From Azoarcus sp. CIB (GTDB lineage: Bacteria > Pseudomonadota > Gammaproteobacteria > Burkholderiales > Rhodocyclaceae), in assembly GCF_001190925.1 (NCBI RefSeq), contig NZ_CP011072.1, positions 310,001-374,000 of the forward strand: a DNA stretch of 64,000 nucleotides. Reading direction: 5' to 3'. The notes under the pieces are model-generated. The model saw only the letters and a list, made by a program, of their open reading frames with translations, made no database searches and had not been told where the DNA came from. This document shows positions 1 to 64,000 of this stretch, in pieces. The position numbers and the translations under genes are program-made. Each line of letters begins with the position of its first letter. Position 1 is the first letter of the stretch.

Positions 1-292
1 CGGTGTCGCCTTGGTCGGCAGCCTTCGTAAGGTAGGGCACTGCTTCATCGTCGAGTTCGGCGCTGTCAAGGATCGAACCGTACAGCGCCTGGGCCGCAGC
101 ATGGCCCGCATCCGCAGCCTTCTTCAGAGGCTCCATCGCGCCCGCAACGTCATTCACACGATAGGCGTCGTATCCCCGCTTGTAGTCGGCTTCGGCGTCC
201 GCAAGTGCCGCGGCGCTCGTCATGAACAGTGTCAATGCGAAAAGCGTATGGCTGAAAGCGGGAACGAACTTCTCAGTTCCGGGAAGCTTCAT
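1..292 (-). CDS. Sel1-repeat periplasmic protein (partial, runs off window start)
   Basis: Reading leftward from an ATG at 292, the product starts with a basic n-region and a hydrophobic stretch ending in a likely signal-peptidase site (about residue 30), followed by a helical segment with the A-D-A-G-H-A-A-A-Q-A-L-Y-G pattern typical of Sel1/TPR-like repeats. Only about 97 residues are inside the window, so the C-terminus is missing. An AAGGAA ribosome site precedes the ATG, and only one base separates it from the stop of the upstream response-regulator gene, so the kinase, regulator and this gene form one operon. Sel1 repeats are protein-protein interaction scaffolds. The role here is unknown, but a second Sel1 protein is encoded divergently at 3568, which suggests two related periplasmic partners of the same signalling locus. 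Confidence 0.75.
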   Translation of the reverse strand, partial: MKLPGTEKFVPAFSHTLFALTLFMTSAAALADAEADYKRGYDAYRVNDVAGAMEPLKKAADAGHAAAQALYGSILDSAELDDEAVPYLTKAADQGDT

Positions 293-293
293 G

Positions 294-1718
294 TCAGGTT
301 CCTTGTTCGGAGTTTTGGGCGCGGGCCGGGTGGGAAGCGCCGGTTTCATTCCGGTGAATTCCAAATGCCTCGAATTCCTCGAGTTTGCGATAAAGACTCG
401 ACAAACCGATGCCCAGTTTCTGGGCGGCGGTGCGCCGGTCGCTGCCGGTTTCATCCAGCACCCGGTAGATCACGCTCGCCTCGAACTCGCGTAATTGATC
501 GCGCAAGCTTCGCTGGGTAGCAATGGGTGTGCCATGAGCAGGTCCGGGCGGAACAGTGCGGGCGATCTCGGGGGGAAGGTCGTCAAGCGTGATGCAACTG
601 TCCTCGGCCAGAATGCATGCGCGATTGATGACGTTTTCCATCTGGCGGACGTTCCCCGGCCAAGGATAGCCGATCAGGAGTCGTTCGACCTCGTCGGAGA
701 CTGTCAGGCAGGCGGCCGCATCGCGCTGGTCGCGGGCGCGGTCGAGGATGAAGCGGATCAGGTCGCGGATATCTTCCTTGCGCTCGCGCAGCGGTGGTAT
801 GTGGATGTGGAACATGCTGAGCCGGAAGAACAGATCCTCGCGGAAAGTGCCCTCCTTGACCATCTGGCTGAGGTCACGGTTGGTCGCGGCAACGATCCGG
901 CAGTCGACGCGGCGTGACTGTTCGCTGCCGACGGCGCGGATTTCCTTTTCTTCGATGGCATGCAGGAGCTTGGTCTGCATCAGCATCGGCAGTTCGCCGA
1001 CTTCGTCGAGGAACAGGGTGCCGAGGTCCGCCTGCAGGAACAGGCCCTTGCGGGCCTTGTCCGCGCCCGTGAACGCGCCTTTGGTGTGGCCGAAAAACTC
1101 GGCCTCCATAAGCGTTTCGGGAATCGCGCTGCAGTTGACCGGCAGGAACAGATGTTCGCTGCGCCGGCTCTGTTCGTGGATCAGGCGTGCGAGCACGCCC
1201 TTGCCAGTACCGGATTCGCCGGTGATCAGTACAGTGCTGTCGGTGGGGGCCACCTTGCCCGCGAGGCGCTCCACCGCAGCCATCGACGGCGAGATGAAGC
1301 GGAACTTGTCGGAGTCCGCCTTGGCGAATTTGCGCAGGACGCGGTTTTCTTCGCGGAGCCCGCGCAGGGCGGCGATCTGCTGCACCCGGTGCAGCATTTC
1401 CTCGACGTTGAACGGCTTGGTGACATAGTCCGAGGCGCCCAGGCGCAGGGCCTCGACCGCCGACTCCATCGAGGCGAACGCGGTGACCATGATGAAGTTG
1501 GTTTCGACGCCGGACTCCTTGATCGATCGCATCAGATCGACTCCATTGCCGTCCGGCATCTTGATGTCGCAAAGCGCCAGGTCTACGTCTCCGCGGACCA
1601 GTTTGGATGCGGCCTCAGTGCAGTTGCGCGCCTCGTCGACGGAGTAGCCCGCCTGTCGGCAGGCGTCCGCGAGAATTTCCCGGACTGCGCGTTCGTCGTC
1701 GATGACCAGTATGTGCAT
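294..1718 (-). CDS. NtrC-family sigma-54-dependent response regulator
   Basis: A 474-residue three-domain regulator. Residues 1-120 are a CheY-like receiver with the acidic pocket near the N-terminus (DDE), the phospho-acceptor Asp in LCDIKMPDG and the conserved TKPF lysine. Residues about 140-380 are an AAA+ domain with Walker A GESGTGKG, the sigma-54-contacting GAFTGA loop, Walker B LFLDEVGE and an arginine-finger region. The C-terminus has a Fis-type helix-turn-helix (R-R-T-A-A-Q-K-L-G-I-G-L-S-S-L-Y-R-K-L). It therefore activates sigma-54 promoters after phosphorylation, very probably by the kinase encoded 38 bases upstream. Candidate -24/-12 sites occur in this window at 25887 (good match) and, more weakly, at 3472, 23267 and 25918, so the cytochrome and divergent operons are plausible targets. 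Confidence is high for family, low for regulon. Confidence 0.95.
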   Translation of the reverse strand: MHILVIDDERAVREILADACRQAGYSVDEARNCTEAASKLVRGDVDLALCDIKMPDGNGVDLMRSIKESGVETNFIMVTAFASMESAVEALRLGASDYVTKPFNVEEMLHRVQQIAALRGLREENRVLRKFAKADSDKFRFISPSMAAVERLAGKVAPTDSTVLITGESGTGKGVLARLIHEQSRRSEHLFLPVNCSAIPETLMEAEFFGHTKGAFTGADKARKGLFLQADLGTLFLDEVGELPMLMQTKLLHAIEEKEIRAVGSEQSRRVDCRIVAATNRDLSQMVKEGTFREDLFFRLSMFHIHIPPLRERKEDIRDLIRFILDRARDQRDAAACLTVSDEVERLLIGYPWPGNVRQMENVINRACILAEDSCITLDDLPPEIARTVPPGPAHGTPIATQRSLRDQLREFEASVIYRVLDETGSDRRTAAQKLGIGLSSLYRKLEEFEAFGIHRNETGASHPARAQNSEQGT

Positions 1719-1756
1719 CGAATTCCCTTGTGATGTGGATGCTGCCCGTTCAGTTG

Positions 1757-3307
1757 TCAGGCTACCCGCTCGGGTGGGCGCAGGGGCAGGCGTATGTGCG
1801 CCGTCGCGCCCTTGCCGGGTTCGGAATCGAGCGTCAGGGAGCCTCCCGCGTCCTCGATCAGCTCGCGGCTGAGGGCGAGCCCGAGGCCGGTTCCCTTGCC
1901 CGCCGGTTTCGTTGTGAAGTATTCGTCGAAGACCTTCCCGAGTGTGTCGGCGTCGATACCGGCGCCGTTGTCCGCGATTTCGACCAGCGCCTCGTGCTCG
2001 AGCGCCTGCGTACGCACGAGAATCTTTGCGGGATGGTCCGCAGTCATTTCCTCGAGGGCGTCGGCGGCGTTGAACAGGAGGTTCATCAGGACCTGCGTCA
2101 GGTGATCGCCGATGGCCCGTATGGCCGGCATTTCGCCGTCGAGTTCGGTCGTCATGGCAATGCGCCGGAAGCGCCGATCGTAGCTGACGAACGCACAGGT
2201 ACTGCTCACGATCTCATTCAGGTTGAGCAACTCCGGGCGTTTGGGCTGCGGCCGGGTGAAATCGGCAATCTGCCGCGTGATCGTAGAGATACGCTTCGCC
2301 TGTTCGAGGATCAGTCCGGGGTGGCACGACACGCCGTGATTGGGGCATTGCCGTGACTGTTGGACCTGGTTCATGGCGCTTGCCACGCCCGTGATCGCCG
2401 CAATGGGATTGTTGATCTCGTGTGCGAGCTGAGCCGCGAGCGACCCGACCGCCACCATCTTCTCGCGATGGAACTGTTCGAGACGCGCACGTTCGATATG
2501 GCGTTCACGTTCGCGCAGGTCCTGCTGCATGCGGTTTACCGCATGCATCAGCGTTCCCAGTTCGTCATTGCGCGTAACCGGCAGGGGTGCATCGCGATTC
2601 CCATTCACGATTCCATGTGCATGTGCCTCTAGTTTGCGGATATCCCACGTCAGTCGGCTGAAGAATATGGCGGTAACCGCGCCCAGCAGGATCAGTCCGA
2701 TCACGAGCATGGCCAAACTGCTCAGTGTAATGCGATCGTAATTTTCCCGGTACTGGTCGAGCAGCCGCAGCCGGTGCGCGTGCGCATTCTTCGTCACGCC
2801 GTCGAGCTCGATGATCAATTCGTTCAGGGTCGCGCGTGCGACGCCCAGGGTGCTGAGCGTCGGCGACTGGGCCAAGTCGCGCACCAGCGCATGCAGCTTC
2901 CCGGCAAGCATCAGGACCGTCGGGTGACGGTCCTGTATCGCTTCGAGCAGGGATAGGCTGGCTTCGACCTCGATCATCGAACGTATCGCCGACGATGCCA
3001 GGTCGTCGTCCGAGAAGGACATGTTCACGGCGAACAGCGTACGCGCCATCGAGGTGTTGATCTCGAGGAGCTGTGCTTCCGTGCGATGGGCCATCTCGAG
3101 TTCGTCGACCACGCGCAGCAGGCCCTGGCGCTGCGTTTCGGTCGATACGCCGATCAGCAGCGAGTATGCGACCATGAGGATGAAGGCGATGATTCCTTTC
3201 GCCCTGAGCGACAGCGAGCGCGGCTGCCGCCCGAGGTGATCCTGCGGTCGTGTTTCGTCGTCGGGCATCTCGTAGAGACCGTCGGCCGTGCTGAAGGTCG
3301 TGTTCAT
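1757..3307 (-). CDS. Membrane sensor histidine kinase with CPNHGVSCH motif in the DHp hairpin
   Basis: About 516 residues from the ATG at 3307 (a longer in-frame ATG at 3367 is possible). Two transmembrane helices (about 38-54 and 196-216) flank a helical periplasmic domain of about 140 residues. A HAMP linker and HisKA follow, with phospho-acceptor His296 in A-H-E-I-N-N-P-I. The ATPase domain carries N-box LLFNAADAL, G1 IADNGAGID and G2 GKGTGLGLAL. Unusually, residues 321-329 between the two DHp helices read C-P-N-H-G-V-S-C-H, a possible metal or redox site. It would phosphorylate the regulator encoded immediately downstream. NtrB-like kinases of this architecture are common; the cysteine insertion is the distinctive part. 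The ligand is unknown, though the redox gene context suggests redox or metal sensing. Confidence 0.93.
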   Translation of the reverse strand: MNTTFSTADGLYEMPDDETRPQDHLGRQPRSLSLRAKGIIAFILMVAYSLLIGVSTETQRQGLLRVVDELEMAHRTEAQLLEINTSMARTLFAVNMSFSDDDLASSAIRSMIEVEASLSLLEAIQDRHPTVLMLAGKLHALVRDLAQSPTLSTLGVARATLNELIIELDGVTKNAHAHRLRLLDQYRENYDRITLSSLAMLVIGLILLGAVTAIFFSRLTWDIRKLEAHAHGIVNGNRDAPLPVTRNDELGTLMHAVNRMQQDLRERERHIERARLEQFHREKMVAVGSLAAQLAHEINNPIAAITGVASAMNQVQQSRQCPNHGVSCHPGLILEQAKRISTITRQIADFTRPQPKRPELLNLNEIVSSTCAFVSYDRRFRRIAMTTELDGEMPAIRAIGDHLTQVLMNLLFNAADALEEMTADHPAKILVRTQALEHEALVEIADNGAGIDADTLGKVFDEYFTTKPAGKGTGLGLALSRELIEDAGGSLTLDSEPGKGATAHIRLPLRPPERVA

Positions 3308-3471
3308 CTCATTTCTCTGGGCGCGTACCGCTTCCGTCGGAACTGTCGGGCTACACTGGACGCGCACGCACGCATTTTCTCAGATGGAGCGGTTGCCCGC
3401 ACGATCGCGCCACGCGGAGGATGCGAAAGATAAGAGCACGGGATCGATGATACGTTCGCAATGATACGGAA

Positions 3472-3487
3472 CGGTACGGTTATTGCG
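3472..3487 (+). promoter_or_regulatory. Candidate sigma-54 promoter for the Sel1-MCO operon
   Basis: CGGTAC-GGTTA-TTGCG keeps the GG-N10-GC core and matches the TGGCAC-N5-TTGCW consensus at 4 of 6 and 4 of 5 positions. It sits about 80 bases before the first gene of the rightward operon and next to a sigma-54 regulator gene. A direct repeat ATGATACG lies just upstream (about 3446-3468). The match is partial and such cores arise by chance. Confidence 0.35.
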
Positions 3488-3567
3488 TGCGGGTTCGCCA
3501 ATGCGCCGGGAGCGCACCGTCGCCGCTCCCGGAAACAGAACTGACTTGATAGGGAGAGGGTTCTTTC

Positions 3568-4095
3568 ATGTTGCGTCGTCTTTCCTTTTGCATGTTTTTG
3601 CTGACCGGAGCCGTGCATGCCGCCCCCATCGACGATGCGCTTCGCCAGTACGATGGCGGCCAGTACGAGCTTGCCGCCGGACAGCTCGCGCCGCTTGCCG
3701 ATGGCGGAAATGCCGTAGCCCAGGAAAGGCTTGCGGTCATGTACTTCTACGGACGCGGCGTACCGGAGGACGAGGACAAGGCGATGCAATGGGCCCGCCG
3801 CAGTGCGGACCAGGGCAATCTCGATGCAATGTACTTCATCGGCAACATGTATGTGTTCGGTGACAGACTCCCCAAGTCCGTGCAAGATCCTGACCAGGAG
3901 GCAGCGCGCTGGTATTTCGAAGCCGCACGCAAGGGGCATGCCGACGCGGAGTACGGTTTGGGGCTGCTGTTCCTGGCGGGCAAGGGCGTCGTCCAGGATC
4001 AGGAGGAGGCGATGCGCTGGATTCGCTTGGCAGCCGATCATGGTCACGCCGGTGCGCGATCCTTCCTCGGAGGATCGAAGGGGGCGGGGCACTGA
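3568..4095 (+). CDS. Secreted Sel1-repeat protein
   Basis: 175 residues. A short signal peptide ends at about VHA-AP (residue 19). The rest is a run of about four Sel1-like helical repeats: G-N-A-V-A-Q-E-R-L-A-V-M-Y, G-N-L-D-A-M-Y-F-I-G-N-M-Y, G-H-A-D-A-E-Y-G-L-G-L-L-F and a partial final G-H-A-G-A-R. Each is preceded by the A-x-x-W basic helix (for example D-K-A-M-Q-W-A-R-R-S-A). A strong GGGAGAGG ribosome site precedes the ATG. This is the first gene of a rightward set (helical protein, PilJ-motif protein, multicopper oxidase) that diverges from the two-component system. Periplasmic Sel1 proteins commonly act as adaptors; no enzymatic residues are visible. Confidence 0.88.
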   Translation: MLRRLSFCMFLLTGAVHAAPIDDALRQYDGGQYELAAGQLAPLADGGNAVAQERLAVMYFYGRGVPEDEDKAMQWARRSADQGNLDAMYFIGNMYVFGDRLPKSVQDPDQEAARWYFEAARKGHADAEYGLGLLFLAGKGVVQDQEEAMRWIRLAADHGHAGARSFLGGSKGAGH

Positions 4096-4189
4096 GCCGT
4101 GTGCCCCAGGCGGCGAACATCCCGGGTGCTTAGGTATTTGACGGAGCAAGGTTCTGATTGATTTCATCGCACATGAACCGGAGAGGTCG

Positions 4190-5065
4190 ATGAGATTGCG
4201 CTGGATGACGGGTGTCGTTGCCGCAGTGTTTGCCGTGACGGTTGGGGCACAGACGCCGGCCGACGGAAGCGATCAGAAGAGGCGTTTGGTCGAGCAGAAG
4301 ATCCGCCTGGTCGAGACGCTGATCAACTCTCCGGCGGCCAGAGGCGCGGCGGAGGGGCGCGAAGCGGACTCCCGGTCGCTCATCGAACAGGGGAGGCGCG
4401 CAATCGACGACGCGCGCAAGGCGCTTGCCGACGCCCGCTTCGATGACGCCGCCAAGCTGGCGGACGAAGCCTTGCGATCCGTGTCGAGCGCATCGCGCCG
4501 GATGTCGCCGGGCGAAGGCGCCCTGCCCGAGAGCGCGCAGCGCAAAAACCTGCAGGATCTCGGCGACCAGGTCGGGATGTACCGTGTCTCGATCGAGGAG
4601 CTATCCAGGGATGCCCAGAAAGGAGCTGCCGCCAAGGCATTGCTCGGGCGCGTGGATGGTCTGACGGCCGAGTCGAAGCAACTCGCCGAAGCGGGGCGCA
4701 TTGGCGAGGCCGGGAAGAAGATGGCCGAAGCCTACAAGCTTGCCGTCGAGGAGTTGTCGCGCCTGCGGGCGGGCCAGGAGGTCTTGCTATCGCTGAAGTT
4801 CGACTCGCCTGCGGACGAGTACGCATACGAGAAGAAGCGCTTCGCAAGCAACGAGATCATGGTCGACATGATGGTTGCCGAGGGTCGGGCCGCCGGCGAC
4901 AAGCGGCGTCTGGTCGATGGTTTTGTCGAGGAAGGGCGCAGGCTCGGCGCACAGGCCGACGACCAGGCGAAGGCAGGTCAGCACGCGGAAGCGGTCAAAC
5001 TGATGGAGCAGGCCTCCGCCCAGCTGATTCGAGCCTTGCAGTCGATGGGCGTACCGGTGTTCTGA
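4190..5065 (+). CDS. Periplasmic helical (coiled-coil-like) protein, paralogue of the one at 9123
   Basis: 291 residues with a signal peptide (cleavage near VGA-QT) and almost entirely alpha-helical Ala/Glu/Lys/Arg-rich sequence resembling two or three hairpins. I do not recognise a named family. The C-terminal 110 residues align with the product of the gene at 9123: both have a S-L-R/x-A/S-G-x-x-L-x-x-S-L-x-F segment, then E-Y-x-Y-E, a conserved helix, and a short end around residues V-P-V-F / I-Y-I-P-G. It therefore defines a small family present twice in this cytochrome region. A GGAGAGG site precedes the start. No metal, heme or catalytic motif is visible. A structural or chaperone-like periplasmic role is only a guess. 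Confidence 0.75.
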   Translation: MRLRWMTGVVAAVFAVTVGAQTPADGSDQKRRLVEQKIRLVETLINSPAARGAAEGREADSRSLIEQGRRAIDDARKALADARFDDAAKLADEALRSVSSASRRMSPGEGALPESAQRKNLQDLGDQVGMYRVSIEELSRDAQKGAAAKALLGRVDGLTAESKQLAEAGRIGEAGKKMAEAYKLAVEELSRLRAGQEVLLSLKFDSPADEYAYEKKRFASNEIMVDMMVAEGRAAGDKRRLVDGFVEEGRRLGAQADDQAKAGQHAEAVKLMEQASAQLIRALQSMGVPVF

Positions 5066-5080
5066 CGCGAGGAGCGCTGA

Positions 5081-5860
5081 ATGATGCGGAAACTGTTCGT
5101 TCTCCTCTGGGCGTTGATGACGTTTGTGGCCGCGCACGCCGCTGCGCAACAGGCCGTGTCCCCGGGCGACATCAATGCCGCCGGCGAGCTCCGGATGCTG
5201 TCGCAACGTCTGGCCAAGTCCTATGTGCAGCTGGGCCTCGAAGTCGTGCCCGCCGTAGCGCTGGAGCAGCTGCAGGATTCGATCACGCGCTTCGAACGCA
5301 ATCTGGAGCGGATGCAGGCGCTTGCGACGGTCGTTCCGCCGGCTGCGGCGTCGATCGAGCACTTGAGAGGGAACTGGTCGGCGTTGCGTGCCGCGGTCGC
5401 CGATCCCGCCGACAGGACGCGCGCGCTGCTCGCGTCCCGGCGCAGCCTTGATGTTCTTGAGAGCGCGGACCGGCTTGTCCTTACGCTGGAAGCCGCGGCC
5501 GACAGTGCTGGTGCGCGCAGGGTCAATCAAGCGGGACGCCTGCGCATGCTCTCGCAACGCGTCGTGAAGGCCTACATGCTGTACTCGTGGGGGGCGGATA
5601 CGGCGGCAAGCCGCCGCGAGATGGATTCTGCCGCCGACGAGTTTGCGCGCGGCCTGACCACTCTCGCTGCGCTGCCGGACAACACTGCGGACATGCGTGC
5701 CGAACTCTCGGAAATCGCCTTGCAATGGGAGTGGCTGCGCACCGCTCTGTCGGTGGAGGGGGCCGGCTCCTATCGGCTGGTTGTTGCGGAAGCGGCAGAC
5801 TCCATACTCGCGGCGACGGATCGTCTCGTTCGCCTGTACGAGCACGCGGAATCGCGCTGA
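5081..5860 (+). CDS. Secreted protein with two PilJ-type motifs
   Basis: 259 residues, with a signal peptide ending near AAQQ (residue 24). Two copies of the PilJ N-terminal-domain hallmark are present: N-A-A-G-E-L-R-M-L-S-Q-R-L-A-K (residues 32-46) and N-Q-A-G-R-L-R-M-L-S-Q-R-V-V-K (149-163). Each opens a helical bundle. In PilJ chemoreceptors and NarX-like sensors this fold forms the periplasmic ligand-sensing bundle (nitrate/nitrite in NarX). Here there is no transmembrane or signalling domain, so the protein is a free periplasmic PilJ-domain duplication, possibly a ligand-binding accessory to the divergent sensor kinase. AGGAG lies before tandem ATGs at 5081 and 5084, 15 bases after the previous gene, which indicates co-transcription. 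Confidence 0.85.
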   Translation: MMRKLFVLLWALMTFVAAHAAAQQAVSPGDINAAGELRMLSQRLAKSYVQLGLEVVPAVALEQLQDSITRFERNLERMQALATVVPPAAASIEHLRGNWSALRAAVADPADRTRALLASRRSLDVLESADRLVLTLEAAADSAGARRVNQAGRLRMLSQRVVKAYMLYSWGADTAASRREMDSAADEFARGLTTLAALPDNTADMRAELSEIALQWEWLRTALSVEGAGSYRLVVAEAADSILAATDRLVRLYEHAESR

Positions 5861-5894
5861 CCTGCACCTGATCAATTCGTCCGAGGGGGACTCG

Positions 5895-7316
5895 ATGGGC
5901 ATTTCGCGCCGCCAATTCATCAAAGCAGCCGCATCGTCGCTTGGCCTAATCGCACTTTATCCCCGGCTTGGCGTGGCTGCCGCTCCGCGGGCGGCGACAT
6001 TGCGCGCTGCACCGGTGGAACAGTCGATTCGCGCGGGTGCGCCGCGGACGAATTTCTGGGGCTTCAATGGAAGCGTGCCGGGGCCGTTGCTGCGGTATCG
6101 CAAGGGTGAGTCGGTGCGCCTGACCTTCCAGAATGCCCTGGAGGCCGAGTCCGCAGTGCATTGGCATGGGATCCGCGTCCCGAACGCCATGGATGGCGTT
6201 CCGTACGTCACGCAGAACCCGGTGAAGCCGGGCGAGGAGTTCGTCTACGAGTTCCCGCTCCCGGATTCAGGCACCTTTTGGTACCACCCGCATCAGTCAA
6301 GTTTCGAACAGGTGCCGCGCGGACTCTACGGTGCATTGATCGTCGAGGAAGAGCGGCCGATCGAGGTCGATCGCGAACTCGTCTGGCTGCTGTCTGACGT
6401 GCGGATCGGCGACGATGGACTGCAGGTCGAGGATTTCGGCCGCATCCTGGACATCGCAAACGATGGGAGGGTCGGCAACGAGGTTCTGATCAACGGCAGG
6501 GCGGCCGGTGCAGGAAACGTGCTCGAAGTCAGAAGTGGGGAGCGCATTCGCCTGCGGCTGATCAATGCGGCAGCCGCGAGGATCTTCCAGCTCGAACTGC
6601 ACGGCCACGCAATGAACGTGATCGCCCATGACGGGCAGGCGGTCGAGCCGCATGCGGTCGAGCGTCTGGTCCTCGGGCCGGGAATGCGGGCAGATCTGGT
6701 AGTCGATTGCATGCAGGCCCCCGGAAGCCGCTTCCTCATGAACGATACCCACCGCCGCAGCGCGGGGCCGATCGCGTCGCTGGTCTATAGTGATGAGCGC
6801 CCCCTGCGCCGCCAGCCGCTCGGCGCCCCGATGCGGCTGGCGCCCAATCGCTTGCCGGAACCCGACCTCGCGAAGGCGACGGAGCACTACATCATGTTTC
6901 AGGGCGGGATGCGGGGCGTCCCGACGATGGGCATCGTCGATGGCAAGCCGGTGCGTTCTCATGAGCTGATGGAGCGGCATGGTCTGGCGTGGACGATGAA
7001 TTACACCGCCCAGCACGAACACGCGCTGATGCACGAGCCGTTTCTGCACCTTCGGCGGGGCGAGCACGTTGTGCTGCGCATGATCAACGAGACCGACTTC
7101 GTTCACCCCATGCACCTGCACGGTCATTTCTTCCGCGTCGTGGCCGTCGACGGTCGCAAGGAAGCTCGGCCGGTCTGGCGCGATACGGTCATCATGGGGC
7201 CGCGCCAGACGCTCGACGTCGCGTTCGTCGCGGACAATCCAGGCGACTGGATGTACCACTGCCACATTCTCGATCATGCCGCAGGCGGCATGATGGGGAC
7301 GATCCGGGTCGCGTAA
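5895..7316 (+). CDS. Tat-exported three-domain multicopper oxidase
   Basis: 473 residues from the ATG at 5895; the frame stays open upstream, but this start gives a canonical Tat signal (S-R-R-Q-F-I-K-A-A-A). All copper motifs are intact: H89-W-H91-G, W-Y-H131-P-H133, the C-terminal H-P-M-H-L-H-G-H-F-F and H-C-H-I-L-D-H-A-A-G-G-M with a Met type-1 axial ligand. This gives a type 1 centre plus a trinuclear cluster, as in CopA/SufI/CueO-like laccases. Length fits the three-cupredoxin class. It would oxidise a metal ion or an organic donor with O2 in the periplasm. Multicopper proteins (OmpB/OmpC) are known to matter for metal-oxide respiration in Geobacter, so proximity to a cytochrome island is suggestive. 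The substrate cannot be read from the sequence. Confidence 0.93.
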   Translation: MGISRRQFIKAAASSLGLIALYPRLGVAAAPRAATLRAAPVEQSIRAGAPRTNFWGFNGSVPGPLLRYRKGESVRLTFQNALEAESAVHWHGIRVPNAMDGVPYVTQNPVKPGEEFVYEFPLPDSGTFWYHPHQSSFEQVPRGLYGALIVEEERPIEVDRELVWLLSDVRIGDDGLQVEDFGRILDIANDGRVGNEVLINGRAAGAGNVLEVRSGERIRLRLINAAAARIFQLELHGHAMNVIAHDGQAVEPHAVERLVLGPGMRADLVVDCMQAPGSRFLMNDTHRRSAGPIASLVYSDERPLRRQPLGAPMRLAPNRLPEPDLAKATEHYIMFQGGMRGVPTMGIVDGKPVRSHELMERHGLAWTMNYTAQHEHALMHEPFLHLRRGEHVVLRMINETDFVHPMHLHGHFFRVVAVDGRKEARPVWRDTVIMGPRQTLDVAFVADNPGDWMYHCHILDHAAGGMMGTIRVA

Positions 7317-7347
7317 TGCACGCGTGGTGGTCGGCGGAGTGCGCGGG

Positions 7348-7938
7348 CTAGGGTTTGGTTGGCGTCTTCACGGCAAAGAGGCCGCGTACTTCGCGCACCG
7401 TCAGCGGATCGGCCCAGTCCCGCTGTCCGAGATGACTGCCCAGGATGCGGCCGTCTGCACCGACGTACAGGGTCTGGGGGAGCGCAACGGCACCCACTGC
7501 GGTCATGGCCTGCGTCGGTGAATTCGCAATGCTCACCGGTAGGGTGATCCCGTACTTGAGGACAAATTCGCGCACGAGGTTGTGGTCGCTATCGACGGAC
7601 AGTGCGAGAACACGAATGCCATCGGGGGCGAGGAGGGCTTCGAGCCGTTGCAGCGAGGGCATTTCGGTGCGGCAGGGCGCGCACCAGGTCGCCCACAGGT
7701 TAACCACGGCCGGACGGCCCTTAAGCCATTCCTGGCTGCGAACTGGTCCACCGTCGAGGCCGGTGAGCTGAAGTGTCGGCATGGAGGTCGGCGTTTCCCC
7801 GGCCCATGCAGGTGCGGCGGGTGGCGTCAGGAATGCAAAGACTGCGAGGGTAGCGAAGGTGCACCGGGAGAGTGCTTGCCGTGCAGTCGCAGTGGTGTTG
7901 GCGGGCGGCGATGCTAGATCAGAATCTCGAGTCCTCAT
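7348..7938 (-). CDS. TlpA/ResA-type periplasmic thioredoxin
   Basis: 196 residues from the ATG at 7938, chosen for its GGAAG ribosome site; a longer frame reaches 7992. A signal sequence or membrane anchor (F-A-T-L-A-V-F-A-F-L) is followed by a thioredoxin fold with the active site W-A-T-W-C-A-P-C and the cis-Pro region V-A-L-P-Q-T-L-Y-V. In the TlpA/CcmG/ResA family these proteins reduce the CxxCH cysteines of apocytochromes before heme attachment. The gene overlaps the 3' end of ccmD by 20 bases and follows ccmC, so this trio is a partial heme-delivery and reduction module serving the many cytochromes nearby. It converges on the multicopper oxidase gene. Confidence 0.9.
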   Translation of the reverse strand: MRTRDSDLASPPANTTATARQALSRCTFATLAVFAFLTPPAAPAWAGETPTSMPTLQLTGLDGGPVRSQEWLKGRPAVVNLWATWCAPCRTEMPSLQRLEALLAPDGIRVLALSVDSDHNLVREFVLKYGITLPVSIANSPTQAMTAVGAVALPQTLYVGADGRILGSHLGQRDWADPLTVREVRGLFAVKTPTKP

Positions 7939-8125
7939 TTCGCGGCTTCCTTTCCTTTCTTGCAATTTTGGCATAACGGCCAAGATGCTCAAGGATGGAA
8001 CGACGCGTCAATGCGATGACTGCAATTTCCGTGAAGATGACAACGACTGCGACGAGATAGGCGCTCCAGACGTATAGGCCGTCCCCGCCCATCGCCCAGA
8101 ATTCGCTCCAGCTGCCCCAGTTCAT
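7919..8125 (-). CDS. ccmD: CcmD-like heme exporter small subunit
   Basis: 68 residues. A Trp- and Tyr-rich N-terminus with G-L-Y-V-W-S-A-Y leads into a single transmembrane helix (V-V-V-I-F-T-E-I-A-V-I-A-L), then a basic cytoplasmic tail. That is the standard CcmD layout; CcmD stabilises the CcmABC-CcmE heme complex. The ATG at 8125 overlaps the end of ccmC by 4 bases. Assignment relies on size, topology and position directly after ccmC, because CcmD proteins are poorly conserved. Confidence 0.82.
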   Translation of the reverse strand: MNWGSWSEFWAMGGDGLYVWSAYLVAVVVIFTEIAVIALTRRSILEHLGRYAKIARKERKPRNEDSRF

Positions 8126-8949
8126 GGCCGTGCGCCGAAATTCTGCACAACCCACTCGCTGTTGCGTTCGCGCTTGAGTATCACATTGCGCAGGCGGGCA
8201 AGCGTCGCCGCAATGGCGTAGGCGAGCAGGCCCAGGCTCATCAGGAGAATGCCGGCGGCGATGGCCGGATTTTCGGGAGCCGACAGGCCTTGCGGCGCGC
8301 TGCCGTACATTGCGCTCCAGCGAAAGACGGAGAAGTAGAGCAGCGGCAATCCGAATGCTCCGACCAAAGCCAGGAGGCCGCTGGCGCGGTCCGCGCGGCG
8401 TGTGTCATCGATGCCTTCCTGCAGGGCAACGTAGCCGAGAAAGAGGAAGAGCACCAGCAGTTCCGCGGTAAGACGCGCCTCCCATACCCACCATGCACCC
8501 CAGATCGGTTTGCCCCAGAGGGATCCAGTCCATAGCGCGAGGAACGCAAACAGCGCTCCCGTCGGTGCGAGTGCCGAAGCAATCATCGACAGGAAGCGCT
8601 GCCGTCGCAAGAGACCATAGGCTGCCGCGCCCGCGGTAAAGAAGTAGATCGCGACGGACAACCAGACTGACGGGGTATGTATGAAAGCGATGCGGTAGTG
8701 TTCGTGCTGGTGCGGATCCGTCTGGGCGACGGCCAGACCGACGAACAGGCCAATCGAGCAGAGCACTGCGGCAGCGCAGGCAAACCACGGGAACAGCCGT
8801 CTCGCATGAACGTACCCACGCTGCGGGGTCGCTTTCGACCATGCGGCCAAAGGCGGTGATTCGTCCGAGCTGAGGGTGCTGCTGAGGGCGGGCATCTTGT
8901 CGTGCGTGTTTGATGGCGGGGGTCGTATTACTGATCTAGCAATCGGCAT
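8122..8949 (-). CDS. ccmC: CcmC heme-delivery membrane protein, with one heme-ligand His replaced
   Basis: 275 residues (starts at 8949 or 8895 are both possible, neither with a good ribosome site). Six transmembrane helices and the tryptophan-rich heme-handling motif W-G-A-W-W-V-W-E-A-R-L-T-A-E-L-L are visible. The first periplasmic His is present (R-I-A-F-I-H-T-P-S-V-W). At the second one, where E. coli CcmC has W-W-N-T-L-H-Q, this protein has R-W-S-A-M-Y-G, a Tyr for the His. CcmC transfers heme to CcmE. No ccmA, B, E, F, H or I gene is in the window, whereas two ResB/CcsA (System II) sets are. This may be a specialised heme handler, or the rest of System I may lie elsewhere. Confidence 0.88.
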   Translation of the reverse strand: MPIARSVIRPPPSNTHDKMPALSSTLSSDESPPLAAWSKATPQRGYVHARRLFPWFACAAAVLCSIGLFVGLAVAQTDPHQHEHYRIAFIHTPSVWLSVAIYFFTAGAAAYGLLRRQRFLSMIASALAPTGALFAFLALWTGSLWGKPIWGAWWVWEARLTAELLVLFLFLGYVALQEGIDDTRRADRASGLLALVGAFGLPLLYFSVFRWSAMYGSAPQGLSAPENPAIAAGILLMSLGLLAYAIAATLARLRNVILKRERNSEWVVQNFGARP

Positions 8950-9062
8950 GCCGGCGTGCAGTAGCGCGAAAACGGGCGTAGACCCGTAAGCCGCTGCGTT
9001 TCAAGGGGCAGAGTCAGGGCTTCGGGAGGTCGGCGTTCCTGATTTCAGGAATCCCGTCCTTT

Positions 9063-9092
9063 CGGGTCCGGATCAGGGGCGTGCCGGACCCG
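9063..9092 (-). terminator. Inverted repeat after the 9123 gene
   Basis: CGGGTCCGG (9063-9071) and CCGGACCCG (9084-9092) form a perfect 9-bp stem with a 12-base loop, about 30 bases downstream of the stop of the leftward gene. There is no T-tract, so it may stabilise an mRNA 3' end rather than act as an intrinsic terminator. Confidence 0.4.
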
Positions 9093-9122
9093 GAGGCATG
9101 CTTGAGTGCGGCGTGGATACGC

Positions 9123-10055
9123 TTAGCCGGGGATATAGATGCCGGCGCTGCGGATCGCCTTGACGAGTTCGCTGGTCGATTGTTCGAGCAGTTTGATACC
9201 TGCTTCGAAGTCCTTGCGCGATGCGGCCGCTTCAGCTTCGCCGCGGAGCGACCCGGCGCTTGTGAGGAATTCCGTGACGCGCGGGCTCATCGGGGCTCCA
9301 GCGAGTTTTTCCTCGAGCAGCACCTTTACGAGCATCTTGTGCGTCTCGTTGCGGTCGATCTCGTAGTGGTATTCCTCTTCCTTCGATGCGAAGTTCAGCG
9401 AACGTACCAGCGTGTCGCCCGAGCGCATCGAACTGACCGACGCCTTCGCAAGAAGGTATGCCTGTTCCAGAATCGTCCGGCCGCTCGCATATTGGCCGGC
9501 TGCGGCCTTGCGCTCCGCATCGGCGATGAGGGCCTCGACCTGACGGCTGCTTTCCTGCGATTCCTTGTTACCCTTTTCCGATGCGATTCGCTGCTGCGCG
9601 GAAAGCAGGGCGCGGACACTCTCGAGCTTGTTCTTGTAGTCCGTTTCGACTTTCTTCCCGGTAACGCTTTCCGGCGCGGCAAGCCGTGCCGCTTCAAACA
9701 TCGTCTTGCTCGCCGCCGAGAGTAGGCTGGAAGCCTTTGTGAGATCCCCCGCGTCGAAGGCGCTCTTCGCCTGCGAGTACTGTTCCTTGGCCGCTTGGCG
9801 CTTCTCGATGGCGGCGGCTTCGCCGCTGGTTTCGATCTGGCGCGCTGCAGTGGACTTCTCGATCAACGTGCCAACCGATTCGAAGCGGCGCTCGAGCTGG
9901 GCTCGGTCGGGCTCGTTGGCCTGGAGGCGGGTCGATGCGCTGCCCGGCGGTACGGGTTCGGTCTGCGCCATCGTCGCGCCGCCGGAGGCGAGCGTGAGTA
10001 CCAGTGCAAGCACAGCATGCCCAGGAATCGCATTACGGTAGTTTGGTTTCATCAT
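9123..10055 (-). CDS. Periplasmic helical protein, paralogue of the one at 4190
   Basis: 310 residues from tandem ATGs at 10055/10052 with an AGGAG site 6 bases upstream. A signal peptide (cleavage near T-M-A-Q) is followed by Ala/Glu/Lys/Ser-rich helices predicted to form long hairpins. Its second half matches the 4190 product: S-M-R-S-G-D-T-L-V-R-S-L-N-F, then E-E-Y-H-Y-E-I-D-R-N-E and a shared terminal helix that ends in a short hydrophobic tail. It follows the triheme pair (10098-11185) in one leftward unit with a 42-base gap, which ties this unnamed family to cytochrome function. No cofactor site is visible. Confidence 0.78.
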   Translation of the reverse strand: MMKPNYRNAIPGHAVLALVLTLASGGATMAQTEPVPPGSASTRLQANEPDRAQLERRFESVGTLIEKSTAARQIETSGEAAAIEKRQAAKEQYSQAKSAFDAGDLTKASSLLSAASKTMFEAARLAAPESVTGKKVETDYKNKLESVRALLSAQQRIASEKGNKESQESSRQVEALIADAERKAAAGQYASGRTILEQAYLLAKASVSSMRSGDTLVRSLNFASKEEEYHYEIDRNETHKMLVKVLLEEKLAGAPMSPRVTEFLTSAGSLRGEAEAAASRKDFEAGIKLLEQSTSELVKAIRSAGIYIPG

Positions 10056-10097
10056 TGCGGACTCCTGGGCATGCATGTTGTTGACTGCAAATACGAC

Positions 10098-10757
10098 TTA
10101 CTGAACCGTGCGGGCGACCGGACCGTCCTTCTTCTTCGAGTGGCACAGGCGGCACTCGGACACCGGGAAGGCAACCTTGCCGTGGCACACGCCGCACTTC
10201 TGCCCGAGAAGGATGGCCGCCATGCTGATCTGGTTGGCGCCCTTTTGCGGGATGAAGATTGCGGGGTGGCAGTTGGAGCAGTCAAGCCACTCGGTGTGCT
10301 GCTTGTGCGGGTAGACGACGTCTGGCATCGATCCCTTGACTTCGCGGACGATGTTCAGATCCATCACGACCGGTACCGCGTTTGCATCCACACGGTCCCA
10401 GCGCGGGTTGATCGCGCGATCTTCGAGGGCCTTGACCCAATTGACGCGGTTGCCGGCGTTGCTGCGGGGAAGTGTTTCAAAGGCGGACAGAGGGGGCATC
10501 AGCGCTGCGGTGCCTTCGCTGGCGGGGTCGTGGATGCCGTCCTGCGACGGGGGCAGGTTGCGCTGATTGGCCGGCTTGAGCAGGCGGTTGAAGCGGTTGA
10601 CGTCGGTCGCGGGGGCGGCTGCAGCAGGTGCGGCCACCGGGGGCGCGGCGGGGGCGGCCGCGGGCTTGCCCTTGGCCTCTTGGGCAATGGCAGGCGCCGA
10701 GCCGAACAGGGCGGCGGCGAACACGGTCAGGAGAAGGGTTGGAATACGGCGGGTCAT
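10098..10757 (-). CDS. Triheme c7-like cytochrome (long form, copy 1)
   Basis: 219 residues with a signal peptide (cleavage near AIA-QE), an Ala/Pro-rich linker (residues about 30-50) and a C-terminal heme domain with three CxxCH motifs: CSNCH, CGVCH and CRLCH. Upstream histidines (Y-P-H-K-Q-H-T-E-W-L-D) can serve as distal ligands, which fits a bis-His c7/c3-type fold. The middle of the protein (N-A-G-N-R-V-N-W-V-K-A-L) recurs in the paralogue at 17841 (N-A-G-N-Q-V-R-W-V-R-A-L). The ATG overlaps the stop of the 143-residue triheme gene by 4 bases, so the two are co-translated and probably work as a pair, likely passing electrons through the periplasm. Confidence 0.92.
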   Translation of the reverse strand: MTRRIPTLLLTVFAAALFGSAPAIAQEAKGKPAAAPAAPPVAAPAAAAPATDVNRFNRLLKPANQRNLPPSQDGIHDPASEGTAALMPPLSAFETLPRSNAGNRVNWVKALEDRAINPRWDRVDANAVPVVMDLNIVREVKGSMPDVVYPHKQHTEWLDCSNCHPAIFIPQKGANQISMAAILLGQKCGVCHGKVAFPVSECRLCHSKKKDGPVARTVQ

Positions 10758-11185
10758 TTCTTGCTACCTCCTTGCCCGACGGGAACTGCCAGTTTCTGGA
10801 TGGTGCTTTCGTGCACTTGCGTGGGGGTATTGGGTTTGCCGGAATGGCACAGGTCGCAGTTCTCGACCGACCAGGCGACTTCGCCGTTGTGGCATGCGCC
10901 ACAGAACTGGCCGTCAATGATCTTCAGCATCGTGATCTCGTTGCCGCCCGCCTTGAACTGGAAGCCGAGGTCAGCATGGCAGACCTTGCAGCGGAAGCGG
11001 ATCCGGTGGAACCAGTGCGGGAAGATCGCCGGGCGCATGCCGGCCGCGTCGGCATAGTTGTTGATGACGATGTCGCCATACTCGGCGCGGCTGTCGGACG
11101 GGGTCCAGAGCGTGATGGCCACTACGGCAAACAGCAGCGCAGTGAGCCCACGACGGACTCTTGCTACCCACGGGACCTGCTTCAT
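10754..11185 (-). CDS. Triheme c7-like cytochrome (short form, copy 1)
   Basis: 143 residues. A signal peptide is followed by a compact domain with CKVCH, CGACH and CDLCH, and distal-ligand candidates in F-P-H-W-F-H-R-I-R. The A-E-Y-G-D-I-V-I-N-N start of the mature protein and the W-S-V-E-N-C-D-L-C-H segment are almost identical in the paralogue at 17449, so the pair was duplicated. Small triheme c7 cytochromes such as PpcA are periplasmic shuttles between inner-membrane quinol oxidation and outer-membrane conduits; that role is inferred here. This is the first gene of a leftward unit, preceded by a 453-base gap. Confidence 0.92.
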   Translation of the reverse strand: MKQVPWVARVRRGLTALLFAVVAITLWTPSDSRAEYGDIVINNYADAAGMRPAIFPHWFHRIRFRCKVCHADLGFQFKAGGNEITMLKIIDGQFCGACHNGEVAWSVENCDLCHSGKPNTPTQVHESTIQKLAVPVGQGGSKK

Positions 11186-11505
11186 AGTTCAACCCTCTTG
11201 AAAACGTAAACCGTTTCTGCCAGCCAAAGTGCCCGAGATTCCGCCGGCTGGCAACCAAACGAATGTAATCGCCCTCTTGGCCGCGCCAGACGAATCCGAC
11301 ATGGTTTTGGAGGTTCTTACTGTCGCACCGAGCTTGCCCGTCTTTTTAATCAACTCTCCCCGACCGGGCCACGCTGCGCGTCGGACTGGTGCAAAAAGCA
11401 AGAATTGAGCCCGGCGTCTATTACGATCGGCGTACCCCATGGCAGCCGATCGACAGGCTCTAGCTGCCGGGCGAATGTAACTGATTGTATTGCGCGTGAG
11501 AATGC

Positions 11506-11523
11506 ATTCCCGAAAGCGGGAAT
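11506..11523 (-). terminator. Hairpin downstream of the leftward NHL-ResB-CcsA-TPR unit
   Basis: ATTCCCG-AAAG-CGGGAAT is a perfect 7-bp stem with a 4-base loop about 115 bases past the TPR gene stop. No T-run follows, so its terminator function is uncertain. Confidence 0.35.
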
Positions 11524-11541
11524 TGCGTCTGCGTGGCGATA

Positions 11542-11563
11542 CCGGCCGGCTTTAGCCGACCGG
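11542..11563 (-). terminator. Second hairpin downstream of the TPR gene
   Basis: CCGGCCGGCT / AGCCGACCGG form about a 9-bp stem with a tight loop; on the leftward transcript the single mismatch is a G-U wobble. It lies about 76 bases past the stop at 11639. It has no T-tract. Confidence 0.35.
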
Positions 11564-11638
11564 GCCCGTCGGATGGCAGCCCATCACTTACCTCTACAAA
11601 GACTGGGCAAGGCTCCGTTCATCCGAGGCAGGGCGGCG

Positions 11639-12268
11639 TCAATGGCCAGGAGCGGCGGATACGGGGCGCTCTGCGGCGCGTGCGTCGGAGCGCCATTCCC
11701 AGATGGTCGATTCGGCTCGCACACGGAATGGGTCATCTGCCGGGGCGCGATGCAGATAGGTCTGCATCGCGCCCATGGCTCCGGGCCGGTCGCCCAGCGC
11801 GTCGAGCGTCAAGGCGAGCCCGAAATAAGCATTGATCTGGTCGCGTCGCAGCTCGATTGCCGACTCGAAGAAGTCGCGTGCGTGTTTCCATTGTTCGAGC
11901 CCGATCAGTGCGAATCCCATGTTGACGTGCGCTTCCGGAATCTTGGGCGCGAGCGCCAGGACTTGGTGAAAGGCCGTCAGGGCGTATTCGTACTGGTGCA
12001 TGCGGAGCATCGCCACGCCCTGTTCGAAACGTGTCTGGACCTCTTTCAGTGTTGCAGCGTCGGCCGTCGGATTGCGCAGCTCGAGGGGTGCTATGTCCGC
12101 AAAGGCAAGGCGCTTCGGGGGCTGCAGGTCGCCACGCGGTGAGTCCAGGGCCAACAGGCCTCCGAGTGCCAGTGTAGCGAGCACCGTGATGACTAGCGCG
12201 CGGCTGCGAACGTCGCGGCTGGCTGGCTGGGGCTGTGCGGGGGCATCGTGGCCGTGCGTGATTTGCAT
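11639..12268 (-). CDS. Membrane-anchored TPR protein linked to cytochrome assembly (copy 1)
   Basis: 209 residues from the ATG at 12268. One N-terminal transmembrane helix (A-L-V-I-T-V-L-A-T-L-A-L-G-G-L-L-A-L) is followed by about three TPR repeats (E-Y-A-L-T-A-F-H-Q-V-L-A-L-A-P; P-E-A-H-V-N-M-G-F-A-L; N-A-Y-F-G-L-A-L). A short D-D-P-F-R-V-R-A-E-S-T-I-W-E-W motif ends the domain. The same motif occurs in the TPR protein at 57481, which also neighbours ccsA. In System I the TPR part of CcmI/NrfG holds the apocytochrome; an equivalent role beside ResB/CcsA is a reasonable inference. The gene overlaps the oxidase-like gene upstream by 76 bases. Confidence 0.85.
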   Translation of the reverse strand: MQITHGHDAPAQPQPASRDVRSRALVITVLATLALGGLLALDSPRGDLQPPKRLAFADIAPLELRNPTADAATLKEVQTRFEQGVAMLRMHQYEYALTAFHQVLALAPKIPEAHVNMGFALIGLEQWKHARDFFESAIELRRDQINAYFGLALTLDALGDRPGAMGAMQTYLHRAPADDPFRVRAESTIWEWRSDARAAERPVSAAPGH

Positions 12269-13509
12269 AGTCTGACAATCCGGGGTACGACAATGAGTGC
12301 GAAGTAGGCGACGCCGACGATCGTGATGGTGCCGCCCACTCCGGTGAGTGCGGCGGCGATGATCGCTCCGGGCTCCGCGTCTGCCGGGCTGAATCCGGTC
12401 TTGCGTGGCGCGCCCAGCACGCCGCTCCACGCAAGACCGCAGATCAGCGTCGTTATTCCGAAGGCGTAGATCGAGAGCGGTCTCCGCGTCGGGGTGGCAC
12501 GTTCGCGAGCATTGTGCGCCGGCGACAGGCGTGCAATGACCGCTGCCATTTGTGCGAGCGTAAACGCGCCGATTGTACCGTGATAATGGGCTGGAATCAG
12601 CGTCGTCTGACTATCGATGGCGGTGCCGGCGAAAATGCCGAGGGAATATAATCCGAGAGATGCAGCAAATCCGTCGGCTCGACGGGCGCCCGGCTGGAAT
12701 GCGAGGAGCAGGCCGAAGATCAGCGGGGCCGGCCAGTTCGCCCAGCGCATGATTTGAGTGTGAAGGCCGTGCAGGGTGTCGTGATCGACCCCTCCAAGGA
12801 GCAGTGCGGGGGCGAGGGCTGCAGGCAGGGATGCTGCGGCGAACAAGGCGACCGTGACCCGTGGGGAGGGGGCGCCGGCTCCGGAGTTCTGTGCCAGCCG
12901 CAACCATATCGCCATCATCAGCGTCACGAAGCCGAATTGAAGGATGTGTCCGGCGCCCCAGAGGGTGTCGACCAGCCCCATCCCTTGTCGCCATGCGAGC
13001 AGCAGGTACATCGCCCCCATGAAGAAGGGCAGGCGGGCGATGGCGAAGCCGCATTCGGCGGCGTCGCGGGGGCGGGACAGGGAGATGCCTGCGGTTAAGA
13101 GCGTTGCGAGTGCAAACAGCGTCAGCGATCCGAGAAACAATGGATGGTCGAGATAGGGGATGTAATTGGCGAGGGTCGGTGTGCCGGGGGCAAGCAGGCC
13201 CGTCGCAATAACGCCGAGCGCCCCGGCAGCGCCACAAAGGTTAAGTATCCCAGCGAGTTTTTGGCGGCGCGCGTCGAGTCTTTCGGTCCATAGCGCGCTC
13301 GCCATCGAGAAATACCATAGCAGTGTGGCCAGGTTTACATGCACCACGAGTGCGCGGGGAAAGCTGTCCGAGGCTATTAGTGATGTGAGGACCGGGGTGC
13401 GCGCGAGCACGAGTAGAGCGGCCGCTACCGAGGACAGGCCTAGCGACATTGCCGCCGCAAGGAGCCATCGCTGAGAGACCACCGTGGGTTGAACGCGCGT
13501 CTGCGTCAT
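12193..13509 (-). CDS. Heme-copper oxidase subunit I-like membrane protein without the Cu(B) His pair
   Basis: 438 residues and about 12 transmembrane helices. Landmarks of oxidase subunit I are visible: a helix II histidine (V-V-H-V-N-L-A-T-L-L-W-Y), the helix VI W-G-A-G-H-I-L-Q-F segment, and the helix X H-x-H (I-P-A-H-Y-H-G-T). The helix VII segment that should contain two adjacent histidines for Cu(B) reads A-P-A-L-L-L-G-G-V-D-H-D, with no His-His. The low- and high-spin heme ligands therefore look retained while the copper site looks lost, and O2 reduction is unlikely. It sits between ccsA and the TPR gene, overlapping the ccsA stop by one base (TGATG). It may be an electron-transfer or heme-handling membrane partner. 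Helix alignment was done by eye. Confidence 0.75.
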   Translation of the reverse strand: MTQTRVQPTVVSQRWLLAAAMSLGLSSVAAALLVLARTPVLTSLIASDSFPRALVVHVNLATLLWYFSMASALWTERLDARRQKLAGILNLCGAAGALGVIATGLLAPGTPTLANYIPYLDHPLFLGSLTLFALATLLTAGISLSRPRDAAECGFAIARLPFFMGAMYLLLAWRQGMGLVDTLWGAGHILQFGFVTLMMAIWLRLAQNSGAGAPSPRVTVALFAAASLPAALAPALLLGGVDHDTLHGLHTQIMRWANWPAPLIFGLLLAFQPGARRADGFAASLGLYSLGIFAGTAIDSQTTLIPAHYHGTIGAFTLAQMAAVIARLSPAHNARERATPTRRPLSIYAFGITTLICGLAWSGVLGAPRKTGFSPADAEPGAIIAAALTGVGGTITIVGVAYFALIVVPRIVRLCKSRTATMPPHSPSQPAATFAAAR

Positions 13510-14330
13510 CACACGGCTCCTTGGTGCGGGGCGGCGGAGATGAACGGTACGCCGAAGAATGTCAGGAAGGCGGTGATGAACACCGCAAGTACCAGTCCAG
13601 CGTGTGCCGGCGGCGAGAGGCGATAGGCAAGGCGGGCGTGAATGGTGAATGCGACCGTCAGCCAGGTTATGAACGCCCAAGTTTCCAGCGGATCCCAAGC
13701 CCAGTAGCGGCCCCAGGCATCCTGGGCCCAGATTGCGCCGGCGATAAGCATCAATGTGTGGAAGATCAGTCCGATTGCCATGCAGCGGAAAGCGAGCTCG
13801 TCGAGTTGAGGGTTGGCCGGGAGGTGGGCCAGACGTTGCCGTCCGATTCCGGCATGGCGCATGAGGATCACGCACGACAGACCGACAGCCACCAGCACTG
13901 CACCGAGGAAGACCTTTCCGAGTCCGATATGGATGTACAGCCAGGGGGTGTTGTAGGTAGGGGGGTAATGCCCTTCGCCGGGGTGGGCGACCATCAGCCA
14001 GCCCAGCATGATGAACATCAGCGGCATCACGATCGCGGCAGTTGCACGAATCCGGGAGATGCGCCAGTAGGCCAGGGAATAGGCGGTCATCAAACTCCAC
14101 ACGTTCGAACACAGGATCTCGAACATCGTGATGAAGGGGCCGTGTCCGAGGCGATCCCAGCGCAGCCCGATCGATAGGGTCTGTAGCGCAAGTCCGGCAA
14201 GCATGAGCACGAGTACCGAACGTTCCGGTCGTTTACCCAGAACGACGCCCACGACGGCAACGACACCCGCGAGTACGTAGGCTGTCACTGCGGCCCAAAG
14301 GATCTGCAGTTCTTGTTCCATTTCAAGCAT
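13509..14330 (-). CDS. ccsA: CcsA cytochrome c synthase subunit (System II, copy 1)
   Basis: 273 residues with about eight transmembrane helices. The tryptophan-rich WWD loop is present (W-G-R-Y-W-A-W-D-P-L-E-T-W-A-F-I-T-W), together with the conserved histidines in L-G-H-G-P-F, L-Y-I-H-I-G, T-I-H-A-R-L and the C-terminal A-P-H-Q-G. CcsA with ResB exports heme and ligates it to CxxCH sites in the periplasm. The gene overlaps the end of resB by 8 bases and is followed by the oxidase-like gene. It differs clearly from the second copy at 56660, so the two are diverged paralogues, possibly dedicated to different multiheme substrates. Confidence 0.95.
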   Translation of the reverse strand: MLEMEQELQILWAAVTAYVLAGVVAVVGVVLGKRPERSVLVLMLAGLALQTLSIGLRWDRLGHGPFITMFEILCSNVWSLMTAYSLAYWRISRIRATAAIVMPLMFIMLGWLMVAHPGEGHYPPTYNTPWLYIHIGLGKVFLGAVLVAVGLSCVILMRHAGIGRQRLAHLPANPQLDELAFRCMAIGLIFHTLMLIAGAIWAQDAWGRYWAWDPLETWAFITWLTVAFTIHARLAYRLSPPAHAGLVLAVFITAFLTFFGVPFISAAPHQGAV

Positions 14331-15381
14331 CCCACGGCCTGGCCGTGAATTTTTTCCAAAAGTGCGCGGCCAGACTCATGACCGCTAGCGCACAAGCAGC
14401 AAGAAGCCAAGGCAAGGTCCAATCGTAGAATACGCGGTAGCCCATCCAGCTGCGCAGCCCCTCGAATTCGAGGGTGCCTTCTGCGGTCTGCAGCGACTCT
14501 CCCGGGCGCATTTCATGGCGGTCGCGGCCGATTCGCACAACAAGCCGGTATCGTTCCGGCAGCCGGAACGTCGTGTGTTCTGCGGGGTCGAGGAGAATCT
14601 CGTCGATGTCCAGCATCACCCAGATCGACAGCGCGCTGCCGGGAGGGGTCCATTCCGCCGCCTGGCTGTATTCCTTCAGAGGGTAGGGCGGAAGCTGAAC
14701 GGACCCGCGCAGATCGGTCCCGTGAGCGTTGCGCCACCGGAATGTCGGCGCGAATCCCTTGTTGAACGTCGTGTAGAAGCGATATCCGGACAGAACAAGG
14801 GGGGTCTGGTCGCCGATCAGTTCCTCGTGCCAACGCCCATCCGGGCCGGCCCATGCCACCTCGTTGCGGGTAGCGCCACGTTGGAGTCCGGGCGCGTAAT
14901 CGATCCGGAAACCCTTGTTCACGAAATGCACGCGCGAAAGGTCGCCTGCATGCAGAGGCCCTTGATCGGACTCGGAGAGAGTGCCGTCGAACGGCACGCC
15001 CTCGGTGACGCCGACATAGCCGTTCAGGTAGGTCAGTCGTCCCGCAGCGACGAGCAGCAGCAGAACGATCAGGGCAAGATGGAAGACGAGCAATGCCGTC
15101 TGGCGCCGGAACACGCCATTGGTCAGCACTGCTGCCAGCAGATTGAGCGCCAGCAGGACAAGCGGGACGACCAGTGGCCATGTGCGGGCCCCTTCCCTCA
15201 GATAAGCAAACGCGACCCCGCTTCCGAGGAGAGCGATCAGCGCCAGGGTCAGCCGTAGCGAAGCGAGGAGGCGCAATATCCATGCACCCGCCGATCTTCG
15301 TTCCGGGATGATAGTGAGATCCGCCCAAGCCCGGTCGACGCTACCCTCCGTTGCCTTGCCCTCCTTAACAGCACGAACCAT
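14323..15381 (-). CDS. resB: ResB/Ccs1 cytochrome c assembly protein (copy 1)
   Basis: 352 residues: three N-terminal transmembrane helices, a large periplasmic beta-rich domain (about 110-300) and a last helix (L-P-W-L-L-A-A-C-A-L-A-V-M-S-L-A-A). The ResB signature helix L-L-V-F-H-L-A-L-I-V-L-L-L-L-V with its histidine is present. ResB holds the apocytochrome and partners CcsA. It is shorter than many ResB proteins but nearly the same size as copy 2 at 60125, which shares the R-L-T-Y and S-W-M-G-Y-R signatures. It lies 18 bases after the NHL lipoprotein gene in the same operon. Confidence 0.92.
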   Translation of the reverse strand: MVRAVKEGKATEGSVDRAWADLTIIPERRSAGAWILRLLASLRLTLALIALLGSGVAFAYLREGARTWPLVVPLVLLALNLLAAVLTNGVFRRQTALLVFHLALIVLLLLVAAGRLTYLNGYVGVTEGVPFDGTLSESDQGPLHAGDLSRVHFVNKGFRIDYAPGLQRGATRNEVAWAGPDGRWHEELIGDQTPLVLSGYRFYTTFNKGFAPTFRWRNAHGTDLRGSVQLPPYPLKEYSQAAEWTPPGSALSIWVMLDIDEILLDPAEHTTFRLPERYRLVVRIGRDRHEMRPGESLQTAEGTLEFEGLRSWMGYRVFYDWTLPWLLAACALAVMSLAAHFWKKFTARPWDA

Positions 15382-15399
15382 CTTGCCGCCCGACCTCCG

Positions 15400-16500
15400 T
15401 CATTCCGCGTCGGCCTTCGCTCCGCCAAGGTACTGGAAGATCGTTACTCGTCCATTGAACGTATCTGCGACGAACACACGATTGAACGAGTCGACCCACA
15501 CCCCAGCGGGGAGATAGAAATTGCCGGTTCCCTGGCCGACGCCGCCGATCGGCATCAGGAACTCCCCGGCCTCGTTGAAGATCAGCAAATTATCGTAATA
15601 AGACTCGACGACGTAGATATTGTTCTCCCTATCGACGCCGACGCCCTTCGGTCGAACGAGATTACCGTAGTACAGGCCGCGTTTGCCGATGATCTGCGGT
15701 TTCCCGTCGCCCTCGAGCGGGATCACCTGCACGCGGCTGTTCATCGTGTCCGTCACGTAAAGCTTGTCTTGCCCAAGCGCGATGTGTGTCGGGAAATTGA
15801 ATTCACCTGGGGCCTCGCCGCGCTCGCCGATGATCCTCTCCAGCCGGCCATCGGCGCCGAAGACCTTGATGTCGTGTGCGTAGGTGTCAGCGACGTAGAT
15901 GAGGCCGGTGACCGCGTCGCGTGCAATTCCTGTGGGGCGCTGTAACACGCCTGCGCCGATGGGAGGCTGCGGGTTTCCCTGCGTGTCCAGGTGTGCGACG
16001 AGCTGCAGCTCCGCATCGGAAACCCAGATACCGCCACCTTCGGCGAGTGCGACGCCAATGGGGGCGACGAAACGACGCAAGCCTACAGCGTATTCCCAGA
16101 TCTTGAGTTCACCGGCTGGTTTGTCGAAGACGAAAACGGCGGCACGGCTGACGTCGGTGACGAAGATCCGTTCGTGCTCATCCGCAATCACGGCCTGCGG
16201 TCGCTGTAGCACATTCGGCTTTTCCTCGTCGAACAGACCGACTACCCAGGCGAGAAAACGCACGATTCCTTTCGAATCGTCCTCGCGGACAAAATTCTCT
16301 TCGCCGGTGAGCTGGCCGGCGAACTGATAGCGGGGAACTTCCGGTTCGGCCGGCCACATGAGTCGCTTGCCTTCTGGCGCTTCGAGCAGGCCGTAATGGA
16401 GGCGCGCCGGCGTGGCCTGGGTCGCGCACCCGGCCAGCGTAATGGCAAGTGCAAGAGTCAGCCACGAGAGGACGGGCGACGCGGTACTTTTCAAACTCAT
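15400..16500 (-). CDS. NHL-repeat beta-propeller lipoprotein
   Basis: 366 residues with a lipoprotein signal (L-A-G-C at about residue 24). About six NHL blades follow, each with the L-x-x-P-x-G-I/V-A-x-D and I-Y-V-A-D-T-Y/F patterns (for example R-P-T-G-I-A-R-D, L-Y-V-T-D-T-M-N-S-R-V-Q-V, V-F-V-A-D-T-F-N-G-R-V). Propellers of this class mediate protein binding. It pairs with the second propeller gene just upstream (5-base gap) and is closely related to the NHL lipoprotein at 23445, which opens with the same W-P/F-P-x-P-P-E-x-P-R-Y/F-x-F/Y segment. NHL proteins are repeatedly found beside extracellular cytochrome genes in Geobacter. Confidence 0.93.
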   Translation of the reverse strand: MSLKSTASPVLSWLTLALAITLAGCATQATPARLHYGLLEAPEGKRLMWPAEPEVPRYQFAGQLTGEENFVREDDSKGIVRFLAWVVGLFDEEKPNVLQRPQAVIADEHERIFVTDVSRAAVFVFDKPAGELKIWEYAVGLRRFVAPIGVALAEGGGIWVSDAELQLVAHLDTQGNPQPPIGAGVLQRPTGIARDAVTGLIYVADTYAHDIKVFGADGRLERIIGERGEAPGEFNFPTHIALGQDKLYVTDTMNSRVQVIPLEGDGKPQIIGKRGLYYGNLVRPKGVGVDRENNIYVVESYYDNLLIFNEAGEFLMPIGGVGQGTGNFYLPAGVWVDSFNRVFVADTFNGRVTIFQYLGGAKADAE

Positions 16501-16505
16501 CTCCG

Positions 16506-17441
16506 TTAGGGCGGGGTGATGCTGAATACTCCGATCCGCCCGGAAGGGGCGTCGGCGATGTACGCGTGATATACGTCGATCGAGATCGCGGTAATGTCCA
16601 CGAGCCCGAGTTGTGAGGGCTTCAGTGTGGCGACCAACTCGCCATGATCGAAGATCTTGAGACTTCGATCGCCCCGGTCAACCACCCATGTGCGGTCATG
16701 CGCGTCGATCGCAATATCCGACGGGTTGAGCAGGTCGCCTTCCCCATGCTTGCCGATAACGGACCCTTCGCGGTCGAAGTCGACTATGCAGCGGCAGCGG
16801 GGATCGATTCCGGCGACGCGCACCCGGTTGGCAGCGAGAAGCGTCGCTCCGGCGAACTCGTCCGGAAAACCGTCGCCTCTCCCAACGAGGGGCTCGCTTT
16901 TTCGCCCGGATGGGTGAAAGGCGAAAACGCCGCCTGCTGCATCGGATATCCACGGCCTGTTGAGGGTGGGTTCTATCACAATGTCAGCCGGTTGGAGGAC
17001 CTCATACTTTGCGCTGAACGTGACGATCGGGCGACCATCTCTTGTAAGGCGGGTGACTTCTCCACGATCGGGGCGGAGAACGTAGACGCTGCCGTCGATG
17101 CCGGCCTTGATGCGAACCCCTGGCAAAGGCGGTATCTCGCGCAGCGGCGTGATCGACTGGCTAACGGTGTCGATGCGCAGCAGCAAGCGCTGGCCGCTAT
17201 CGGCGACGTAGAGGTCGTGGCCGATTGCGGCCAGCGCGGTAGGATGCAGCAGTTTTAGATAAGCCCCGGTCGGGGGCTGCCCGGGGACTGGTGACGCTGG
17301 AGCCGAAAAGCCGCCGACAATCATCCTGTAGGGCGACAGGAAAGCGGAGGCGTGCTCGATGGCCGCCGCCTCGGAACCCATGTCGGCCCCGGCAATCTGG
17401 GCCAACGCGAGGAGCACGCTGCCGGCTAGGTTGCGCCACAT
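16506..17441 (-). CDS. Periplasmic NHL-like beta-propeller protein
   Basis: 311 residues from the ATG at 17441, which gives a proper signal peptide (V-L-L-A-L-A-Q-I-A-G-A). Repeats of the L-Y-V-A-D-S-G-Q-R-L-L-L, D-I-A-I-D-A-H-D-R-T-W-V-V-D-R-G and A-Y-I-A-D-A-P-S-G-R-I-G-V type indicate a five- or six-bladed propeller, weaker than in the next gene. There is no lipobox. It contains a D-P-R-C-R-C segment whose cysteines are not a heme motif. It lies 7 bases after the triheme gene and 5 before the NHL lipoprotein, so it belongs to the cytochrome operon. A binding partner among the cytochromes is likely but unproven. Confidence 0.82.
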   Translation of the reverse strand: MWRNLAGSVLLALAQIAGADMGSEAAAIEHASAFLSPYRMIVGGFSAPASPVPGQPPTGAYLKLLHPTALAAIGHDLYVADSGQRLLLRIDTVSQSITPLREIPPLPGVRIKAGIDGSVYVLRPDRGEVTRLTRDGRPIVTFSAKYEVLQPADIVIEPTLNRPWISDAAGGVFAFHPSGRKSEPLVGRGDGFPDEFAGATLLAANRVRVAGIDPRCRCIVDFDREGSVIGKHGEGDLLNPSDIAIDAHDRTWVVDRGDRSLKIFDHGELVATLKPSQLGLVDITAISIDVYHAYIADAPSGRIGVFSITPP

Positions 17442-17448
17442 GATGTAT

Positions 17449-17844
17449 TCACCAACGTCCGGGTCCGAGTGTTTCGTGGCCGCCGAAAATGCCGGGGGGC
17501 AGTCCCGCCTTCCCGGAATGACACAAATCGCAGTTCTCGACTGACCATGCGGTTTCTCCGTCATGACACGCGCCACAGAAGCGGCCGTCGATGATATCGG
17601 TCATTTTGATCTGGTTCGCGCCTGCCCGCATCTTGAAGCCGAGTTCCGCGTGACATACCTTGCAGCGAAACCGGATGCGGTGGAACCAGTGGGGAAAGAT
17701 CACCGGCCGCATGCCGGCCGCTTCGGCGGCTCGATTGATAACGACGTCAGCATACTCCGCTGTCGCGCGCGGCGCTGCAAAAAATGGCAACACGCACACC
17801 AGCGCAGCACAAACCATCCACAGCGAGGTCCGCGGCGCACTCAT
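17449..17844 (-). CDS. Triheme c7-like cytochrome (short form, copy 2)
   Basis: 131 residues from the ATG at 17844, overlapping the previous stop by 4 bases. A signal peptide ends near A-T-A-E-Y. Three heme sites (CKVCH, CGACH, CDLCH) and F-P-H-W-F-H-R-I-R distal histidines are present. It is very similar over its heme domain to the 10754 product, but with a different C-terminal tail (G-L-P-P-G-I-F-G-G-H). Gene order within this pair is the reverse of copy 1: here the long form comes first. Confidence 0.92.
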   Translation of the reverse strand: MSAPRTSLWMVCAALVCVLPFFAAPRATAEYADVVINRAAEAAGMRPVIFPHWFHRIRFRCKVCHAELGFKMRAGANQIKMTDIIDGRFCGACHDGETAWSVENCDLCHSGKAGLPPGIFGGHETLGPGRW

Positions 17845-18497
17845 CTGGTTTTGCCTTCGGTCTTGCGAGCCGGGGGAGGCGTGTTCGGTGCGACTGCGGG
17901 TTCGGGGGGCGGAGTGGCGCTGGGTTGCGCAGCAGCTTCGCGTTCGAGTTCGGCCAGTGCGTCGGCGCGCTTGACGCTGTGGCAGCGGCCGCATTCGGTC
18001 AGGGGGAAAGCCACGGCGCCGTGACAGACCCCGCATTGCTCGCCCTGCAGAATCAGGAACATGCTGATCTTCGTCGCGCCTCTTTGCTTCTTGAACAAAT
18101 GGTCATGGCAATTCGTGCAGTCCAGCCACTCGTTGTGCACGCTGTGCGGAAAGCGCACGACCGGCATGCCCCCGTTGAGGTTCAACAGCACGTCCTTGTC
18201 GTAACTTTCGCTTTTCAGCGGTTTCCGCAAGCTTGATCGCGGGTTGATCTGGCCCTCCTTCAAGGCGCGGACCCAGCGGACCTGATTGCCCGCGTTGTCT
18301 GGAGTGAGGGGAGACAGCGCATCTGCGGGCTGTTGGAGCACTTTCACGGCGGGACCGCTGGAATCACGAAGCCCATCCTTGGCAATCGGGAGCCAGGAAC
18401 GGTCGTCAGCCCTTGCGGACTGGGGGAACACCAGCAAGAGCAGGCACAGGCAGCAGATGAAATGTCTCTGCGAAGTGCCTCGTAGGCGAGCAGACAT
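17841..18497 (-). CDS. Triheme c7-like cytochrome (long form, copy 2)
   Basis: 218 residues: signal peptide, an N-terminal non-heme region (about 30-105), then CTNCH, CGVCH and CGRCH with distal histidines in F-P-H-S-V-H-N-E-W-L-D, and a Pro/Ala-rich C-terminal tail of about 40 residues absent from copy 1, which instead has its Pro/Ala linker at the N-terminus. Likely a periplasmic electron carrier coupled with the short form. It follows the outer-membrane barrel gene, so barrel and triheme cytochromes are transcribed together, as expected for a porin-cytochrome conduit. Confidence 0.91.
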   Translation of the reverse strand: MSARLRGTSQRHFICCLCLLLLVFPQSARADDRSWLPIAKDGLRDSSGPAVKVLQQPADALSPLTPDNAGNQVRWVRALKEGQINPRSSLRKPLKSESYDKDVLLNLNGGMPVVRFPHSVHNEWLDCTNCHDHLFKKQRGATKISMFLILQGEQCGVCHGAVAFPLTECGRCHSVKRADALAELEREAAAQPSATPPPEPAVAPNTPPPARKTEGKTR

Positions 18498-18606
18498 ATT
18501 TGCGACGCAACCGGTTCGGGCAGATCGGTCCGAGAGATTATCGGATTTAGTGGGCTCGCAGGGCAGAAGGTTGCACTCGGCAACACCGTGCGAGGCTGAT
18601 CTGGCG

Positions 18607-21084
18607 TCAGAAAGAACCGAACTCCCGGCTGACCCGGAAGAAGATCAGTTGGTTACGCCGTCCTTCGATCTCGGCAATACGATACTGCAGTTCCGTGTCG
18701 AGACGGCCGATGCGGTAGAACAGCCGCTGATCGAGATCCAGCGTTGCGCGGTCTTGTTGGCGCTGGGCATTCGGATTCCCGAATCGCCGCGAGTCGTCAC
18801 GGTTGGTGTTCGCACGGAAATCGAGTCGATAGCGCAGGCCGCGGAGCCCGAAAACTCGACGATGACTGTAACCCAGGCCTCCGGCTAGACTCGTATTGCC
18901 GCTGCGCGACGTGTCTTCGCGAAAGATGGGGCGACCCAGTTCGTCGACGAGCACTACCGGTTGATCGTTTTCGGACTCCTGACGCGACCATTGCCATGTC
19001 ATGTTTGAATCGAGTTCCGAATTCTGATTGATGCGCCAGCTGCCGGTGAGCTGGACATTAAGCATCTGGAAGGACGATGTCGTGTCTCCGGTGGTGCGGC
19101 TGTCCGAGGCACTGGCGCTGAGGTAACCGGTGAGCGCTTCGCCGGCATTCGCCTGCATGCCAAGGCTCGCGCCATGGCTAAGCGTAGTTGCGCTCGAGGA
19201 GCCGATGCCGGTAGAGCGCGAGCTCGAGACTGACTGGTTCAGGCTACCGCTGAGGGTGGTTTGCGCGCTCGTCTGCCAGGTGCGCATCAGCGAGTGCCCT
19301 ACCGATCCGTTGAGCGAGCGGAATGAGTCTCCCTCGCCGGATGTCGCATTCGACAGCGACGCGGACGTGAACCAAGTGTAGTCGTAGTTGCCGAAGCGCA
19401 GCGGATCGCCGCTATAGCTGAGACCCAGAGATTGGTTCGACGTCAGGTTATTGTCAGTGTCGGCGCTCAAGCCGGCCGAGCCGAAAATGCTGAGATTGCG
19501 GCTGGCCTGGTAGTTCAGGCTGGCAGCGCCGCCAATCGTCCGATTCGTGAAATTCGTTCCGCCGACCGTATTGTTCGTCTGGAAATAACGGAGGTTTGCC
19601 GAGCCCCGCAATTTCGATTCCGCTGGCGACCAGTTTCCATAGCTGAACACTTGCAGACTCTGCGTCGTTGCGGAATCCGTGTCCAAGTCGAACTGTTGGC
19701 CGGTAAGACTCGCGTTCGTGCTCAAGGACAGTTCATCGCTATAGGCGAAACCGTGATTGGCGCCGAGGAAGTAGCTCTTCCCGGTCTGCTCGGCGGCTTG
19801 ATTCCGCGAGAAGTCTCCGGTCAGATTGATGGAGTGCCGCTCCAGCGAATTCGAAAAATTGCCGAAGACACGGTCGACGACGTCCGAGCCGAAATCGCCG
19901 GTCAGTTCGCTGCGGTCATAGCCTGCCGCGGACGTCCATCGCCCGGTCTGTGGTCGATAGTCCTGTCGTAAGGACAGGCGCTGTTGTTTGATGTTCGAGT
20001 CCGAGAATGAGCCTTCGCTGCGGCTGTCCGACAGCGTCAGGGAGGCCGAAAATGGGAAGCGGCTCTGGGGGAAGAGCTGGAGCGTTCCACTCCCCGTCAC
20101 GGAGGTGCCCACCAGATTGTTCGATGAGACGTCGCCGGACTCCTGCGATCGAATCGAGGTAAGCGCGAAATCGCCTGAAACGAGCGCGAAGTAGGGCCTC
20201 CAGATGTAGGAATTGGCGCGCAGCCGGCCTTCGTACACCTGACTCGTTGAGCCCGACGAGGTGTCCGAGCTGTTGCGCCTCACGCCGACCGAAACGATGC
20301 CGCCCCAGCGGATCGGGGCGACGCCCCAGCGCTTCTGGGTGGGGGCGGACGAATTTGGTGTAGGAGAGCCCTTGCTGCGCGAAGGCACGGGAAGATCGGC
20401 GACCGTTGACTCTATGTTCGCTTCTTCGGCCGGCAGAAACTCCTCGTCCCCGACGACCTTGGCATCGGTGCTCCCGGTTTGTGCAGGCGACGCCGCATCT
20501 TCGGATGCCACCATCAGCGGGGCCACAGGTGCTGCAATCGTGTCGGCCGTGCGCTTAGTCTTGCGCGATGCGTCAATGAGCGTATCCCGCGGTTCGGACT
20601 TTGCGATCGTCGAACGTCGAACGGGAATGGCGGGGGCGTCAGCACTGCCGGGCTTGTTGCCGGGTTTCGGTTGCTCGGGCGCCGGAACGGACGCAGATGA
20701 ATTTCCTTCGACTAACGACCCAGGTCCGGCGGCCGCGGACTTTGCGGTGGCGATGCCGGGCAGCTGATACGTCCAGCTCAGGGTGAGCGGAGGAGATTCC
20801 GGTGTTGCGGACGAGGAGTCGATGTCCACGGCCGCCGTGGGCCGGACTTCGCCCTTCGTCTCGCGATCCGTATGCAGGCTTGCGAGAACTGTCGCGAGAC
20901 GCAAGCGCGACTGTACCGGGGCGTCGGCCGGTTGTGACGTCGAAGCTGCGAGGGCCGGCATGGTAGCCAAGCCCAGCAGCATTCCGCCGCATAGGGGCGG
21001 AATGGAACCGTGGCAGGCCGACACGAGCCTGCGTGTCATGTGGGCTGCTGAATTGTTCGCTCGCACTAGCGCAGAACGCGACAT
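18607..21084 (-). CDS. Large outer-membrane beta-barrel, candidate porin of a cytochrome conduit
   Basis: 825 residues (an in-frame ATG at 21039 is an alternative start). After a signal peptide comes a Ser/Pro/Ala-rich, probably disordered region to about residue 250. From there to the end runs a regular series of alternating amphipathic strands rich in Ser, Thr, Asn, Gly, Tyr and Trp, ending R-V-S-R-E-F-G-S-F with the C-terminal Phe expected by the BAM machinery. More than 20 strands seem present. There is no TonB box or plug. Size and position between a prolyl isomerase and c7 cytochromes match porins of electron-conduit loci (MtrB/OmbB type), although I see no direct sequence signature of those families. 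Function as a cytochrome or filament secretion pore is inferred. Confidence 0.85.
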   Translation of the reverse strand: MSRSALVRANNSAAHMTRRLVSACHGSIPPLCGGMLLGLATMPALAASTSQPADAPVQSRLRLATVLASLHTDRETKGEVRPTAAVDIDSSSATPESPPLTLSWTYQLPGIATAKSAAAGPGSLVEGNSSASVPAPEQPKPGNKPGSADAPAIPVRRSTIAKSEPRDTLIDASRKTKRTADTIAAPVAPLMVASEDAASPAQTGSTDAKVVGDEEFLPAEEANIESTVADLPVPSRSKGSPTPNSSAPTQKRWGVAPIRWGGIVSVGVRRNSSDTSSGSTSQVYEGRLRANSYIWRPYFALVSGDFALTSIRSQESGDVSSNNLVGTSVTGSGTLQLFPQSRFPFSASLTLSDSRSEGSFSDSNIKQQRLSLRQDYRPQTGRWTSAAGYDRSELTGDFGSDVVDRVFGNFSNSLERHSINLTGDFSRNQAAEQTGKSYFLGANHGFAYSDELSLSTNASLTGQQFDLDTDSATTQSLQVFSYGNWSPAESKLRGSANLRYFQTNNTVGGTNFTNRTIGGAASLNYQASRNLSIFGSAGLSADTDNNLTSNQSLGLSYSGDPLRFGNYDYTWFTSASLSNATSGEGDSFRSLNGSVGHSLMRTWQTSAQTTLSGSLNQSVSSSRSTGIGSSSATTLSHGASLGMQANAGEALTGYLSASASDSRTTGDTTSSFQMLNVQLTGSWRINQNSELDSNMTWQWSRQESENDQPVVLVDELGRPIFREDTSRSGNTSLAGGLGYSHRRVFGLRGLRYRLDFRANTNRDDSRRFGNPNAQRQQDRATLDLDQRLFYRIGRLDTELQYRIAEIEGRRNQLIFFRVSREFGSF

Positions 21085-21096
21085 TCTTGGCGCGGA

Positions 21097-22155
21097 TTAC
21101 TTGCTCGTAACCAACCCCTTCTTGGCGAGCGCCGGATAGCGTGCCGTGTTCAGCTCGATTTTCGCCTTCTTGCGCAGTTGCTCCTTCAGGCTTTGCCATG
21201 CTTCGTCGCTGAGATCGCGTTTGAGCAAATCGCTTGCGCGGGACTTCACGGTCTCGAAATCATGATGTTTGGGAGGCTGCAGGGCTTCATAGCGGAACAG
21301 GGCAATGCCCTGCAGGACTCGCGTCGGAGGTGAGAGGTCGCCCGGCTTCATGTCGTCGATCCTTTCCTGGATGCCCTCCGGCAACATGCCGCGATGCATG
21401 TAGCCGAGGTCGCCCCCGTTTTCGGCCGATTCATGGCGCGAGCGCTCTTTTGCCAGTTGTGCGAAATCGGCGCCGCCTTCGGTGAGTTTAAGCCGCAAGG
21501 CGCCGGCATCGGTTTCTGCCGCCTCCCAGGCCGCGGTGGGTGCCGAGGGGTCAACCGACAGCAGGAGCAGCGAAATCCGCATCTTCTCGGGTTCGGTAAA
21601 TTTCTCGGGATGCTTCTTGTAGTAAGCGAGAACCTTGTCTTGAGCGGGTTGCGGGACATTCCGCGTCTTGGCTTCGAGAGTGGCCAGCATGTCGTCCTCT
21701 TCGAGGCGCTCTCGCAGTGCCGGCAGAATCTGCTCCCGCTCCTGTTGCCAGCGTGCGCTCGATGAGTAGCGCTTTTCGTAAGCGGCAATCTTCTCATCGA
21801 TCGCTTTTGCATTCGCCTTCAGGTCACGACGCTTAATTTCTTCGACGAGCAGTCGGCGGTCGATCATGTCGTTGGCGACATCGCGGACAAGTTGTTCGAC
21901 TTCGCCTTCGGGCGGGGTGCCGTGATAGAACTTTTGGCGGATCGCTTCCCGGGTCGCTGCATCGAATTCGGAGGAGCTGATCACCTTGCCATTGACGACC
22001 GCCAGGTATGGGGGCGAGGCGTGGGGGTCGGCGGGCCTCTGTGCCGTAGCGGCCGCCTTGGCGGTGTCGGGTTTGGGCGCGTCGGCCGCATGGGCGCCGA
22101 AGGCAATGAGCGTTGCGGCGATAGTGCCGGAAACTGCGCGAGCGATCATTTTCAT
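21097..22155 (-). CDS. PpiC/SurA-type periplasmic prolyl isomerase
   Basis: 352 residues from the ATG at 22155 (GAGAA site). A signal peptide leads to a SurA-like helical N-terminal chaperone domain (V-V-N-G-K-V-I-S-S-S-E-F-D, residues about 50-180). A parvulin domain follows with F-A-Q-L-A-K-E-R-S, E-N-G-G-D-L-G-Y-M and the L-P-E-G-I/x-x-R-I motif, then a C-terminal helix. Such enzymes assist folding of secreted or outer-membrane proteins. The gene is 12 bases upstream of the barrel gene and just after the terminator of the tetraheme gene. Dedicated prolyl isomerases near nanowire cytochromes are reported for Geobacter, so it may assist the barrel, the filament cytochrome, or both. Confidence 0.92.
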   Translation of the reverse strand: MKMIARAVSGTIAATLIAFGAHAADAPKPDTAKAAATAQRPADPHASPPYLAVVNGKVISSSEFDAATREAIRQKFYHGTPPEGEVEQLVRDVANDMIDRRLLVEEIKRRDLKANAKAIDEKIAAYEKRYSSSARWQQEREQILPALRERLEEDDMLATLEAKTRNVPQPAQDKVLAYYKKHPEKFTEPEKMRISLLLLSVDPSAPTAAWEAAETDAGALRLKLTEGGADFAQLAKERSRHESAENGGDLGYMHRGMLPEGIQERIDDMKPGDLSPPTRVLQGIALFRYEALQPPKHHDFETVKSRASDLLKRDLSDEAWQSLKEQLRKKAKIELNTARYPALAKKGLVTSK

Positions 22156-22237
22156 CAGGAATTCTCGTCTTGCTGGGCTGCTAGTGTCTGCTTCGGGCCA
22201 GCGGCGACGCAAGTTGGTTGCGATATGCGATTGTGAC

Positions 22238-22270
22238 AAAAAAAAGGTCAGGCGACCTTGTCGCCTGACC
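22238..22270 (-). terminator. Strong intrinsic terminator after the tetraheme gene
   Basis: A perfect 10-bp stem (GGTCAGGCGA / TCGCCTGACC, loop of 5) is followed on the leftward strand by eight T residues (A-run at 22238-22245). It sits about 70 bases past the tetraheme stop and about 80 bases before the isomerase start, so it should set a high-cytochrome, low-chaperone expression ratio. Confidence 0.92.
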
Positions 22271-22339
22271 CCTTTCGTGACCGCGGCAGCGCAGTTTGCG
22301 TGGCAAAGTGCGTGGTGCAGATCGCGGTCTGTGCCCGAC

Positions 22340-23152
22340 TTACTTGGTGTGGCAGGCCAGGCAGATCTTGCTGCCGGACGTCGTGACGCGCATGAAGTTC
22401 ACGTCGGAGTTCGTGCCAGCCTTGTCGGTATGCGGATCGTGGCAGGACGCGCACTCGACCGACGGGCCCGTTGCATTGTTCGTGAAGGTACGGGTGTAGA
22501 GGATGATGTCGTTCTTCGAGCGGGTGCCAGCGCCGGTGGTGTCAACCCAGAAGACCTGGGAGCCATTGATCGACTTCGTCGTCACGGCGTTGAAGTCCGT
22601 GTCGGCACACGTACCGCTCACCGTGTTGGCCGAGCCGGTCAGGCCGCCGCCGCAGTACTGGATGCCGATCGGGTGGTCGTTGGTCAGGTCCTTGGTGAGG
22701 TTGGCAACGCCGGTGACCTTGTTCGTGCCCGTGGTCCAGTTGTAGTTGCGGTCCGAGCCGGCGGCGTTCAGGCCGCCCGAGCCCGGCGCGTTGACCAGGT
22801 TGTCCATTGCCTGGGTGCCGTCGTGGCAGGACAGACAGGCAGCGGAGACCGAACCGACCGCCAGCACGTTACCGTCGATCGTCGACGAGTTCGCCGTCGA
22901 GTAGGTCGTGTAACCGGTGCTCGCGGGAATAGCCTTGTTCCACAGGGGGGCAGAAGCGCTCGTGTTCGCCGCGTGCGGGGTGTGGCAGAACACGCAGATC
23001 TGTTCGGTAGTGCTCTGCTTGTTCGGGCCCGGGCCAGGATTCGCGCCCGTAGCGGTCAGGTTATGCGGCGTGCTCACAATGCCCGCCGACGCGCCGCCAG
23101 CAATCAGCGCGAGCGCCGCGGCTGCGAGCGACAGTTTGAAGATTTTTTTCAT
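22340..23152 (-). CDS. Tetraheme cytochrome of the OmcE-like (nanowire) pattern
   Basis: 270 residues from the ATG at 23152 with GGGGG ahead. A classic signal peptide is cleaved near G-G-A-S-A-G. Four heme sites are present: CVFCH (53-57), CLSCH (106-110), CASCH (234-238) and CLACH (264-268). The only other histidines are His30 (P-H-N-L), His60 (H-T-P-H), His160 (N-D-H-P) and His241 (D-P-H). That gives eight His for four hemes, exactly what all-bis-His coordination needs. The spacing and the T-P-H / D-G / N-D-H-P / D-P-H signatures follow Geobacter OmcE, which polymerises into extracellular heme filaments using a ligand from the next subunit. The mature protein is Ser/Thr/Gly/Asn-rich. Cys167 and Cys182 could form a disulfide. 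Filament formation is inferred. Confidence 0.93.
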   Translation of the reverse strand: MKKIFKLSLAAAALALIAGGASAGIVSTPHNLTATGANPGPGPNKQSTTEQICVFCHTPHAANTSASAPLWNKAIPASTGYTTYSTANSSTIDGNVLAVGSVSAACLSCHDGTQAMDNLVNAPGSGGLNAAGSDRNYNWTTGTNKVTGVANLTKDLTNDHPIGIQYCGGGLTGSANTVSGTCADTDFNAVTTKSINGSQVFWVDTTGAGTRSKNDIILYTRTFTNNATGPSVECASCHDPHTDKAGTNSDVNFMRVTTSGSKICLACHTK

Positions 23153-23266
23153 GGTAACCCCCGATGGATGGTTAAACGGTTTATTAGTCATCAAGGACCG
23201 TGTCCGGGTCGTCGGACGGTTGTCGATGCTGACCTCAAAACGAATTTAAATGTTGCACGCTCTACT

Positions 23267-23282
23267 AGCAGGTTCCGGTCCA
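23267..23282 (-). promoter_or_regulatory. Weak candidate sigma-54 promoter for the tetraheme gene
   Basis: On the leftward strand TGGACC-GGAAC-CTGCT keeps the GG-N10-GC spacing with 4 of 6 and 4 of 5 consensus positions. It is in an unusually AT-rich 292-base leader (23153-23444) that also holds the inverted repeat CGCAA-AAAA-TTGCG (23308-23321) and the palindrome GGAATATTCC (23415-23424). Confidence 0.25.
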
Positions 23283-23444
23283 CCTGTTCGGCTGGCAGGT
23301 CGAATAACGCAAAAAATTGCGAAGATATTGTTTTTAAATGCTTTGTTATGGATTTTGCCGCTGCTTGAGGTTGCCTCGCAGATTTCAGGGTGCTGAAACC
23401 CGCGACGTGACAGCGGAATATTCCTGAACTCGGGAAGGTGATTA

Positions 23445-24569
23445 TCAGCGTTTGGAACCGCTTGATCGATTCACGAGGAAGCCTTGGTCCGCTGGCAGGT
23501 TGTATGGCCTGAAGACGTCGATCTTGGAGAACCACTGGTCGACGAAAAAGATCCGGCCGTCCTCGTCGACGGCGATGCCCGAGGGCAGAATGTACTGGGC
23601 CGGGCCGCCCTGCTCGGAGCGGTTGCCGATGTACATCAGCAGTTCGCCTTCCGGGTCGAAGATCTGGAAATTGCCGAATGCCGCATCGGCGACATAGACG
23701 TTGCCGTCGTTGTCGGTCGCGATCTCCTTTGGCCGGGCAAAATTACCGAGCTGGCGACCGACAGCGCCGAAGCTGCTGTGGTGGCTGCCGTCGGCGTTGA
23801 AGATCTGGACCCGGAAGTTGCCGCCATCGACGACATACAGTCGCCCGTCCTTGCCGATAGCCATGTCTCGTGGCAGATTGAATTCTCCCGGCCCCGTGCC
23901 GCGCTTGCCGATGTCCATGACGTGCCGGCCTGTTGCGGTCTCGAACACCCGGACACGATGGTTCTCCGATTTGACGCCACCGATGTCTACGACGTAGATC
24001 CGTTGTCCCGAGGGGTCGACGGTGACGCTGGAGATGCGGTCGAAGAGGTCCTTGCCCCCGATCTTGCGCAGGAATTTGCCGTCGCGGCTGTAGATGAAAA
24101 CCATCTTCTGCGTGGCGTCGGCAACATAGAGTCGTCCGGAGCGATCGACGTCCAGCCCGAGCGGCTTGACGAGTTGGCCGGGCTCCTCGTCGCCGATCGT
24201 AAAATACTTCGCGGTGGCGACGTCGAAGACCTTCACCGAGCGTTCGGCGGTGTCCGACACGAAGATGCGGCCGCGGTGAGCGGCGACCGCATAGGGTTTC
24301 GTGAGGAAGTGGCCGGTGCGCTGCGAGCCGGTCACCATGCGGCGAAACGCATCATCGCTCGTGTCGGTCTCGACGTCGGCCGAACTCGTGATCGTGCGTT
24401 CGTAAACGAAGCGCGGCTCGTCCGGCGGGCCGGGGAATACCAGTGGGCCAGTGGCGCGCGTTACCGGGGCTTCGCCGCCGATTTCCGCACATCCCGCGAT
24501 CAGGGTGACGCTGGCGGCGAGGGTGAGGGTGAGGGTGAGGGCGAGAAGGCGCGAGCTTGTGCGAGGCAT
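23445..24569 (-). CDS. NHL-repeat beta-propeller lipoprotein beside the tetraheme genes
   Basis: 374 residues from the ATG at 24569 (an ATG at 24614 is also open). A lipoprotein signal ends L-I-A-G-C. Six NHL blades follow, for example R-I-F-V-S-D-T-A-E-R-S-V-K-V-F, R-L-Y-V-A-D-A-T-Q-K-M-V-F-I-Y, R-L-Y-V-V-D-G-G-N-F-R-V-Q-I-F and N-V-Y-V-A-D-A-A-F-G-N-F-Q-I-F. It is a close relative of the lipoprotein at 15400. It lies between the two tetraheme genes, all leftward. A lipid-anchored propeller could tether or nucleate cytochrome assemblies at a membrane surface; that is inference. The hydrophobic part of its signal peptide is encoded by a short hexanucleotide repeat (see findings). Confidence 0.92.
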   Translation of the reverse strand: MPRTSSRLLALTLTLTLAASVTLIAGCAEIGGEAPVTRATGPLVFPGPPDEPRFVYERTITSSADVETDTSDDAFRRMVTGSQRTGHFLTKPYAVAAHRGRIFVSDTAERSVKVFDVATAKYFTIGDEEPGQLVKPLGLDVDRSGRLYVADATQKMVFIYSRDGKFLRKIGGKDLFDRISSVTVDPSGQRIYVVDIGGVKSENHRVRVFETATGRHVMDIGKRGTGPGEFNLPRDMAIGKDGRLYVVDGGNFRVQIFNADGSHHSSFGAVGRQLGNFARPKEIATDNDGNVYVADAAFGNFQIFDPEGELLMYIGNRSEQGGPAQYILPSGIAVDEDGRIFFVDQWFSKIDVFRPYNLPADQGFLVNRSSGSKR

Positions 24570-24689
24570 GCGTCGCGTCTTCGTGGAAGTATGGCGGTCT
24601 GTGAGCAGTTTCATCGGCGTGTCGGGCAGGAATGGTCTGAGATGGAAATGCGGCGTATCGCAGGTGGGTGGGGGCCGTGCGCGCTTCGC

Positions 24690-25445
24690 TCACTTGACGT
24701 GGCAGGTGAGGCACAGTTCGCTGGGATTGCTCTCGGTGCGGAGGAATAACGGGCGCACGGTGTGTGGGTCGTGGCAGCTGGCGCATTCCACGAATGGAAT
24801 TTCCGTTTGGTCTTCCTGATCAAGGCGTACGTAGAGCGGCACATCGAGACGGCCGCGCTGGGCCGATGAAGTGTCCTTGGAGACCCACCACACCGGGCGA
24901 TCGTCGACAATCCCGCGCTTGGCTTGGCGAAACCCGTCATCGAACTTGATTTGCTTTGCTGTGTTGATGAGTTTGCCGGCGCGTTGCAGGTCTTCGCGGA
25001 TCTGCTTGCGCTGCTCGGGTGTTAGCGCCCCTCGATAGGGGACTGCGAAGGGGTGATCGAGGCTTCCGCCAGAGATTCCGAAAGCCTGGGACGAATCGTG
25101 GCACGAGAGGCAGGCGATCGACTGCGAGCCAACGGCTTCGTTGCCCTCCTTTCCCAGGCGGCCGATGTCGTCGAACATCAGGAAGATTCCGTCTTTCGGT
25201 ACTGAGCTCTGCCACTTCGGCTGGGCTGCGTCGTCGGCGTTCGTGTCGGTCGGGGTGTGGCAGAAGACGCAGATCTGGCGCGGGTCAGCGCCTCCGTTGC
25301 CATTGATCTGGACGAGATTGTGCTTGCTGTTGCGCATGTCTATCCGCTGTGCCTGTGCCGGCAAGCTGCCGAGCGAGCTCAAGGCAAGAAGTGCGATCAG
25401 TGTCGTGATGAGCCGGAGTGGGGTCGAGAGGCGCGCGGTTAGCAA
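24690..25445 (-). CDS. Second tetraheme cytochrome, OmcE-like but lacking one distal His
   Basis: 251 residues: signal peptide (cleaved near A-Q-A-Q), then CVFCH (59-63), CLSCH (112-116), CASCH (221-225) and CLTCH (245-249). The protein follows the 22340 product closely at K-H-N-L (His42), D-H-P (His131), D-P-H (His228) and the C-terminal C-L-T-C-H-V-K. In place of H-T-P-H, however, it has H-T-P-T, so only three distal histidines remain for four hemes. Its middle is charged (a Q-R-K-Q-I-R-E-D-L-Q-R helix) rather than Ser/Thr-rich. It may be a periplasmic or terminal partner of the filament cytochrome, or one heme may be five-coordinate or take another ligand. Confidence 0.92.
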   Translation of the reverse strand: MLTARLSTPLRLITTLIALLALSSLGSLPAQAQRIDMRNSKHNLVQINGNGGADPRQICVFCHTPTDTNADDAAQPKWQSSVPKDGIFLMFDDIGRLGKEGNEAVGSQSIACLSCHDSSQAFGISGGSLDHPFAVPYRGALTPEQRKQIREDLQRAGKLINTAKQIKFDDGFRQAKRGIVDDRPVWWVSKDTSSAQRGRLDVPLYVRLDQEDQTEIPFVECASCHDPHTVRPLFLRTESNPSELCLTCHVK

Positions 25446-25518
25446 TTGTCGCTCGTATGGTTGCGGGGTTTTCCAAACCGTGGAAGCCTGTTCTCAAGTT
25501 CGGGACCGGGTGCTGTTC

Positions 25519-25821
25519 CTACCGGGACTGTGACACCATGTATTCCACCGCAGCTCGTACCTGACTGTCGGCAAGTCCCGGGTTGCCCCCCTTGGGTGGC
25601 ATTCCGCCCTTGCCCCGGAGTGCCGATTGCTGCAACGCTTCAAGTCCTGCCGGCAGGCGTGGCGCCCACGCGCTCTTGTCGCCAAGAATCGGGGCTCCGG
25701 CGACCCCGGTTGCATGACAGGCACGACAAATTTGAGTATAAACCGCCTTGCCGTCGGCAGCTGAAACATTGGCTGTCACGACGAGGAGTGCCAGGCTGGC
25801 AAGTGCAAGGAAGTGCTTCAT
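25519..25821 (-). CDS. Monoheme class I cytochrome c (c5-like)
   Basis: 100 residues from the ATG at 25821. A signal peptide (V-T-A-N-V-S-A-A-D) is followed by a compact class I domain with CRACH and a C-terminal G-G-M-P-P-K-G-G-N loop whose Met is the expected sixth ligand, then the A-A-V-E-Y-M-V helix. Small c5/c555-type carriers shuttle single electrons. It is the first gene of the leftward cytochrome unit, directly under the best sigma-54 promoter in the window, 73 bases ahead of the second tetraheme gene. Confidence 0.92.
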   Translation of the reverse strand: MKHFLALASLALLVVTANVSAADGKAVYTQICRACHATGVAGAPILGDKSAWAPRLPAGLEALQQSALRGKGGMPPKGGNPGLADSQVRAAVEYMVSQSR

Positions 25822-25886
25822 TCTGGTCCCGTCGATTAATCGTGGCGCTGGTCGGAGGCGTAACGTATGGTTGGATCGGTAAGGCA

Positions 25887-25902
25887 AGCAATGCACATGC
25901 CA
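25887..25902 (-). promoter_or_regulatory. Near-consensus sigma-54 (-24/-12) promoter, leftward
   Basis: Read on the minus strand: TGGCAT-GTGCA-TTGCT, against consensus TGGCAC-N5-TTGCW (5 of 6 and 5 of 5). The predicted start near 25876 leaves about a 55-base leader before the monoheme gene at 25821. The location, in the 146-base divergent region of the cytochrome island, and a sigma-54 activator gene in the same window both support it. Confidence 0.72.
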
Positions 25903-25917
25903 AAGATGGAAACTGGC

Positions 25918-25933
25918 CGGTTCGGTTCTTGCA
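25918..25933 (+). promoter_or_regulatory. Candidate sigma-54 promoter, rightward
   Basis: CGGTTC-GGTTC-TTGCA has a perfect -12 element and correct GG-N10-GC spacing, but only 3 of 6 at -24. It lies 35 bases before the GTG start at 25968 and 16 bases from the leftward site, so one activator could serve both. Confidence 0.4.
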
Positions 25934-25967
25934 TCTAGGCTGCAGTTTTTCGACCCAGAGGTATCTT

Positions 25968-26822
25968 GTGAATCAGAAGAAGCAATTCACGCAGGTCCTG
26001 CGCTCATGCGCGCTTGGTGTTGGCGTGGCGCTGAGTTACGGCGCGAGCGGCAGCACAATCAAGGCGGACGTGCTTTACCATGAGTACTGTTCGGTGTGCC
26101 ACGGTGACCGGGGTGACGGAAACTCCCGGGCGATGAAGAGCTTGAACCCCCCTCCCCGGGATCTGACCACGGCGGGCGCGAATCTTCCGCGCGACTATAT
26201 TCTTCACGTTATTACGCATGGCAAGCCGAACACGGCGATGGTCGGTTACAAGTCCCGTTTGAATGCGGAGCAGCTGGCCGCGCTGGCGGACTACGTGCAC
26301 ACGGACATCGTGAACCGCGGAGCGGCAATTTCGGCGGGCATGATCAAGGGGATTTCCGGAACGTCCGGTACGACCGGCGGGGGCGGCGCGGCAAGTTCGG
26401 CGCCCGGTGCCGCGGGAACTGCCCCGGTGCCGCCGATTGCCGCGCCTGTGCCGCCGGTGAAGCCGGTGACGCCCGATGAGCGTGCCGACATGAGCGCACC
26501 GTTTCCGTCCGGATTGAAAGGTGATGCCGCCAAAGGCCAGGCGTTCTACGACAAGAATTGCGCCGAATGCCATGGTGTCAAGGGGGACGGTCAGGGGCCG
26601 CGTGCCTACTTCATTCGTCCGGTGCCGCGCGACTTCGTGAATGAGCGTTCCCGTCTGACCCTGAATCGCCCGGCCATCTATGCAGCCGTCTTTTTCGGGC
26701 GCAACGGGACTGAGATGCCGGCATGGAGCAAGGTGCTGACCGAGCAGGAGATCGCCAACGTCTCGGAATACGTGTTCCAGACCTTCATCCGCTCGGGTGA
26801 GAAGGCTGCCAAGGCGAAATGA
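25968..26822 (+). CDS. Diheme class I cytochrome c
   Basis: 284 residues from a GTG at 25968 with AGAGG six bases upstream; the frame stays open far upstream, but only this start gives a signal-peptide-like N-terminus. Two class I domains (CSVCH and CAECH) are joined by a Gly/Ala/Pro linker (about residues 130-175). Each has a P-P-R-D-L or V-P-R-D-F motif after the heme and a Met ligand candidate (N-T-A-M-V-G, G-T-E-M-P-A-W). The same module recurs in the next gene, whose ATG overlaps this stop by 4 bases. Probably a periplasmic electron carrier; partners unknown. Confidence 0.9.
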   Translation: MNQKKQFTQVLRSCALGVGVALSYGASGSTIKADVLYHEYCSVCHGDRGDGNSRAMKSLNPPPRDLTTAGANLPRDYILHVITHGKPNTAMVGYKSRLNAEQLAALADYVHTDIVNRGAAISAGMIKGISGTSGTTGGGGAASSAPGAAGTAPVPPIAAPVPPVKPVTPDERADMSAPFPSGLKGDAAKGQAFYDKNCAECHGVKGDGQGPRAYFIRPVPRDFVNERSRLTLNRPAIYAAVFFGRNGTEMPAWSKVLTEQEIANVSEYVFQTFIRSGEKAAKAK

Positions 26823-27823
26823 TCGGACGTATCTGGTTGGGCGGGTTTGCTGCGGCACTTGTCGTGGCCCCGTTCACGGCACCGGCGTATGCTGCCGACG
26901 CAGGCAAGGACGCCCGGCACGAGGCCGGGCGCAAGATCTACAATTTCCGCTGCTATTTTTGCCACGGCTACTCCGGGGATGCGAAGACGCTCGCGGCGAC
27001 GTATCTCGCACCCAAGCCGCGTGACTTCACGAAGGACGACGAGAAGGCGATCGGCCGCGAGCAGATGATCGCCGCGGTGCGCGACGGCAAGCCGGGCACG
27101 GCGATGAAGGGCTTCAAGGGCATCATCCCGGAGCGCGACATCGAACTTGTGGTCGACTTCGTGCGTGCGGAATTCATTCGCGCCAAGGCGGTGAATACGC
27201 GTTATCACACGCCGGAGAACGGGTGGCCCAACCATGAGCGGCACAAGGTGGCCTTTCCGTTCGCGACGGGAGCGATTCCGCTCGACCGTCCGTGGGAGCA
27301 GCTCAGCCCGACCGAGCAAAAGGGCAAGCGCCTGTTCCTGACGACGTGCATTTCATGTCATGACCACGCCCGCACCGAGGATCCGGGGCCGGTGTGGGGA
27401 GGGCGGCCGCTGTCGTACCCTCGCAACCATTTCGATCCGGGCGATTTCACTGCGCCGCCGCCGACCAAGGCCGATGCCATCGCGAGCGCCAGTCCGTATG
27501 CTTTGCATGACGTGGTGCCGCAGGTGCCGGGTCTGACATCCAACGAGAAGCGCGGGGAGACACTGTTCCAGGCGAACTGTTCCTTTTGCCACGGTGCCAC
27601 CGGGACGGGGCGGAACTGGATCGGTAGCTTCATGGAGCCGCATCCGCGTGATCTGACCGATCCGAAATTCATGCAGAACATGACGCGCGGGCGCCTGTCG
27701 CACACCATTCGGGAAGGGCTGCCGAACACGTCGATGCCTGCGTGGAAATCCGTGCTGAAGGACGACGAAATCGATGCGATCGTTTCCTACGTTTCGCGGG
27801 TGTTCTATCCCGTGAAGCCGTAG
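26819..27823 (+). CDS. Triheme class I cytochrome c
   Basis: 334 residues with a signal peptide (cleaved near A-Y-A-A-D). Three heme sites: CYFCH, CISCH and CSFCH. The outer two domains carry the K-P-R-D-F / H-P-R-D-L motif and G-T-A-M-K-G / N-T-S-M-P-A-W Met ligands, matching the modules of the diheme partner. The central heme domain is different, with a W-G-G-R-P-L-S-Y-P-R-N-H-F segment and no obvious PRD motif. It was probably built by module duplication and is translationally coupled to the diheme gene. Confidence 0.9.
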   Translation: MIGRIWLGGFAAALVVAPFTAPAYAADAGKDARHEAGRKIYNFRCYFCHGYSGDAKTLAATYLAPKPRDFTKDDEKAIGREQMIAAVRDGKPGTAMKGFKGIIPERDIELVVDFVRAEFIRAKAVNTRYHTPENGWPNHERHKVAFPFATGAIPLDRPWEQLSPTEQKGKRLFLTTCISCHDHARTEDPGPVWGGRPLSYPRNHFDPGDFTAPPPTKADAIASASPYALHDVVPQVPGLTSNEKRGETLFQANCSFCHGATGTGRNWIGSFMEPHPRDLTDPKFMQNMTRGRLSHTIREGLPNTSMPAWKSVLKDDEIDAIVSYVSRVFYPVKP

Positions 27824-27878
27824 GAGGATCGAGGGCGATTCCGGGCGGTGCGGTGGCCGGGGCGTCGTCCGGCTACGC

Positions 27879-29951
27879 TCACTGCGCCGCGCCGAGTTCG
27901 CTTACGAGGCGGGCGGTCCGTTCATCGGTGGGGTCGAGGAGCAGCGATCGTTGGCCAGCTTCCAGCGCCTCGCGATGGCGGCCCAACTGTGTCAAGGCTT
28001 CGGCGCGGCCGTAGTGGGCGCGCGCGATGTCGGGCGACTGAGCGATCACCGCGTCGAAATCCGAGAGTGCTTCCCGTGGTTTGCCGCTGCGCAGGCGGGC
28101 ATAGCCTCTATTCAGGCGGGCTCCGCCAAGAGCCGGGTCGATCTGCAATGCGCGATCGAATGCGTCGATGGCTTCGTCGTAGCGACCGAGGCGACCGTGG
28201 GCCGCGCCCAGAAGCGTGAAGTAGGGCGCGTCGGCCATCGCCGCGTCGCGGGCGCGGGCCAGTTCGAGGGCGCGAATCGTGGCGTCGGGGCGTCCGGTGG
28301 CGAAATAGACGTTCGCCAGCTCACGCGCGGGAAGGGCTGAGCGCCCGTCGAGTTGGGCTGCAAGGTCGAGCCAGCGGGCCGCGTCGTCGTATCGCCCGGA
28401 TGCGGCGTACAGGCTGCCGAGAGCGAAGGGGCCGCGATAGTCGCCCGCTTCGAGGCGGATGAAGCTGTGGTAGTCGGCCTCGGCGGCGGCGAGGTCGCCG
28501 CGTTTGCGATAGCTCGATCCGCGGTTGAGATAGGCAATCGCGCGGGCAGGGTCGATCTCCAGGGCCTTCGAATATGCGGCGATTGCGTCCGTGGTCCTGT
28601 CCTGGCCTTCATAGGCCGTGGCGAGGTTGGTCCATGCGCGGGGAGCATCCGGTGCATTGCGTACGGCATGCTCGTAGAGCGATACGGGAGTCCGCCAGGT
28701 CGGAATGCGCACGACCGTGGCCGCCATGAAGCCAAGCATGGCAATTGCCGCAATCACGATCGCCGCGGGGCGGAGCCGGGTGCTGGCGAGCTGATGGAGT
28801 CCGAGACCGGCGAGTCCGGCCAGCCCGATCGACGGGAGGTACATTCGGTGCTCGAAGACCATTTCGAGCGGGACGATGCTGCTTTCGATCGCCAGCGTGG
28901 CCGGTACCCAGAGGACCAGAAAGCCGACCACGGGGAATTTGCTGCGCAGGGCGAGCCAGATGCCGCCGGCCATCCAGGCGGCGATGCCGGCGATCGCACC
29001 TGCGGTGGTCCATGGCTGCCAGAGGCTCGTCGAAGTCGGGAAGGCGTGTTCGATCGAAAAGCGGTCGGGTAGCGGGAGAAGCATCTGGCCGAGGTGGAAG
29101 AAGATCACGCGCGGCTGGGTGAGCAGGCGCTCGGTCGGGGTGAAGTCGCGCGACGCGTAACCCGCCATCACGTAGTCCGACAACGGGCCATGCAGGATTG
29201 CGAGGTCGACGACGGCATAGAGGGCGGCGATGACGGGCAGCGCGAGGAGAAGGCGGTCGACGCGCGATCTGATGCGCTCGCCCGGCTTCCGGCACAGCGT
29301 GTATTCGGCGAGCAGGATCAGAGCCGGCAGGATGTAGGCCGTTTCCTTGGACAAGCATGCGGCGACGGCTGCGACGGTGGCGACGCCATACCACGGCCAG
29401 CGGCGCGGGGCGGCTCTTGCGCGGACGTAGGCGATGAGCGTGACGAGCATGAAAAGGGCCGCCATCGAGGCCATGCGCTGGATGATATAGGTGACCGCCT
29501 GGACCTGGATCGGATGGACTGCCCAGAGCGTCGCTGCAGTCGCCGCGGTGATCCAGGCGCCACGTTCGGGGACTCCGGCGCAGCGGAAGGTCGTGAGGAG
29601 GAATGCAAGCGCGGCCAGCGCGGTGGCGGCATGGATCAGGATGTTGGTCAGCTGGAACGGCGCTGGTGAGCCGTCGCCGCGCCACCAGTCAATTGCCAGG
29701 CTGAGGTTGGGGAGGACGCGATGCGGCAGGTGCGCCTCGGTGGCGGCACGCCTAAGCGATGCAACGTCGAGTTCGGCAATGTGCATGGAGCCATGACGGA
29801 CGATGTTGACGGCATCGTCGAGATGGAATCCGTTTTGCGGCGCTGCGTGGTAAGCGATTGCAATGGCGAGGAGCGGTAGCGCGATCAGGCAGAGTTGGAG
29901 CAGATGGAATCGGCTGCGCTGCACTTCGGGCTGAACGGTGGTGTCGGGCAT
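27879..29951 (-). CDS. TPR-containing GT-C (O-mannosyltransferase/TMTC-like) protein, copy 3 of 3
   Basis: 690 residues from the ATG at 29951. The N-terminal 430 residues hold about 10-12 transmembrane helices with GT-C hallmarks: a first-loop acidic pair (F-H-L-D-D), S-L-A-I-D-W-W-R-G, A-V-H-P-I-Q-V-Q-A-V-T-Y-I-I-Q-R-M and F-E-H-R-M-Y-L-P. The C-terminal 250 residues are six or seven TPR repeats. This architecture resembles eukaryotic TMTC O-mannosyltransferases and bacterial relatives that use polyprenyl-phosphate sugars to glycosylate exported proteins. It is the last and longest of three tandem leftward paralogues and converges on the triheme cytochrome gene. The acceptor is unknown. Confidence 0.85.
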   Translation of the reverse strand: MPDTTVQPEVQRSRFHLLQLCLIALPLLAIAIAYHAAPQNGFHLDDAVNIVRHGSMHIAELDVASLRRAATEAHLPHRVLPNLSLAIDWWRGDGSPAPFQLTNILIHAATALAALAFLLTTFRCAGVPERGAWITAATAATLWAVHPIQVQAVTYIIQRMASMAALFMLVTLIAYVRARAAPRRWPWYGVATVAAVAACLSKETAYILPALILLAEYTLCRKPGERIRSRVDRLLLALPVIAALYAVVDLAILHGPLSDYVMAGYASRDFTPTERLLTQPRVIFFHLGQMLLPLPDRFSIEHAFPTSTSLWQPWTTAGAIAGIAAWMAGGIWLALRSKFPVVGFLVLWVPATLAIESSIVPLEMVFEHRMYLPSIGLAGLAGLGLHQLASTRLRPAAIVIAAIAMLGFMAATVVRIPTWRTPVSLYEHAVRNAPDAPRAWTNLATAYEGQDRTTDAIAAYSKALEIDPARAIAYLNRGSSYRKRGDLAAAEADYHSFIRLEAGDYRGPFALGSLYAASGRYDDAARWLDLAAQLDGRSALPARELANVYFATGRPDATIRALELARARDAAMADAPYFTLLGAAHGRLGRYDEAIDAFDRALQIDPALGGARLNRGYARLRSGKPREALSDFDAVIAQSPDIARAHYGRAEALTQLGRHREALEAGQRSLLLDPTDERTARLVSELGAAQ

Positions 29952-29965
29952 CGGGAAAGACTGTT

Positions 29966-31639
29966 TCAGCGGTTGCAATCGATGCTTACGCCGAGCGCGC
30001 ACGCACGGCGACGGGCAGTGCGCGCTTCGCTGAAGCGCTCTGTCTGCAGATAGATTTCACCGAGATAGTGCTGGGCGGCGGCCTCACGCGACGAGACGGC
30101 GATCGCTTTTTCGAGGTCCGACTGTGCGCCGGCAATGTCGCCCTGAACGTAGCGTGCGACGCCGCGATTGGTGAGAGGGGCCGCATATTTCGGGTCGAGT
30201 GCAATGGCCCGGTCGAAGGCATCGAGGGCGCGCAGGTAACGGTCGCGGCTGACGGTTTCGCCACGATGCTGGGCGAGATTTGCGACGCCGAGATGGTTCC
30301 ATGCCCGCGCCGATCGCGGGGCGCGTAGCACCGCCTGTTCGTACAGGCTCGCGTCCGTGCGCCACTGCGGAATTCGCTCGCTGGTCGACCACAGCGCCAA
30401 GCTGGTGGCTGCGACGAAAACGAGTCCAGCGGAGGGAAGGGCTGCGCCGCGGCGCCGGGCCGCATGTTCGAGTCCGAGCGCGATCAGTCCTGCGAGGCCG
30501 ACCGCGGGGAGGTACATGCGGTGCTCGAAGACCATCTCGAGGGGGATCAGCGAGCTTTCGATGAGGAGGGTCGCCGGAAGCCAGAGCACGAAAAAGCCGG
30601 CGACACGGCTGCCCCGTCTCGCGGCGAGCGCGATGCCGGCCAGGCACCACGCGAGGATCGCCATGAGCGGGATCCAGAAATCGGGGGAGGCCGCGGAGCG
30701 CACGATGCCGAGATCGTGTTCGAGCGAGAAGCGGTGCGGGAGCGGCCAGGCGATCTGGGACAGGTGGAAGAGGACGACCTTGGGTTGGGTGAGGAGGCGC
30801 TCGGCGAGCGTGAAACTGCGGGTCGCATAGCCGGACAGCGCCCATTGGCTGATCGGTCCCTTGAAGGCGAGATCGGCGAGCAGGGTAATCGCGGCGCATG
30901 CCGGGATGAGCAGCAGAAGCATGTCGCGCCGGCTACGGACGAGCTTTCCGTCATTGCGCAGGACGAGGAATTCGGCCATCAGCACCAGGACGGGCGTGAT
31001 CCAGGCATTTTCTTTCGAAAGCGCGGCAAGTGCGAGACTGAGTGCGGACAGCGCCCACCAGAGCCCTCTGGCGCGGCTTGCGGTGCGGCCCTTCAGGTAA
31101 GCCCAGACGCAGAGGACCGCGAACAGCGCAGCCATTTCGGTCATGCGCTGGACGATGTAACTCACCGCCTGCACGTGGATGGGCTGGGCGGCCCACCACA
31201 GGGCGGCGGCGCTGCAGGCAAGGACCGTGGGCAGTGTGGCGGGGCGATCCTTTGCGAGTACGCGCAGCAGCAATGCGAAGACCGCCCACGCAGTCAGGAG
31301 GTGGAAGACCAGATTGGTGATGAGGAAGGGCGCCGCATCGCTGCCGCCGCGCCACCAGTCGATGGCAAAACTGACCGATGGAACGGGCCGTAGCGGCAGG
31401 AAGGCGCCGCGTGCGGCGTCGATGAGTGCCCCGGCGCCCAAGTGCGTCATGCGCAGTGCGGCGTTGTCGAGGATGTTGGGCCAGTCGTCGAAATGGAAGC
31501 TGTTTCTGTCGACGCCGTGGTAAGCAAAGGCGACGAGGAGGGTCATTGCGAGTAGCGCGAGCAGGAGATATCCGCGTGTTGCGGCCTGACTCGGTGTGGC
31601 GGGGGGCGTGTCGGATGCTATGGCGGCGTGCTCGATCAT
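29966..31639 (-). CDS. TPR-containing GT-C protein, copy 2 of 3
   Basis: 557 residues. Same layout as its neighbours: F-H-F-D-D in the first external loop, S-F-A-I-D-W-W-R-G-G, A-Q-P-I-H-V-Q-A-V-S-Y-I-V-Q-R-M-T-E-M-A, L-S-K-E-N-A-W and F-E-H-R-M-Y-L-P, then about three TPR repeats. The D-D pair is the expected catalytic or metal site of the GT-C fold. It lies 12 bases after copy 1. The near-identity of key motifs among the three copies points to tandem duplication followed by divergence of the TPR tails, possibly to choose different acceptor proteins. Confidence 0.86.
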   Translation of the reverse strand: MIEHAAIASDTPPATPSQAATRGYLLLALLAMTLLVAFAYHGVDRNSFHFDDWPNILDNAALRMTHLGAGALIDAARGAFLPLRPVPSVSFAIDWWRGGSDAAPFLITNLVFHLLTAWAVFALLLRVLAKDRPATLPTVLACSAAALWWAAQPIHVQAVSYIVQRMTEMAALFAVLCVWAYLKGRTASRARGLWWALSALSLALAALSKENAWITPVLVLMAEFLVLRNDGKLVRSRRDMLLLLIPACAAITLLADLAFKGPISQWALSGYATRSFTLAERLLTQPKVVLFHLSQIAWPLPHRFSLEHDLGIVRSAASPDFWIPLMAILAWCLAGIALAARRGSRVAGFFVLWLPATLLIESSLIPLEMVFEHRMYLPAVGLAGLIALGLEHAARRRGAALPSAGLVFVAATSLALWSTSERIPQWRTDASLYEQAVLRAPRSARAWNHLGVANLAQHRGETVSRDRYLRALDAFDRAIALDPKYAAPLTNRGVARYVQGDIAGAQSDLEKAIAVSSREAAAQHYLGEIYLQTERFSEARTARRRACALGVSIDCNR

Positions 31640-31651
31640 GGCGGTCGGCGG

Positions 31652-33487
31652 TTATTGTGTGCAGTCTTTGGCGACACCGAGGCGGCATGCACGCAGTCGG
31701 GCCGCTGCGGCCTCGGCCTGGCGGCCTCGGGCGGCGTAGATGTTGGCGAGATAGTGCCAGGCGATCGACTCGCGGGGCGAGAGCCGGACAGCTGTTTCAA
31801 AGTCGGAGAGTGCCGCTTCGGTTCTGCCGCGCAGGAAATTGGTCGTGCCGCGATTCGTCCACGCGGGCGCGTAATCGGGATCGATTTCGAGCGCACGGTC
31901 GAAATCGCTGGATGCGAGTTCGAATTCGCCGGCGCGCAGGCGTATCAGTCCACGGTTGTTGTATCCGAGAACCTGACGCGGGAACAGGCGAATTGTTTCT
32001 TCGTATATGGCAAGGGCCTGGTCGCGCTGGCCCAGTGCTTCCAGAACGACGCCGCGATTGACGAAGGGGTAGCCGTCGCCCCAGCGCGGTTCGATCTGGT
32101 TGGCACGGTCGATTGCGCGCCTCGCGAGGTCGAGGTTCCCGTGCTCTAGGTACTCCAGGCCGAGTTGGTTCCAGATCCGCACGGAGTCGGGTGCGTGCCT
32201 CGTCGAATTTTCCAGCAGGCTGATCTCGGTGTGCCATTGCGGCAGGCGTTGCTGGGTCGACCAGATGCCGAAGGCAGTGGCGAGTACGACCGCCGTCCAC
32301 GCGGGGGCCGAGAGCTTGGCGGCCCGGCCGGGTGTTCGTGCGAGACCGAGAGCGATCAAGCCTGCAACGCCGACGGAGGGCAGGTACATGCGGTGCTCGA
32401 ATACAAGTTCGAGCGGAACGAAGGTGCTTTCGATCAGCAGCGTGACGGGCACCCAGAGCACGAAGAAGCCTGCCAGCCGGGTTTTGCGGTGCAGAGACAG
32501 CCAGATGCCGCCCAGAGTCCAGGCGAGCACCGCGCTCATGGGTAGCCAGAACTGGAGGGCGGTTGCGGAGCGGACGATTTCGATGTCGTGCTCGAGCGAA
32601 AAGCGGTCCGGCAGTGGCCACAGGAGCTGCGAGACGTGGAACAGCACCACCTTGGGTTGGGTGAGCAGGCGTTCGGTGAGTGTGAAGTCCCGCCATTCAT
32701 AGCCGCGAAGGATCCACTGGCTGAAGGGGCCGTCGATGAACAGGGCGGCAAGGGCAAGGACTCCGAGTGTGGCCGCTAGTGCGAGCAGCCAGTTGTCCAG
32801 CCGGTTACGTACGAGGTCCGAGTGATGGCGAAGCACGAGGAATTCGGCCATCAGCACGAGCGCGGGCGTGATCCAGGCGTTCTGCTTGGACAGCATGCCC
32901 AGCATGAGGCACAGCAATGACAGTGCCCACCACGCCGTGCGTCCGCGCGGCGCCGTGCGTCCCCGTACAAAGGCCCAGATGCACAGCACCGAGAACAGGG
33001 CGGCGAGTTCGGTCATGCGCTGCACGACATAGCTCACGGCCTGGACGTGGATCGGTTGCGCGAGCCACCATGCGGCGGCGAGTCCGGCGGCCGCGATTGT
33101 CCGCAAGGATGTCTTGTCCGATCCGGTCAGGCTCAGCGACTGAAGGAGGAGGGCAAACACGGCCACGCCGGTCGCGCCGTGCAGAAAAAGATTCGTCACG
33201 AGAAAGTGTGCCGCGCGGTCGCCTCCCCCGCGCCACCAGTCGATTGCGAACGTGATCGAGGCGACGGGGCGGTGCGGGAGCGACGCGCCCCGGGCCGCGT
33301 CGAGCAGGCCGTTCAGGGTGAGGTCGTCGAGATGGATCGCTGTGTTCAGGAGGATGTTGTGCCAGTCGTCGAAGTGGAAGCTGTTCGCCTCGATACCGTG
33401 GTAAGCGGCAAAGGCCACGGTGATCAGCAGGGCGGCGACAATCGCACGGGGAAGCAGGGACGACTCGGCAGTTTTCAGTTGAGGCAC
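31652..33487 (-). CDS. TPR-containing GT-C protein, copy 1 of 3
   Basis: 611 residues; first gene of the leftward trio. Motifs: S-F-H-F-D-D, T-F-A-I-D-W-W-R-G-G-G, Q-P-I-H-V-Q-A-V-S-Y-V-V-Q-R-M-T-E, L-S-K-Q-N-A-W and F-E-H-R-M-Y-L-P in the membrane domain, then about four TPR repeats (for example V-L-G-Y-N-N-R-G-L-I-R-L and A-P-A-W-T-N-R-G-T-T-N-F). A 190-base divergent region separates it from the rightward glycan genes, so both directions may share regulation. Predicted to use lipid-linked sugars at the periplasmic face of the inner membrane. Confidence 0.86.
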   Translation of the reverse strand: MPQLKTAESSLLPRAIVAALLITVAFAAYHGIEANSFHFDDWHNILLNTAIHLDDLTLNGLLDAARGASLPHRPVASITFAIDWWRGGGDRAAHFLVTNLFLHGATGVAVFALLLQSLSLTGSDKTSLRTIAAAGLAAAWWLAQPIHVQAVSYVVQRMTELAALFSVLCIWAFVRGRTAPRGRTAWWALSLLCLMLGMLSKQNAWITPALVLMAEFLVLRHHSDLVRNRLDNWLLALAATLGVLALAALFIDGPFSQWILRGYEWRDFTLTERLLTQPKVVLFHVSQLLWPLPDRFSLEHDIEIVRSATALQFWLPMSAVLAWTLGGIWLSLHRKTRLAGFFVLWVPVTLLIESTFVPLELVFEHRMYLPSVGVAGLIALGLARTPGRAAKLSAPAWTAVVLATAFGIWSTQQRLPQWHTEISLLENSTRHAPDSVRIWNQLGLEYLEHGNLDLARRAIDRANQIEPRWGDGYPFVNRGVVLEALGQRDQALAIYEETIRLFPRQVLGYNNRGLIRLRAGEFELASSDFDRALEIDPDYAPAWTNRGTTNFLRGRTEAALSDFETAVRLSPRESIAWHYLANIYAARGRQAEAAAARLRACRLGVAKDCTQ

Positions 33488-33677
33488 GGCGTTGGGGCGC
33501 TAGAGTGTGAGTCGGTGGGGCGCTGCGTTAGTTTATGCGGAGAATGTCAAAAGCAAGCTTCGTTCCCGATTGGTGCGAATTAGCATGAATCGTGCTTGTG
33601 GTGTCAGGGGGCGTTATCATTGTCGCTTCAATGACGAGGTAATGGTCACGTGCCTGCCCGTTTGGATCGGAAATTAC

Positions 33678-34550
33678 ATGAACAGACTCAGTGTCATCCT
33701 GCCCGCGAAGAACGAAGGGGCGGTAATTGGGCGGGTGGTCGAGGGGATCAGGGATCTCTTCCCCGATGCCGAGCTTCTCGTGGTCAACGATGGTTCCACG
33801 GACGCCACGCGCGACGAGGCGGAGCGCGCGGGTGCAGTGGTGGTCACTCACCCCTACAGCATGGGGAACGGCGCGGCGATCAAGAGCGGAGCGCGTGCGG
33901 CGACGGGCGATATCCTCGTGTTCATGGATGCGGACGGCCAGCACGATCCCGCCGATATCCCACGATTGCTGGCACAGCTGAACGAAGGTTTCGACATGGT
34001 GGTCGGCGCGCGTGACGGCGGTTCGCAGGCGAGTCTCGGGCGTGGATTGGCGAACCGGTTCTACAATCGGTTGGCGAGCTACATGACCGGTCACCGGATC
34101 GAGGACCTGACCTCGGGGATGCGCGCGGCGCGTGCCCACCGGTTCCGCGAGTTTCTGTACTTGTTGCCGAATGGCTTCTCCTATCCGACCACGAGCACGA
34201 TGGCGTTCTTCCGTGCGGGATATCCGGTCGCATATATACCGATCAAGGCGGCGAAGCGGGTCGGCAAGAGCCATGTGCGGATTCTCAAGGACGGGGCGCG
34301 CTTCCTGCTGATCATTTTCAAGATCGGCACACTGTATTCGCCGCTGAAGCTGTTTGCGCCGGTCGTGGGGCTGCAGGCCTTGCTGGGTATTGGCTACTAC
34401 GCGTACACCTTCGTCGCCCATGGGCGCCTGTCGCTCGCTACGATCTTTCTGCTTACTGCGGCGGTGACGACTTTCCTGATCGGGTTGGTGTCGGAGCAGA
34501 TCACGCAGTTGATGTATCGGCCGGGGGCCGAAGACAGCAGGCTCCGGTGA
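33678..34550 (+). CDS. GT2 glycosyltransferase, DPM1/GtrB-like
   Basis: 290 residues from the ATG at 33678, just ahead of the first strand; the frame remains open upstream. GT-A fold motifs: S-V-I-L-P-A-K-N-E, V-V-N-D-G-S-T-D and the D-x-D-like F-M-D-A-D-G-Q-H-D. Two C-terminal transmembrane helices (about 225-275) fit the polyprenyl-phosphate hexose synthase class (GtrB/DPM1), which makes lipid-linked sugars. Such a donor is exactly what the divergent GT-C trio would need. The nucleotide-sugar specificity cannot be read. Confidence 0.88.
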   Translation: MNRLSVILPAKNEGAVIGRVVEGIRDLFPDAELLVVNDGSTDATRDEAERAGAVVVTHPYSMGNGAAIKSGARAATGDILVFMDADGQHDPADIPRLLAQLNEGFDMVVGARDGGSQASLGRGLANRFYNRLASYMTGHRIEDLTSGMRAARAHRFREFLYLLPNGFSYPTTSTMAFFRAGYPVAYIPIKAAKRVGKSHVRILKDGARFLLIIFKIGTLYSPLKLFAPVVGLQALLGIGYYAYTFVAHGRLSLATIFLLTAAVTTFLIGLVSEQITQLMYRPGAEDSRLR

Positions 34551-34682
34551 ACGTGGCGTGTTGATCGGGGATTCGGGGAAATTCGGTGCGTTGGAGCGAG
34601 TTACCGGCCACGCCGCGGCCGGTCCGTACTACAAGGCGGTCAGCCGCGCCCGGCGCTTGTCCGGTCTTCTGCAAATGCAGTC

Positions 34683-35939
34683 ATGAAACAGGCCGCCCTG
34701 CTCGGTTTTCTGTCAGCTGCCAATATCGGTATGGCATTTTTGTCGCAGTGGTATGTGGTCACGGCCATCGGCGCGGGGCCAGAGACCGACGCATTGTTCG
34801 CAGGGATGGCGCTGCCGCAACTTGTTCTGGCCGTTATCGGGGGGTCGTTGACGCACGTCCTGGTGCCCATTCTCAGCGGTGAGAGCACGGAGCGCCGCCG
34901 CCACGACGCATGGGGCTTCTTCTTGCTCGTGGGGGGATTTTTCGGAGCGCTCGCAGGCTTGCTCCATGTGGGCGCCCCGTACTGGGTGCCGCTGACGGTG
35001 CCGGGTTTCGGTGCAGACACGTTGGCGCTGACGATCAATCTTGTGCAGATACAGCTGATCGGTATGGTGTTTGCCGCGCTCAATGGCGTTCAATGGGCGG
35101 CTTACCATGCGCAGCAAAAATTCGTGTGGGCGGAGATTGCTTCACTGCTTTCGGGTGTTATCAGCATCGCATTGCTGATATGGGCTCTCCCTATTTATGG
35201 TGTGGTTGCTGCGGCGTGGATCGCGTCACTGCGTATGGGCCTGCAGACTGCATTGCTCACCTCAAGCATGGGGGCTCCCATGCTTCCGGATCTGCACGCA
35301 CAATCGATCCGGGTTGCGTGGAGACGCGTCAAGCCGCTTCTTTTCGGTACCCTGTACTACAAGAGCGAGCCGGTCATCGATCGTTATCTGCTGTCGAGCG
35401 CGCCGAACGCCACCCTGTCGCTGTACTACCTTGCCCAGCAGATCTACGCAGCTGGAAACCAGGTCATCAACAAGGCTCTGGCCGCGCCGTTCGTCCCACT
35501 GTTGAGCAGCTTGTACAAGAGCGGCAATGATGTCGCCGTACGGCGCGCGGCGCGGCGAAAACTCATGGAAGTGACAGGGCTCGGCATGGCAGGAATATTG
35601 TTCATTGCCCTGGCCGGTCGGGAAGTTATCGACCTGCTCTTCGGCCACGGTCGCATGACGTCCGAAAATGTCTCCGACCTGTGGTGGATCATGCTGTGGC
35701 TGGCCGGAATGTTCATCGGTGGCGTAGCGGGCCAGATCAGCTCCACCGTATTCTATGCTGCGGGGGATACGGTCACCCCGACGCGCATGTCGATCATTAC
35801 TTACACGGTGTATATACCGGGAAAGATTTTTGCATTCCAGATGTGGGGCACGCAGGGATTGGCCTTGACCACGAGTGCGTATTTCCTGATCAACCTGCTG
35901 GTGCAGGTCCGCATTCTGAGAACAAGGAACATGCTTTGA
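34683..35939 (+). CDS. MurJ/MviN-like MOP-superfamily lipid flippase
   Basis: 418 residues with about 12 transmembrane helices. MurJ-like features include the N-terminal G-A-G-P-E-T-D-A-L-F-A-G-M-A-L-P segment, the Y-L-L-S-S-A-P-N-A-T-L-S-L-Y-Y-L-A-Q-Q-I-Y-A region and the late I-D-L-L-F-G-H-G-R-M motif. Shorter than essential MurJ (about 510) and embedded in a glycan cluster, so it more likely flips a polysaccharide or glycan lipid intermediate than lipid II. It follows the GT2 gene by 132 bases with no strong ribosome site. Confidence 0.85.
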   Translation: MKQAALLGFLSAANIGMAFLSQWYVVTAIGAGPETDALFAGMALPQLVLAVIGGSLTHVLVPILSGESTERRRHDAWGFFLLVGGFFGALAGLLHVGAPYWVPLTVPGFGADTLALTINLVQIQLIGMVFAALNGVQWAAYHAQQKFVWAEIASLLSGVISIALLIWALPIYGVVAAAWIASLRMGLQTALLTSSMGAPMLPDLHAQSIRVAWRRVKPLLFGTLYYKSEPVIDRYLLSSAPNATLSLYYLAQQIYAAGNQVINKALAAPFVPLLSSLYKSGNDVAVRRAARRKLMEVTGLGMAGILFIALAGREVIDLLFGHGRMTSENVSDLWWIMLWLAGMFIGGVAGQISSTVFYAAGDTVTPTRMSIITYTVYIPGKIFAFQMWGTQGLALTTSAYFLINLLVQVRILRTRNML

Positions 35940-35957
35940 CGCAGCGGGGAGCGCGTG

Positions 35958-36902
35958 ATGCTGGAAAGTAGGCCCTGCCCGCTGGGTTGTGATGGCGGTG
36001 ATGACCCGGTTCTTGTCGGTAACGACCGCCTACATGGCGGGCCGGGGGAATTCACCGTGGTACGGTGTCGCGGGTGTGGGCTCATGCGAACAAATCCAAG
36101 ACCGACGCCCGAATCCATCGGTGAGTATTACCCGGACGACTATGGTCCCTACCTTGGCACGCAGGTGAAGGTGGGCGAGGGGCGGCCGGTGTCGCGGCTG
36201 CGACGCCTTTTCCGGCGTATGAAGAGCCGGATCTTCCAATTCAACACCGAGGTTCTCCCACCTGTGGCGCCGGGACGGTTGCTGGAGGTGGGTTGCGCGT
36301 CCGGGGCCTACCTGCACAGGATGGCGCAGCAGGGGTGGAAGGTGCATGGCATCGAGTTTTCCCCGCTTGCAGCGCGGCGGGCATCCGCGCTCGGGTATGA
36401 GGTCCATGCAGGGAGCCTGGAGACGGCTCCGTGTCCCGCCGAACCGTTCGATCTCATCGTCGGGTGGATGGTGCTGGAGCATCTTCACGATCCCTTGGGC
36501 GGGCTGTCGAGGCTTCGCGAATGGGCGAAGCCGGGGGCATGGCTGGTCCTTTCAGTGCCGAACGCGGGATCGCTCGAGTTTCGTCTGTTCAGGAACAGAT
36601 GGTATGCGCTGCAGGTGCCGACCCATCTCTATCACTTCACTCCCGGCTCCGTGGAGAGGCTACTGAATGACGGGGGCTGGCGGGTCGAGCGGATTCTTCA
36701 TCAGCGGACATTGGGCAATCTGGTCGCCAGCGTGGGCTATCTGCTGTGCGACATGGGATTTCCCGTGACAGGCAGGAAACTGATCGACGTCCCCGGTCGG
36801 TCTGGCGGTACTTGGTTGTACGTGCTTTATCCGCTCGCATGGCTCCTGAGCCTGATCGGCCAGACGGGACGGATGACGGTGTGGGCGAGGGGCATGAAGT
36901 GA
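35958..36902 (+). CDS. Class I SAM-dependent methyltransferase with N-terminal Zn-ribbon-like motif
   Basis: 314 residues from the ATG at 35958 (a GTG directly precedes it; GGGGAG upstream). A C-P-L-G-C ... C-R-G-C pair at residues about 8-40 looks like a zinc knuckle. The methyltransferase core follows: L-L-E-V-G-C-A-S-G-A-Y-L (motif I), H-G-I-E-F-S-P, and F-D-L-I-V-G-W-M-V-L-E-H-L-H-D-P. This architecture is common in O-antigen and capsule clusters, where it methylates sugars or lipid-linked glycans. The last helix region may be membrane-associated. Confidence 0.88.
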   Translation: MLESRPCPLGCDGGDDPVLVGNDRLHGGPGEFTVVRCRGCGLMRTNPRPTPESIGEYYPDDYGPYLGTQVKVGEGRPVSRLRRLFRRMKSRIFQFNTEVLPPVAPGRLLEVGCASGAYLHRMAQQGWKVHGIEFSPLAARRASALGYEVHAGSLETAPCPAEPFDLIVGWMVLEHLHDPLGGLSRLREWAKPGAWLVLSVPNAGSLEFRLFRNRWYALQVPTHLYHFTPGSVERLLNDGGWRVERILHQRTLGNLVASVGYLLCDMGFPVTGRKLIDVPGRSGGTWLYVLYPLAWLLSLIGQTGRMTVWARGMK

Positions 36903-37858
36903 ATTCACGACGTGACGGCCCCATGGTTACGATCATGATTCCCACATATAACCAGGCCGAATTCGTAGGCGATGCGATTCGTTCGGCCCTTGCGCAGACT
37001 TATTCCAATCTTGAGGTGGTCGTCGGAGACGATGCGTCGACTGACGGCACGGGAGCGGTTGTCGCAACATTCAGGGATCCGCGGCTGAGTTATGTCAGAA
37101 ACGAGACCAATCTGGGGCGCCGGGGAAACTACCGCAGCTTGCTCTACGAGCATGCGCGCGGCGACTATGTCGTCAATCTCGACGGTGACGACTACTACAC
37201 AGATCCGGAGTTTGTCGCCGAGGCCGTGAGGCTTGCACTCGGCGCCAAGGATGTCGTGATGGTGGTTGCACGCGCGACGGTGAAGACGAGCGCGGCTGAA
37301 CAGGTAAGCGGGATACCAGACCGGCCCGACGCGGCGGGACTGGACGTGTTGCGAGCGCTGCCGGATCGTCGATACATGCTGATGCATATGGCCGTGCTGT
37401 ACGCGCGGCAGCCTGCGCTGGAACTCGATTTTTACCGGTCGGGCGCAATGAGCGCCGATTGGGAGTCCTTGTATCGGCTCGCGCTTAGGGGTGGCGTCCG
37501 CTATCTGGATCGCAATGTCGGTGTCTGGCGGGTTCATGGTGCCAACGAGACGGCCGGCAACGATCCTGACGCCTTGTTCCGCAATCTGGAGATCTGGCCG
37601 GTGCTCTACCGGGAAGCGGCTGCGTTCGGCATGCCGCCCGCCATTGCCGCGCTGACTGCGGCAAAAAACGTCGCGTTCTTTGTGCAGGCGGGTTTCCGCG
37701 GAGTTTCACTGCGGGGGAATGCGGCACTCGTGAGCTTCGTCCTGGCGGTCTTTCGCCGCTATCCGCTCGCCGTTGCGCTGATCGTACTGTCACCCCGATA
37801 CGCGATGCGATTGGTGCTGGCGCTCGTCGGGATCTACCGCTGGACGGGAAGTCGCTGA
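36899..37858 (+). CDS. GT2 family glycosyltransferase
   Basis: 319 residues from a GTG at 36899 that overlaps the preceding TGA (GTGA) and has GAGGGG upstream; an ATG at 36923 is the alternative. GT-A motifs are T-I-M-I-P-T-Y-N-Q-A, V-G-D-D-A-S-T-D-G-T, N-L-G-R-R-G-N-Y and the D-x-D region N-L-D-G-D-D-Y-Y. A C-terminal hydrophobic stretch follows. Likely adds one sugar in the local polysaccharide pathway; donor and acceptor unknown. Coupled at both ends to its neighbours. Confidence 0.88.
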   Translation: MNSRRDGPMVTIMIPTYNQAEFVGDAIRSALAQTYSNLEVVVGDDASTDGTGAVVATFRDPRLSYVRNETNLGRRGNYRSLLYEHARGDYVVNLDGDDYYTDPEFVAEAVRLALGAKDVVMVVARATVKTSAAEQVSGIPDRPDAAGLDVLRALPDRRYMLMHMAVLYARQPALELDFYRSGAMSADWESLYRLALRGGVRYLDRNVGVWRVHGANETAGNDPDALFRNLEIWPVLYREAAAFGMPPAIAALTAAKNVAFFVQAGFRGVSLRGNAALVSFVLAVFRRYPLAVALIVLSPRYAMRLVLALVGIYRWTGSR

Positions 37859-39753
37859 TGTGCGGGATAGCGGGTTTTGTCTCCTCGCAGCATATCGGTT
37901 ACGAGCGCGGGCTTGTCTGCGGGACGATGCTGGAGGCACTGAGGCATCGTGGGCCGGACGACGGGGACGTCTGGTGTGACCCGAGCGGGAGAGCGACACT
38001 TGGTCATCGCCGTCTCTCCATCCTCGAACTCTCTGCGGCGGGACATCAGCCGATGGTTAGCCGCTGCGGTCGCCTGGTGCTGGTATTCAATGGAGAAATC
38101 TACAATCACCTCGACATGCGGCGCGAGCTAGCTGACGAAGACGAGGGGCCTTCGGGAGGATGGAGGGGGCACTCCGACACGGAGACTCTTCTCGCCGCGT
38201 TTGTGGCCTGGGGCGTGGAGGCGACGCTGCAACGCGCGGTGGGCATGTTCGCCTTGGCCTTGTGGGATAAGGAAAATGCTGAACTCGTGCTCGCGCGCGA
38301 CCGCATGGGCGAAAAGCCGCTGTATTACGGTTGGCAAGGGAGCGATTTCCTGTTTGCGTCGGAATTGAAGGCGGTCCGTGCCCACCCGCAATTCGAGGGC
38401 GAACTGGATTGGACGGCCGCAGCGGGCTTCCTGCGGTGCAATTACATCCAGGCGCCAGCAACGATGTATCGCAAGATATTGAAGCTGATGCCAGGCACGT
38501 GTGTCCGATTACGGCTACGGGAGGCACATGTGCCAGACCTGCCTCCTCCGGTGTCGTATTGGTCGCTGGATACCGCCTTGACCCGGGGTCTCGAGCAGCC
38601 ATTCGAGGGCAGTCTGGAGGATGCCGTAGACCGATTCGAGGAACTTCTGCAGCAGGCTGTGCAACTGCAGTCGGTCGCCGATGTGAAGGTGGGCGCCTTT
38701 CTCTCGGGGGGCATCGATTCGTCTGCCGTGGTGGCGATGATGCGGGCGGCAACGACATCGGAAGTGATGACGTTTTCGATCCGGATGCCGGATCCGCGAT
38801 TCGACGAATCTGCGCACGCTGCGGCGGTTGCTCGACATTTGGGGACCGAGCATGTCGAGTACCGCGTGACGGCCGAAGATGTACTGGGGTTGGTGGGCCA
38901 GTTGTCCGAGATTTGGGATGAACCGCTCGGTGACAGTTCCCAGATTCCCACCTTCTTCGTCAGCAGATTGGCGAGCACCCATGTAAAGGTCGCGCTCTCT
39001 GGCGATGGCGGTGATGAGTTGTTTCTCGGCTACCCCAAATATGCCCTCTACCGTCGCTTTTGGCAGTGGCGCGCGCTGCGGTGTTTGCCGCTCGGCTCCG
39101 CCCCGCAGTTGCTCTCGACTTTGCGCGGCAGCTCACCGCCACTGTCGCTGCTGAGACGCGGCGGGCGTTTTCTGTCTGCGTGCAGACAGCCGGATGTACA
39201 GGCCTTGGACAGGTATTGGAGCGATCCCTATCGCGGCGCGAAGGTGCCTCTCGCCGAGCAGCGGGAGCCGGCCTTGCAGCCGCCGCCTGTGGCGCCCGGA
39301 ATCGCTACGAGTGCGGGCATATGGGATGCGGGTGCGTATCTTCCAGATGACGTTCTGGTAAAAGTGGATCGCGGCGCGATGGCGAACGGGTTGGAGACCC
39401 GTGCTCCGTTTCTCGATCACCGTATCGTGGAGTTCGCGCTCAGCTTGCCTGAGGCATATAAGCTTGACGGAGGCGTGGCGAAGCGTGTGGTGCGCGACAT
39501 GCTTTACAGGAAGGTTCCCCGCGTGCTGGTGGACCGGCCCAAGATGGGGTTTTCGATACCCCTCGATCGCTGGCTGAAGAATGAGCTGAGACCGTGGTGT
39601 GAAGCCCTGATCGCGCGGGCGGACAGAGGCTCTGGTGGCTTTGATCGTGTCATGGTGCGGAAGTTGTGGAGTGATTATCTTGCGGGCGTGTGCCGCGATA
39701 CCGAGCAAGTGTGGGGAATCCTGACGCTCATCGCGCACTACGAAAAATCATGA
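37858..39753 (+). CDS. asnB: Glutamine-hydrolysing asparagine synthase, glycan-cluster type
   Basis: 631 residues. The N-terminal class II amidotransferase domain starts M-C-G-I-A-G-F with the catalytic Cys2 and has R-G-P-D-D and N-G-E-I-Y-N. The C-terminal synthetase domain carries the PP-loop F-L-S-G-G-I-D-S-S and S-G-D-G-G-D-E-L-F. The start overlaps the preceding stop by one base (TGATG). AsnB homologues are frequent in exopolysaccharide and exosortase-associated clusters, where they probably amidate a sugar acid or peptide instead of making free asparagine. I saw no exosortase or PEP-CTERM protein in this window. Confidence 0.93.
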   Translation: MCGIAGFVSSQHIGYERGLVCGTMLEALRHRGPDDGDVWCDPSGRATLGHRRLSILELSAAGHQPMVSRCGRLVLVFNGEIYNHLDMRRELADEDEGPSGGWRGHSDTETLLAAFVAWGVEATLQRAVGMFALALWDKENAELVLARDRMGEKPLYYGWQGSDFLFASELKAVRAHPQFEGELDWTAAAGFLRCNYIQAPATMYRKILKLMPGTCVRLRLREAHVPDLPPPVSYWSLDTALTRGLEQPFEGSLEDAVDRFEELLQQAVQLQSVADVKVGAFLSGGIDSSAVVAMMRAATTSEVMTFSIRMPDPRFDESAHAAAVARHLGTEHVEYRVTAEDVLGLVGQLSEIWDEPLGDSSQIPTFFVSRLASTHVKVALSGDGGDELFLGYPKYALYRRFWQWRALRCLPLGSAPQLLSTLRGSSPPLSLLRRGGRFLSACRQPDVQALDRYWSDPYRGAKVPLAEQREPALQPPPVAPGIATSAGIWDAGAYLPDDVLVKVDRGAMANGLETRAPFLDHRIVEFALSLPEAYKLDGGVAKRVVRDMLYRKVPRVLVDRPKMGFSIPLDRWLKNELRPWCEALIARADRGSGGFDRVMVRKLWSDYLAGVCRDTEQVWGILTLIAHYEKS

Positions 39754-40532
39754 CGAATGATTGTGTTGTCTACACTACCGTGTTCGGCAACTACGACCGT
39801 GTTGCCGCAGTGGATGGCACATGGAGCAGCGCGTTCGTGTGTTTCACGGACAACCCGGACCTCGTCGGATCAGGGTGGGACGTGGTGCGGGTCGAGTCGG
39901 GCGAAGAAGGTCCAGCGGTGGCGAGCAGGCGCTTCAAGATGCTGCCGCACAAGTATCTGGCGCCATTCGCGCGCAGCCTTTATATCGATGCGAATATCGC
40001 GTTGTGCAAGGATCCGTCGGTCTTGTTCGACAAGTATCTCGAAAGAAACCTCGTGGCGCTCGCCGCGCATCGGTTCCGGAATTGCGCGTATGCGGAAGCG
40101 CAGGCCTGCGTACGCGATGGATTGTTGGCGCAGGACGTCGCTGCAAGGCAGGTTGCGACCTATCGGGTGGCAGGATTTCCCGAAAACTACGGGCTTACCG
40201 AAAACAACGTGATTTTTCGCCGGCATAACGATCCTGCCGTGATCGGCCTGATGGAGGCCTGGTGGGCGGAGTATCAGCAGTTCGGGCGGCGCGATCAGGT
40301 CAGCCTTCCCTTCCTCCTGTGGCAGCGTGAGTTTGCCGTCGCCCATATCGAGGAAGGTCCCCGGGTGTCGCGGGAGTATTTCGATCTTCGGCTTCACGGG
40401 CGAGACGCCCGTCGAGCACCGTGGAGCCGAATGATCATGATCGCCCACCAGCGCAGGGATCAGGGGGGGATCTATCGGTTGTTGTCCGATCTGGACCGTG
40501 CAGCCGCGAAAATGCTTGGAAAATCTGCATGA
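39750..40532 (+). CDS. DUF616/TOD1-like glycosyltransferase domain protein
   Basis: 260 residues from the ATG at 39750, overlapping the asnB stop by 4 bases. It begins V-V-Y-T-T-V-F-G-N-Y-D and contains S-L-Y-I-D-A-N-I-A-L (D-x-N/D-x-D-like metal site), H-R-F-R-N-C-A-Y-A-E-A, N-Y-G-L-T-E-N-N-V-I-F-R and R-R-D-Q-V-S-L-P-F, all typical of the DUF616 (TOD1/MUCI70) hexosyltransferase family. Predicted cytoplasmic glycosyltransferase of the local polysaccharide pathway. Confidence 0.85.
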   Translation: MTNDCVVYTTVFGNYDRVAAVDGTWSSAFVCFTDNPDLVGSGWDVVRVESGEEGPAVASRRFKMLPHKYLAPFARSLYIDANIALCKDPSVLFDKYLERNLVALAAHRFRNCAYAEAQACVRDGLLAQDVAARQVATYRVAGFPENYGLTENNVIFRRHNDPAVIGLMEAWWAEYQQFGRRDQVSLPFLLWQREFAVAHIEEGPRVSREYFDLRLHGRDARRAPWSRMIMIAHQRRDQGGIYRLLSDLDRAAAKMLGKSA

Positions 40533-41512
40533 GTTCAGAAGTCAGCATGAGTAGTCGTGATGCGCGTTTGTTGCAGCCGAAGCCCGTGAGAGTGCTCGCC
40601 GTCGTGGTGACCTTCCACCCGGATCCCGAGGTGCTTCAAACGTTGCTGGACAAGCTTGCGGAGCAGGTTGACGAAACTCTGATCGTCGATAACAACCCGG
40701 CGGCGGACGATCGCGTCTGGGAGACCTTGAACGGCGTCGGGGGCGTGCATGCGAAACTCCGGATCGTGCGATGCGGGGATAACCTCGGTATTGCGCGTGC
40801 CTTCAATGTCGGCGTGGACGTTGCGATCCGTGAAGGGTTTTCGCACGTGTTGCTGAGCGACCAGGACAGTCGGCCGGATCGACATATGGTTGATGGACTG
40901 CTGCAGGCCGAGGCGCGTAACGTGGCCCGCGGCCGCAAGGTGGCGGCGGTCGGTCCGGTATATCAGGACGAGGTCACCGGGATCACGTTTCCGGTGCAGG
41001 TCAAGGAGGTCGGAAGGCCGTTCTACACGCGCAAGCACGTCAGTGCGGAGCACCCCGATGTCGAGACGCTGTCACTGATTTCCTCGGGGACTTTGATCCG
41101 TACGGAGGTGCTGGAGGCGATCGGCGGGATGATGGAGCCACTGTTCATCGACTACGTCGATGTCGAGTGGTGTCTTCGGGCGATCGCGCGCGGCTACGTG
41201 GTTGTCGCGACGAACGATGCCGTCATGCATCACAGGCGGGGAGACGAGTGCCTGTCCGTTTGGTTCTTCGGTTGGCGGCCATTCAACGGTTATGGTGCGA
41301 CCAGGCTTTATTATCAGTTCCGCAATTTCGTTTATCTCGCGCGTCTCACGTATATACCCTTGCACTGGAAAGTTCGCGCGTCGTGGTATTGGCTGGGCAA
41401 TTTGTACGCTAATGCGCTGTTCGGGCGTGAAAGATGGAAGTCCGTCGTCGCGATGTTTCGTGGCATCGCGGATGGCGTGCGCGGACGGATGGGCCCAATT
41501 CCGGTACGGTAG
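40529..41512 (+). CDS. GT2 rhamnosyltransferase-like protein
   Basis: 327 residues from the ATG at 40529, overlapping the previous stop by 4 bases. GT-A motifs: V-V-V-T-F-H-P-D-P, I-V-D-N-N-P, N-L-G-I-A-R-A-F-N-V-G, L-L-S-D-Q-D-S-R-P-D and F-I-D-Y-V-D-V-E-W. The S-D-Q-D and D-Y-V-D-V-E-W-C motifs are typical of RfbF/WbbL-like rhamnosyltransferases. A C-terminal membrane-associated region follows. It ends the rightward glycan unit and converges, with 26 bases between, on the leftward set. Confidence 0.87.
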   Translation: MSSEVSMSSRDARLLQPKPVRVLAVVVTFHPDPEVLQTLLDKLAEQVDETLIVDNNPAADDRVWETLNGVGGVHAKLRIVRCGDNLGIARAFNVGVDVAIREGFSHVLLSDQDSRPDRHMVDGLLQAEARNVARGRKVAAVGPVYQDEVTGITFPVQVKEVGRPFYTRKHVSAEHPDVETLSLISSGTLIRTEVLEAIGGMMEPLFIDYVDVEWCLRAIARGYVVVATNDAVMHHRRGDECLSVWFFGWRPFNGYGATRLYYQFRNFVYLARLTYIPLHWKVRASWYWLGNLYANALFGRERWKSVVAMFRGIADGVRGRMGPIPVR

Positions 41513-41538
41513 GGCGCGGTTGCGGCCGATCGTCGTGC

Positions 41539-42555
41539 CTAGCGGATTTGGGGCATGCCGTGCCGCAGTAGTAGCTGGAGTTTGCGCGGCAGTCCAAGAA
41601 AGCCGCGTGCGTAGGTCGACGTCGATGCTTTGCGCGTTTCCTGGGCGCATTTGCGTTCTTGCCGCAGGCGGGAACCTTGACGGACCAAAGCTAGCGGCAC
41701 GTTTGCGTATATTTCACGCAGAAGCCGGTATTGGCGCCGCATCAGGGCGAGCAGGGCGCCTTCGGCCATCAGCGTGAGCAGGTGCAGCGGCAGCAGCAGC
41801 CACACCCACGGCGCCGGTGTGCAGACGGCCAGAACGAAGGTCTTGTTGCGTTCGCTCAGGCGTCGGCGGCGATAGGTGGTGGACAGACGACCTGCGCTCG
41901 CGCGGTTGCCGCCGAAACTTTGTCCTTGCCGATGCCGGTAGGCGCTGCCTGCGGTCACTTCGACCGGATAGCCCGCGAGGCGGGCACGGCAGCAGAGGTA
42001 CATGTCTTCCGCGATCGACTCGAACCATTCGGGGAAGCCGCCGAGCTCGTGCCACAGGCCGCGCGGGATCCACAGGCAGGCGCCGATGACCATCGCGACG
42101 TCGGTACGGTCCGGGGCTAGGTTCGGAACGGGGTTGTAGAAGGGGTCGAGCAGGCAGCCGCGGTCGACGAGTTCGTTTGTCTCCCAGTCGTATTGCGGCA
42201 GGGTGAGGATGCCTGCCGGTTGCTGGCGGCCGGCGTGGGCGAACAGGGTCGACAGGGCGTCGGGGGCGAGGGCGGCGTCGTTGTTGAGCAGTAGCAGGTA
42301 GTCGCCGCGGGCGCGGTCGGCGAGGCGGTTGTTGGCGATGCAGAAGCCGACGTTCGCAGCGCTCGTGATCACCTCGACCTGCGGGTAGCGCTCGCGCAGC
42401 AGGGCGAGCGATGCGTCGGTCGAGGCGTCATCGTGGACGAGAATTTCGACCGCGAAATCGCAGTCCTGGGCGAGTATGGAGTCGATGCAGTCGGCGAGCA
42501 GGGATTCGCCGTTGTAGTTGGCGATGCAGACGGAGCAGACGGGGGCGGTCGTCAT
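41539..42555 (-). CDS. GT2 family glycosyltransferase
   Basis: 338 residues from the ATG at 42555, overlapping the epimerase stop by 4 bases; a longer frame reaches 42579. Motifs: S-V-C-I-A-N-Y-N-G-E-S, V-H-D-D-A-S-T-D, N-V-G-F-C-I-A-N-N, L-L-L-L-N-N-D-A-A-L and E-D-M-Y-L-C-C-R. The last two are typical of rhamnosyl- or galactofuranosyl-transferase-like enzymes. A hydrophobic pair of helices at about residues 245-275 suggests membrane attachment. Last gene of the leftward GT4-epimerase-GT2 set. Confidence 0.87.
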   Translation of the reverse strand: MTTAPVCSVCIANYNGESLLADCIDSILAQDCDFAVEILVHDDASTDASLALLRERYPQVEVITSAANVGFCIANNRLADRARGDYLLLLNNDAALAPDALSTLFAHAGRQQPAGILTLPQYDWETNELVDRGCLLDPFYNPVPNLAPDRTDVAMVIGACLWIPRGLWHELGGFPEWFESIAEDMYLCCRARLAGYPVEVTAGSAYRHRQGQSFGGNRASAGRLSTTYRRRRLSERNKTFVLAVCTPAPWVWLLLPLHLLTLMAEGALLALMRRQYRLLREIYANVPLALVRQGSRLRQERKCAQETRKASTSTYARGFLGLPRKLQLLLRHGMPQIR

Positions 42556-43472
42556 GCCTGGCCGCAATGCCACTGCCACGCGCTGGCGAGACCGTGGGCG
42601 ATCGGTGTCGTGGCGCGCCAGCCGTAGTGGCGATGAGCGCGCGTGGGGTCCAGGACAATGCGCGAGACGTCGACTGCGCGCCCGGGTTCGTAACGGCGCG
42701 GGAGTGGCTGGCCGGCGATCGATTCAATATGCGCGAAGAGATCGTTGAGGCTTAGTCCTTGTCCGCTGGAGGCGTTGAGCACCTGGGTTCCTGCCGGCAT
42801 CGGGCGTGCGAGGATAGTCAGGCAGAGGGCGACGAAATCATCGATGTAGAGGTAATCGCGGACGGTCCTGCCGTCGCCCCAGACCGTGAGGGGACGGTTG
42901 TTGCGCAGGGCTTCGAAGGCGGTCGGGATGATGCCGAATCCCTGGCGAATGCTCTGGCCCGGTCCATACAGGTTGGAAGGGCGCAGGATCGTCGCCCGTG
43001 CGTTGAACTGGGCCGTCCATGCGGTGATGAAGTGCTCCGCCGCGGCCTTGCCGGCGCCGTAGTAGGACTTCGGGCGGATAATGTGGCGTTCGGTCGCGGG
43101 CTCGGTTCCGGCGTCGCCATAGAGCGTGCCGCCTGACGAGAGGTAAAGGAGTTCGCACGAGGGGTGGTCCTGCAGCGCTTGCAGTAGTGCAAGCGTTGTC
43201 CGCAGGTTGCGCTCGAACTCGTGCAGCGGCTTGCCGGCGCTGCTGCCGGGGGTGGAGGCGGAGGCGAGATGGACGACCGCGCGGCATTCGGGCAGCCAGC
43301 GCGCAAATTGTTCGGGGCTGTCGAACACCTCGTCGATGCAGGTGATGTCTGAGCCAGCGTCGGTCTGCGCATGTCCAACGGCGATCAGCGGGATGCCCGT
43401 CTGGGCAAGGGCAGGGGTGAGTGCCGTGCCGACGAAGCCGCCGGCGCCGAGGACCAGGATGGCCTTGCTCAC
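42552..43472 (-). CDS. NAD-dependent sugar epimerase/dehydratase (extended SDR)
   Basis: 306 residues from a GTG at 43472 that overlaps the upstream stop (GTGA); an ATG at 43526 would give 324 residues but a long overlap. Rossmann motif V-L-G-A-G-G-F-V-G, a Ser/Thr-rich active-site strand (L-Y-L-S-S-G-G-T-L-Y-G), catalytic Y-Y-G-A-G-K, and the L-R-P-S-N-L-Y-G-P-G substrate loop of UDP-glucose 4-epimerase-like enzymes. It supplies or modifies a nucleotide sugar for the neighbouring transferases; the substrate is not clear from sequence. Confidence 0.9.
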   Translation of the reverse strand: MSKAILVLGAGGFVGTALTPALAQTGIPLIAVGHAQTDAGSDITCIDEVFDSPEQFARWLPECRAVVHLASASTPGSSAGKPLHEFERNLRTTLALLQALQDHPSCELLYLSSGGTLYGDAGTEPATERHIIRPKSYYGAGKAAAEHFITAWTAQFNARATILRPSNLYGPGQSIRQGFGIIPTAFEALRNNRPLTVWGDGRTVRDYLYIDDFVALCLTILARPMPAGTQVLNASSGQGLSLNDLFAHIESIAGQPLPRRYEPGRAVDVSRIVLDPTRAHRHYGWRATTPIAHGLASAWQWHCGQA

Positions 43473-44617
43473 GCCCGGGTTTCCTGCAGCAGGGTTCGAT
43501 ACAACGTCATGTAGCGCGTTGCGCAATCATCCCAGGTGCCGATTTCGCGGGCGACCCAGTCGCGGGCGGTTTCGCCGGCCTGCCGGTTGGCGTCGGCGGG
43601 TTCGAGGGTGTCGAGGGCTGTCGCGACGTCCGCTGGCGTGTCGCAGAGCCAGCCGGTCTTGCGATGGAAGACGATGTTCTCGTGCGCAGCGAGGCGCGAG
43701 GCGATGATCGGGAGCCCGGCCGCCATCGCTTCGAGCATGACCTGGGGGCGGCCTTCGGCGTGCTGGCTGAGGGTGATCAGGCCACGCGCGGTCGGGAACC
43801 AGTCGTTCATCAGTTGGGCCGGCGCGGCGGGGCCGTGGTAATGCACCCATGCGGGCAGGGCGATCTGCTCCTGCATGGGGCCGAACAGATGGAGTTCGCG
43901 CGCGCCGTCGCGGAAATGCGGCTCGCACCAGTCGAACAGCGGACCCAGCTTGCCGCGCGTGAGCCGCGTCACGGTGAGCCAGCGTGCGGGTGTTGCCGGT
44001 ACGAGGGGGCGGCGGATTGCGAACCAGCCGGGGTCGATGCCGAAGGGGACGAAACGGACCGTGGCCAAGTCGCCGAATTTGTCATTGAGTGCCGGGACCA
44101 TCCATTCGGCATTGGGGCAGATCGCTACGCGGCGCCCGCGCATGGTTCGTCGGAGCAGTGGTGCCATCAGCGGCAGCTTGAGCAGCTGCATGTCGGTTCC
44201 GAGCACTGTGATCAGTGCCGGACGTCCGTTTGCCGGTAGCGGCAGTGCGTTCTGTAGCCAATTGATGTGATAGACGTCCACCTGGCGGCTGCGCGCGTAG
44301 GTGCGACGCAGGAATTGCAGCAGCCTCAACGCATGGGCTGCGCCGCGCGGGGCGCTGTTGCGCAGCAGGTGGGCGATGCCGCCTTTCTGCATCAGTGCCG
44401 CAAGCCACGCGGATTCGTCCGGTGTTGCGGCGGCGCGGACGGCGGGGTGCGACTCGCCAGGCGGCGCCCAGAGTTGCAGTGCGAGGTCGTCGCGGCGGGC
44501 GAGCGCATCGGACAGATGGCGGATGAATAGGCCCCGCCAGTCGGTGAGCGTCGACGGATACGACGTGCTGACCATCAGCACATCGAGAGGAGCGGCTTGA
44601 TCGCTGGGCGGTGGCAT
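43469..44617 (-). CDS. GT4 family glycosyltransferase
   Basis: About 382 residues if started at 44617; in-frame ATGs at 44647, 44674 and 44734 are open and none has a clear ribosome site. The N-terminal strand L-D-V-L-M-V-S-T-S-Y-P, H-I-N-W-L-Q-N, V-L-G-T-D-M-Q-L-L and the C-terminal E-G-R-P-Q-V-M-L-E-A-M-A-A-G-L-P-I-I-A-S (nucleotide-sugar site with the E-x7-E pattern) identify a GT-B retaining enzyme. First gene of the leftward set. Donor unknown. Confidence 0.85.
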   Translation of the reverse strand: MPPPSDQAAPLDVLMVSTSYPSTLTDWRGLFIRHLSDALARRDDLALQLWAPPGESHPAVRAAATPDESAWLAALMQKGGIAHLLRNSAPRGAAHALRLLQFLRRTYARSRQVDVYHINWLQNALPLPANGRPALITVLGTDMQLLKLPLMAPLLRRTMRGRRVAICPNAEWMVPALNDKFGDLATVRFVPFGIDPGWFAIRRPLVPATPARWLTVTRLTRGKLGPLFDWCEPHFRDGARELHLFGPMQEQIALPAWVHYHGPAAPAQLMNDWFPTARGLITLSQHAEGRPQVMLEAMAAGLPIIASRLAAHENIVFHRKTGWLCDTPADVATALDTLEPADANRQAGETARDWVAREIGTWDDCATRYMTLYRTLLQETRA

Positions 44618-44785
44618 CACTTTGTCGATCGGACACAAACCGGGCATACGGTCTGGGATCGCATCCGGATTCATGTGCTGGCTTGAACAACTGGCTATTA
44701 CAGCATGTATTGGATATTCCCACCACGGCGTCATGGGTGCACGGGGGCGTGATCACTTCATCTTGAGGTTTCGACCACGATTGAC

Positions 44786-46120
44786 TCAGAACGGCCGTCG
44801 CAGGTGCCAATGACGAAATTCGGGGTGTTCGCTGCGCAGTGCGGTGACGAGTTGCTGGCCGCTCCAGGGATGACGATGTTCGCCATACAGGTGGCGGTCG
44901 AGGGCGGCGAGTTGGTCGCAGGTCGCAGCGCCGCCCAGATGGCGGGCGAGCGCGAGCAGGCTGGCCGGCCCGGGCGCGCCGATTTCGCGGGACCATTGCA
45001 GCAGGGCCGCGCGGGCGGCGACCGGGTCGTTGTCGTGGCAGGCGCGGCGGATGTGGCGGCGCGTTTTGGTGTCGCGATATCTGCGCGTGAAGGCTGCGCC
45101 TGCGGCCAGAAGCGCGATCGCGGCGAGGAGTGCGGCGCCGGGGATCGTCGCGTTTGTGTGTGCTGCAGGGGCCGTGGGAGCGCTCTGTTGTGCCGGTGCG
45201 AGCGCGGTCGCAGGTGCCACCCGTTCGTCCGTCGCCATTTCGCTCGCGCCGGGCGAAGCCATGACGGCAATGGGGCGTGCCGGAAGCGTGGCCTGTCGCG
45301 GCAGGCCGGCAACGGAATCCCACCACGACAACCGGAGGATGGGGAGCGTGATAGCTCCCCCCTGCCTCGGAACGAGCCGCCAGCTCTGCTCGCGTATGCC
45401 GGTGATCCAGCCGTCTTCTTCGCGCTCTTCGAGGCGCGGCGGTTCCGGATGCACGGAGAAACCGTCCGTGCCAGGGTGGAGCGGGGGAATCTGTGCCGCA
45501 GCGACGCCTTTGGCCTCAATGCGGATCGTGCGCCGCAGCGCTTGCCCGGGGCGCAGTTGCGGCGCGTCCGGTTGCCAGGATTCGGTGAGCGTCACGGCGC
45601 GAGCGGGCAGCCATTCGTCCGCTCGGTGGCCCGCGGGCACCGGGCTGACGTTGCGGGTCAAGGGGGGCGCGTCGATTCGATGTTCGGGCGAGGAGACGCC
45701 GTCGGTGCGCAGCGATACATGGCCGCCCGTGAGCTGCAGGGTGCCGCTCGCGAACGGGAAGACGGCGTAGCGCCGTTCGGTGACGCGATAGCGCTGGCCG
45801 TTGCGCGTCACGTCGTGGATGCTTTCGCCCGAGGGGCGGATATCGGCGAGAGCGGATTCGGGGGCATGGAAGGCGAGTTCGCGCACGCTGACTGCTTGGT
45901 AAAGGCGCAGCGTGTAGCGCGCCTGCGCCTGGACGTGGAGCGTGTCCGGTTGCAGTACCGCCTCGACCCACAGCGCTGGGTCTGAGCGTGCGCTGTTGTC
46001 GGTGTCGTCGGCGTGAATCGGGCTCGGCGCGGTGATGAACAGGGCGACGGTGAGGGACAGTCGCGCCAACATGTGCGTCGTCGCGTGACGGCCGCCCGGG
46101 AGTGCGCCGGATTTCACCAT
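44786..46120 (-). CDS. BatD-like membrane protein
   Basis: 444 residues from the ATG at 46120, which overlaps the upstream stop. An N-terminal signal or anchor, repeated beta-sandwich segments (L-R-P-G-Q-A-L-R-R-T-I-R-I-E-A-K-G; W-R-L-V-P-R-Q-G-G), a transmembrane helix (A-A-L-L-A-A-I-A-L-L-A-A-G-A-A-F) and a cytoplasmic helical tail match BatD (Bacteroides aerotolerance-type). With MoxR and BatA/B it forms a membrane complex of unknown molecular activity. Last gene of the operon. Confidence 0.85.
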   Translation of the reverse strand: MVKSGALPGGRHATTHMLARLSLTVALFITAPSPIHADDTDNSARSDPALWVEAVLQPDTLHVQAQARYTLRLYQAVSVRELAFHAPESALADIRPSGESIHDVTRNGQRYRVTERRYAVFPFASGTLQLTGGHVSLRTDGVSSPEHRIDAPPLTRNVSPVPAGHRADEWLPARAVTLTESWQPDAPQLRPGQALRRTIRIEAKGVAAAQIPPLHPGTDGFSVHPEPPRLEEREEDGWITGIREQSWRLVPRQGGAITLPILRLSWWDSVAGLPRQATLPARPIAVMASPGASEMATDERVAPATALAPAQQSAPTAPAAHTNATIPGAALLAAIALLAAGAAFTRRYRDTKTRRHIRRACHDNDPVAARAALLQWSREIGAPGPASLLALARHLGGAATCDQLAALDRHLYGEHRHPWSGQQLVTALRSEHPEFRHWHLRRPF

Positions 46121-47682
46121 GGCCGCGGAGCCTCTCCGCTCTGGCGCCGGCGGTTTTCGAGTTCGAGCTTGCGGCGCAGCAGTCCCGCCGGTTCGTCCGG
46201 GACGCGGCGCAGCCACTGTTCGGCGAGACGTTCGGCTTCCTGTTCGTGCGTGTCGCGGCTGGCGACGGGAGCGGGAGGGGGCGAGGATGCGGACGACGGG
46301 GCGTTCCGGCGGGGAGGCGGCGGAGTGTCCCGTGCGCCCTGCCCCGATTGCGGTGGGGGCGGGCGTTTCATCAGTTCGCGCACCAGATCGCGGTTGTGGA
46401 GGATGTCGGGGTCGTCGGGGCGTCGTTGCAGTGCCGTGTCGTACGCCTGCAGGGCTTCGTCGAGGCGCTGCAGGCGCGCCAGTGCGTTGCCCCGGTTGTA
46501 GAGGGAGTCGGCATCGTCGAATGGTTCCAGCAGCGCGGCCGCGTCGGCATAGGCCCCGGCGCGATAGTGCGCGACGGCTTTCCAGCGGGCGTCGGTGAAT
46601 CGGGTGGCCGCGGTTTCGGCGGCGCCGTTGCGCAGGGCCGCCATCGCGCGCTGGTCGGGGCGCTGCCACCAGTCGCCGAAATCGCCAGCGTTCGCGGCGG
46701 GCGGGGGCATCAGGAGGACCGCGGCGAGCAGCGTGAAGATGCCGCGGCGGAAGGCGAGGGTGGCGAAGGGCAGCAGCAGCACCAACAGCCAGGGGCCGAA
46801 CTCGCGCGGTGTCGAGGTCGTCGGGATCTGTTCCTGCCGCAAGATCGATGCTGTGTCGAGATGGGCGAGGAGGGCGCTGACGTCGTGGTCGTCCGTGCGC
46901 CGGGCGAGATCCAGTCCGCCGCTCGCCAGGATGGCGTCGTGCAGGGCTCCCTGCGCATCGTTCTCGGCTCCAAGTTGTAGAAGCGAGACACGCACGCCCG
47001 CCGCCTGTAGCTCGGCGACGGCCTGCAGCGCGGGCGCGGAAGCTGCGCCGCCTGCGCGGAGCCAGAGCACGTCGCGTGTTGCAGCGCCGCTCCGCGCCAA
47101 CAGGTTCGCCGCCATCCGCAGCGCGCGTTCCGGGCGGTCGCCGGCGATGGGGAGGACGTCTGGCGCCAGTTCGGTGACGAGCATGCGCAGCGTCGCGGTG
47201 TCGGTCGTCGGTGGTGCGAGGAGGTAGGGCTCCTCCGCGTACGCGACCAGCGCGGTCTGGCCTTCGGGCATGCGGGCTAGGAGGTCGAGCAGTTCGACCT
47301 GCAGGGCCTCGACGAGGGAGGCGCCGTCGCGCGCATCTTCAAGGGCTGGTGACACGTCTGCCACCAGCACGCGCATCGCGTCGCTGCGCAGCGCAACGTC
47401 AGTCCGGCCCTTCAGGGCGGGCCCCGCCAGCGCGATGATCGCGGGCGTCAGGCCGACGGCGATCAGCATGCGAGCGGTGCCACGGTGCCCGGTCTGCGCC
47501 GGATCGACCAGATGGGGCAGTAGGTCGGCGTCGACCACTCCGGTCCAGTTGCCGAATTGGGCGCGGGGGTTGCGGGCGAGCAGCCATGGCAGTGCCCAGC
47601 AGGGCAGCAGCGCCAGCAGCCACCAAGGACGCAGCAAGGTGAAGTCCGCTAAGCCGACGACTATTTCGCTGGCGGGATTCAT
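46114..47682 (-). CDS. BatB/BatC-type fusion: VWA domain plus TPR
   Basis: 522 residues from the ATG at 47682 (4-base overlap with batA). Two N-terminal helices, a von Willebrand A domain (about 90-300), another helix pair (P-W-L-L-V-L-L-L-P-F-A-T-L-A; F-T-L-L-A-A-V-L-L-M), then TPR repeats (D-S-L-Y-N-R-G-N-A-L-A-R-L) and a Pro-rich tail. The metal site reads V-A-D-V-S-P-A-L: D-x-S is kept but the second Ser of D-x-S-x-S is Ala, so metal binding may be weak or lost, unlike BatA. In many bacteria BatB and BatC are separate genes. Confidence 0.88.
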   Translation of the reverse strand: MNPASEIVVGLADFTLLRPWWLLALLPCWALPWLLARNPRAQFGNWTGVVDADLLPHLVDPAQTGHRGTARMLIAVGLTPAIIALAGPALKGRTDVALRSDAMRVLVADVSPALEDARDGASLVEALQVELLDLLARMPEGQTALVAYAEEPYLLAPPTTDTATLRMLVTELAPDVLPIAGDRPERALRMAANLLARSGAATRDVLWLRAGGAASAPALQAVAELQAAGVRVSLLQLGAENDAQGALHDAILASGGLDLARRTDDHDVSALLAHLDTASILRQEQIPTTSTPREFGPWLLVLLLPFATLAFRRGIFTLLAAVLLMPPPAANAGDFGDWWQRPDQRAMAALRNGAAETAATRFTDARWKAVAHYRAGAYADAAALLEPFDDADSLYNRGNALARLQRLDEALQAYDTALQRRPDDPDILHNRDLVRELMKRPPPPQSGQGARDTPPPPRRNAPSSASSPPPAPVASRDTHEQEAERLAEQWLRRVPDEPAGLLRRKLELENRRRQSGEAPRPW

Positions 47683-48698
47683 GCGCGCGCCACCTCGGTG
47701 GGGGGCCGCCGGCGGCGCAAGCCGAGGACCACGGTGATGAGCAGTGCGGCGGCGAGCGGCCAAGGATAAAGCTCATGAGCGGGGCGCATCGCGACCTGTC
47801 CGAGGGCCTGCGGCTCGAGGCGATCGACGAGGCGGTAGAAATCGGCCAGCGCCCGCTCGTCGGTGGCGCGCCGGTAGGTGCCGCCGGTCTGATCGGCGAG
47901 TGCCTGCAGCGTCGTTTCGTCGAGATCGGCCACGGGGGCGACTGCGATTTCGGCGCTTTGTGCGGGTACCGTTGCCCGCGCCGGTTCCGCGCCGATGCCG
48001 ACCACATGGATGCGAAGGCCTTCGCGCCGGGCGATCCAGCCGGCCTGCGCCGGGGACAGTTGGCCGGCGGTGTTGGCACCGTCGGTGAGCAGGACGAGTA
48101 CGCGCTCGCTGCCGTGGAATTCGCGCAGGCGGGTAGTGGCGAGCGCGATCGCGTCACCGAGAGCGGTTTCCCGCCCCGCGAGGCCGATCGCGGTGTCGTC
48201 GAGCGCGGCGTGCACCGTGTTCAGGTCGAACGTGAGCGGGGTGTGCAGGTAGGCCTGTTTGCCGAACACGATCAGGCCCATGCGGTCGCCGTCGCGGCGG
48301 GCGACGAAGTGCTGTGCGAGCCGGCGCGCAGCGTCCAGGCGTGCCACAGGTGCGCCGTCGAGGCGGAGGTCGGCGGTCGCCATGCTGGCCGACACGTCCA
48401 GCGCGAGCATCAGTTCGCGGCCGCTGACCGGCAGCGTCGTCGGGTCGGCGGGGCCCAAGGGCCGCGCCGCAGCAAGTACCAGAAGCATCCACGCCAGCGT
48501 CGCGAGGACGAGGTCGAGGTTGGCTCGCGTGCGCGCCGACCGTTGCGCGCGCGCCTGCGGGTCGGCAGTCGCAGACTCTGCGAAGAGCGTAAGGGACGGG
48601 ACGTGCAGGACTGCACTTCTGCCTGCCGGGGGCAGCCAGCGGCGGACCAGCCAGGGCGCCGGCAGGAGCATCAGCAGCCACGGCCATAGGAAGCTCAT
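47679..48698 (-). CDS. batA: BatA VWA-domain membrane protein
   Basis: 339 residues. An N-terminal hydrophobic helix, a second helix near residue 70, a VWA domain with an intact metal-ion site L-A-L-D-V-S-A-S-M and the later L-L-T-D-G-A-N-T, and a C-terminal helix. This aerotolerance-type arrangement interacts with MoxR ATPases. It overlaps both neighbours by 4 bases. Confidence 0.9.
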   Translation of the reverse strand: MSFLWPWLLMLLPAPWLVRRWLPPAGRSAVLHVPSLTLFAESATADPQARAQRSARTRANLDLVLATLAWMLLVLAAARPLGPADPTTLPVSGRELMLALDVSASMATADLRLDGAPVARLDAARRLAQHFVARRDGDRMGLIVFGKQAYLHTPLTFDLNTVHAALDDTAIGLAGRETALGDAIALATTRLREFHGSERVLVLLTDGANTAGQLSPAQAGWIARREGLRIHVVGIGAEPARATVPAQSAEIAVAPVADLDETTLQALADQTGGTYRRATDERALADFYRLVDRLEPQALGQVAMRPAHELYPWPLAAALLITVVLGLRRRRPPTEVARA

Positions 48699-49174
48699 GG
48701 CGCGTTGGTCCTCAGCCAGCGCCGCGCGAGTTCCAGCAGGGCCCGGGTTTCACTGTCGGTCAGTGCCGGAGTCGCTGTTGCGGGGCGATACGGCAATGTG
48801 TCCAGCACGGCGCCCGCGCCGGAGACGAATTCGCCTTGCCCACCATGCGCGTCGAGAAAGTCCAGCCATGCGGCGCCGCTCAGGCCCGCCGTGGGCGCTT
48901 CCGGGAAACGCCATCGTGCGTAGCGGCGGAGGACTGCGCCGATGCCGCGCGCGAGCTCGACCGCGTCGTGCGTGTGCGCGCAGGTCCGCGCGACGATGTC
49001 GAGTTTGCGCAGGGCGGCCCGCAGCGGACGCCCGCGCCTGTGACGGCGCACCAACCAGACTGCGATGACGATCGCTGCCGCAAGGAGAACCCACCAGCCG
49101 GGCGCGGGCGGCCATAGCCCGGGGGGCGGCGGCAGGTGGATGTCGCGAAGCTGGTCGATCGAGGCCGTGATCAT
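48695..49174 (-). CDS. DUF4381 membrane protein of the MoxR-Bat operon
   Basis: 159 residues with an N-terminal I-D-Q-L-R-D-I-H-L-P-P-P-P segment, one transmembrane helix (W-W-V-L-L-A-A-A-I-V-I-A-V-W-L-V) and a helical cytoplasmic domain (Y-A-R-W-R-F-P; S-G-A-A-W-L-D-F-L-D). This is the standard DUF4381 layout found between DUF58 and BatA genes. Function unknown; probably a structural member of the complex. Confidence 0.88.
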   Translation of the reverse strand: MITASIDQLRDIHLPPPPGLWPPAPGWWVLLAAAIVIAVWLVRRHRRGRPLRAALRKLDIVARTCAHTHDAVELARGIGAVLRRYARWRFPEAPTAGLSGAAWLDFLDAHGGQGEFVSGAGAVLDTLPYRPATATPALTDSETRALLELARRWLRTNAP

Positions 49175-50124
49175 CTAGCCGCCGTGGGTCGGATCAGCGT
49201 CGCGAGCGTTCGCAGCGGGTCGTCGTGCGTGGCGAGGGGCAGGAGCGTTGCGCCGAGACGCCGCGCCAATGCGGCGAGCCGTTCGCTGCGTTCGCGAAAC
49301 GGTGCGCCGTATGCGTCGCGTGCGGCCGGATCGCGCAGGTCCAGCGTCCGTTCGCCGTCCCGAGCGGCAATGCGGTAGATGCCCGGAGGCGGCGGCGCGG
49401 ATTCGATGGTGTCGAAGACGCGTACCAGGGTGATGCCCGACGCGCCGCGCAGCGTCGCGAGGGCCCGCTCGCCCGCCGCATCGAGGTGGTGGAAGTCGGA
49501 CAGCACGATCGCGTGGCTGCCCGGGCGAACGGGGTGTGCGAAGGCGCGTAGCGCGGCGGCGAACGCATCCGGTCCGGAGCTTGAACGTGGCTGCGCGGCG
49601 GCCGCGACGAGTTGGTGGATCAATCCGAGGGCGCCGCGTTCGCGTCCGCATGTCGGCTGTTCGCGATGCGCGTGGCCGTCGTGGACGGTGCCGCCGATGC
49701 GATCACCGACGTCGATGGTCGCCCAGGCGAGCAGCGCGGCCGTGCGTGCCGCCACGACGGACTTGAACGCGCAGCGCGTCCCGAAGCGCATAGTCGGACC
49801 CAGATCGACGAACACCCGGACCGGCCGCTCGCGCTCTTCATGGAAGAGTTTCGTGAACGGTTGCCCGCGCCGCGCCGTGTGTCGCCAGTCCATGTTGCGC
49901 GGATCGTCGCCGCTCTGGTAGGGGCGCACCTCGGCGAAATCGAGCCCCGCGCCGAGTCGCGGGCTGCGATGCGTTCCGCCGCTCGCGCCATTCCCCATGC
50001 CCCTTGTCGCGCGCAGCGCGGCGACCTGGGCCCGTAGCGCGATCAGATCGTGGTGCGTCGGCGCGATGTTACTGGTCTGCACGGTCGGCTGGCCGGTCGT
50101 TGCGGCGTTCGTGTCACAGTGCAA
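49171..50124 (-). CDS. DUF58 protein (VWA-like partner of MoxR)
   Basis: 317 residues. The DUF58 hallmark Y-Q-S-G-D-D-P-R-N-M-D-W-R-H-T-A-R is present, followed by K-L-F-H-E-E-R-E-R-P-V and a VWA-like V-F-V-D-L-G-P-T-M strand, L-S-D-F-H-H-L and a C-terminal L-R-D-P-A-A-R-D-A-Y. DUF58 proteins are predicted substrates or partners of MoxR ATPases. The start is uncertain by up to 30 residues. It lies 7 bases after moxR. Confidence 0.92.
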   Translation of the reverse strand: MHCDTNAATTGQPTVQTSNIAPTHHDLIALRAQVAALRATRGMGNGASGGTHRSPRLGAGLDFAEVRPYQSGDDPRNMDWRHTARRGQPFTKLFHEERERPVRVFVDLGPTMRFGTRCAFKSVVAARTAALLAWATIDVGDRIGGTVHDGHAHREQPTCGRERGALGLIHQLVAAAAQPRSSSGPDAFAAALRAFAHPVRPGSHAIVLSDFHHLDAAGERALATLRGASGITLVRVFDTIESAPPPPGIYRIAARDGERTLDLRDPAARDAYGAPFRERSERLAALARRLGATLLPLATHDDPLRTLATLIRPTAAR

Positions 50125-50131
50125 GCCACGC

Positions 50132-51106
50132 TCACGGCACCGGGACGCGCTCGAGCAGCGCCGCCGCGAGCGTGTCCGCGTTCATTCCGTCAGCCATCGC
50201 CTCCCAGCCGGGCAGGATGCGGTGGCGGAGCACGTCCGGCGCCAGCGCCTGGATGTCGTCGGGCGACACATAATCACGCCCATGCAGCCACGCACGCGCC
50301 CGGGCGCATCGGTCGAGCGCGATAGTCGCCCGCGGGCTCGCGCCGAAACGCAAGGCGCCCGCTAGATCCGGCCCGTACAGTTCCGGCGTGCGCGTGGCCG
50401 CGACGAGCCGCACGATGTAGTCCTCGAGGTCGGGGCTCAGGTGCAGGTCGAGCACGGCGCGGCGTGCGGCGAATACCTGTTCCTGCGTGACGACGGGTGG
50501 CAGGGCCGGGCTGGCCGAGGATGCGATGCCGGCCTGCGCTTCGGCGCGGGCAAGACGCAGGATGTCGCGCTCGGTGGCTGCGTCGGGGTATCCGACGCAC
50601 ACGTGCATCAGGAAGCGGTCGAGCTGCGCTTCGGGTAGCGGGTAGGTGCCTTCGTGCTCGATCGGGTTCTGTGTTGCAACGACGAAGAAGAGCTGCGGCA
50701 GGGCATGGGTCGTCTGTCCGATCGTCACCTGGCGTTCGCCCATCGCCTCGAGCAGCGCCGACTGCACCTTGGCCGGTGCGCGGTTGATCTCGTCGGCGAG
50801 CAGTAGGTGATGGAACAGCGGGCCGTGTTCGAAGTGGAAGCTGCCATCCTGCGGACGGAAGATCTCGCTGCCGGTGAGATCGGCCGGCAGCAGGTCGGGC
50901 GTGAACTGGATGCGATGGAAGTCGGCGTCGATCAGCGAGGCCAGCGCGTGGGCGGCGCGCGTCTTCGCGACACCGGGCGGGCCTTCGACGAGGAGATGGC
51001 CGTCGGCGAGGAGCGCGACCAGCAGACGCTCCACCAGGGCTGCCTGCCCGAGCACGGCGCCTTCGAGCGTGCGGCGTAGTGTCAGGAAGGCGTTGTCGAG
51101 TGTCAT
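50132..51106 (-). CDS. moxR: MoxR-family AAA+ ATPase
   Basis: 324 residues with Walker A G-P-P-G-V-A-K-T, Walker B L-L-A-D-E-I-N-R-A-P, sensor 1 V-V-A-T-Q-N-P-I-E and the C-terminal lid motif G-A-S-P-R-A-T-I-A-L. It heads a six-gene leftward operon (MoxR, DUF58, DUF4381, BatA, BatB/C, BatD). MoxR ATPases act as chaperones for metal insertion or complex assembly and in envelope stress; a role in maturing local redox proteins is possible but there is no direct evidence. Confidence 0.95.
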   Translation of the reverse strand: MTLDNAFLTLRRTLEGAVLGQAALVERLLVALLADGHLLVEGPPGVAKTRAAHALASLIDADFHRIQFTPDLLPADLTGSEIFRPQDGSFHFEHGPLFHHLLLADEINRAPAKVQSALLEAMGERQVTIGQTTHALPQLFFVVATQNPIEHEGTYPLPEAQLDRFLMHVCVGYPDAATERDILRLARAEAQAGIASSASPALPPVVTQEQVFAARRAVLDLHLSPDLEDYIVRLVAATRTPELYGPDLAGALRFGASPRATIALDRCARARAWLHGRDYVSPDDIQALAPDVLRHRILPGWEAMADGMNADTLAAALLERVPVP

Positions 51107-51291
51107 GGGCGTGGAGCGGGACGCGTCGCGTCGCAGGCGGCGGGGCAGTCGGGAACGGAACGGGCCGGCGTGCAGCGCAGGTGCGCGTCACACCATCCCG
51201 CAGACAGGGTGAATTGTAACGCAGGGTGCAGGCAGGCACCGTGCCCGGCCCGGGTCGCCGCGGGGCGCTGTGGTCAGGCTGGCCGGAACCG

Positions 51292-52458
51292 TCATGCCGG
51301 CCTCGTGACGTCACGCGAGCGGAAGGCGAGCCACACAAGGGCGGCAAGCAGTGCTGCGAACAGGAAGGCGCCCTGGTTCTGCACCAGCCAGCGCATGTCG
51401 ACCAGGCTCCGCCACGTCGTCGGACCGGTCCCCCAGATGAGCGCGAGTTTGCGCAGCCACCAGATCGCGGCCGGCAGCACGATACCGAAACCGCCGACCA
51501 GGCCGAGCCATTCGCGCCGCTCGCGTGCGTCGAGCGTCGGCCACAGCGCCAGGGCGAGCGGGATCAGTATGAGACAGTCGTATTCCTTCAGCCGTGGTAG
51601 CAGCAGTGCCGTGCCGGCGATCGCGACGAATGCCCGCAACGGCGGGGTCGGTGCACGTTCGACTGCGCGCAGCGTGAGCACGAGGACGAATGCGGCCCAC
51701 ACGGCGTAGGCCGCGACGATCCACGGCCCGCCCTGCAGTTCGAGGCCGGATTTGCGCACCAGCATCGAGAAGCCGAAACCCGGCACCTCGTTCGCGTGTT
51801 CCACTGCCGTGCGCAGCCAGTCCGCAAAATGCGCCGGAAAAAGCAGCGCATCGCCGCCGTACCACGCGGCGACGGTGATCGCCCCGGCGAGCGGGAGAAG
51901 CATCTCGCGGCGCTGGAAGAACGGCAGCAGCACATAGGCCGCATACAGCGGCTTGAACGGCGCCATCGCGACCCCCAAGGCCGTGACGGGCCGTCCTCCG
52001 GCTCCGCGCCAGACGAGCCATGACAGGGCGCCATAGAACGGTACGCCCATGTTTCCGGACACCAACTCCGATACGAACACGCCTGCGGCCGGTGCCAGCA
52101 CGAGAAAGGTGACCGCCGAGGGCGATCCGCCGAGACGGCCGGCCACGTACAGGAACAGGGCGCCGCCGCCCGCGTACGCGAGGACGTAGAGGTATCCGAG
52201 CACGGCCGTGCCGGTCACCGACGCGAGTCCGGCCAGGAGACGGGTGCCGGCGTAGGGGTAGGTATGCGGCAGGAAGTAGCCCGTGCAGTCGCCGACGAAA
52301 CGGTAGGGGTCGCCATGCGCGAGAGTCGCCTCGATCGCGCACCGATACACCGTCGCATCCCACAGCCAGGCGCGGTGTTCCAGCAGCAGGGAAAGTCCGA
52401 ACAGCAGGCCCGGGACCAGGCACAGCGCAAGGCCGATGCGCATCAGGGAGGTATTCAT
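51292..52458 (-). CDS. DUF2029 (GT87-like) GT-C membrane glycosyltransferase
   Basis: 388 residues from the ATG at 52458, overlapping the upstream stop by 4 bases. About 10 transmembrane helices; an acidic first loop (W-L-W-D-A-T-V-Y), the G-N-M-G-V-P-F-Y-G-A-L and P-F-K-P-L-Y-A-A-Y segments, and an R-L-K-E-Y-D loop resemble polyprenyl-phosphate mannose-dependent alpha-mannosyltransferases of the DUF2029 family. It is paired with a DPM1-like gene, now frameshifted, that would make its lipid-linked donor. Confidence 0.83.
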   Translation of the reverse strand: MNTSLMRIGLALCLVPGLLFGLSLLLEHRAWLWDATVYRCAIEATLAHGDPYRFVGDCTGYFLPHTYPYAGTRLLAGLASVTGTAVLGYLYVLAYAGGGALFLYVAGRLGGSPSAVTFLVLAPAAGVFVSELVSGNMGVPFYGALSWLVWRGAGGRPVTALGVAMAPFKPLYAAYVLLPFFQRREMLLPLAGAITVAAWYGGDALLFPAHFADWLRTAVEHANEVPGFGFSMLVRKSGLELQGGPWIVAAYAVWAAFVLVLTLRAVERAPTPPLRAFVAIAGTALLLPRLKEYDCLILIPLALALWPTLDARERREWLGLVGGFGIVLPAAIWWLRKLALIWGTGPTTWRSLVDMRWLVQNQGAFLFAALLAALVWLAFRSRDVTRPA

Positions 52459-53211
52459 CGTGCCTGCTGTTCCGCGAGGCGGGCGCGCGGCATGGCCGGC
52501 GCGCCGTGCGTCAGTGCCCAACGCGCGAACTCGGCGATCTCGCGCGTGCCGAGCTTCGAAGTGCCGACCTTGCGGTCGGGGAAATGCACCTGAACCTCGC
52601 GGATGTTCGCGCCCGCGCGGGCCGCGTTCTGCAGCATTGCGACGATGAAGACGTAGCCTTGAGCGCTCACGTCGGCGAAGCGCGACTGTCGCAGCGCCGG
52701 GGTTCGCCACGCCCGGAAGCCGGCCGTGCAGTCGCGCACCGGCGCGAGGCCCAGCCAGTGGCGCGCGACCAGATTACCGGCCCGGGAGAGGAGGCGTCGC
52801 CGCCAGCCCCAGTCCTGCGGCGTGCGATTCCCGTCGAGGTAGCGGCTGCCGATCGCGACGTCGGCGCCGTCTTCGATGGCCGCGAGCAGGCGCGGCAGAT
52901 CCGACGGGATGTGGGAGAAATCGGCATCCATCTGGATGACGACATCCGGGGCGTGATGGGCCAGCGCGTGATTCAGGCCGCGCACGTAAGCCGCACCGAG
53001 ACCGGAGCGTCGCCCGCTCAGCAGCGACACGTCGGGGCAGCCGCGCGGCGCAGGCGCGGACCTCCGCGGCGGTGCCGTCGGGGGACTCGTCGTCGACCAC
53101 GAGAACGTGCACATCCCGGTCCGGCGCAGCAAGCGTGGCGTGCACCTCCCCGATCAGGCGCCCGATGTTGCCGCGCTCGTTATAGGTGGGAATGACGACG
53201 ACGATCTTCAT
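52455..53211 (-). pseudogene. Frameshifted DPM1-like GT2 (polyprenyl-phosphate mannose synthase type)
   Basis: Two frames together make one normal DPM1-like enzyme of about 250 residues. The first, from the ATG at 53211, gives K-I-V-V-V-I-P-T-Y-N-E-R-G-N-I and V-V-D-D-E-S-P-D-G-T. The second, from about 53035 to the stop at 52455, gives G-L-G-A-A-Y-V-R-G-L, Q-M-D-A-D-F-S-H and V-G-T-S-K-L-G. The break falls at a run of four G on the plus strand (53034-53037); deleting one restores the frame. It is either a real loss or a homopolymer sequencing error. No catalytic motif is missing across the two parts, which favours a recent event or an error. Confidence 0.85.
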
Positions 53212-53348
53212 GGGAACTCGTTGCCTGGGAATGGCTGCGACGGGCGCACGGCGATCGTACGCTTGGGGAGGGACGCGTCTGCCGGGGCGCGTAGAATACA
53301 GGCCCACGCTCCCCGGATCCAGAAACGTTTCATGCAAACGTCAAGCGC

Positions 53349-55679
53349 ATGAAGATTTCCATAGTCATCCCCGCGTACAACGCTGCGGCCTTCATCGACG
53401 GACTGCTCGATTCGCTCGAGGCTCAGCGGCTCGGCGGCGTAGACGGCTGCGAAGTCATCGTCGTCGACGACGGATCGACCGACGGGACGGCGCAGCTGCT
53501 TGCACGCCGCCCGGGGCTGCGCGTGCTGCGCCACGAGCGCTGTGCCGGAGCGGGGGCGGCGCGCAACACCGGCGCGCGCGCGGCACATGGCGAGTGGTTG
53601 GTGTTCCTCGACGCCGACACGCGCATCCGCGATCGCGAATTCCTGCGGCGCTGCGTGGAGCTGAGCGTCAGTCATCCTGGGTACGACGCATTCTCCGGCT
53701 GCTACCACGACGAGAACCCGGGCGGCGCGCGCTTCGCGCGTTACCTCGACGCGTGCGAGACCGTGATGCGTCGCGGAAGTCTCGATCGCAGCGCGCCGGG
53801 CTGCCTTGGCGGCTCCGTGTGTGCGGTCCGCCGCGCCGTGTTCCTCGAGCTTGGCGGCTTCAGTGAGGATCGCCGTGTCGCGCTCGAAGATCCCGACCTG
53901 GGATGCCGGCTGGCATTGGCCGGTCACCAGCTGTGGCTGTCGGGTGAGCTGCGTGTCGAACACCGGCAGCCGGGCTGCCTCGATTACGTGCGCGAACTCG
54001 TGCCCCGCACGCGCCACTACCTGCAGCTCATTCGCCGCTACCGCAGCTTCAATCCAATGATGGGCGGGGCAGGCGAAGGGATAGGGCGCGGGGCGCTGGT
54101 CCTCGGGCTGCTCCTCGCGCCATGCGGCATCGTGTTCCCCGGCCTGCTGGTCGCCGCCTTGCTGCTGCTGGGTGTGGCAGGCTGGCAGGCGCGCGCCCTG
54201 GCGCGGGAGCTTGCGCGCCGGCACGGCTTCGGCTTCGTGTTGCCGGGGCTTGCATTCCACGCCGCCGCCAGCGCCGCCATCGTCGCCGGCGGCCTGCTGG
54301 CGGTGCGGGACATTGCGGGGCGCGGCGTGCACAGCGCGGCCATCGATCTCGCGGTCGTGTTCGCCTACCTCCGCAGCCTGGTGTCGCGCGGTTCGCCGGG
54401 CTACCTGATCCAGTTCCTGACGCATCGCTGCAACGCGCTGTGCGGCCACTGTTTCGACATGCCGCAGCGGCACGCGATCGGACGCGACGCCGAGCTCGAC
54501 CTCGCGCGCATCCGCCGCGTCGCGGCGAGCACCGGACCGATCGGCCACCTGTCCCTCACCGGCGGGGAGCCCCTGTTGCGCGACGACCTCGCCGAGATCA
54601 TCGCGGCCTATTACCGGGCCGGCGTGCGCTCGTTCAGCGTCTCCACGAATGGCTCCTACCCGGAAAAAATCGGGGTTTTGCTGACGCGTATCGCCGGCAT
54701 TGCGCCGTTCGGGCGCGTCATGGTGACTGTTTCGGTCGACGGGGTGGGCGCCACGCACGACCGTTTGCGCGGCGTGCCCGGCCTCTTCGTGAAGGTCGAG
54801 CAGTCGCTGCGCCTGTTGTGCGAGGCCCGCCAATGGCTGCCTCAGCTGCGGGTGCACGCCTGCATCGCGGCGACCGCGGCGAACGCGCAGGATGTCCCGG
54901 CGGTTCTCGCCCGCTTGCGGCGATTCCCGCTGGACCAGTTTGAAGTCACCCGGCTGCGCGGCACACCGGCCGATCCGGCAGTCCAGGGGCCTGATGACGC
55001 GTCTTACGCGCGACTGAGCGCCGACGTCGCCGCTGCAAACGGCGGCGCGACCGGCCTGTCGCGCCTGTTCGCGCTGCTCGACCGTGCGATGTTCACGATC
55101 GTGCGCTCGCCCGACGAGCCCTGGCCCTGCGGAAGCTGCCTCGCCGGTCGGCGGCTCGCGGTGATTCGCGCCGATGGCGCCGTGCTGCCCTGCGAGATGA
55201 TCCGCGACGTGCGTCCGCAGGATGCTTTGCCGCACGACGACTTCATCATCGGCCGGCTCGCCGAGCACGGCGACGACCTGCGCGCGCTCCTGGGCAGCTC
55301 GCAGGCGCACCGCATCACCGATTACATCCGCAACACGCAATGTCGCTGCTCCTTCGAGTGCGCGATCTTCGCGACCATGAGCTATCGCCCGTGGACCTTG
55401 CCGCGTTTCCTGCTGCACGGCGTTGGCTCACGTCGCGGCAGCTTCGTCGCGCGGCAGGGCGGAGAGGAAGCGGTAGAGCGCGAGTCCCAGCAGCAGCGCG
55501 AGGATCCACGGCGCGATCTGGACGGGAGTCGCCTTGGCGAGTTCCTTTGCACCGAGCAGCGCCGAGAGCCCGCCCGCGAGCAGCCAGTATTCTTCGCGCC
55601 CCGCGCCGCGACGCCGCATGTCGGACAACAGCCAGGCGGCTGCAGGGACGATCAGCGCGAGGTCGTACAGGAAGGCTAG
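53349..55679 (+). CDS. GT2 - membrane - radical SAM/SPASM fusion protein
   Basis: 776 residues as read. Residues 1-235 are a GT2 domain (S-I-V-I-P-A-Y-N-A-A, V-V-D-D-G-S-T-D-G-T, F-L-D-A-D-T-R, E-D-P-D-L-G). About three membrane helices lie at 245-330. A radical SAM domain starts at about 350 with the 4Fe-4S motif C361-x3-C365-x2-C368, S-L-T-G-G-E-P-L-L and S-V-S-T-N-G-S. Further cysteines at 594 and 597 (C-G-S-C), L-P-C-E-M and C-R-C-S-F-E-C form a SPASM-like auxiliary cluster site. The last 80 or so residues (after about 693) are antisense to the opposing gene and look non-native, so the original stop may have been lost. The substrate is unknown; one polypeptide that glycosylates and does radical chemistry is unusual. 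Confidence 0.85.
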   Translation: MKISIVIPAYNAAAFIDGLLDSLEAQRLGGVDGCEVIVVDDGSTDGTAQLLARRPGLRVLRHERCAGAGAARNTGARAAHGEWLVFLDADTRIRDREFLRRCVELSVSHPGYDAFSGCYHDENPGGARFARYLDACETVMRRGSLDRSAPGCLGGSVCAVRRAVFLELGGFSEDRRVALEDPDLGCRLALAGHQLWLSGELRVEHRQPGCLDYVRELVPRTRHYLQLIRRYRSFNPMMGGAGEGIGRGALVLGLLLAPCGIVFPGLLVAALLLLGVAGWQARALARELARRHGFGFVLPGLAFHAAASAAIVAGGLLAVRDIAGRGVHSAAIDLAVVFAYLRSLVSRGSPGYLIQFLTHRCNALCGHCFDMPQRHAIGRDAELDLARIRRVAASTGPIGHLSLTGGEPLLRDDLAEIIAAYYRAGVRSFSVSTNGSYPEKIGVLLTRIAGIAPFGRVMVTVSVDGVGATHDRLRGVPGLFVKVEQSLRLLCEARQWLPQLRVHACIAATAANAQDVPAVLARLRRFPLDQFEVTRLRGTPADPAVQGPDDASYARLSADVAAANGGATGLSRLFALLDRAMFTIVRSPDEPWPCGSCLAGRRLAVIRADGAVLPCEMIRDVRPQDALPHDDFIIGRLAEHGDDLRALLGSSQAHRITDYIRNTQCRCSFECAIFATMSYRPWTLPRFLLHGVGSRRGSFVARQGGEEAVERESQQQREDPRRDLDGSRLGEFLCTEQRREPAREQPVFFAPRAATPHVGQQPGGCRDDQREVVQEG

Positions 55680-56663
55680 CGGCAACGCGAGCGGTGTCGT
55701 GAGGCACAGCACCGCCGCCTGCAGCCCGTGCGATTCCGCATGTCGCCGGCCGCGCCACCACACCCACGTGACGATCGCCAGCATCAGTGCGCTGACGAGC
55801 GATTGGAGCGCCCAGGCCTGCTCGACCGTCATCCCCGCGAGGCGCGCTGCCGACCACGGCGTGACCATCGCGGGCAGCGCGAAGGCGCCGACCGAGAAGG
55901 CCTCGATATGGAACAGGCTGGTGCCGATGAAGGCGAACCATGGATCGTCGCCGAGCGTCAGGACGCTGAGCGCAATCAGTGCCAGCACGCTTGCGCTCGC
56001 GGCGGCGAAGGCCCGCCAGTGGCCGCCCGCGAGCAGCGCGAAGGGGATCAGCACGCCGAAATGCGGTTTCACGCTCGCAAGGCCGATCAGCACGCCCGCC
56101 CATAGCGGCCGCCCGCGCAACAGCAGCAGACCCGACCCGATCAGCCCGGCGGTGAGGAAACCGGTCTGGCCGTACATCACGTTGAAGAATGCCGGTGGCG
56201 CCGCAAGCGCGAAGGGCAGGCCAAGGCGGTCCGGAAGGATTCGCCGCAGGGTCAGCAGATAGGGCAGGGCGGTGATGCCCAGCCATCCTGCCCACGCGGC
56301 CAGGTAGGGCAGATAGGCGAGCGGGAGCGCGAGCAGGATGAAGGTGGGCGGATACATCCACGGCGCGAAGCCGACGACCCTGGCCTGCTCGTCCGTGAGA
56401 TCGCCATAGATTCGACGCGCGGCCTCCTTGCCGGCTGCCACCATCGTGCGCTGCATGTACACGAACTCGGCCGGAAGTTCGCGTACGATCATCGACGCCG
56501 CATAGGTCGGTGTGAAATCGGTGAACAGCGGCGTGTCGCCGCGGGCGGCGTTGCGATACCCGTCTGTGATCTTGGCGCCGATGAAGAGCGCGTACCCGAC
56601 CACCGCCAGCCAAAGTGTGAAGCGCAGGAGGCGCAGTCCCGACGTGAAGCCTGGGGCGTTCAG
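55428..56663 (-). CDS. DUF2029 (GT87-like) GT-C membrane glycosyltransferase, probable CTG start
   Basis: 411 residues if it starts at a CTG that overlaps the ccsA stop (CTGA at 56663-56660). No ATG, GTG or TTG exists in frame near the 5' end until a GTG at 56603, which would cut into the first helix. About 10 transmembrane helices; D-F-T-P-T-Y-A-A-S in the first loop, M-Y-G-Q-T-G-F-L-T-A-G-L-I-G and S-V-K-P-H-F-G-V-L-I-P-F match DUF2029 mannosyltransferase-like proteins. It converges on, and overlaps by about 250 bases, the extended end of the GT2-radical SAM gene. Confidence 0.8.
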   Translation of the reverse strand: MNAPGFTSGLRLLRFTLWLAVVGYALFIGAKITDGYRNAARGDTPLFTDFTPTYAASMIVRELPAEFVYMQRTMVAAGKEAARRIYGDLTDEQARVVGFAPWMYPPTFILLALPLAYLPYLAAWAGWLGITALPYLLTLRRILPDRLGLPFALAAPPAFFNVMYGQTGFLTAGLIGSGLLLLRGRPLWAGVLIGLASVKPHFGVLIPFALLAGGHWRAFAAASASVLALIALSVLTLGDDPWFAFIGTSLFHIEAFSVGAFALPAMVTPWSAARLAGMTVEQAWALQSLVSALMLAIVTWVWWRGRRHAESHGLQAAVLCLTTPLALPLAFLYDLALIVPAAAWLLSDMRRRGAGREEYWLLAGGLSALLGAKELAKATPVQIAPWILALLLGLALYRFLSALPRDEAAAT

Positions 56664-57484
56664 ATCGCCCCCTTGTGCAGCGCTGTCGTGACAAAGGGGA
56701 TGCCGAAAAAGGTGAAGAAGGCTATGACAAAGGTGCCGGTGACCAGCAGCGAGTTCGTCAGGGGCGGCGTGCGGAAGGACGCCCGCACGTGCAGCGTCAG
56801 CCCGATCGCGAGCCAGGTCACCAGCGACCACACCTCCAGCGGATCCCACGACCAGTAACGGCCCCACGCGTCCTGTGCCCAGATTGCGCCCGCGACGATG
56901 CCCAGCGTATCGAAGATCAGCGCCAAGGCCATGCAGCGGTAAGCGGTTGCGTCGAGTTCGCGGTCCGCAGGCAGGCGCTGCAGCGTCGCAGCTCCGGGGT
57001 TCAGTTTGCGGAAGATCGTGATCAGGGCGATACCGAGGGCGACGAAGGCGGCGCCGAGGAAGATCTTCAGGAAGATGATGTGGATGAACAGCCAGACCGT
57101 GCGGTAGGTCGGGGGAAGCGAGGATTCGTCCATGGGGATCAGGATCATCCAGCCCATCAGCATCGTCACGACGGGAAGTACGAAGGCGGCGAAGGCGCGC
57201 ACCCGTGGCAGCATCAGATAACCGAGCCACACCGCGGCAACGAGCCCCCACACATTCGCCGAGAGCATCTCGAAGGTGTTGATGACCGGAAGATGGCCGA
57301 TCCGCACCCAGCGCGCGCCGAACGCGACGGTATGTACGCCCCAGCCGATTATCAGCAGGGTGAGGATCAGTCGCGACCAGTCGCGGCGGAACACGAGCGC
57401 ACTGATGGCCGCCACGGTGGCGAGGCTGTATGCAACGACGGACGCCCAAAAGGCGATGAGTTCGGTCTGGAGCAGATCAGTCAT
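56660..57484 (-). CDS. ccsA: CcsA cytochrome c synthase subunit (System II, copy 2)
   Basis: 274 residues with about eight transmembrane helices. The WWD loop (W-G-R-Y-W-S-W-D-P-L-E-V-W-S-L-V-T-W) and conserved histidines in I-G-H-L-P-V-I-N-T, L-F-I-H-I-I, L-T-L-H-V-R and the C-terminal A-L-H-K-G are all present. It overlaps the TPR gene by 4 bases. Diverged from copy 1 at 13509 but similarly sized. Together with ResB copy 2 at 60125 it should mature the 11-heme cytochrome encoded upstream. Confidence 0.95.
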   Translation of the reverse strand: MTDLLQTELIAFWASVVAYSLATVAAISALVFRRDWSRLILTLLIIGWGVHTVAFGARWVRIGHLPVINTFEMLSANVWGLVAAVWLGYLMLPRVRAFAAFVLPVVTMLMGWMILIPMDESSLPPTYRTVWLFIHIIFLKIFLGAAFVALGIALITIFRKLNPGAATLQRLPADRELDATAYRCMALALIFDTLGIVAGAIWAQDAWGRYWSWDPLEVWSLVTWLAIGLTLHVRASFRTPPLTNSLLVTGTFVIAFFTFFGIPFVTTALHKGAI

Positions 57485-58326
57485 TCTTTGTCGTACATCT
57501 TGATTTTGTCGGCGTGCTTTATCTCATACTTCGTCACGCCGCTCTCGTCTGCCGTCCCGGGAATCGGCATCTTGGCGCCGACGCCCTTGCCGTCGCGGCG
57601 CAATTCGGCTGCGGTGAATCCGGGCGGGATGCCCTGCGTCGGTCCCCACGGTCCGCGCCCGAGTTTGGATTCCCATTCCCAGATTGCCGAGCGTGCTTGC
57701 GCCACCTTGAGACGGAACGGGTCCTTGTCGTCCACGACGTGAAGGTAGCTGCGCATGCCACCCAGTGCGGACTCGAGGTCTCCCATTGCCTCGGACGCAC
57801 TGGCATGGCCGAAATAGGCCTCGGCGCGGAGCCGGTCGCGGTCGATCGCTGATTCGTAGTATTCGCGGGCCTCGCCGAAGCGCTGACGCTGCATCATCAC
57901 GTCGCCCATGAGCTGAAAGGCATCGGCATCGTCCGGGGCCAGGTACATCGCCTTCAGCAGCGATTGAGCGGCTTCGTCGGCTTTGCCCGCTTTCAGCAGT
58001 TCGCGCGCCATGCCATTCAGCGCATCCAGCGTCACGCGACGCACCTCGCTGAGATGACCTGCCCGGTCCTGTGTCGGATCAACACTGAGATGGTGGCCGG
58101 CAGGGCGATCCGGCTCCTTTTCGTCTGAACGGAACTGCGCGGGGCCGTGTGGCGCCAGCGAGGGAAATGCGGACGTATCGGCGTGTGATGAGGCAGACTC
58201 GATGCCGCGACCCGGCAGCAGCGAGACAACGGTGGCAAGCAGTGCGATCGAGAACGGGACCGCGAGGATGGCGCCCCGGCGGTAGTCGCGCACCGCGGTC
58301 GAGCCTTCAATGCGCTTGTCGTTCAT
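57481..58326 (-). CDS. Membrane-anchored TPR protein linked to cytochrome assembly (copy 2)
   Basis: 281 residues with one N-terminal membrane helix (A-I-L-A-V-P-F-S-I-A-L-L-A-T-V-V) and three or four TPR repeats. A D-K-D-P-F-R-L-K-V-A-Q-A-R-S-A-I-W-E-W motif parallels the end of the 11639 protein. An additional C-terminal tail of about 65 residues is not in copy 1. Position between ccsA and the formylglycine-fold genes supports an apocytochrome-holding role analogous to CcmI, which is inferred. Confidence 0.85.
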   Translation of the reverse strand: MNDKRIEGSTAVRDYRRGAILAVPFSIALLATVVSLLPGRGIESASSHADTSAFPSLAPHGPAQFRSDEKEPDRPAGHHLSVDPTQDRAGHLSEVRRVTLDALNGMARELLKAGKADEAAQSLLKAMYLAPDDADAFQLMGDVMMQRQRFGEAREYYESAIDRDRLRAEAYFGHASASEAMGDLESALGGMRSYLHVVDDKDPFRLKVAQARSAIWEWESKLGRGPWGPTQGIPPGFTAAELRRDGKGVGAKMPIPGTADESGVTKYEIKHADKIKMYDKE

Positions 58327-59270
58327 TTTTCGGCAATCACTTTGGCGGTGCCAGCCTGCAGTAGTCTGGCAACCACTGATTCGTCTATCGCGAAGCGCGT
58401 GCCGAAACAGATGAACCCCCGTTCGGGGTGGTGCAACGTGCGGGAATAGATGGACATGCCTTGGGCGTGGGTCGACCAGCGTCCACCCTTCAGAACCCGC
58501 ATGGGATGACTGAGGTCTGCCCCGACGGTGGCGTTCTTGGCCAAAGGCGGATTACGCATACCATCCCGCAGTGCCAGATCGTGGGCGTTGTTGTACCAGT
58601 CGGCAACATGTTCGAACACGTTGCCGCCCATGTTGTAGAGACCATAAGCGGAGCGGCCGTTGGCGAAGGAGTCGACGGGGGCCGGGCTGCAGCCGGCATG
58701 AGACTTGAAGCCGGCAAAGGTGTCGTCCGGATACTCGTCCCCCCAGGGGAACATGCGCCGGTCGGTCCCGCGGGCGCCCTTGACCCATTCCATCTCCGTC
58801 GGCAAGCGGAAGCCGAGCCACTGCGCCAGCTCGGTCGACAGTTCATTCGACATGTGGGTGGCGGGAAGGTCCTGTTCGGGCGACTTGAGCGTGTAACCCG
58901 CGGTTGCGCTCCCGGTCAGCGAGCAGCCTTCCGTCTCGCCCGCATATTTGGCATGGCGCTTGAGGCCCGGCTGTTCCAGGAAGCGCTTCAGGTCGCGGGC
59001 GCGTGCCTCGAATTTCGCCAGGTAGAAACCGTCGAGCCAGATCTGCACGTCGCGGTAGTGCTCGCCGTTCACCGGCTTTTGATTGTCCAGATAGTCGGTG
59101 TTTTCGACCCCGTACCAGAAGTTGCCGGCGGGTATGTGGACGAACTCGACGCCGTTGATCATCACTTCCCGGGGAAGCTGCGTGGCCGGACTTTGAGCCA
59201 GGGCGAGCGCCGACGAGAGGATGGCGGAGAGGGTGGCGGTGAGGACGGCAAGGTGGCGGAATGGTGTCAT
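58323..59270 (-). CDS. FGE-sulfatase (formylglycine-enzyme fold) protein A, secreted
   Basis: 315 residues with a signal peptide (A-L-A-L-A-Q-S). The FGE fold is marked by F-V-H-I-P-A-G-N-F-W-Y-G-V, G-F-R-L-P-T-E-M-E-W-V-K-G-A-R-G, M-F-P-W-G-D-E-Y-P, Y-G-L-Y-N-M-G-G-N-V-F-E-H-V-A-D and L-K-G-G-R-W. The active-site cysteine pair of true formylglycine-generating enzymes is absent near the C-terminus, so it is probably not a sulfatase activator. It overlaps the TPR gene by 4 bases and sits inside the ResB/CcsA unit. Confidence 0.88.
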   Translation of the reverse strand: MTPFRHLAVLTATLSAILSSALALAQSPATQLPREVMINGVEFVHIPAGNFWYGVENTDYLDNQKPVNGEHYRDVQIWLDGFYLAKFEARARDLKRFLEQPGLKRHAKYAGETEGCSLTGSATAGYTLKSPEQDLPATHMSNELSTELAQWLGFRLPTEMEWVKGARGTDRRMFPWGDEYPDDTFAGFKSHAGCSPAPVDSFANGRSAYGLYNMGGNVFEHVADWYNNAHDLALRDGMRNPPLAKNATVGADLSHPMRVLKGGRWSTHAQGMSIYSRTLHHPERGFICFGTRFAIDESVVARLLQAGTAKVIAEK

Positions 59271-59282
59271 GGCGTCTGGTCC

Positions 59283-60128
59283 TCACTCTTCGCGCACGAG
59301 GCGCAGTCCGAGAAGGTTGAGAGTGTCGTGCTTGGGATACCGTCCACGCATCGTGCAGCGGGTCTGAACAAATTCCGTGCGCACGCTCCCGCCGCGGATG
59401 ACGGCCTTGTCGAGGCCTGCGCCGGTGCGGGGGTTGTACAGGCTGTGCCGCGCGTAAGCGTCCGTGACGTAATCGTCCGAAGTCCATTCCCAGACGTTGC
59501 CCAGGAGGTCAAAGAAGCCCGCTGCGCTGGCTGGGCGGCTGCCTACCGGTTCGGGCGGTACCGGAGCCTCGACCGCGGCCACGGCGATGCGTGCGAGTTC
59601 ATCCCCATTCGTAGGAACGTTCTTGTCGAGCGACGCAGGCGTTGCGCCGCGGCAGGCAAATTCCCATTCGGCCTCGGTCGGCAGGCGGAAGCGGAAGCGC
59701 TTCTTGTGCTGCGAGGTGAGGCGTTCCGCATAGGCATTGGCTTGCTCCCACGTGACCCGCGTGACCGGGAGATTGTCGGGCAATGTCTCGTCGCCGTCGG
59801 GCAGAGAGCCCATCACCCGCTTCCACTGCTTGCGCGTCACTTCGTGCCGGCCCAGCCAGTATGCGTCGAGGCACACCTCATGCGCAGGTGCTTCATCGGC
59901 CGACAGGGACTGCGTGTAGTTGAGGCGACCCCATCCACCGTCCGCATCCGGAGCTACTCTGGTGTCATTGCCCATGCGATAGCAGGATTTTTCAACCCGG
60001 ATGAATTCCAGTCCGGTCTGCGGTTCCTGCCATATCCGTGGTTTGATTTCGCTGCTGGCGTGTGCGGATGCCGCGATCAGGCTGCAGGCCAGGAGCATGG
60101 TCGCAGATGTCGATTTTGTCGGTTTCAT
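59283..60128 (-). CDS. FGE-sulfatase (formylglycine-enzyme fold) protein B, secreted
   Basis: 281 residues from the ATG at 60128, overlapping the resB stop by 4 bases. After a signal peptide: E-F-I-R-V-E-K-S-C-Y-R-M-G, Y-W-L-G-R-H-E-V-T-R-K-Q-W, R-F-R-L-P-T-E-A-E-W-E-F-A-C-R-G, G-F-F-D-L-L-G-N-V-W-E-W-T-S-D and V-I-R-G-G-S. This is the classic fold. The catalytic C-x4-C of copper-dependent FGE is missing: only one Cys occurs near G-G-S, in T-R-C-T-M-R. A tandem paralogue of protein A. Proteins of this fold can act as binding or accessory domains; here they may help cytochrome assembly. Confidence 0.88.
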   Translation of the reverse strand: MKPTKSTSATMLLACSLIAASAHASSEIKPRIWQEPQTGLEFIRVEKSCYRMGNDTRVAPDADGGWGRLNYTQSLSADEAPAHEVCLDAYWLGRHEVTRKQWKRVMGSLPDGDETLPDNLPVTRVTWEQANAYAERLTSQHKKRFRFRLPTEAEWEFACRGATPASLDKNVPTNGDELARIAVAAVEAPVPPEPVGSRPASAAGFFDLLGNVWEWTSDDYVTDAYARHSLYNPRTGAGLDKAVIRGGSVRTEFVQTRCTMRGRYPKHDTLNLLGLRLVREE

Positions 60129-61159
60129 GGGATGGAAGAGGCGGCTGGAATGGGGCGGACGAGAATGCGTGAATAGAACCATACGAGCGACAGGATACCG
60201 AGCAAGACGGCACCGATGAGCCAGGGGCGGGTGGGGTCGGCGATGATGCGGTATCCCATCCACGAATCGAGTCGCACATACGTGAGAACGCCGCCCGCGA
60301 GCGTGAGCTGGTCGCCCGGTGCGAGAACGCTACGGCTGTCGCCGATGCGGAGAACGAGCTGTTGTGCGTCGCTGCCCGCTCCCAAATTGGTCCGTACGCT
60401 CGGCCCTTCGGTCCGTGCCGGGGCTTCGGCGTCCACCATCAGCCACGCAGTGCGGCCGTCGGGCAGCGTCCATTCGTTTGCGCCGGCGAAAGCGCCGTTG
60501 TTGCTGTCGCGCAGCTGGACGGTGCCCCAGTCCTCCGAGCCGTCGGCGGCCTGCCAGCGAAATACCGGCGAGAAGCCGCGATACCTGCTGGTGTAGATCC
60601 TGTAGCCGTCGATGATGAGCGGGATATCGTCGCCGATTTCCGCAACGTGGGTGCGTCCGTCCGCCGCTTGCCAGCGGACCCGGTTGTAGGTTGTTTGGTA
60701 GCGACCCCGCTCGGGATAGTTTTCCGTGAAGCCGAGGTTGGTGAATCGCAGTTCGGCAATCGTTCGATCGTGCAGGGGGCCGTGCTCCTCACCAAGCAGA
60801 TTGCCGTCGAAAGCGGTACCGGCGGTGACGGTTGCCTGGCCCTCGAAGTAGGTCAGGCGTGCAGCCACCAGCGCCAAAATCAGGGCCAGCAGCGCGAGAT
60901 GGAACACGAGCAGCGGCAGGTCGGCGCGGAATCGCCGGTTGGTGACGATTGCCGCGATCAGGTTCAGGGTCAGCAGCGAGAGCGGTGCCAGCATCGCCAG
61001 CGTCGCGCTGCGCTCCGGGGCCTTGGCCCACAGCGCGGCGCCGGCCATCACGACGAAAAAGGCAGCGGAGAGTCTGGGCGACGCGAGCGCAGTCAGCCAA
61101 CGGGGCATGCCGCCGGCACTCCCGAAGCGGCCGAGCCGCTCACTGGCAACCCGAAACAT
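60125..61159 (-). CDS. resB: ResB/Ccs1 cytochrome c assembly protein (copy 2)
   Basis: 344 residues from the ATG at 61159, overlapping the cytochrome gene end by 20 bases. Three N-terminal helices including P-L-L-V-F-H-L-A-L-L-A-L-I-L-A-L with the conserved His, a periplasmic beta-rich domain (about 110-305) and a C-terminal helix. S-W-M-G-Y-R and R-L-T-Y are shared with copy 1 at 14323. Acts with CcsA copy 2. Direct linkage to the 11-heme cytochrome gene suggests dedicated maturation. Confidence 0.92.
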   Translation of the reverse strand: MFRVASERLGRFGSAGGMPRWLTALASPRLSAAFFVVMAGAALWAKAPERSATLAMLAPLSLLTLNLIAAIVTNRRFRADLPLLVFHLALLALILALVAARLTYFEGQATVTAGTAFDGNLLGEEHGPLHDRTIAELRFTNLGFTENYPERGRYQTTYNRVRWQAADGRTHVAEIGDDIPLIIDGYRIYTSRYRGFSPVFRWQAADGSEDWGTVQLRDSNNGAFAGANEWTLPDGRTAWLMVDAEAPARTEGPSVRTNLGAGSDAQQLVLRIGDSRSVLAPGDQLTLAGGVLTYVRLDSWMGYRIIADPTRPWLIGAVLLGILSLVWFYSRILVRPIPAASSIP

Positions 61160-63746
61160 CGGACATCCAGTCCTTGCCACCGTAGTTCGGTGCGCCGCAA
61201 CTGGTCTCCGTCCATTGTCCGCTCGCCTGCCAGGTGCGGATGCGCAGCGCCGCCGAGTTGTAATATGGGGCGATGTTTTCGGTGCTGGTGCTCGTACCGT
61301 CGGTGGTATTGTTGCCGACCGGCGTGCAGCCGGTTGCCTTCCCACCTTCGGGCCCGACGCACTCCAGATTCACGAGGAAGGCCTTGTTCTTCCATCCGTG
61401 CGGCACGGCGATATGGCAGCGCATGCACGGCCGGGAGCTCTTGGTCGTGAAGGAGTGCGAGGCTTCCGACGCGCTGCCGTCGAAGCCGCTGTTGGCGTTC
61501 GGGTTATGGCAGCGGCCGCAGATGCCGCCGCTGGTGTTGGTGTCGCGCGTCGCGCTCGGGGTCACCGTCAGGTCCCAGACGCCCTTGAGGATGAAGTTCT
61601 GCGGCGAACCGTGCGGCCCCTGGACCTTCGCCAGATTGGGGGCATTCGTCGCGTCGCTCGCAGTGCTGCCCTGTGTCCACGAGCCGGAATGCCCGTGGCA
61701 GTCGGAGCAGTACATCGTCTGCGTTCCGACCTTGGTGCCGTTGAACGGCGGACGGAAGTTGTCCATCGAGGTGCCGCTCCGCGTGCGTTCGGCGACATCG
61801 CGTCCGGTTGGCCAGATTACCGGATGCCAGGAACGATGGTTGTTTCCGGTTGCGCCGCCGCCGATGGGCGAGGTGCCGTTGGGATCGCAATCGCCTCCGC
61901 TACAGGCGGTGCCCGAATTGCCCTGCTCGCCCTGATCACCGCCAGATGTCGGGGGATCGGTGGCCTTGACGGCGAACTCCGCGGCGACGTTCGTGTATGT
62001 GGACATCCCGTTCGTACCGCTGGCGGTCCCCCCCGTATAGCTGCCGAGTGCGGGGAAGGAGGTGCCGGCGCCGTAGTCGGAATGGCACTTCAGGCACAGC
62101 TGGTATTCACGCGTAAGGAACGGGTTGCTGCGCGCGGTATCCTCGTTGGCGCCGGGGTCGCCGCGCTTGACCGCATACGTCGTCGGCTGATTCGGCCAAT
62201 CGGTGCTGGTGGTGAGGGCCGGATAGGTCGGTTCCACACCCCAGGTGCCGCGCAGGGGACCTGACGCGACGTTGCCGTTCACTCCGCCGAGTTCATGCGT
62301 TCGACGCGTCGAAAGACCTTTGCCATTGAAGAGTGAATTCTTGAGCACGCGGTGCGGGTTATGGCAGTCCGTGCATTCAACGTGGCGGTTGGCATGGTTG
62401 CCCGCGCCGAGCAGCGAGCGCCGTTCGATGAAGTCCGCGCCGCACTTGTTGGTGGGGCCGCTGCAGTCGACGAAGACGTCGTCGGTGAAATTCCCGCCAA
62501 TATCGTGTCTTTCGGCGCTGGCCGGCTGGTCGGTGTTCGAGATCGGCATGCGCTTGTTGCCCGAGGTCGTGAACTCGGTGCGGATGTCCGGTACGCCGGT
62601 GCTCGCGGTCATCGCAGCTACGTTGAGAATGCTTGCCGTTGTCGTGGTGTGACACTGATAGCAGGTTTCCTCGATTGCCGGATTGCCTCCGGACTTGGGA
62701 ACGGAGGCGTTGTCGGTGCCCTCACGCAACAGGCGGCGCGAGCCCTGGACGGTGTGGGTGTCGTGGCAGTTCAGGCAGCCGGCTTCCCATACCTTGATGC
62801 TCGCCGGGAACTCGCGCTGCGTTGCAGCCGTGCCCTGATACGCCGGAGTGGCGACGTTGGAGTTGGCGTGGGCCGAGTTCGACCATGCGAGATAGGCGGC
62901 GCCCGTCCGATCCTTATTCTTGTCGTGGCAACCGAGGCAGATCTGGTCTGTGCTCGGATTGAAGCTTGTCCCGGGGCTGCTGGCCGTCTGGAAGCGGTTC
63001 AGGCGCAGGAATTTGCTTGCGTCGAGATGGGGGTCGTGACAGCTCGTGCACTGCACCTTGCCCTCGTGGTCGAGCGGCAGCATTGGTTTGGTGCCACGGC
63101 TGCGAATCCCGACCACGGTCTTCGTCTCACCCGCAACCACGACCGAATAGGGCGGCGAGCGGAATTCGCCGTCACGTTTTGACAGGGTGTCGGTGTCGGG
63201 GGCTGCGCTCTGGAAGGTGAAGGAGATCGGGTGGTCGTTGGTGAGATCGATCCCGAGGTTGCGCGTGTAGCCGGTCGTATTGCCGGCCGTCGGCATCTTG
63301 CCGTCGGGCGTGCCGACCATGGAGAGGGTCCTGCCGGTGCCGCTCCCGGGCGAGTTCGCGACCGCACCGAGCGCGAGTGTGCCGTCATGACAGGACAGGC
63401 ACAGTTTGGAGGCGCCGCCGGGCTGGCCGATCGGGCCATTGAGGATGTCTTCGGCGTCGAGCGAGTTCGAGGTGTAGGGCGTGTAGGTGGCCGAAGACAG
63501 CGTGCGGTTCCACAGTGGACCGGGAGCGGTGGCATTCGCTGCGTGCGGTGTGTGGCAGAAGACGCAGATCTGGTCGGTGCCGCTCGCGCCGGTCGCGGCC
63601 TTCACCGTTCCGGGGCCGGAGGTCGACAGATTGTGCTTGGTGTTCGAGACCTTCGCATTCGTGTTCTGGGCCAGTGCCAGCGTGGCCTGTCCGAACAGCG
63701 CCGCAGCGATGAGCAGCAGGGCATGGAATTTAGGGAAATTCTTCAT
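61140..63746 (-). CDS. 11-heme cytochrome with an N-terminal OmcE-like tetraheme module
   Basis: 868 residues from the ATG at 63746 (AAAAGG site, good signal peptide). Eleven CxxCH: CVFCH, CLSCH, CTSCH, CLGCH, CLNCH, CYQCH, CTDCH, CLKCH, CSDCH, CGRCH and CMRCH. Residues 1-275 repeat the tetraheme pattern: His38 (K-H-N-L), C61-H65 with T-P-H68, C116-H120 with D-G-T, D-H172-P, C233-H237 with D-P-H240, and C270-H274. The remaining seven hemes lie in a longer, Gly/Ser/Thr-rich part with extra non-heme cysteines. No transmembrane or barrel region is visible, so it is probably periplasmic or exported to the cell surface. It may be a filament cap, anchor or outer-surface reductase; this is inference. 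Confidence 0.92.
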   Translation of the reverse strand: MKNFPKFHALLLIAAALFGQATLALAQNTNAKVSNTKHNLSTSGPGTVKAATGASGTDQICVFCHTPHAANATAPGPLWNRTLSSATYTPYTSNSLDAEDILNGPIGQPGGASKLCLSCHDGTLALGAVANSPGSGTGRTLSMVGTPDGKMPTAGNTTGYTRNLGIDLTNDHPISFTFQSAAPDTDTLSKRDGEFRSPPYSVVVAGETKTVVGIRSRGTKPMLPLDHEGKVQCTSCHDPHLDASKFLRLNRFQTASSPGTSFNPSTDQICLGCHDKNKDRTGAAYLAWSNSAHANSNVATPAYQGTAATQREFPASIKVWEAGCLNCHDTHTVQGSRRLLREGTDNASVPKSGGNPAIEETCYQCHTTTTASILNVAAMTASTGVPDIRTEFTTSGNKRMPISNTDQPASAERHDIGGNFTDDVFVDCSGPTNKCGADFIERRSLLGAGNHANRHVECTDCHNPHRVLKNSLFNGKGLSTRRTHELGGVNGNVASGPLRGTWGVEPTYPALTTSTDWPNQPTTYAVKRGDPGANEDTARSNPFLTREYQLCLKCHSDYGAGTSFPALGSYTGGTASGTNGMSTYTNVAAEFAVKATDPPTSGGDQGEQGNSGTACSGGDCDPNGTSPIGGGATGNNHRSWHPVIWPTGRDVAERTRSGTSMDNFRPPFNGTKVGTQTMYCSDCHGHSGSWTQGSTASDATNAPNLAKVQGPHGSPQNFILKGVWDLTVTPSATRDTNTSGGICGRCHNPNANSGFDGSASEASHSFTTKSSRPCMRCHIAVPHGWKNKAFLVNLECVGPEGGKATGCTPVGNNTTDGTSTSTENIAPYYNSAALRIRTWQASGQWTETSCGAPNYGGKDWMSDVSGCQ

Positions 63747-63810
63747 AACCTTTTGATGGCCGCGGGTATTTGGGCGCGCTCTGGGATGCGAAACGGTTAA
63801 TGCTAAACGA

Positions 63811-64000
63811 TTATGGGATCGGTGCGAAGTTTCGCGGCTCGGCGCCGGCCTGGACCTTGAGGTCGCGGCGCGTGGCATTGACCTTGCGCAGCATCTGCTT
63901 GACCGCTTCGGGCATGCGCTGGCCGGCGGCCATTTCCTGCATCTGGCCCGAGAGGTAGGAGTGGTTGATGAGGATGTCGAACACCGCCAGCATGAACTCC
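63811..64000 (-). CDS. Hypothetical protein, C-terminal fragment (runs off window end)
   Basis: An open leftward frame from the window edge to a stop at 63811 encodes at least 62 residues, charged and helical (E-A-V-K-Q-M-L-R-K-V-N-A-T-R-R-D-L-K-V-Q-A), ending N-F-A-P-I-P. The true start lies beyond 64000. I recognise no family. It is 64 bases upstream of the 11-heme cytochrome gene and in the same direction, so it may begin that operon. Confidence 0.5.
   Translation of the reverse strand, partial: EFMLAVFDILINHSYLSGQMQEMAAGQRMPEAVKQMLRKVNATRRDLKVQAGAEPRNFAPIP

Follow-up and report, generated by a model that had tools for sequence, protein, structure and literature searches.

An OmcE-class tetraheme cytochrome, a probable wire subunit, and its ligand-deficient sister in a predicted extracellular electron transfer cluster of the Uet type

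Introduction

The assembly and secretion of cytochrome wires form an active area of investigation (PMC12307469), and the status of cytochrome filaments as physiological wires is disputed (PMC11077965). A structurally solved relative of the proteins discussed here is OmcE of Geobacter sulfurreducens (PDB entry 7tfs), an extracellular tetraheme cytochrome that forms electron-conducting filaments with a rise of 34 angstrom. Heme 2 of OmcE is ligated by a histidine (His) of the adjacent subunit, a residue that goes unnamed both in the account given there (PMC12203936) and in those parts of the literature that our searches returned. The hemes of OmcE are said to overlay hemes 3–6 of OmcS (PMC12203936); another source gives the first four OmcS hemes instead.

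Two multi-gene systems are also relevant. The Uet (undecaheme electron transfer) cluster, uetABCDEFGHIJ, comes from Tenderiales and has been reported also in Gallionella and, for UetJ, in Leptothrix. UetA is described, in the passages of PMC10734462 that concern it, only as the extracellular tetraheme of a porin complex. The MtrCAB porin-cytochrome conduit likewise combines a wide barrel with cytochromes. A link between Uet and OmcE may already be in print: an open-access search found the terms OmcE, undecaheme and Tenderia together in PMC13264449. What is new here is a sister protein lacking one heme ligand, together with an expression signature at the gene for the putative wire subunit.

A Uet-type gene cluster and its recurrence

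The window, by which we mean the whole 64,000-nucleotide stretch of DNA analysed, is rich in heme-binding motifs: DNA coding for CxxCH occurs 43 times against 4.0 expected, a number reached by none of 100 shuffles. The initial annotation attributed it to a probable betaproteobacterium, in agreement with the best named relative of its tetraheme protein A, a 98% identical protein from Aromatoleum toluolicum, whose DNA is 94.5% identical to the window over 20,880 bp. A tetraheme cytochrome, an isomerase, a barrel, triheme cytochromes and NHL proteins are encoded together (Table 1), as in the Uet cluster, and the window also has a gene for an undecaheme cytochrome; the likeness is one of gene content. 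Because the content of its neighbourhood matches the published cluster, protein A is probably UetA, a connection that the initial annotation did not make. The locus differs from published Uet clusters in its host, a relative of Aromatoleum, in an additional OmcE-class paralogue (protein B), and in the distance of about 38 kb between the undecaheme gene and protein A, with a second undecaheme gene lying beyond the window. Two other described clusters were set aside on the strength of their outlines in PMC5566968, PCC3 for its two very large cytochromes and PCC4 for being without an extracellular cytochrome.

Table 1. Features of the Uet-type locus, with positions in the window
Feature	Position	Strand	Remarks
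Triheme c7-type cytochrome	10098..10757	(-)	TIGR04257
Open frame with triheme c7-type cytochrome	10757..11188	(-)	TIGR04257
Cytochrome c assembly protein	13509..14330	(-)	Pfam Cytochrom_C_asm; NCBIfam CcsB model below cut-off
ResB-like cytochrome c assembly protein	14323..15381	(-)	
NHL beta-propeller protein NHL2	15400..16500	(-)	lipobox-like N-terminus by eye (LAGC)
Probable NHL protein NHL3	16506..17576	(-)	NHL match 20.1 against Pfam cut-off of 20; no NCBIfam match
Triheme c7-type cytochrome	17449..18036	(-)	TIGR04257; likely ATG near 17844
Triheme c7-type cytochrome	17841..18497	(-)	TIGR04257
Outer-membrane beta-barrel, UetC-like	18607..21084	(-)	28 predicted long strands in last 590 residues
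SurA/PpiC-type peptidylprolyl isomerase, UetB-like	21097..22239	(-)	likely ATG near 22155
Intrinsic-terminator-like hairpin and T run	22244..22259	(-)	between A and isomerase gene
Protein A, UetA-like / OmcE-class tetraheme cytochrome	22340..23152	(-)	signal-peptide-like N-terminus; mature from about 23083
NHL beta-propeller protein NHL1	23445..24614	(-)	separates B from A; N-terminus lipobox-like by eye (LIAGC)
Protein B, OmcE-class tetraheme paralogue	24690..25445	(-)	seven His; CVFCHTPT in place of CVFCHTPH
Undecaheme cytochrome, UetJ-like	61140..63878	(-)	11 CxxCH; likely ATG near 63746; ~38 kb from A

The same neighbourhood recurs in 80 loci that were chosen by protein A alone. Counting only loci with enough flank, NHL1 lies near A in 66 of 71, the isomerase in 70 of 72 and the barrel in 60 of 65; at least two trihemes accompany A in 61 of 62, and NHL2 does so in 55 of 58. 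A UetJ-like frame is found within 10 kb of A in 40 of 58 loci, many of them truncated at the edge of the sequence examined.

The outer-membrane barrel

The model of the barrel protein is confident (pLDDT 92.5) and has 28 long strands; the protein has no Pfam family at E 0.01. Foldseek ranks MtrB (6r2q_B) first, at E 3.9e-9, and returns the colicin receptor Cir with the same E-value, while a second structural alignment places MtrB (Z 14.6 over 446 residues) at rank 31 among other barrels. The modelled protein appears similar to outer-membrane barrels generally, MtrB among them. The locus departs from MtrCAB in the 28 long strands of its barrel and in having trihemes rather than the decaheme MtrA.

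Multiheme cytochromes can serve as heme stores or electron capacitors, and the proteins encoded here, whose cellular location is a prediction, might be general periplasmic examples of this kind. The outer-membrane barrel linked to A in those 60 of 65 loci, its predicted structure, and the extracellular position of the solved homologue OmcE all argue against such a function, which we regard as very improbable.

Protein A, an OmcE-class cytochrome with a full set of ligands

Read from the ATG at 23152, protein A has 270 residues, four CxxCH motifs and eight His, the non-motif His being H30, H60, H160 and H241; the initial annotation had counted exactly this number and given the same four positions. 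The count hinges on the start codon, since the TTG at 23194, with which the listed frame begins, adds a ninth His. The ATG fits better, judging from the signal-peptide-like stretch that follows it, from heme motif 1 lying 52 residues on, and from the agreement of the Met residues of relatives. Each of the 80 relatives carries a Met 38–80 residues ahead of heme motif 1, and in 67 of the 80 a Lys or Arg occurs within five residues of it. Some tblastn matches to protein A extend a few residues upstream of this ATG.

Sequence searches bear out the placement of proteins A and B in the OmcE family that had been proposed. Protein A matches OmcE (7tfs) over its full length (phmmer 2.4e-28; profile 1.4e-37) and shares with it four CxxCH motifs in the same order and four aligned distal His. 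All 81 rows of the protein A alignment keep each of these distal His, and 80 of the 81 keep the last heme motif, one row being ambiguous. Protein A differs from OmcE in being longer and in having two further Cys, present in 59 and 58 of the 81 rows, respectively. A second PDB homologue, 9yuq, is a 'putative multiheme cytochrome c' whose entry contains 16 identical chains; it is homologous to protein A, protein B and the undecaheme protein.

An AlphaFold model of protein A, built from 75 rows, reached a mean pLDDT of 62. Of the 29 Foldseek matches to this low-confidence model none reached E 0.001, and no VIA-align match had a Z of at least 2, so that the model speaks neither for nor against an OmcE fold. 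As to which residue might serve as inter-subunit ligand, the initial annotation put forward His30. This is a guess that nothing favours over His60, an equal candidate; we take the donor of OmcS to lie at the same +3 place as His60, and because the argument for His60 starts from that assumption, it too stays a guess.

Terminators after UetA and the case for a wire

A strict scan placed an intrinsic-terminator-like feature after A in 34 of 78 loci, fewer than half, against 1.6 expected; seven further gene sets, each comprising 34 to 116 genes, gave 0 to 3 hits apiece. A looser scan detected small excesses after the isomerase (12 of 73 against 6.7 expected) and after the barrel (11 of 65 against 4.5 expected). 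In the window between 15000 and 26500 a looser terminator scan returned 12 hits against 10.8 expected, and the window's own hairpin is therefore not significant by that scan alone. A scan of the same interval for sigma-70-type promoters found none, where 2.1 were expected. The gap before A has a median length of 261 bp in 67 loci, with start codons estimated by script.

The strong enrichment of terminators after UetA is as expected for an abundant subunit and, together with the long gap, suggests that UetA is made in more copies than the barrel. UetA could instead be a monomeric extracellular cytochrome that docks on the barrel and terminates a porin-cytochrome complex on the outside, with no wire. 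The Uet passages concerned (PMC10734462) present it only as an extracellular tetraheme belonging to a porin complex, and homology to OmcE is no proof of polymerisation; however, the apparent excess over the barrel and the retention of all eight OmcE ligands make a solitary UetA rather unlikely in our view.

We consider it likely that the locus belongs to the Uet type of extracellular electron transfer clusters and that an OmcE-class UetA wire is fed through the Uet porin conduit. UetA, the outer component, would be exported, its folding perhaps aided by the co-encoded isomerase, and would most likely assemble extracellularly as a polymeric heme wire. Electron flow, inward or outward, would run through the triheme cytochromes, the wide barrel of the outer membrane and the wire. 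UetA may be transcribed partly as its own unit, exceeding the conduit genes, as befits a structural subunit; B, like the first domain of UetJ, may be an OmcE-class protomer specialised for another position.

If this is true, OmcE-class wires would occur in a range of Beta- and Gammaproteobacteria, beyond Geobacter. Across many genera, the gene for the OmcE-class subunit has as close neighbours those for a barrel, carriers, a folding factor and propellers, which could serve to export UetA and to feed it. As the subunit and its candidate export genes are encoded together, the question of wire assembly and secretion becomes accessible to gene deletion.

Protein B, a ligand-deficient sister

Protein B has four CxxCH motifs and seven His, a count absent from the initial annotation, and matches 7tfs at 1.8e-12 and, in a profile search, at 6.8e-24 in two stretches. 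The initial annotation had taken A and B as two OmcE-like tetraheme cytochromes; both belong to the OmcE class by sequence search, but B is not an equivalent subunit, because it lacks one of the eight ligands and its set of four aligned distal His is incomplete. At +3 of heme motif 1, neither protein B of the window nor any of its 34 relatives has a His, whereas the three further groups of OmcE-class proteins at these loci have one in 80/80, 40/40 and 8/8 members. The other seven His of protein B are invariant in 35 of 35 rows. Protein B is thus a natural variant with one ligand missing.

Of 199 genomes of the host family, 18 encode protein B, and these are precisely the ones with full-length protein A; the gene order B-NHL1-A-isomerase is kept in 32 of 34 loci. 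Co-occurrence and gene order tie B to A and are silent on its place. In the class sample, one of 27 other genomes with full-length protein A gave a match to the B profile, as did one genome, in 300 contigs, that lacks full-length A. The idea that B is a part required by every such wire was rejected on these counts.

The first of these counts implies that A does not need B. This, with the conserved Arg residues that B has of its own, is in keeping with B as a second electron carrier that resides in the periplasm or within the porin, has one heme that is five-coordinate or takes some other residue as ligand, and is unrelated to filament ends. The shared 18 genomes and the conserved gene order weigh against so independent a role, and we judge its chances to be evenly balanced.

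On the wire reading of UetA, Uet clusters might even make OmcE-class wires with dedicated ends, UetA repeating along the wire, B closing the chain with its single competent face and UetJ serving as adaptor at the other end; we hold this extension to be unlikely. Its view of B starts from the axial-ligand His that is missing in every relative examined. Read by eye, the first four-heme domain of the UetJ-like protein belongs to the OmcE class, with none of the eight ligand His lost. With dedicated ends, UetJ would be an OmcE-class protomer fused to seven more hemes that connects the wire with either the porin or an outer substrate.

Two OmcE-class cytochromes in a Uet-type cluster

Judged by sequence similarity, proteins A and B form a real and well-supported pair of OmcE-class tetraheme cytochromes within a Uet-type (undecaheme electron transfer) cluster. 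The initial annotation had credited the 22340 protein with four CxxCH motifs and eight histidines, four of them distal, and counting from the ATG bears this out. When all PDB sequences were searched with A at E values up to 1, two distinct sequences were matched: the Geobacter filament cytochrome OmcE (7tfs, 2.4e-28) and 9yuq (4e-22), an unnamed multiheme cytochrome with 16 identical chains in one entry. The same two were the top matches of B (1.8e-12 and 1.1e-10, respectively), followed by two weaker ones. A profile of A, built from the window and 74 of the 80 loci compared (L038, L042, L043, L060 and L106 were left out, as was L046, with an in-frame stop), aligned with the whole length of OmcE and covered all eight ligands. 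The profile of B (window and 32 of 34 loci) aligned with OmcE at 6.8e-24 and with the A profile at 3.3e-56, and the OmcE-like placement proposed earlier holds for both proteins.

The loci were picked by similarity to A alone. Among the best 80 of 166, counted where flanks sufficed, the NHL beta-propeller gene NHL1 lies upstream of A in 66/71 and B in 31/69, a SurA/PpiC-type isomerase gene adjoins A in 70/72 and the barrel gene lies downstream in 60/65; at least two trihemes (c7-type cytochromes) occur in 61/62, the second propeller gene NHL2 in 55/58 and a UetJ-like frame in 40/58, and the order B-NHL1-A-isomerase was found in 32/34. For Gallionellaceae, the Uet complex has been described as comprising the undecaheme UetJ, the extracellular tetraheme UetA, the trihemes UetDEG, the isomerase UetB, the NHL proteins UetHI and the porin UetC (PMC10734462), and a review gives the Tenderiales cluster as uetABCDEFGHIJ (PMC12575090). 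Tetraheme, isomerase, porin or barrel, trihemes, NHL proteins and undecaheme all have counterparts here. From the set of genes that it carries we would place the locus in Uet, with the undecaheme gene about 38 kb from A in the host genome. UetJ has been reported from Leptothrix-group genomes (PMC13386937), and Leptothrix discophora is among the loci analysed here (L108).

Features of the window and of the host genome (G000)
Feature	Position	Strand	Remarks
Multicopper oxidase gene	5697-7316	+	
Cytochrome c assembly genes	13509-15381	-	Cytochrom_C_asm and ResB; within cluster
Hairpin and T run	22244-22259		between A and isomerase gene
Protein A	22340-23152	-	4 CxxCH, 8 His; distal H30, H60, H160, H241 (ATG numbering)
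Protein B	24690-25445	-	4 CxxCH, 7 His
Tandem paralogues (three)	27882-30056, 29969-31651, 31655-33499	-	
Sulfatase-modifying-factor-like genes (two, neighbouring)	58323-60263	-	close to undecaheme gene
Second ResB-like gene	60125-61345	-	adjoins undecaheme gene
UetJ-like gene	61140-63878	-	11 CxxCH
UetJ-like gene	G000:C1:377125-379923 (L118 5126-7924)	-	11 CxxCH
OmcE-class pentaheme gene	G000:C1:3158787-3159896 (L119 8788-9897)	+	remote from cluster

The two UetJ-like genes differ from each other, and each opens with an OmcE-class domain. The pentaheme gene is preceded by an NHL1-like propeller gene in 8/8 relatives.

Co-occurrence of A and B

Within the host family, full-length A was found in 18 of 199 genomes (E 2.9e-66 or better), once with an in-frame TAG, and eight further genomes had weaker OmcE-class matches only. 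B-profile matches (E 1e-25 or better) fell in the same 18 genomes, which are related and so not independent events; the remaining 181 genomes gave none. In a class sample of 274 genomes, A (E 2.1e-75 or better) occurred in the host and 27 others; B was present in the host, in G259, alone among the 27, and in G285, where full-length A is missing. A fourth B-profile match (G352) lies inside that genome's A gene. Both searches scored the best first-look candidates of each genome alone. B is tied to A within the host family and is dispensable for A elsewhere. An in-frame TAG stop is present in the A gene of a MAG (L012, genome G009; L046).

Heme ligands and the missing histidine of B

B stands out as new by its consistent lack of one ligand, and A adds a member to a kind already known. 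In A and its relatives from the best 80 of 166 loci, the four distal histidines and heme motifs 1-3 are invariant (81/81), and the last motif is kept in 80 of 81 rows, one being ambiguous. B is present in 34 of these 80 loci, and its seven histidines are invariant in all 35 rows, window included. At position +3 from heme motif 1, 80/80 A rows from the same 80 loci have a His, as do 40/40 undecaheme (UetJ-like) rows and 8/8 pentaheme rows; 0/34 relatives of B have one, and 11 different residues occur there. This His is also absent from two 18-heme frames weakly similar to A, which were not counted as OmcE-class. In L097 and L115, two Chromatiales MAGs, such an 18-heme frame is flanked by an NHL1-like frame on one side and A on the other.

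We built a quick tree from 149 OmcE-class domains. In it a single branch separates B from the rest (SH-aLRT 99), and the same is true of the undecaheme domains (100) and of the pentahemes (99). Support for a group of A rows is low (61), and long-branch attraction may explain why the undecaheme and pentaheme groups join. Given the histidine counts and this tree, one OmcE-class lineage, B, differs by exactly one axial ligand while keeping the others. The tree is unrooted, and B may have lost its +3 His. Without this His, either one heme of B would be open or differently ligated, or one inter-subunit bond would be unable to form, depending on which residue is the donor. His30, the initial annotation's choice, is a possible donor; equally possible is His60, the residue absent in B, towards which we lean, as a guess, by analogy with OmcS.

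Transcriptional setting of A

A strict terminator scan covered 200 bases after each stop, with expectations from dinucleotide shuffles; the counts leave out the three-motif row of A and any row that contains N or has under 200 bases of flank. Among the best 80 of 166 loci, a terminator follows A in 34/78 against 1.6 expected; the other genes gave 3/71 (NHL1), 0/34 (B), 2/73 (isomerase), 2/65 (barrel), 0/45 (NHL2), 1/116 (the triheme H3b) and 3/61 (cytc2). A looser scan gave 45/78 for A against 9.2 expected, a small excess for isomerase (12/73 against 6.7) and barrel (11/65 against 4.5), and little or none for the remaining genes. The NHL1-to-A gap has a median of 261 bp (67 loci; start codons script-estimated). 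Because terminators follow A and a long gap precedes it, A appears to be set apart in transcription, as would be a subunit required in many copies.

Barrel model and proposed mechanism

The last 590 residues of the UetC-like barrel, modelled by AlphaFold with 55 of 65 relatives in the alignment, gave a mean pLDDT of 92.5 and 28 long strands, besides a short one of three residues (counted from listed elements). Foldseek ranked MtrB (6r2q_B) first at 3.9e-9, an E value shared by the colicin receptor Cir; in VIA-align, where other barrels scored up to Z 16.8, MtrB came 31st with Z 14.6 and an rmsd of 9.2 across 446 residues. What the predicted structure shows is a wide barrel with a general likeness to other barrels, and not kinship.

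By homology with OmcE, A would polymerise and is a candidate filament former. Electrons may move in either direction between trihemes, barrel and wire, and the isomerase and propellers could aid export or anchoring; lipobox-like N-termini (loose pattern) occur in 41/71 NHL1 and 27/50 NHL2 frames. Uet has been discussed in connection with electron uptake (PMC12575090).

Host and other genes of the window

The host genome is a single contig of 5.26 Mb, of which the window is bases 310001-374000. Its closest named relative, Aromatoleum toluolicum (98% identity for protein A; DNA 94.5% over 20,880 bp), confirms the earlier guess of a betaproteobacterial host. Heme-motif DNA is about ten times commoner in the window than in shuffles. 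Matches to the first of the three tandem paralogues were confined to L038-L043. We take these paralogues to resemble TMTC/GT-C O-glycosyltransferases; OmcE filaments carry glycosylation. Their N-termini are multi-span with an FHFDDW-like motif (by eye), and Pfam places C-terminal TPRs in the first two.
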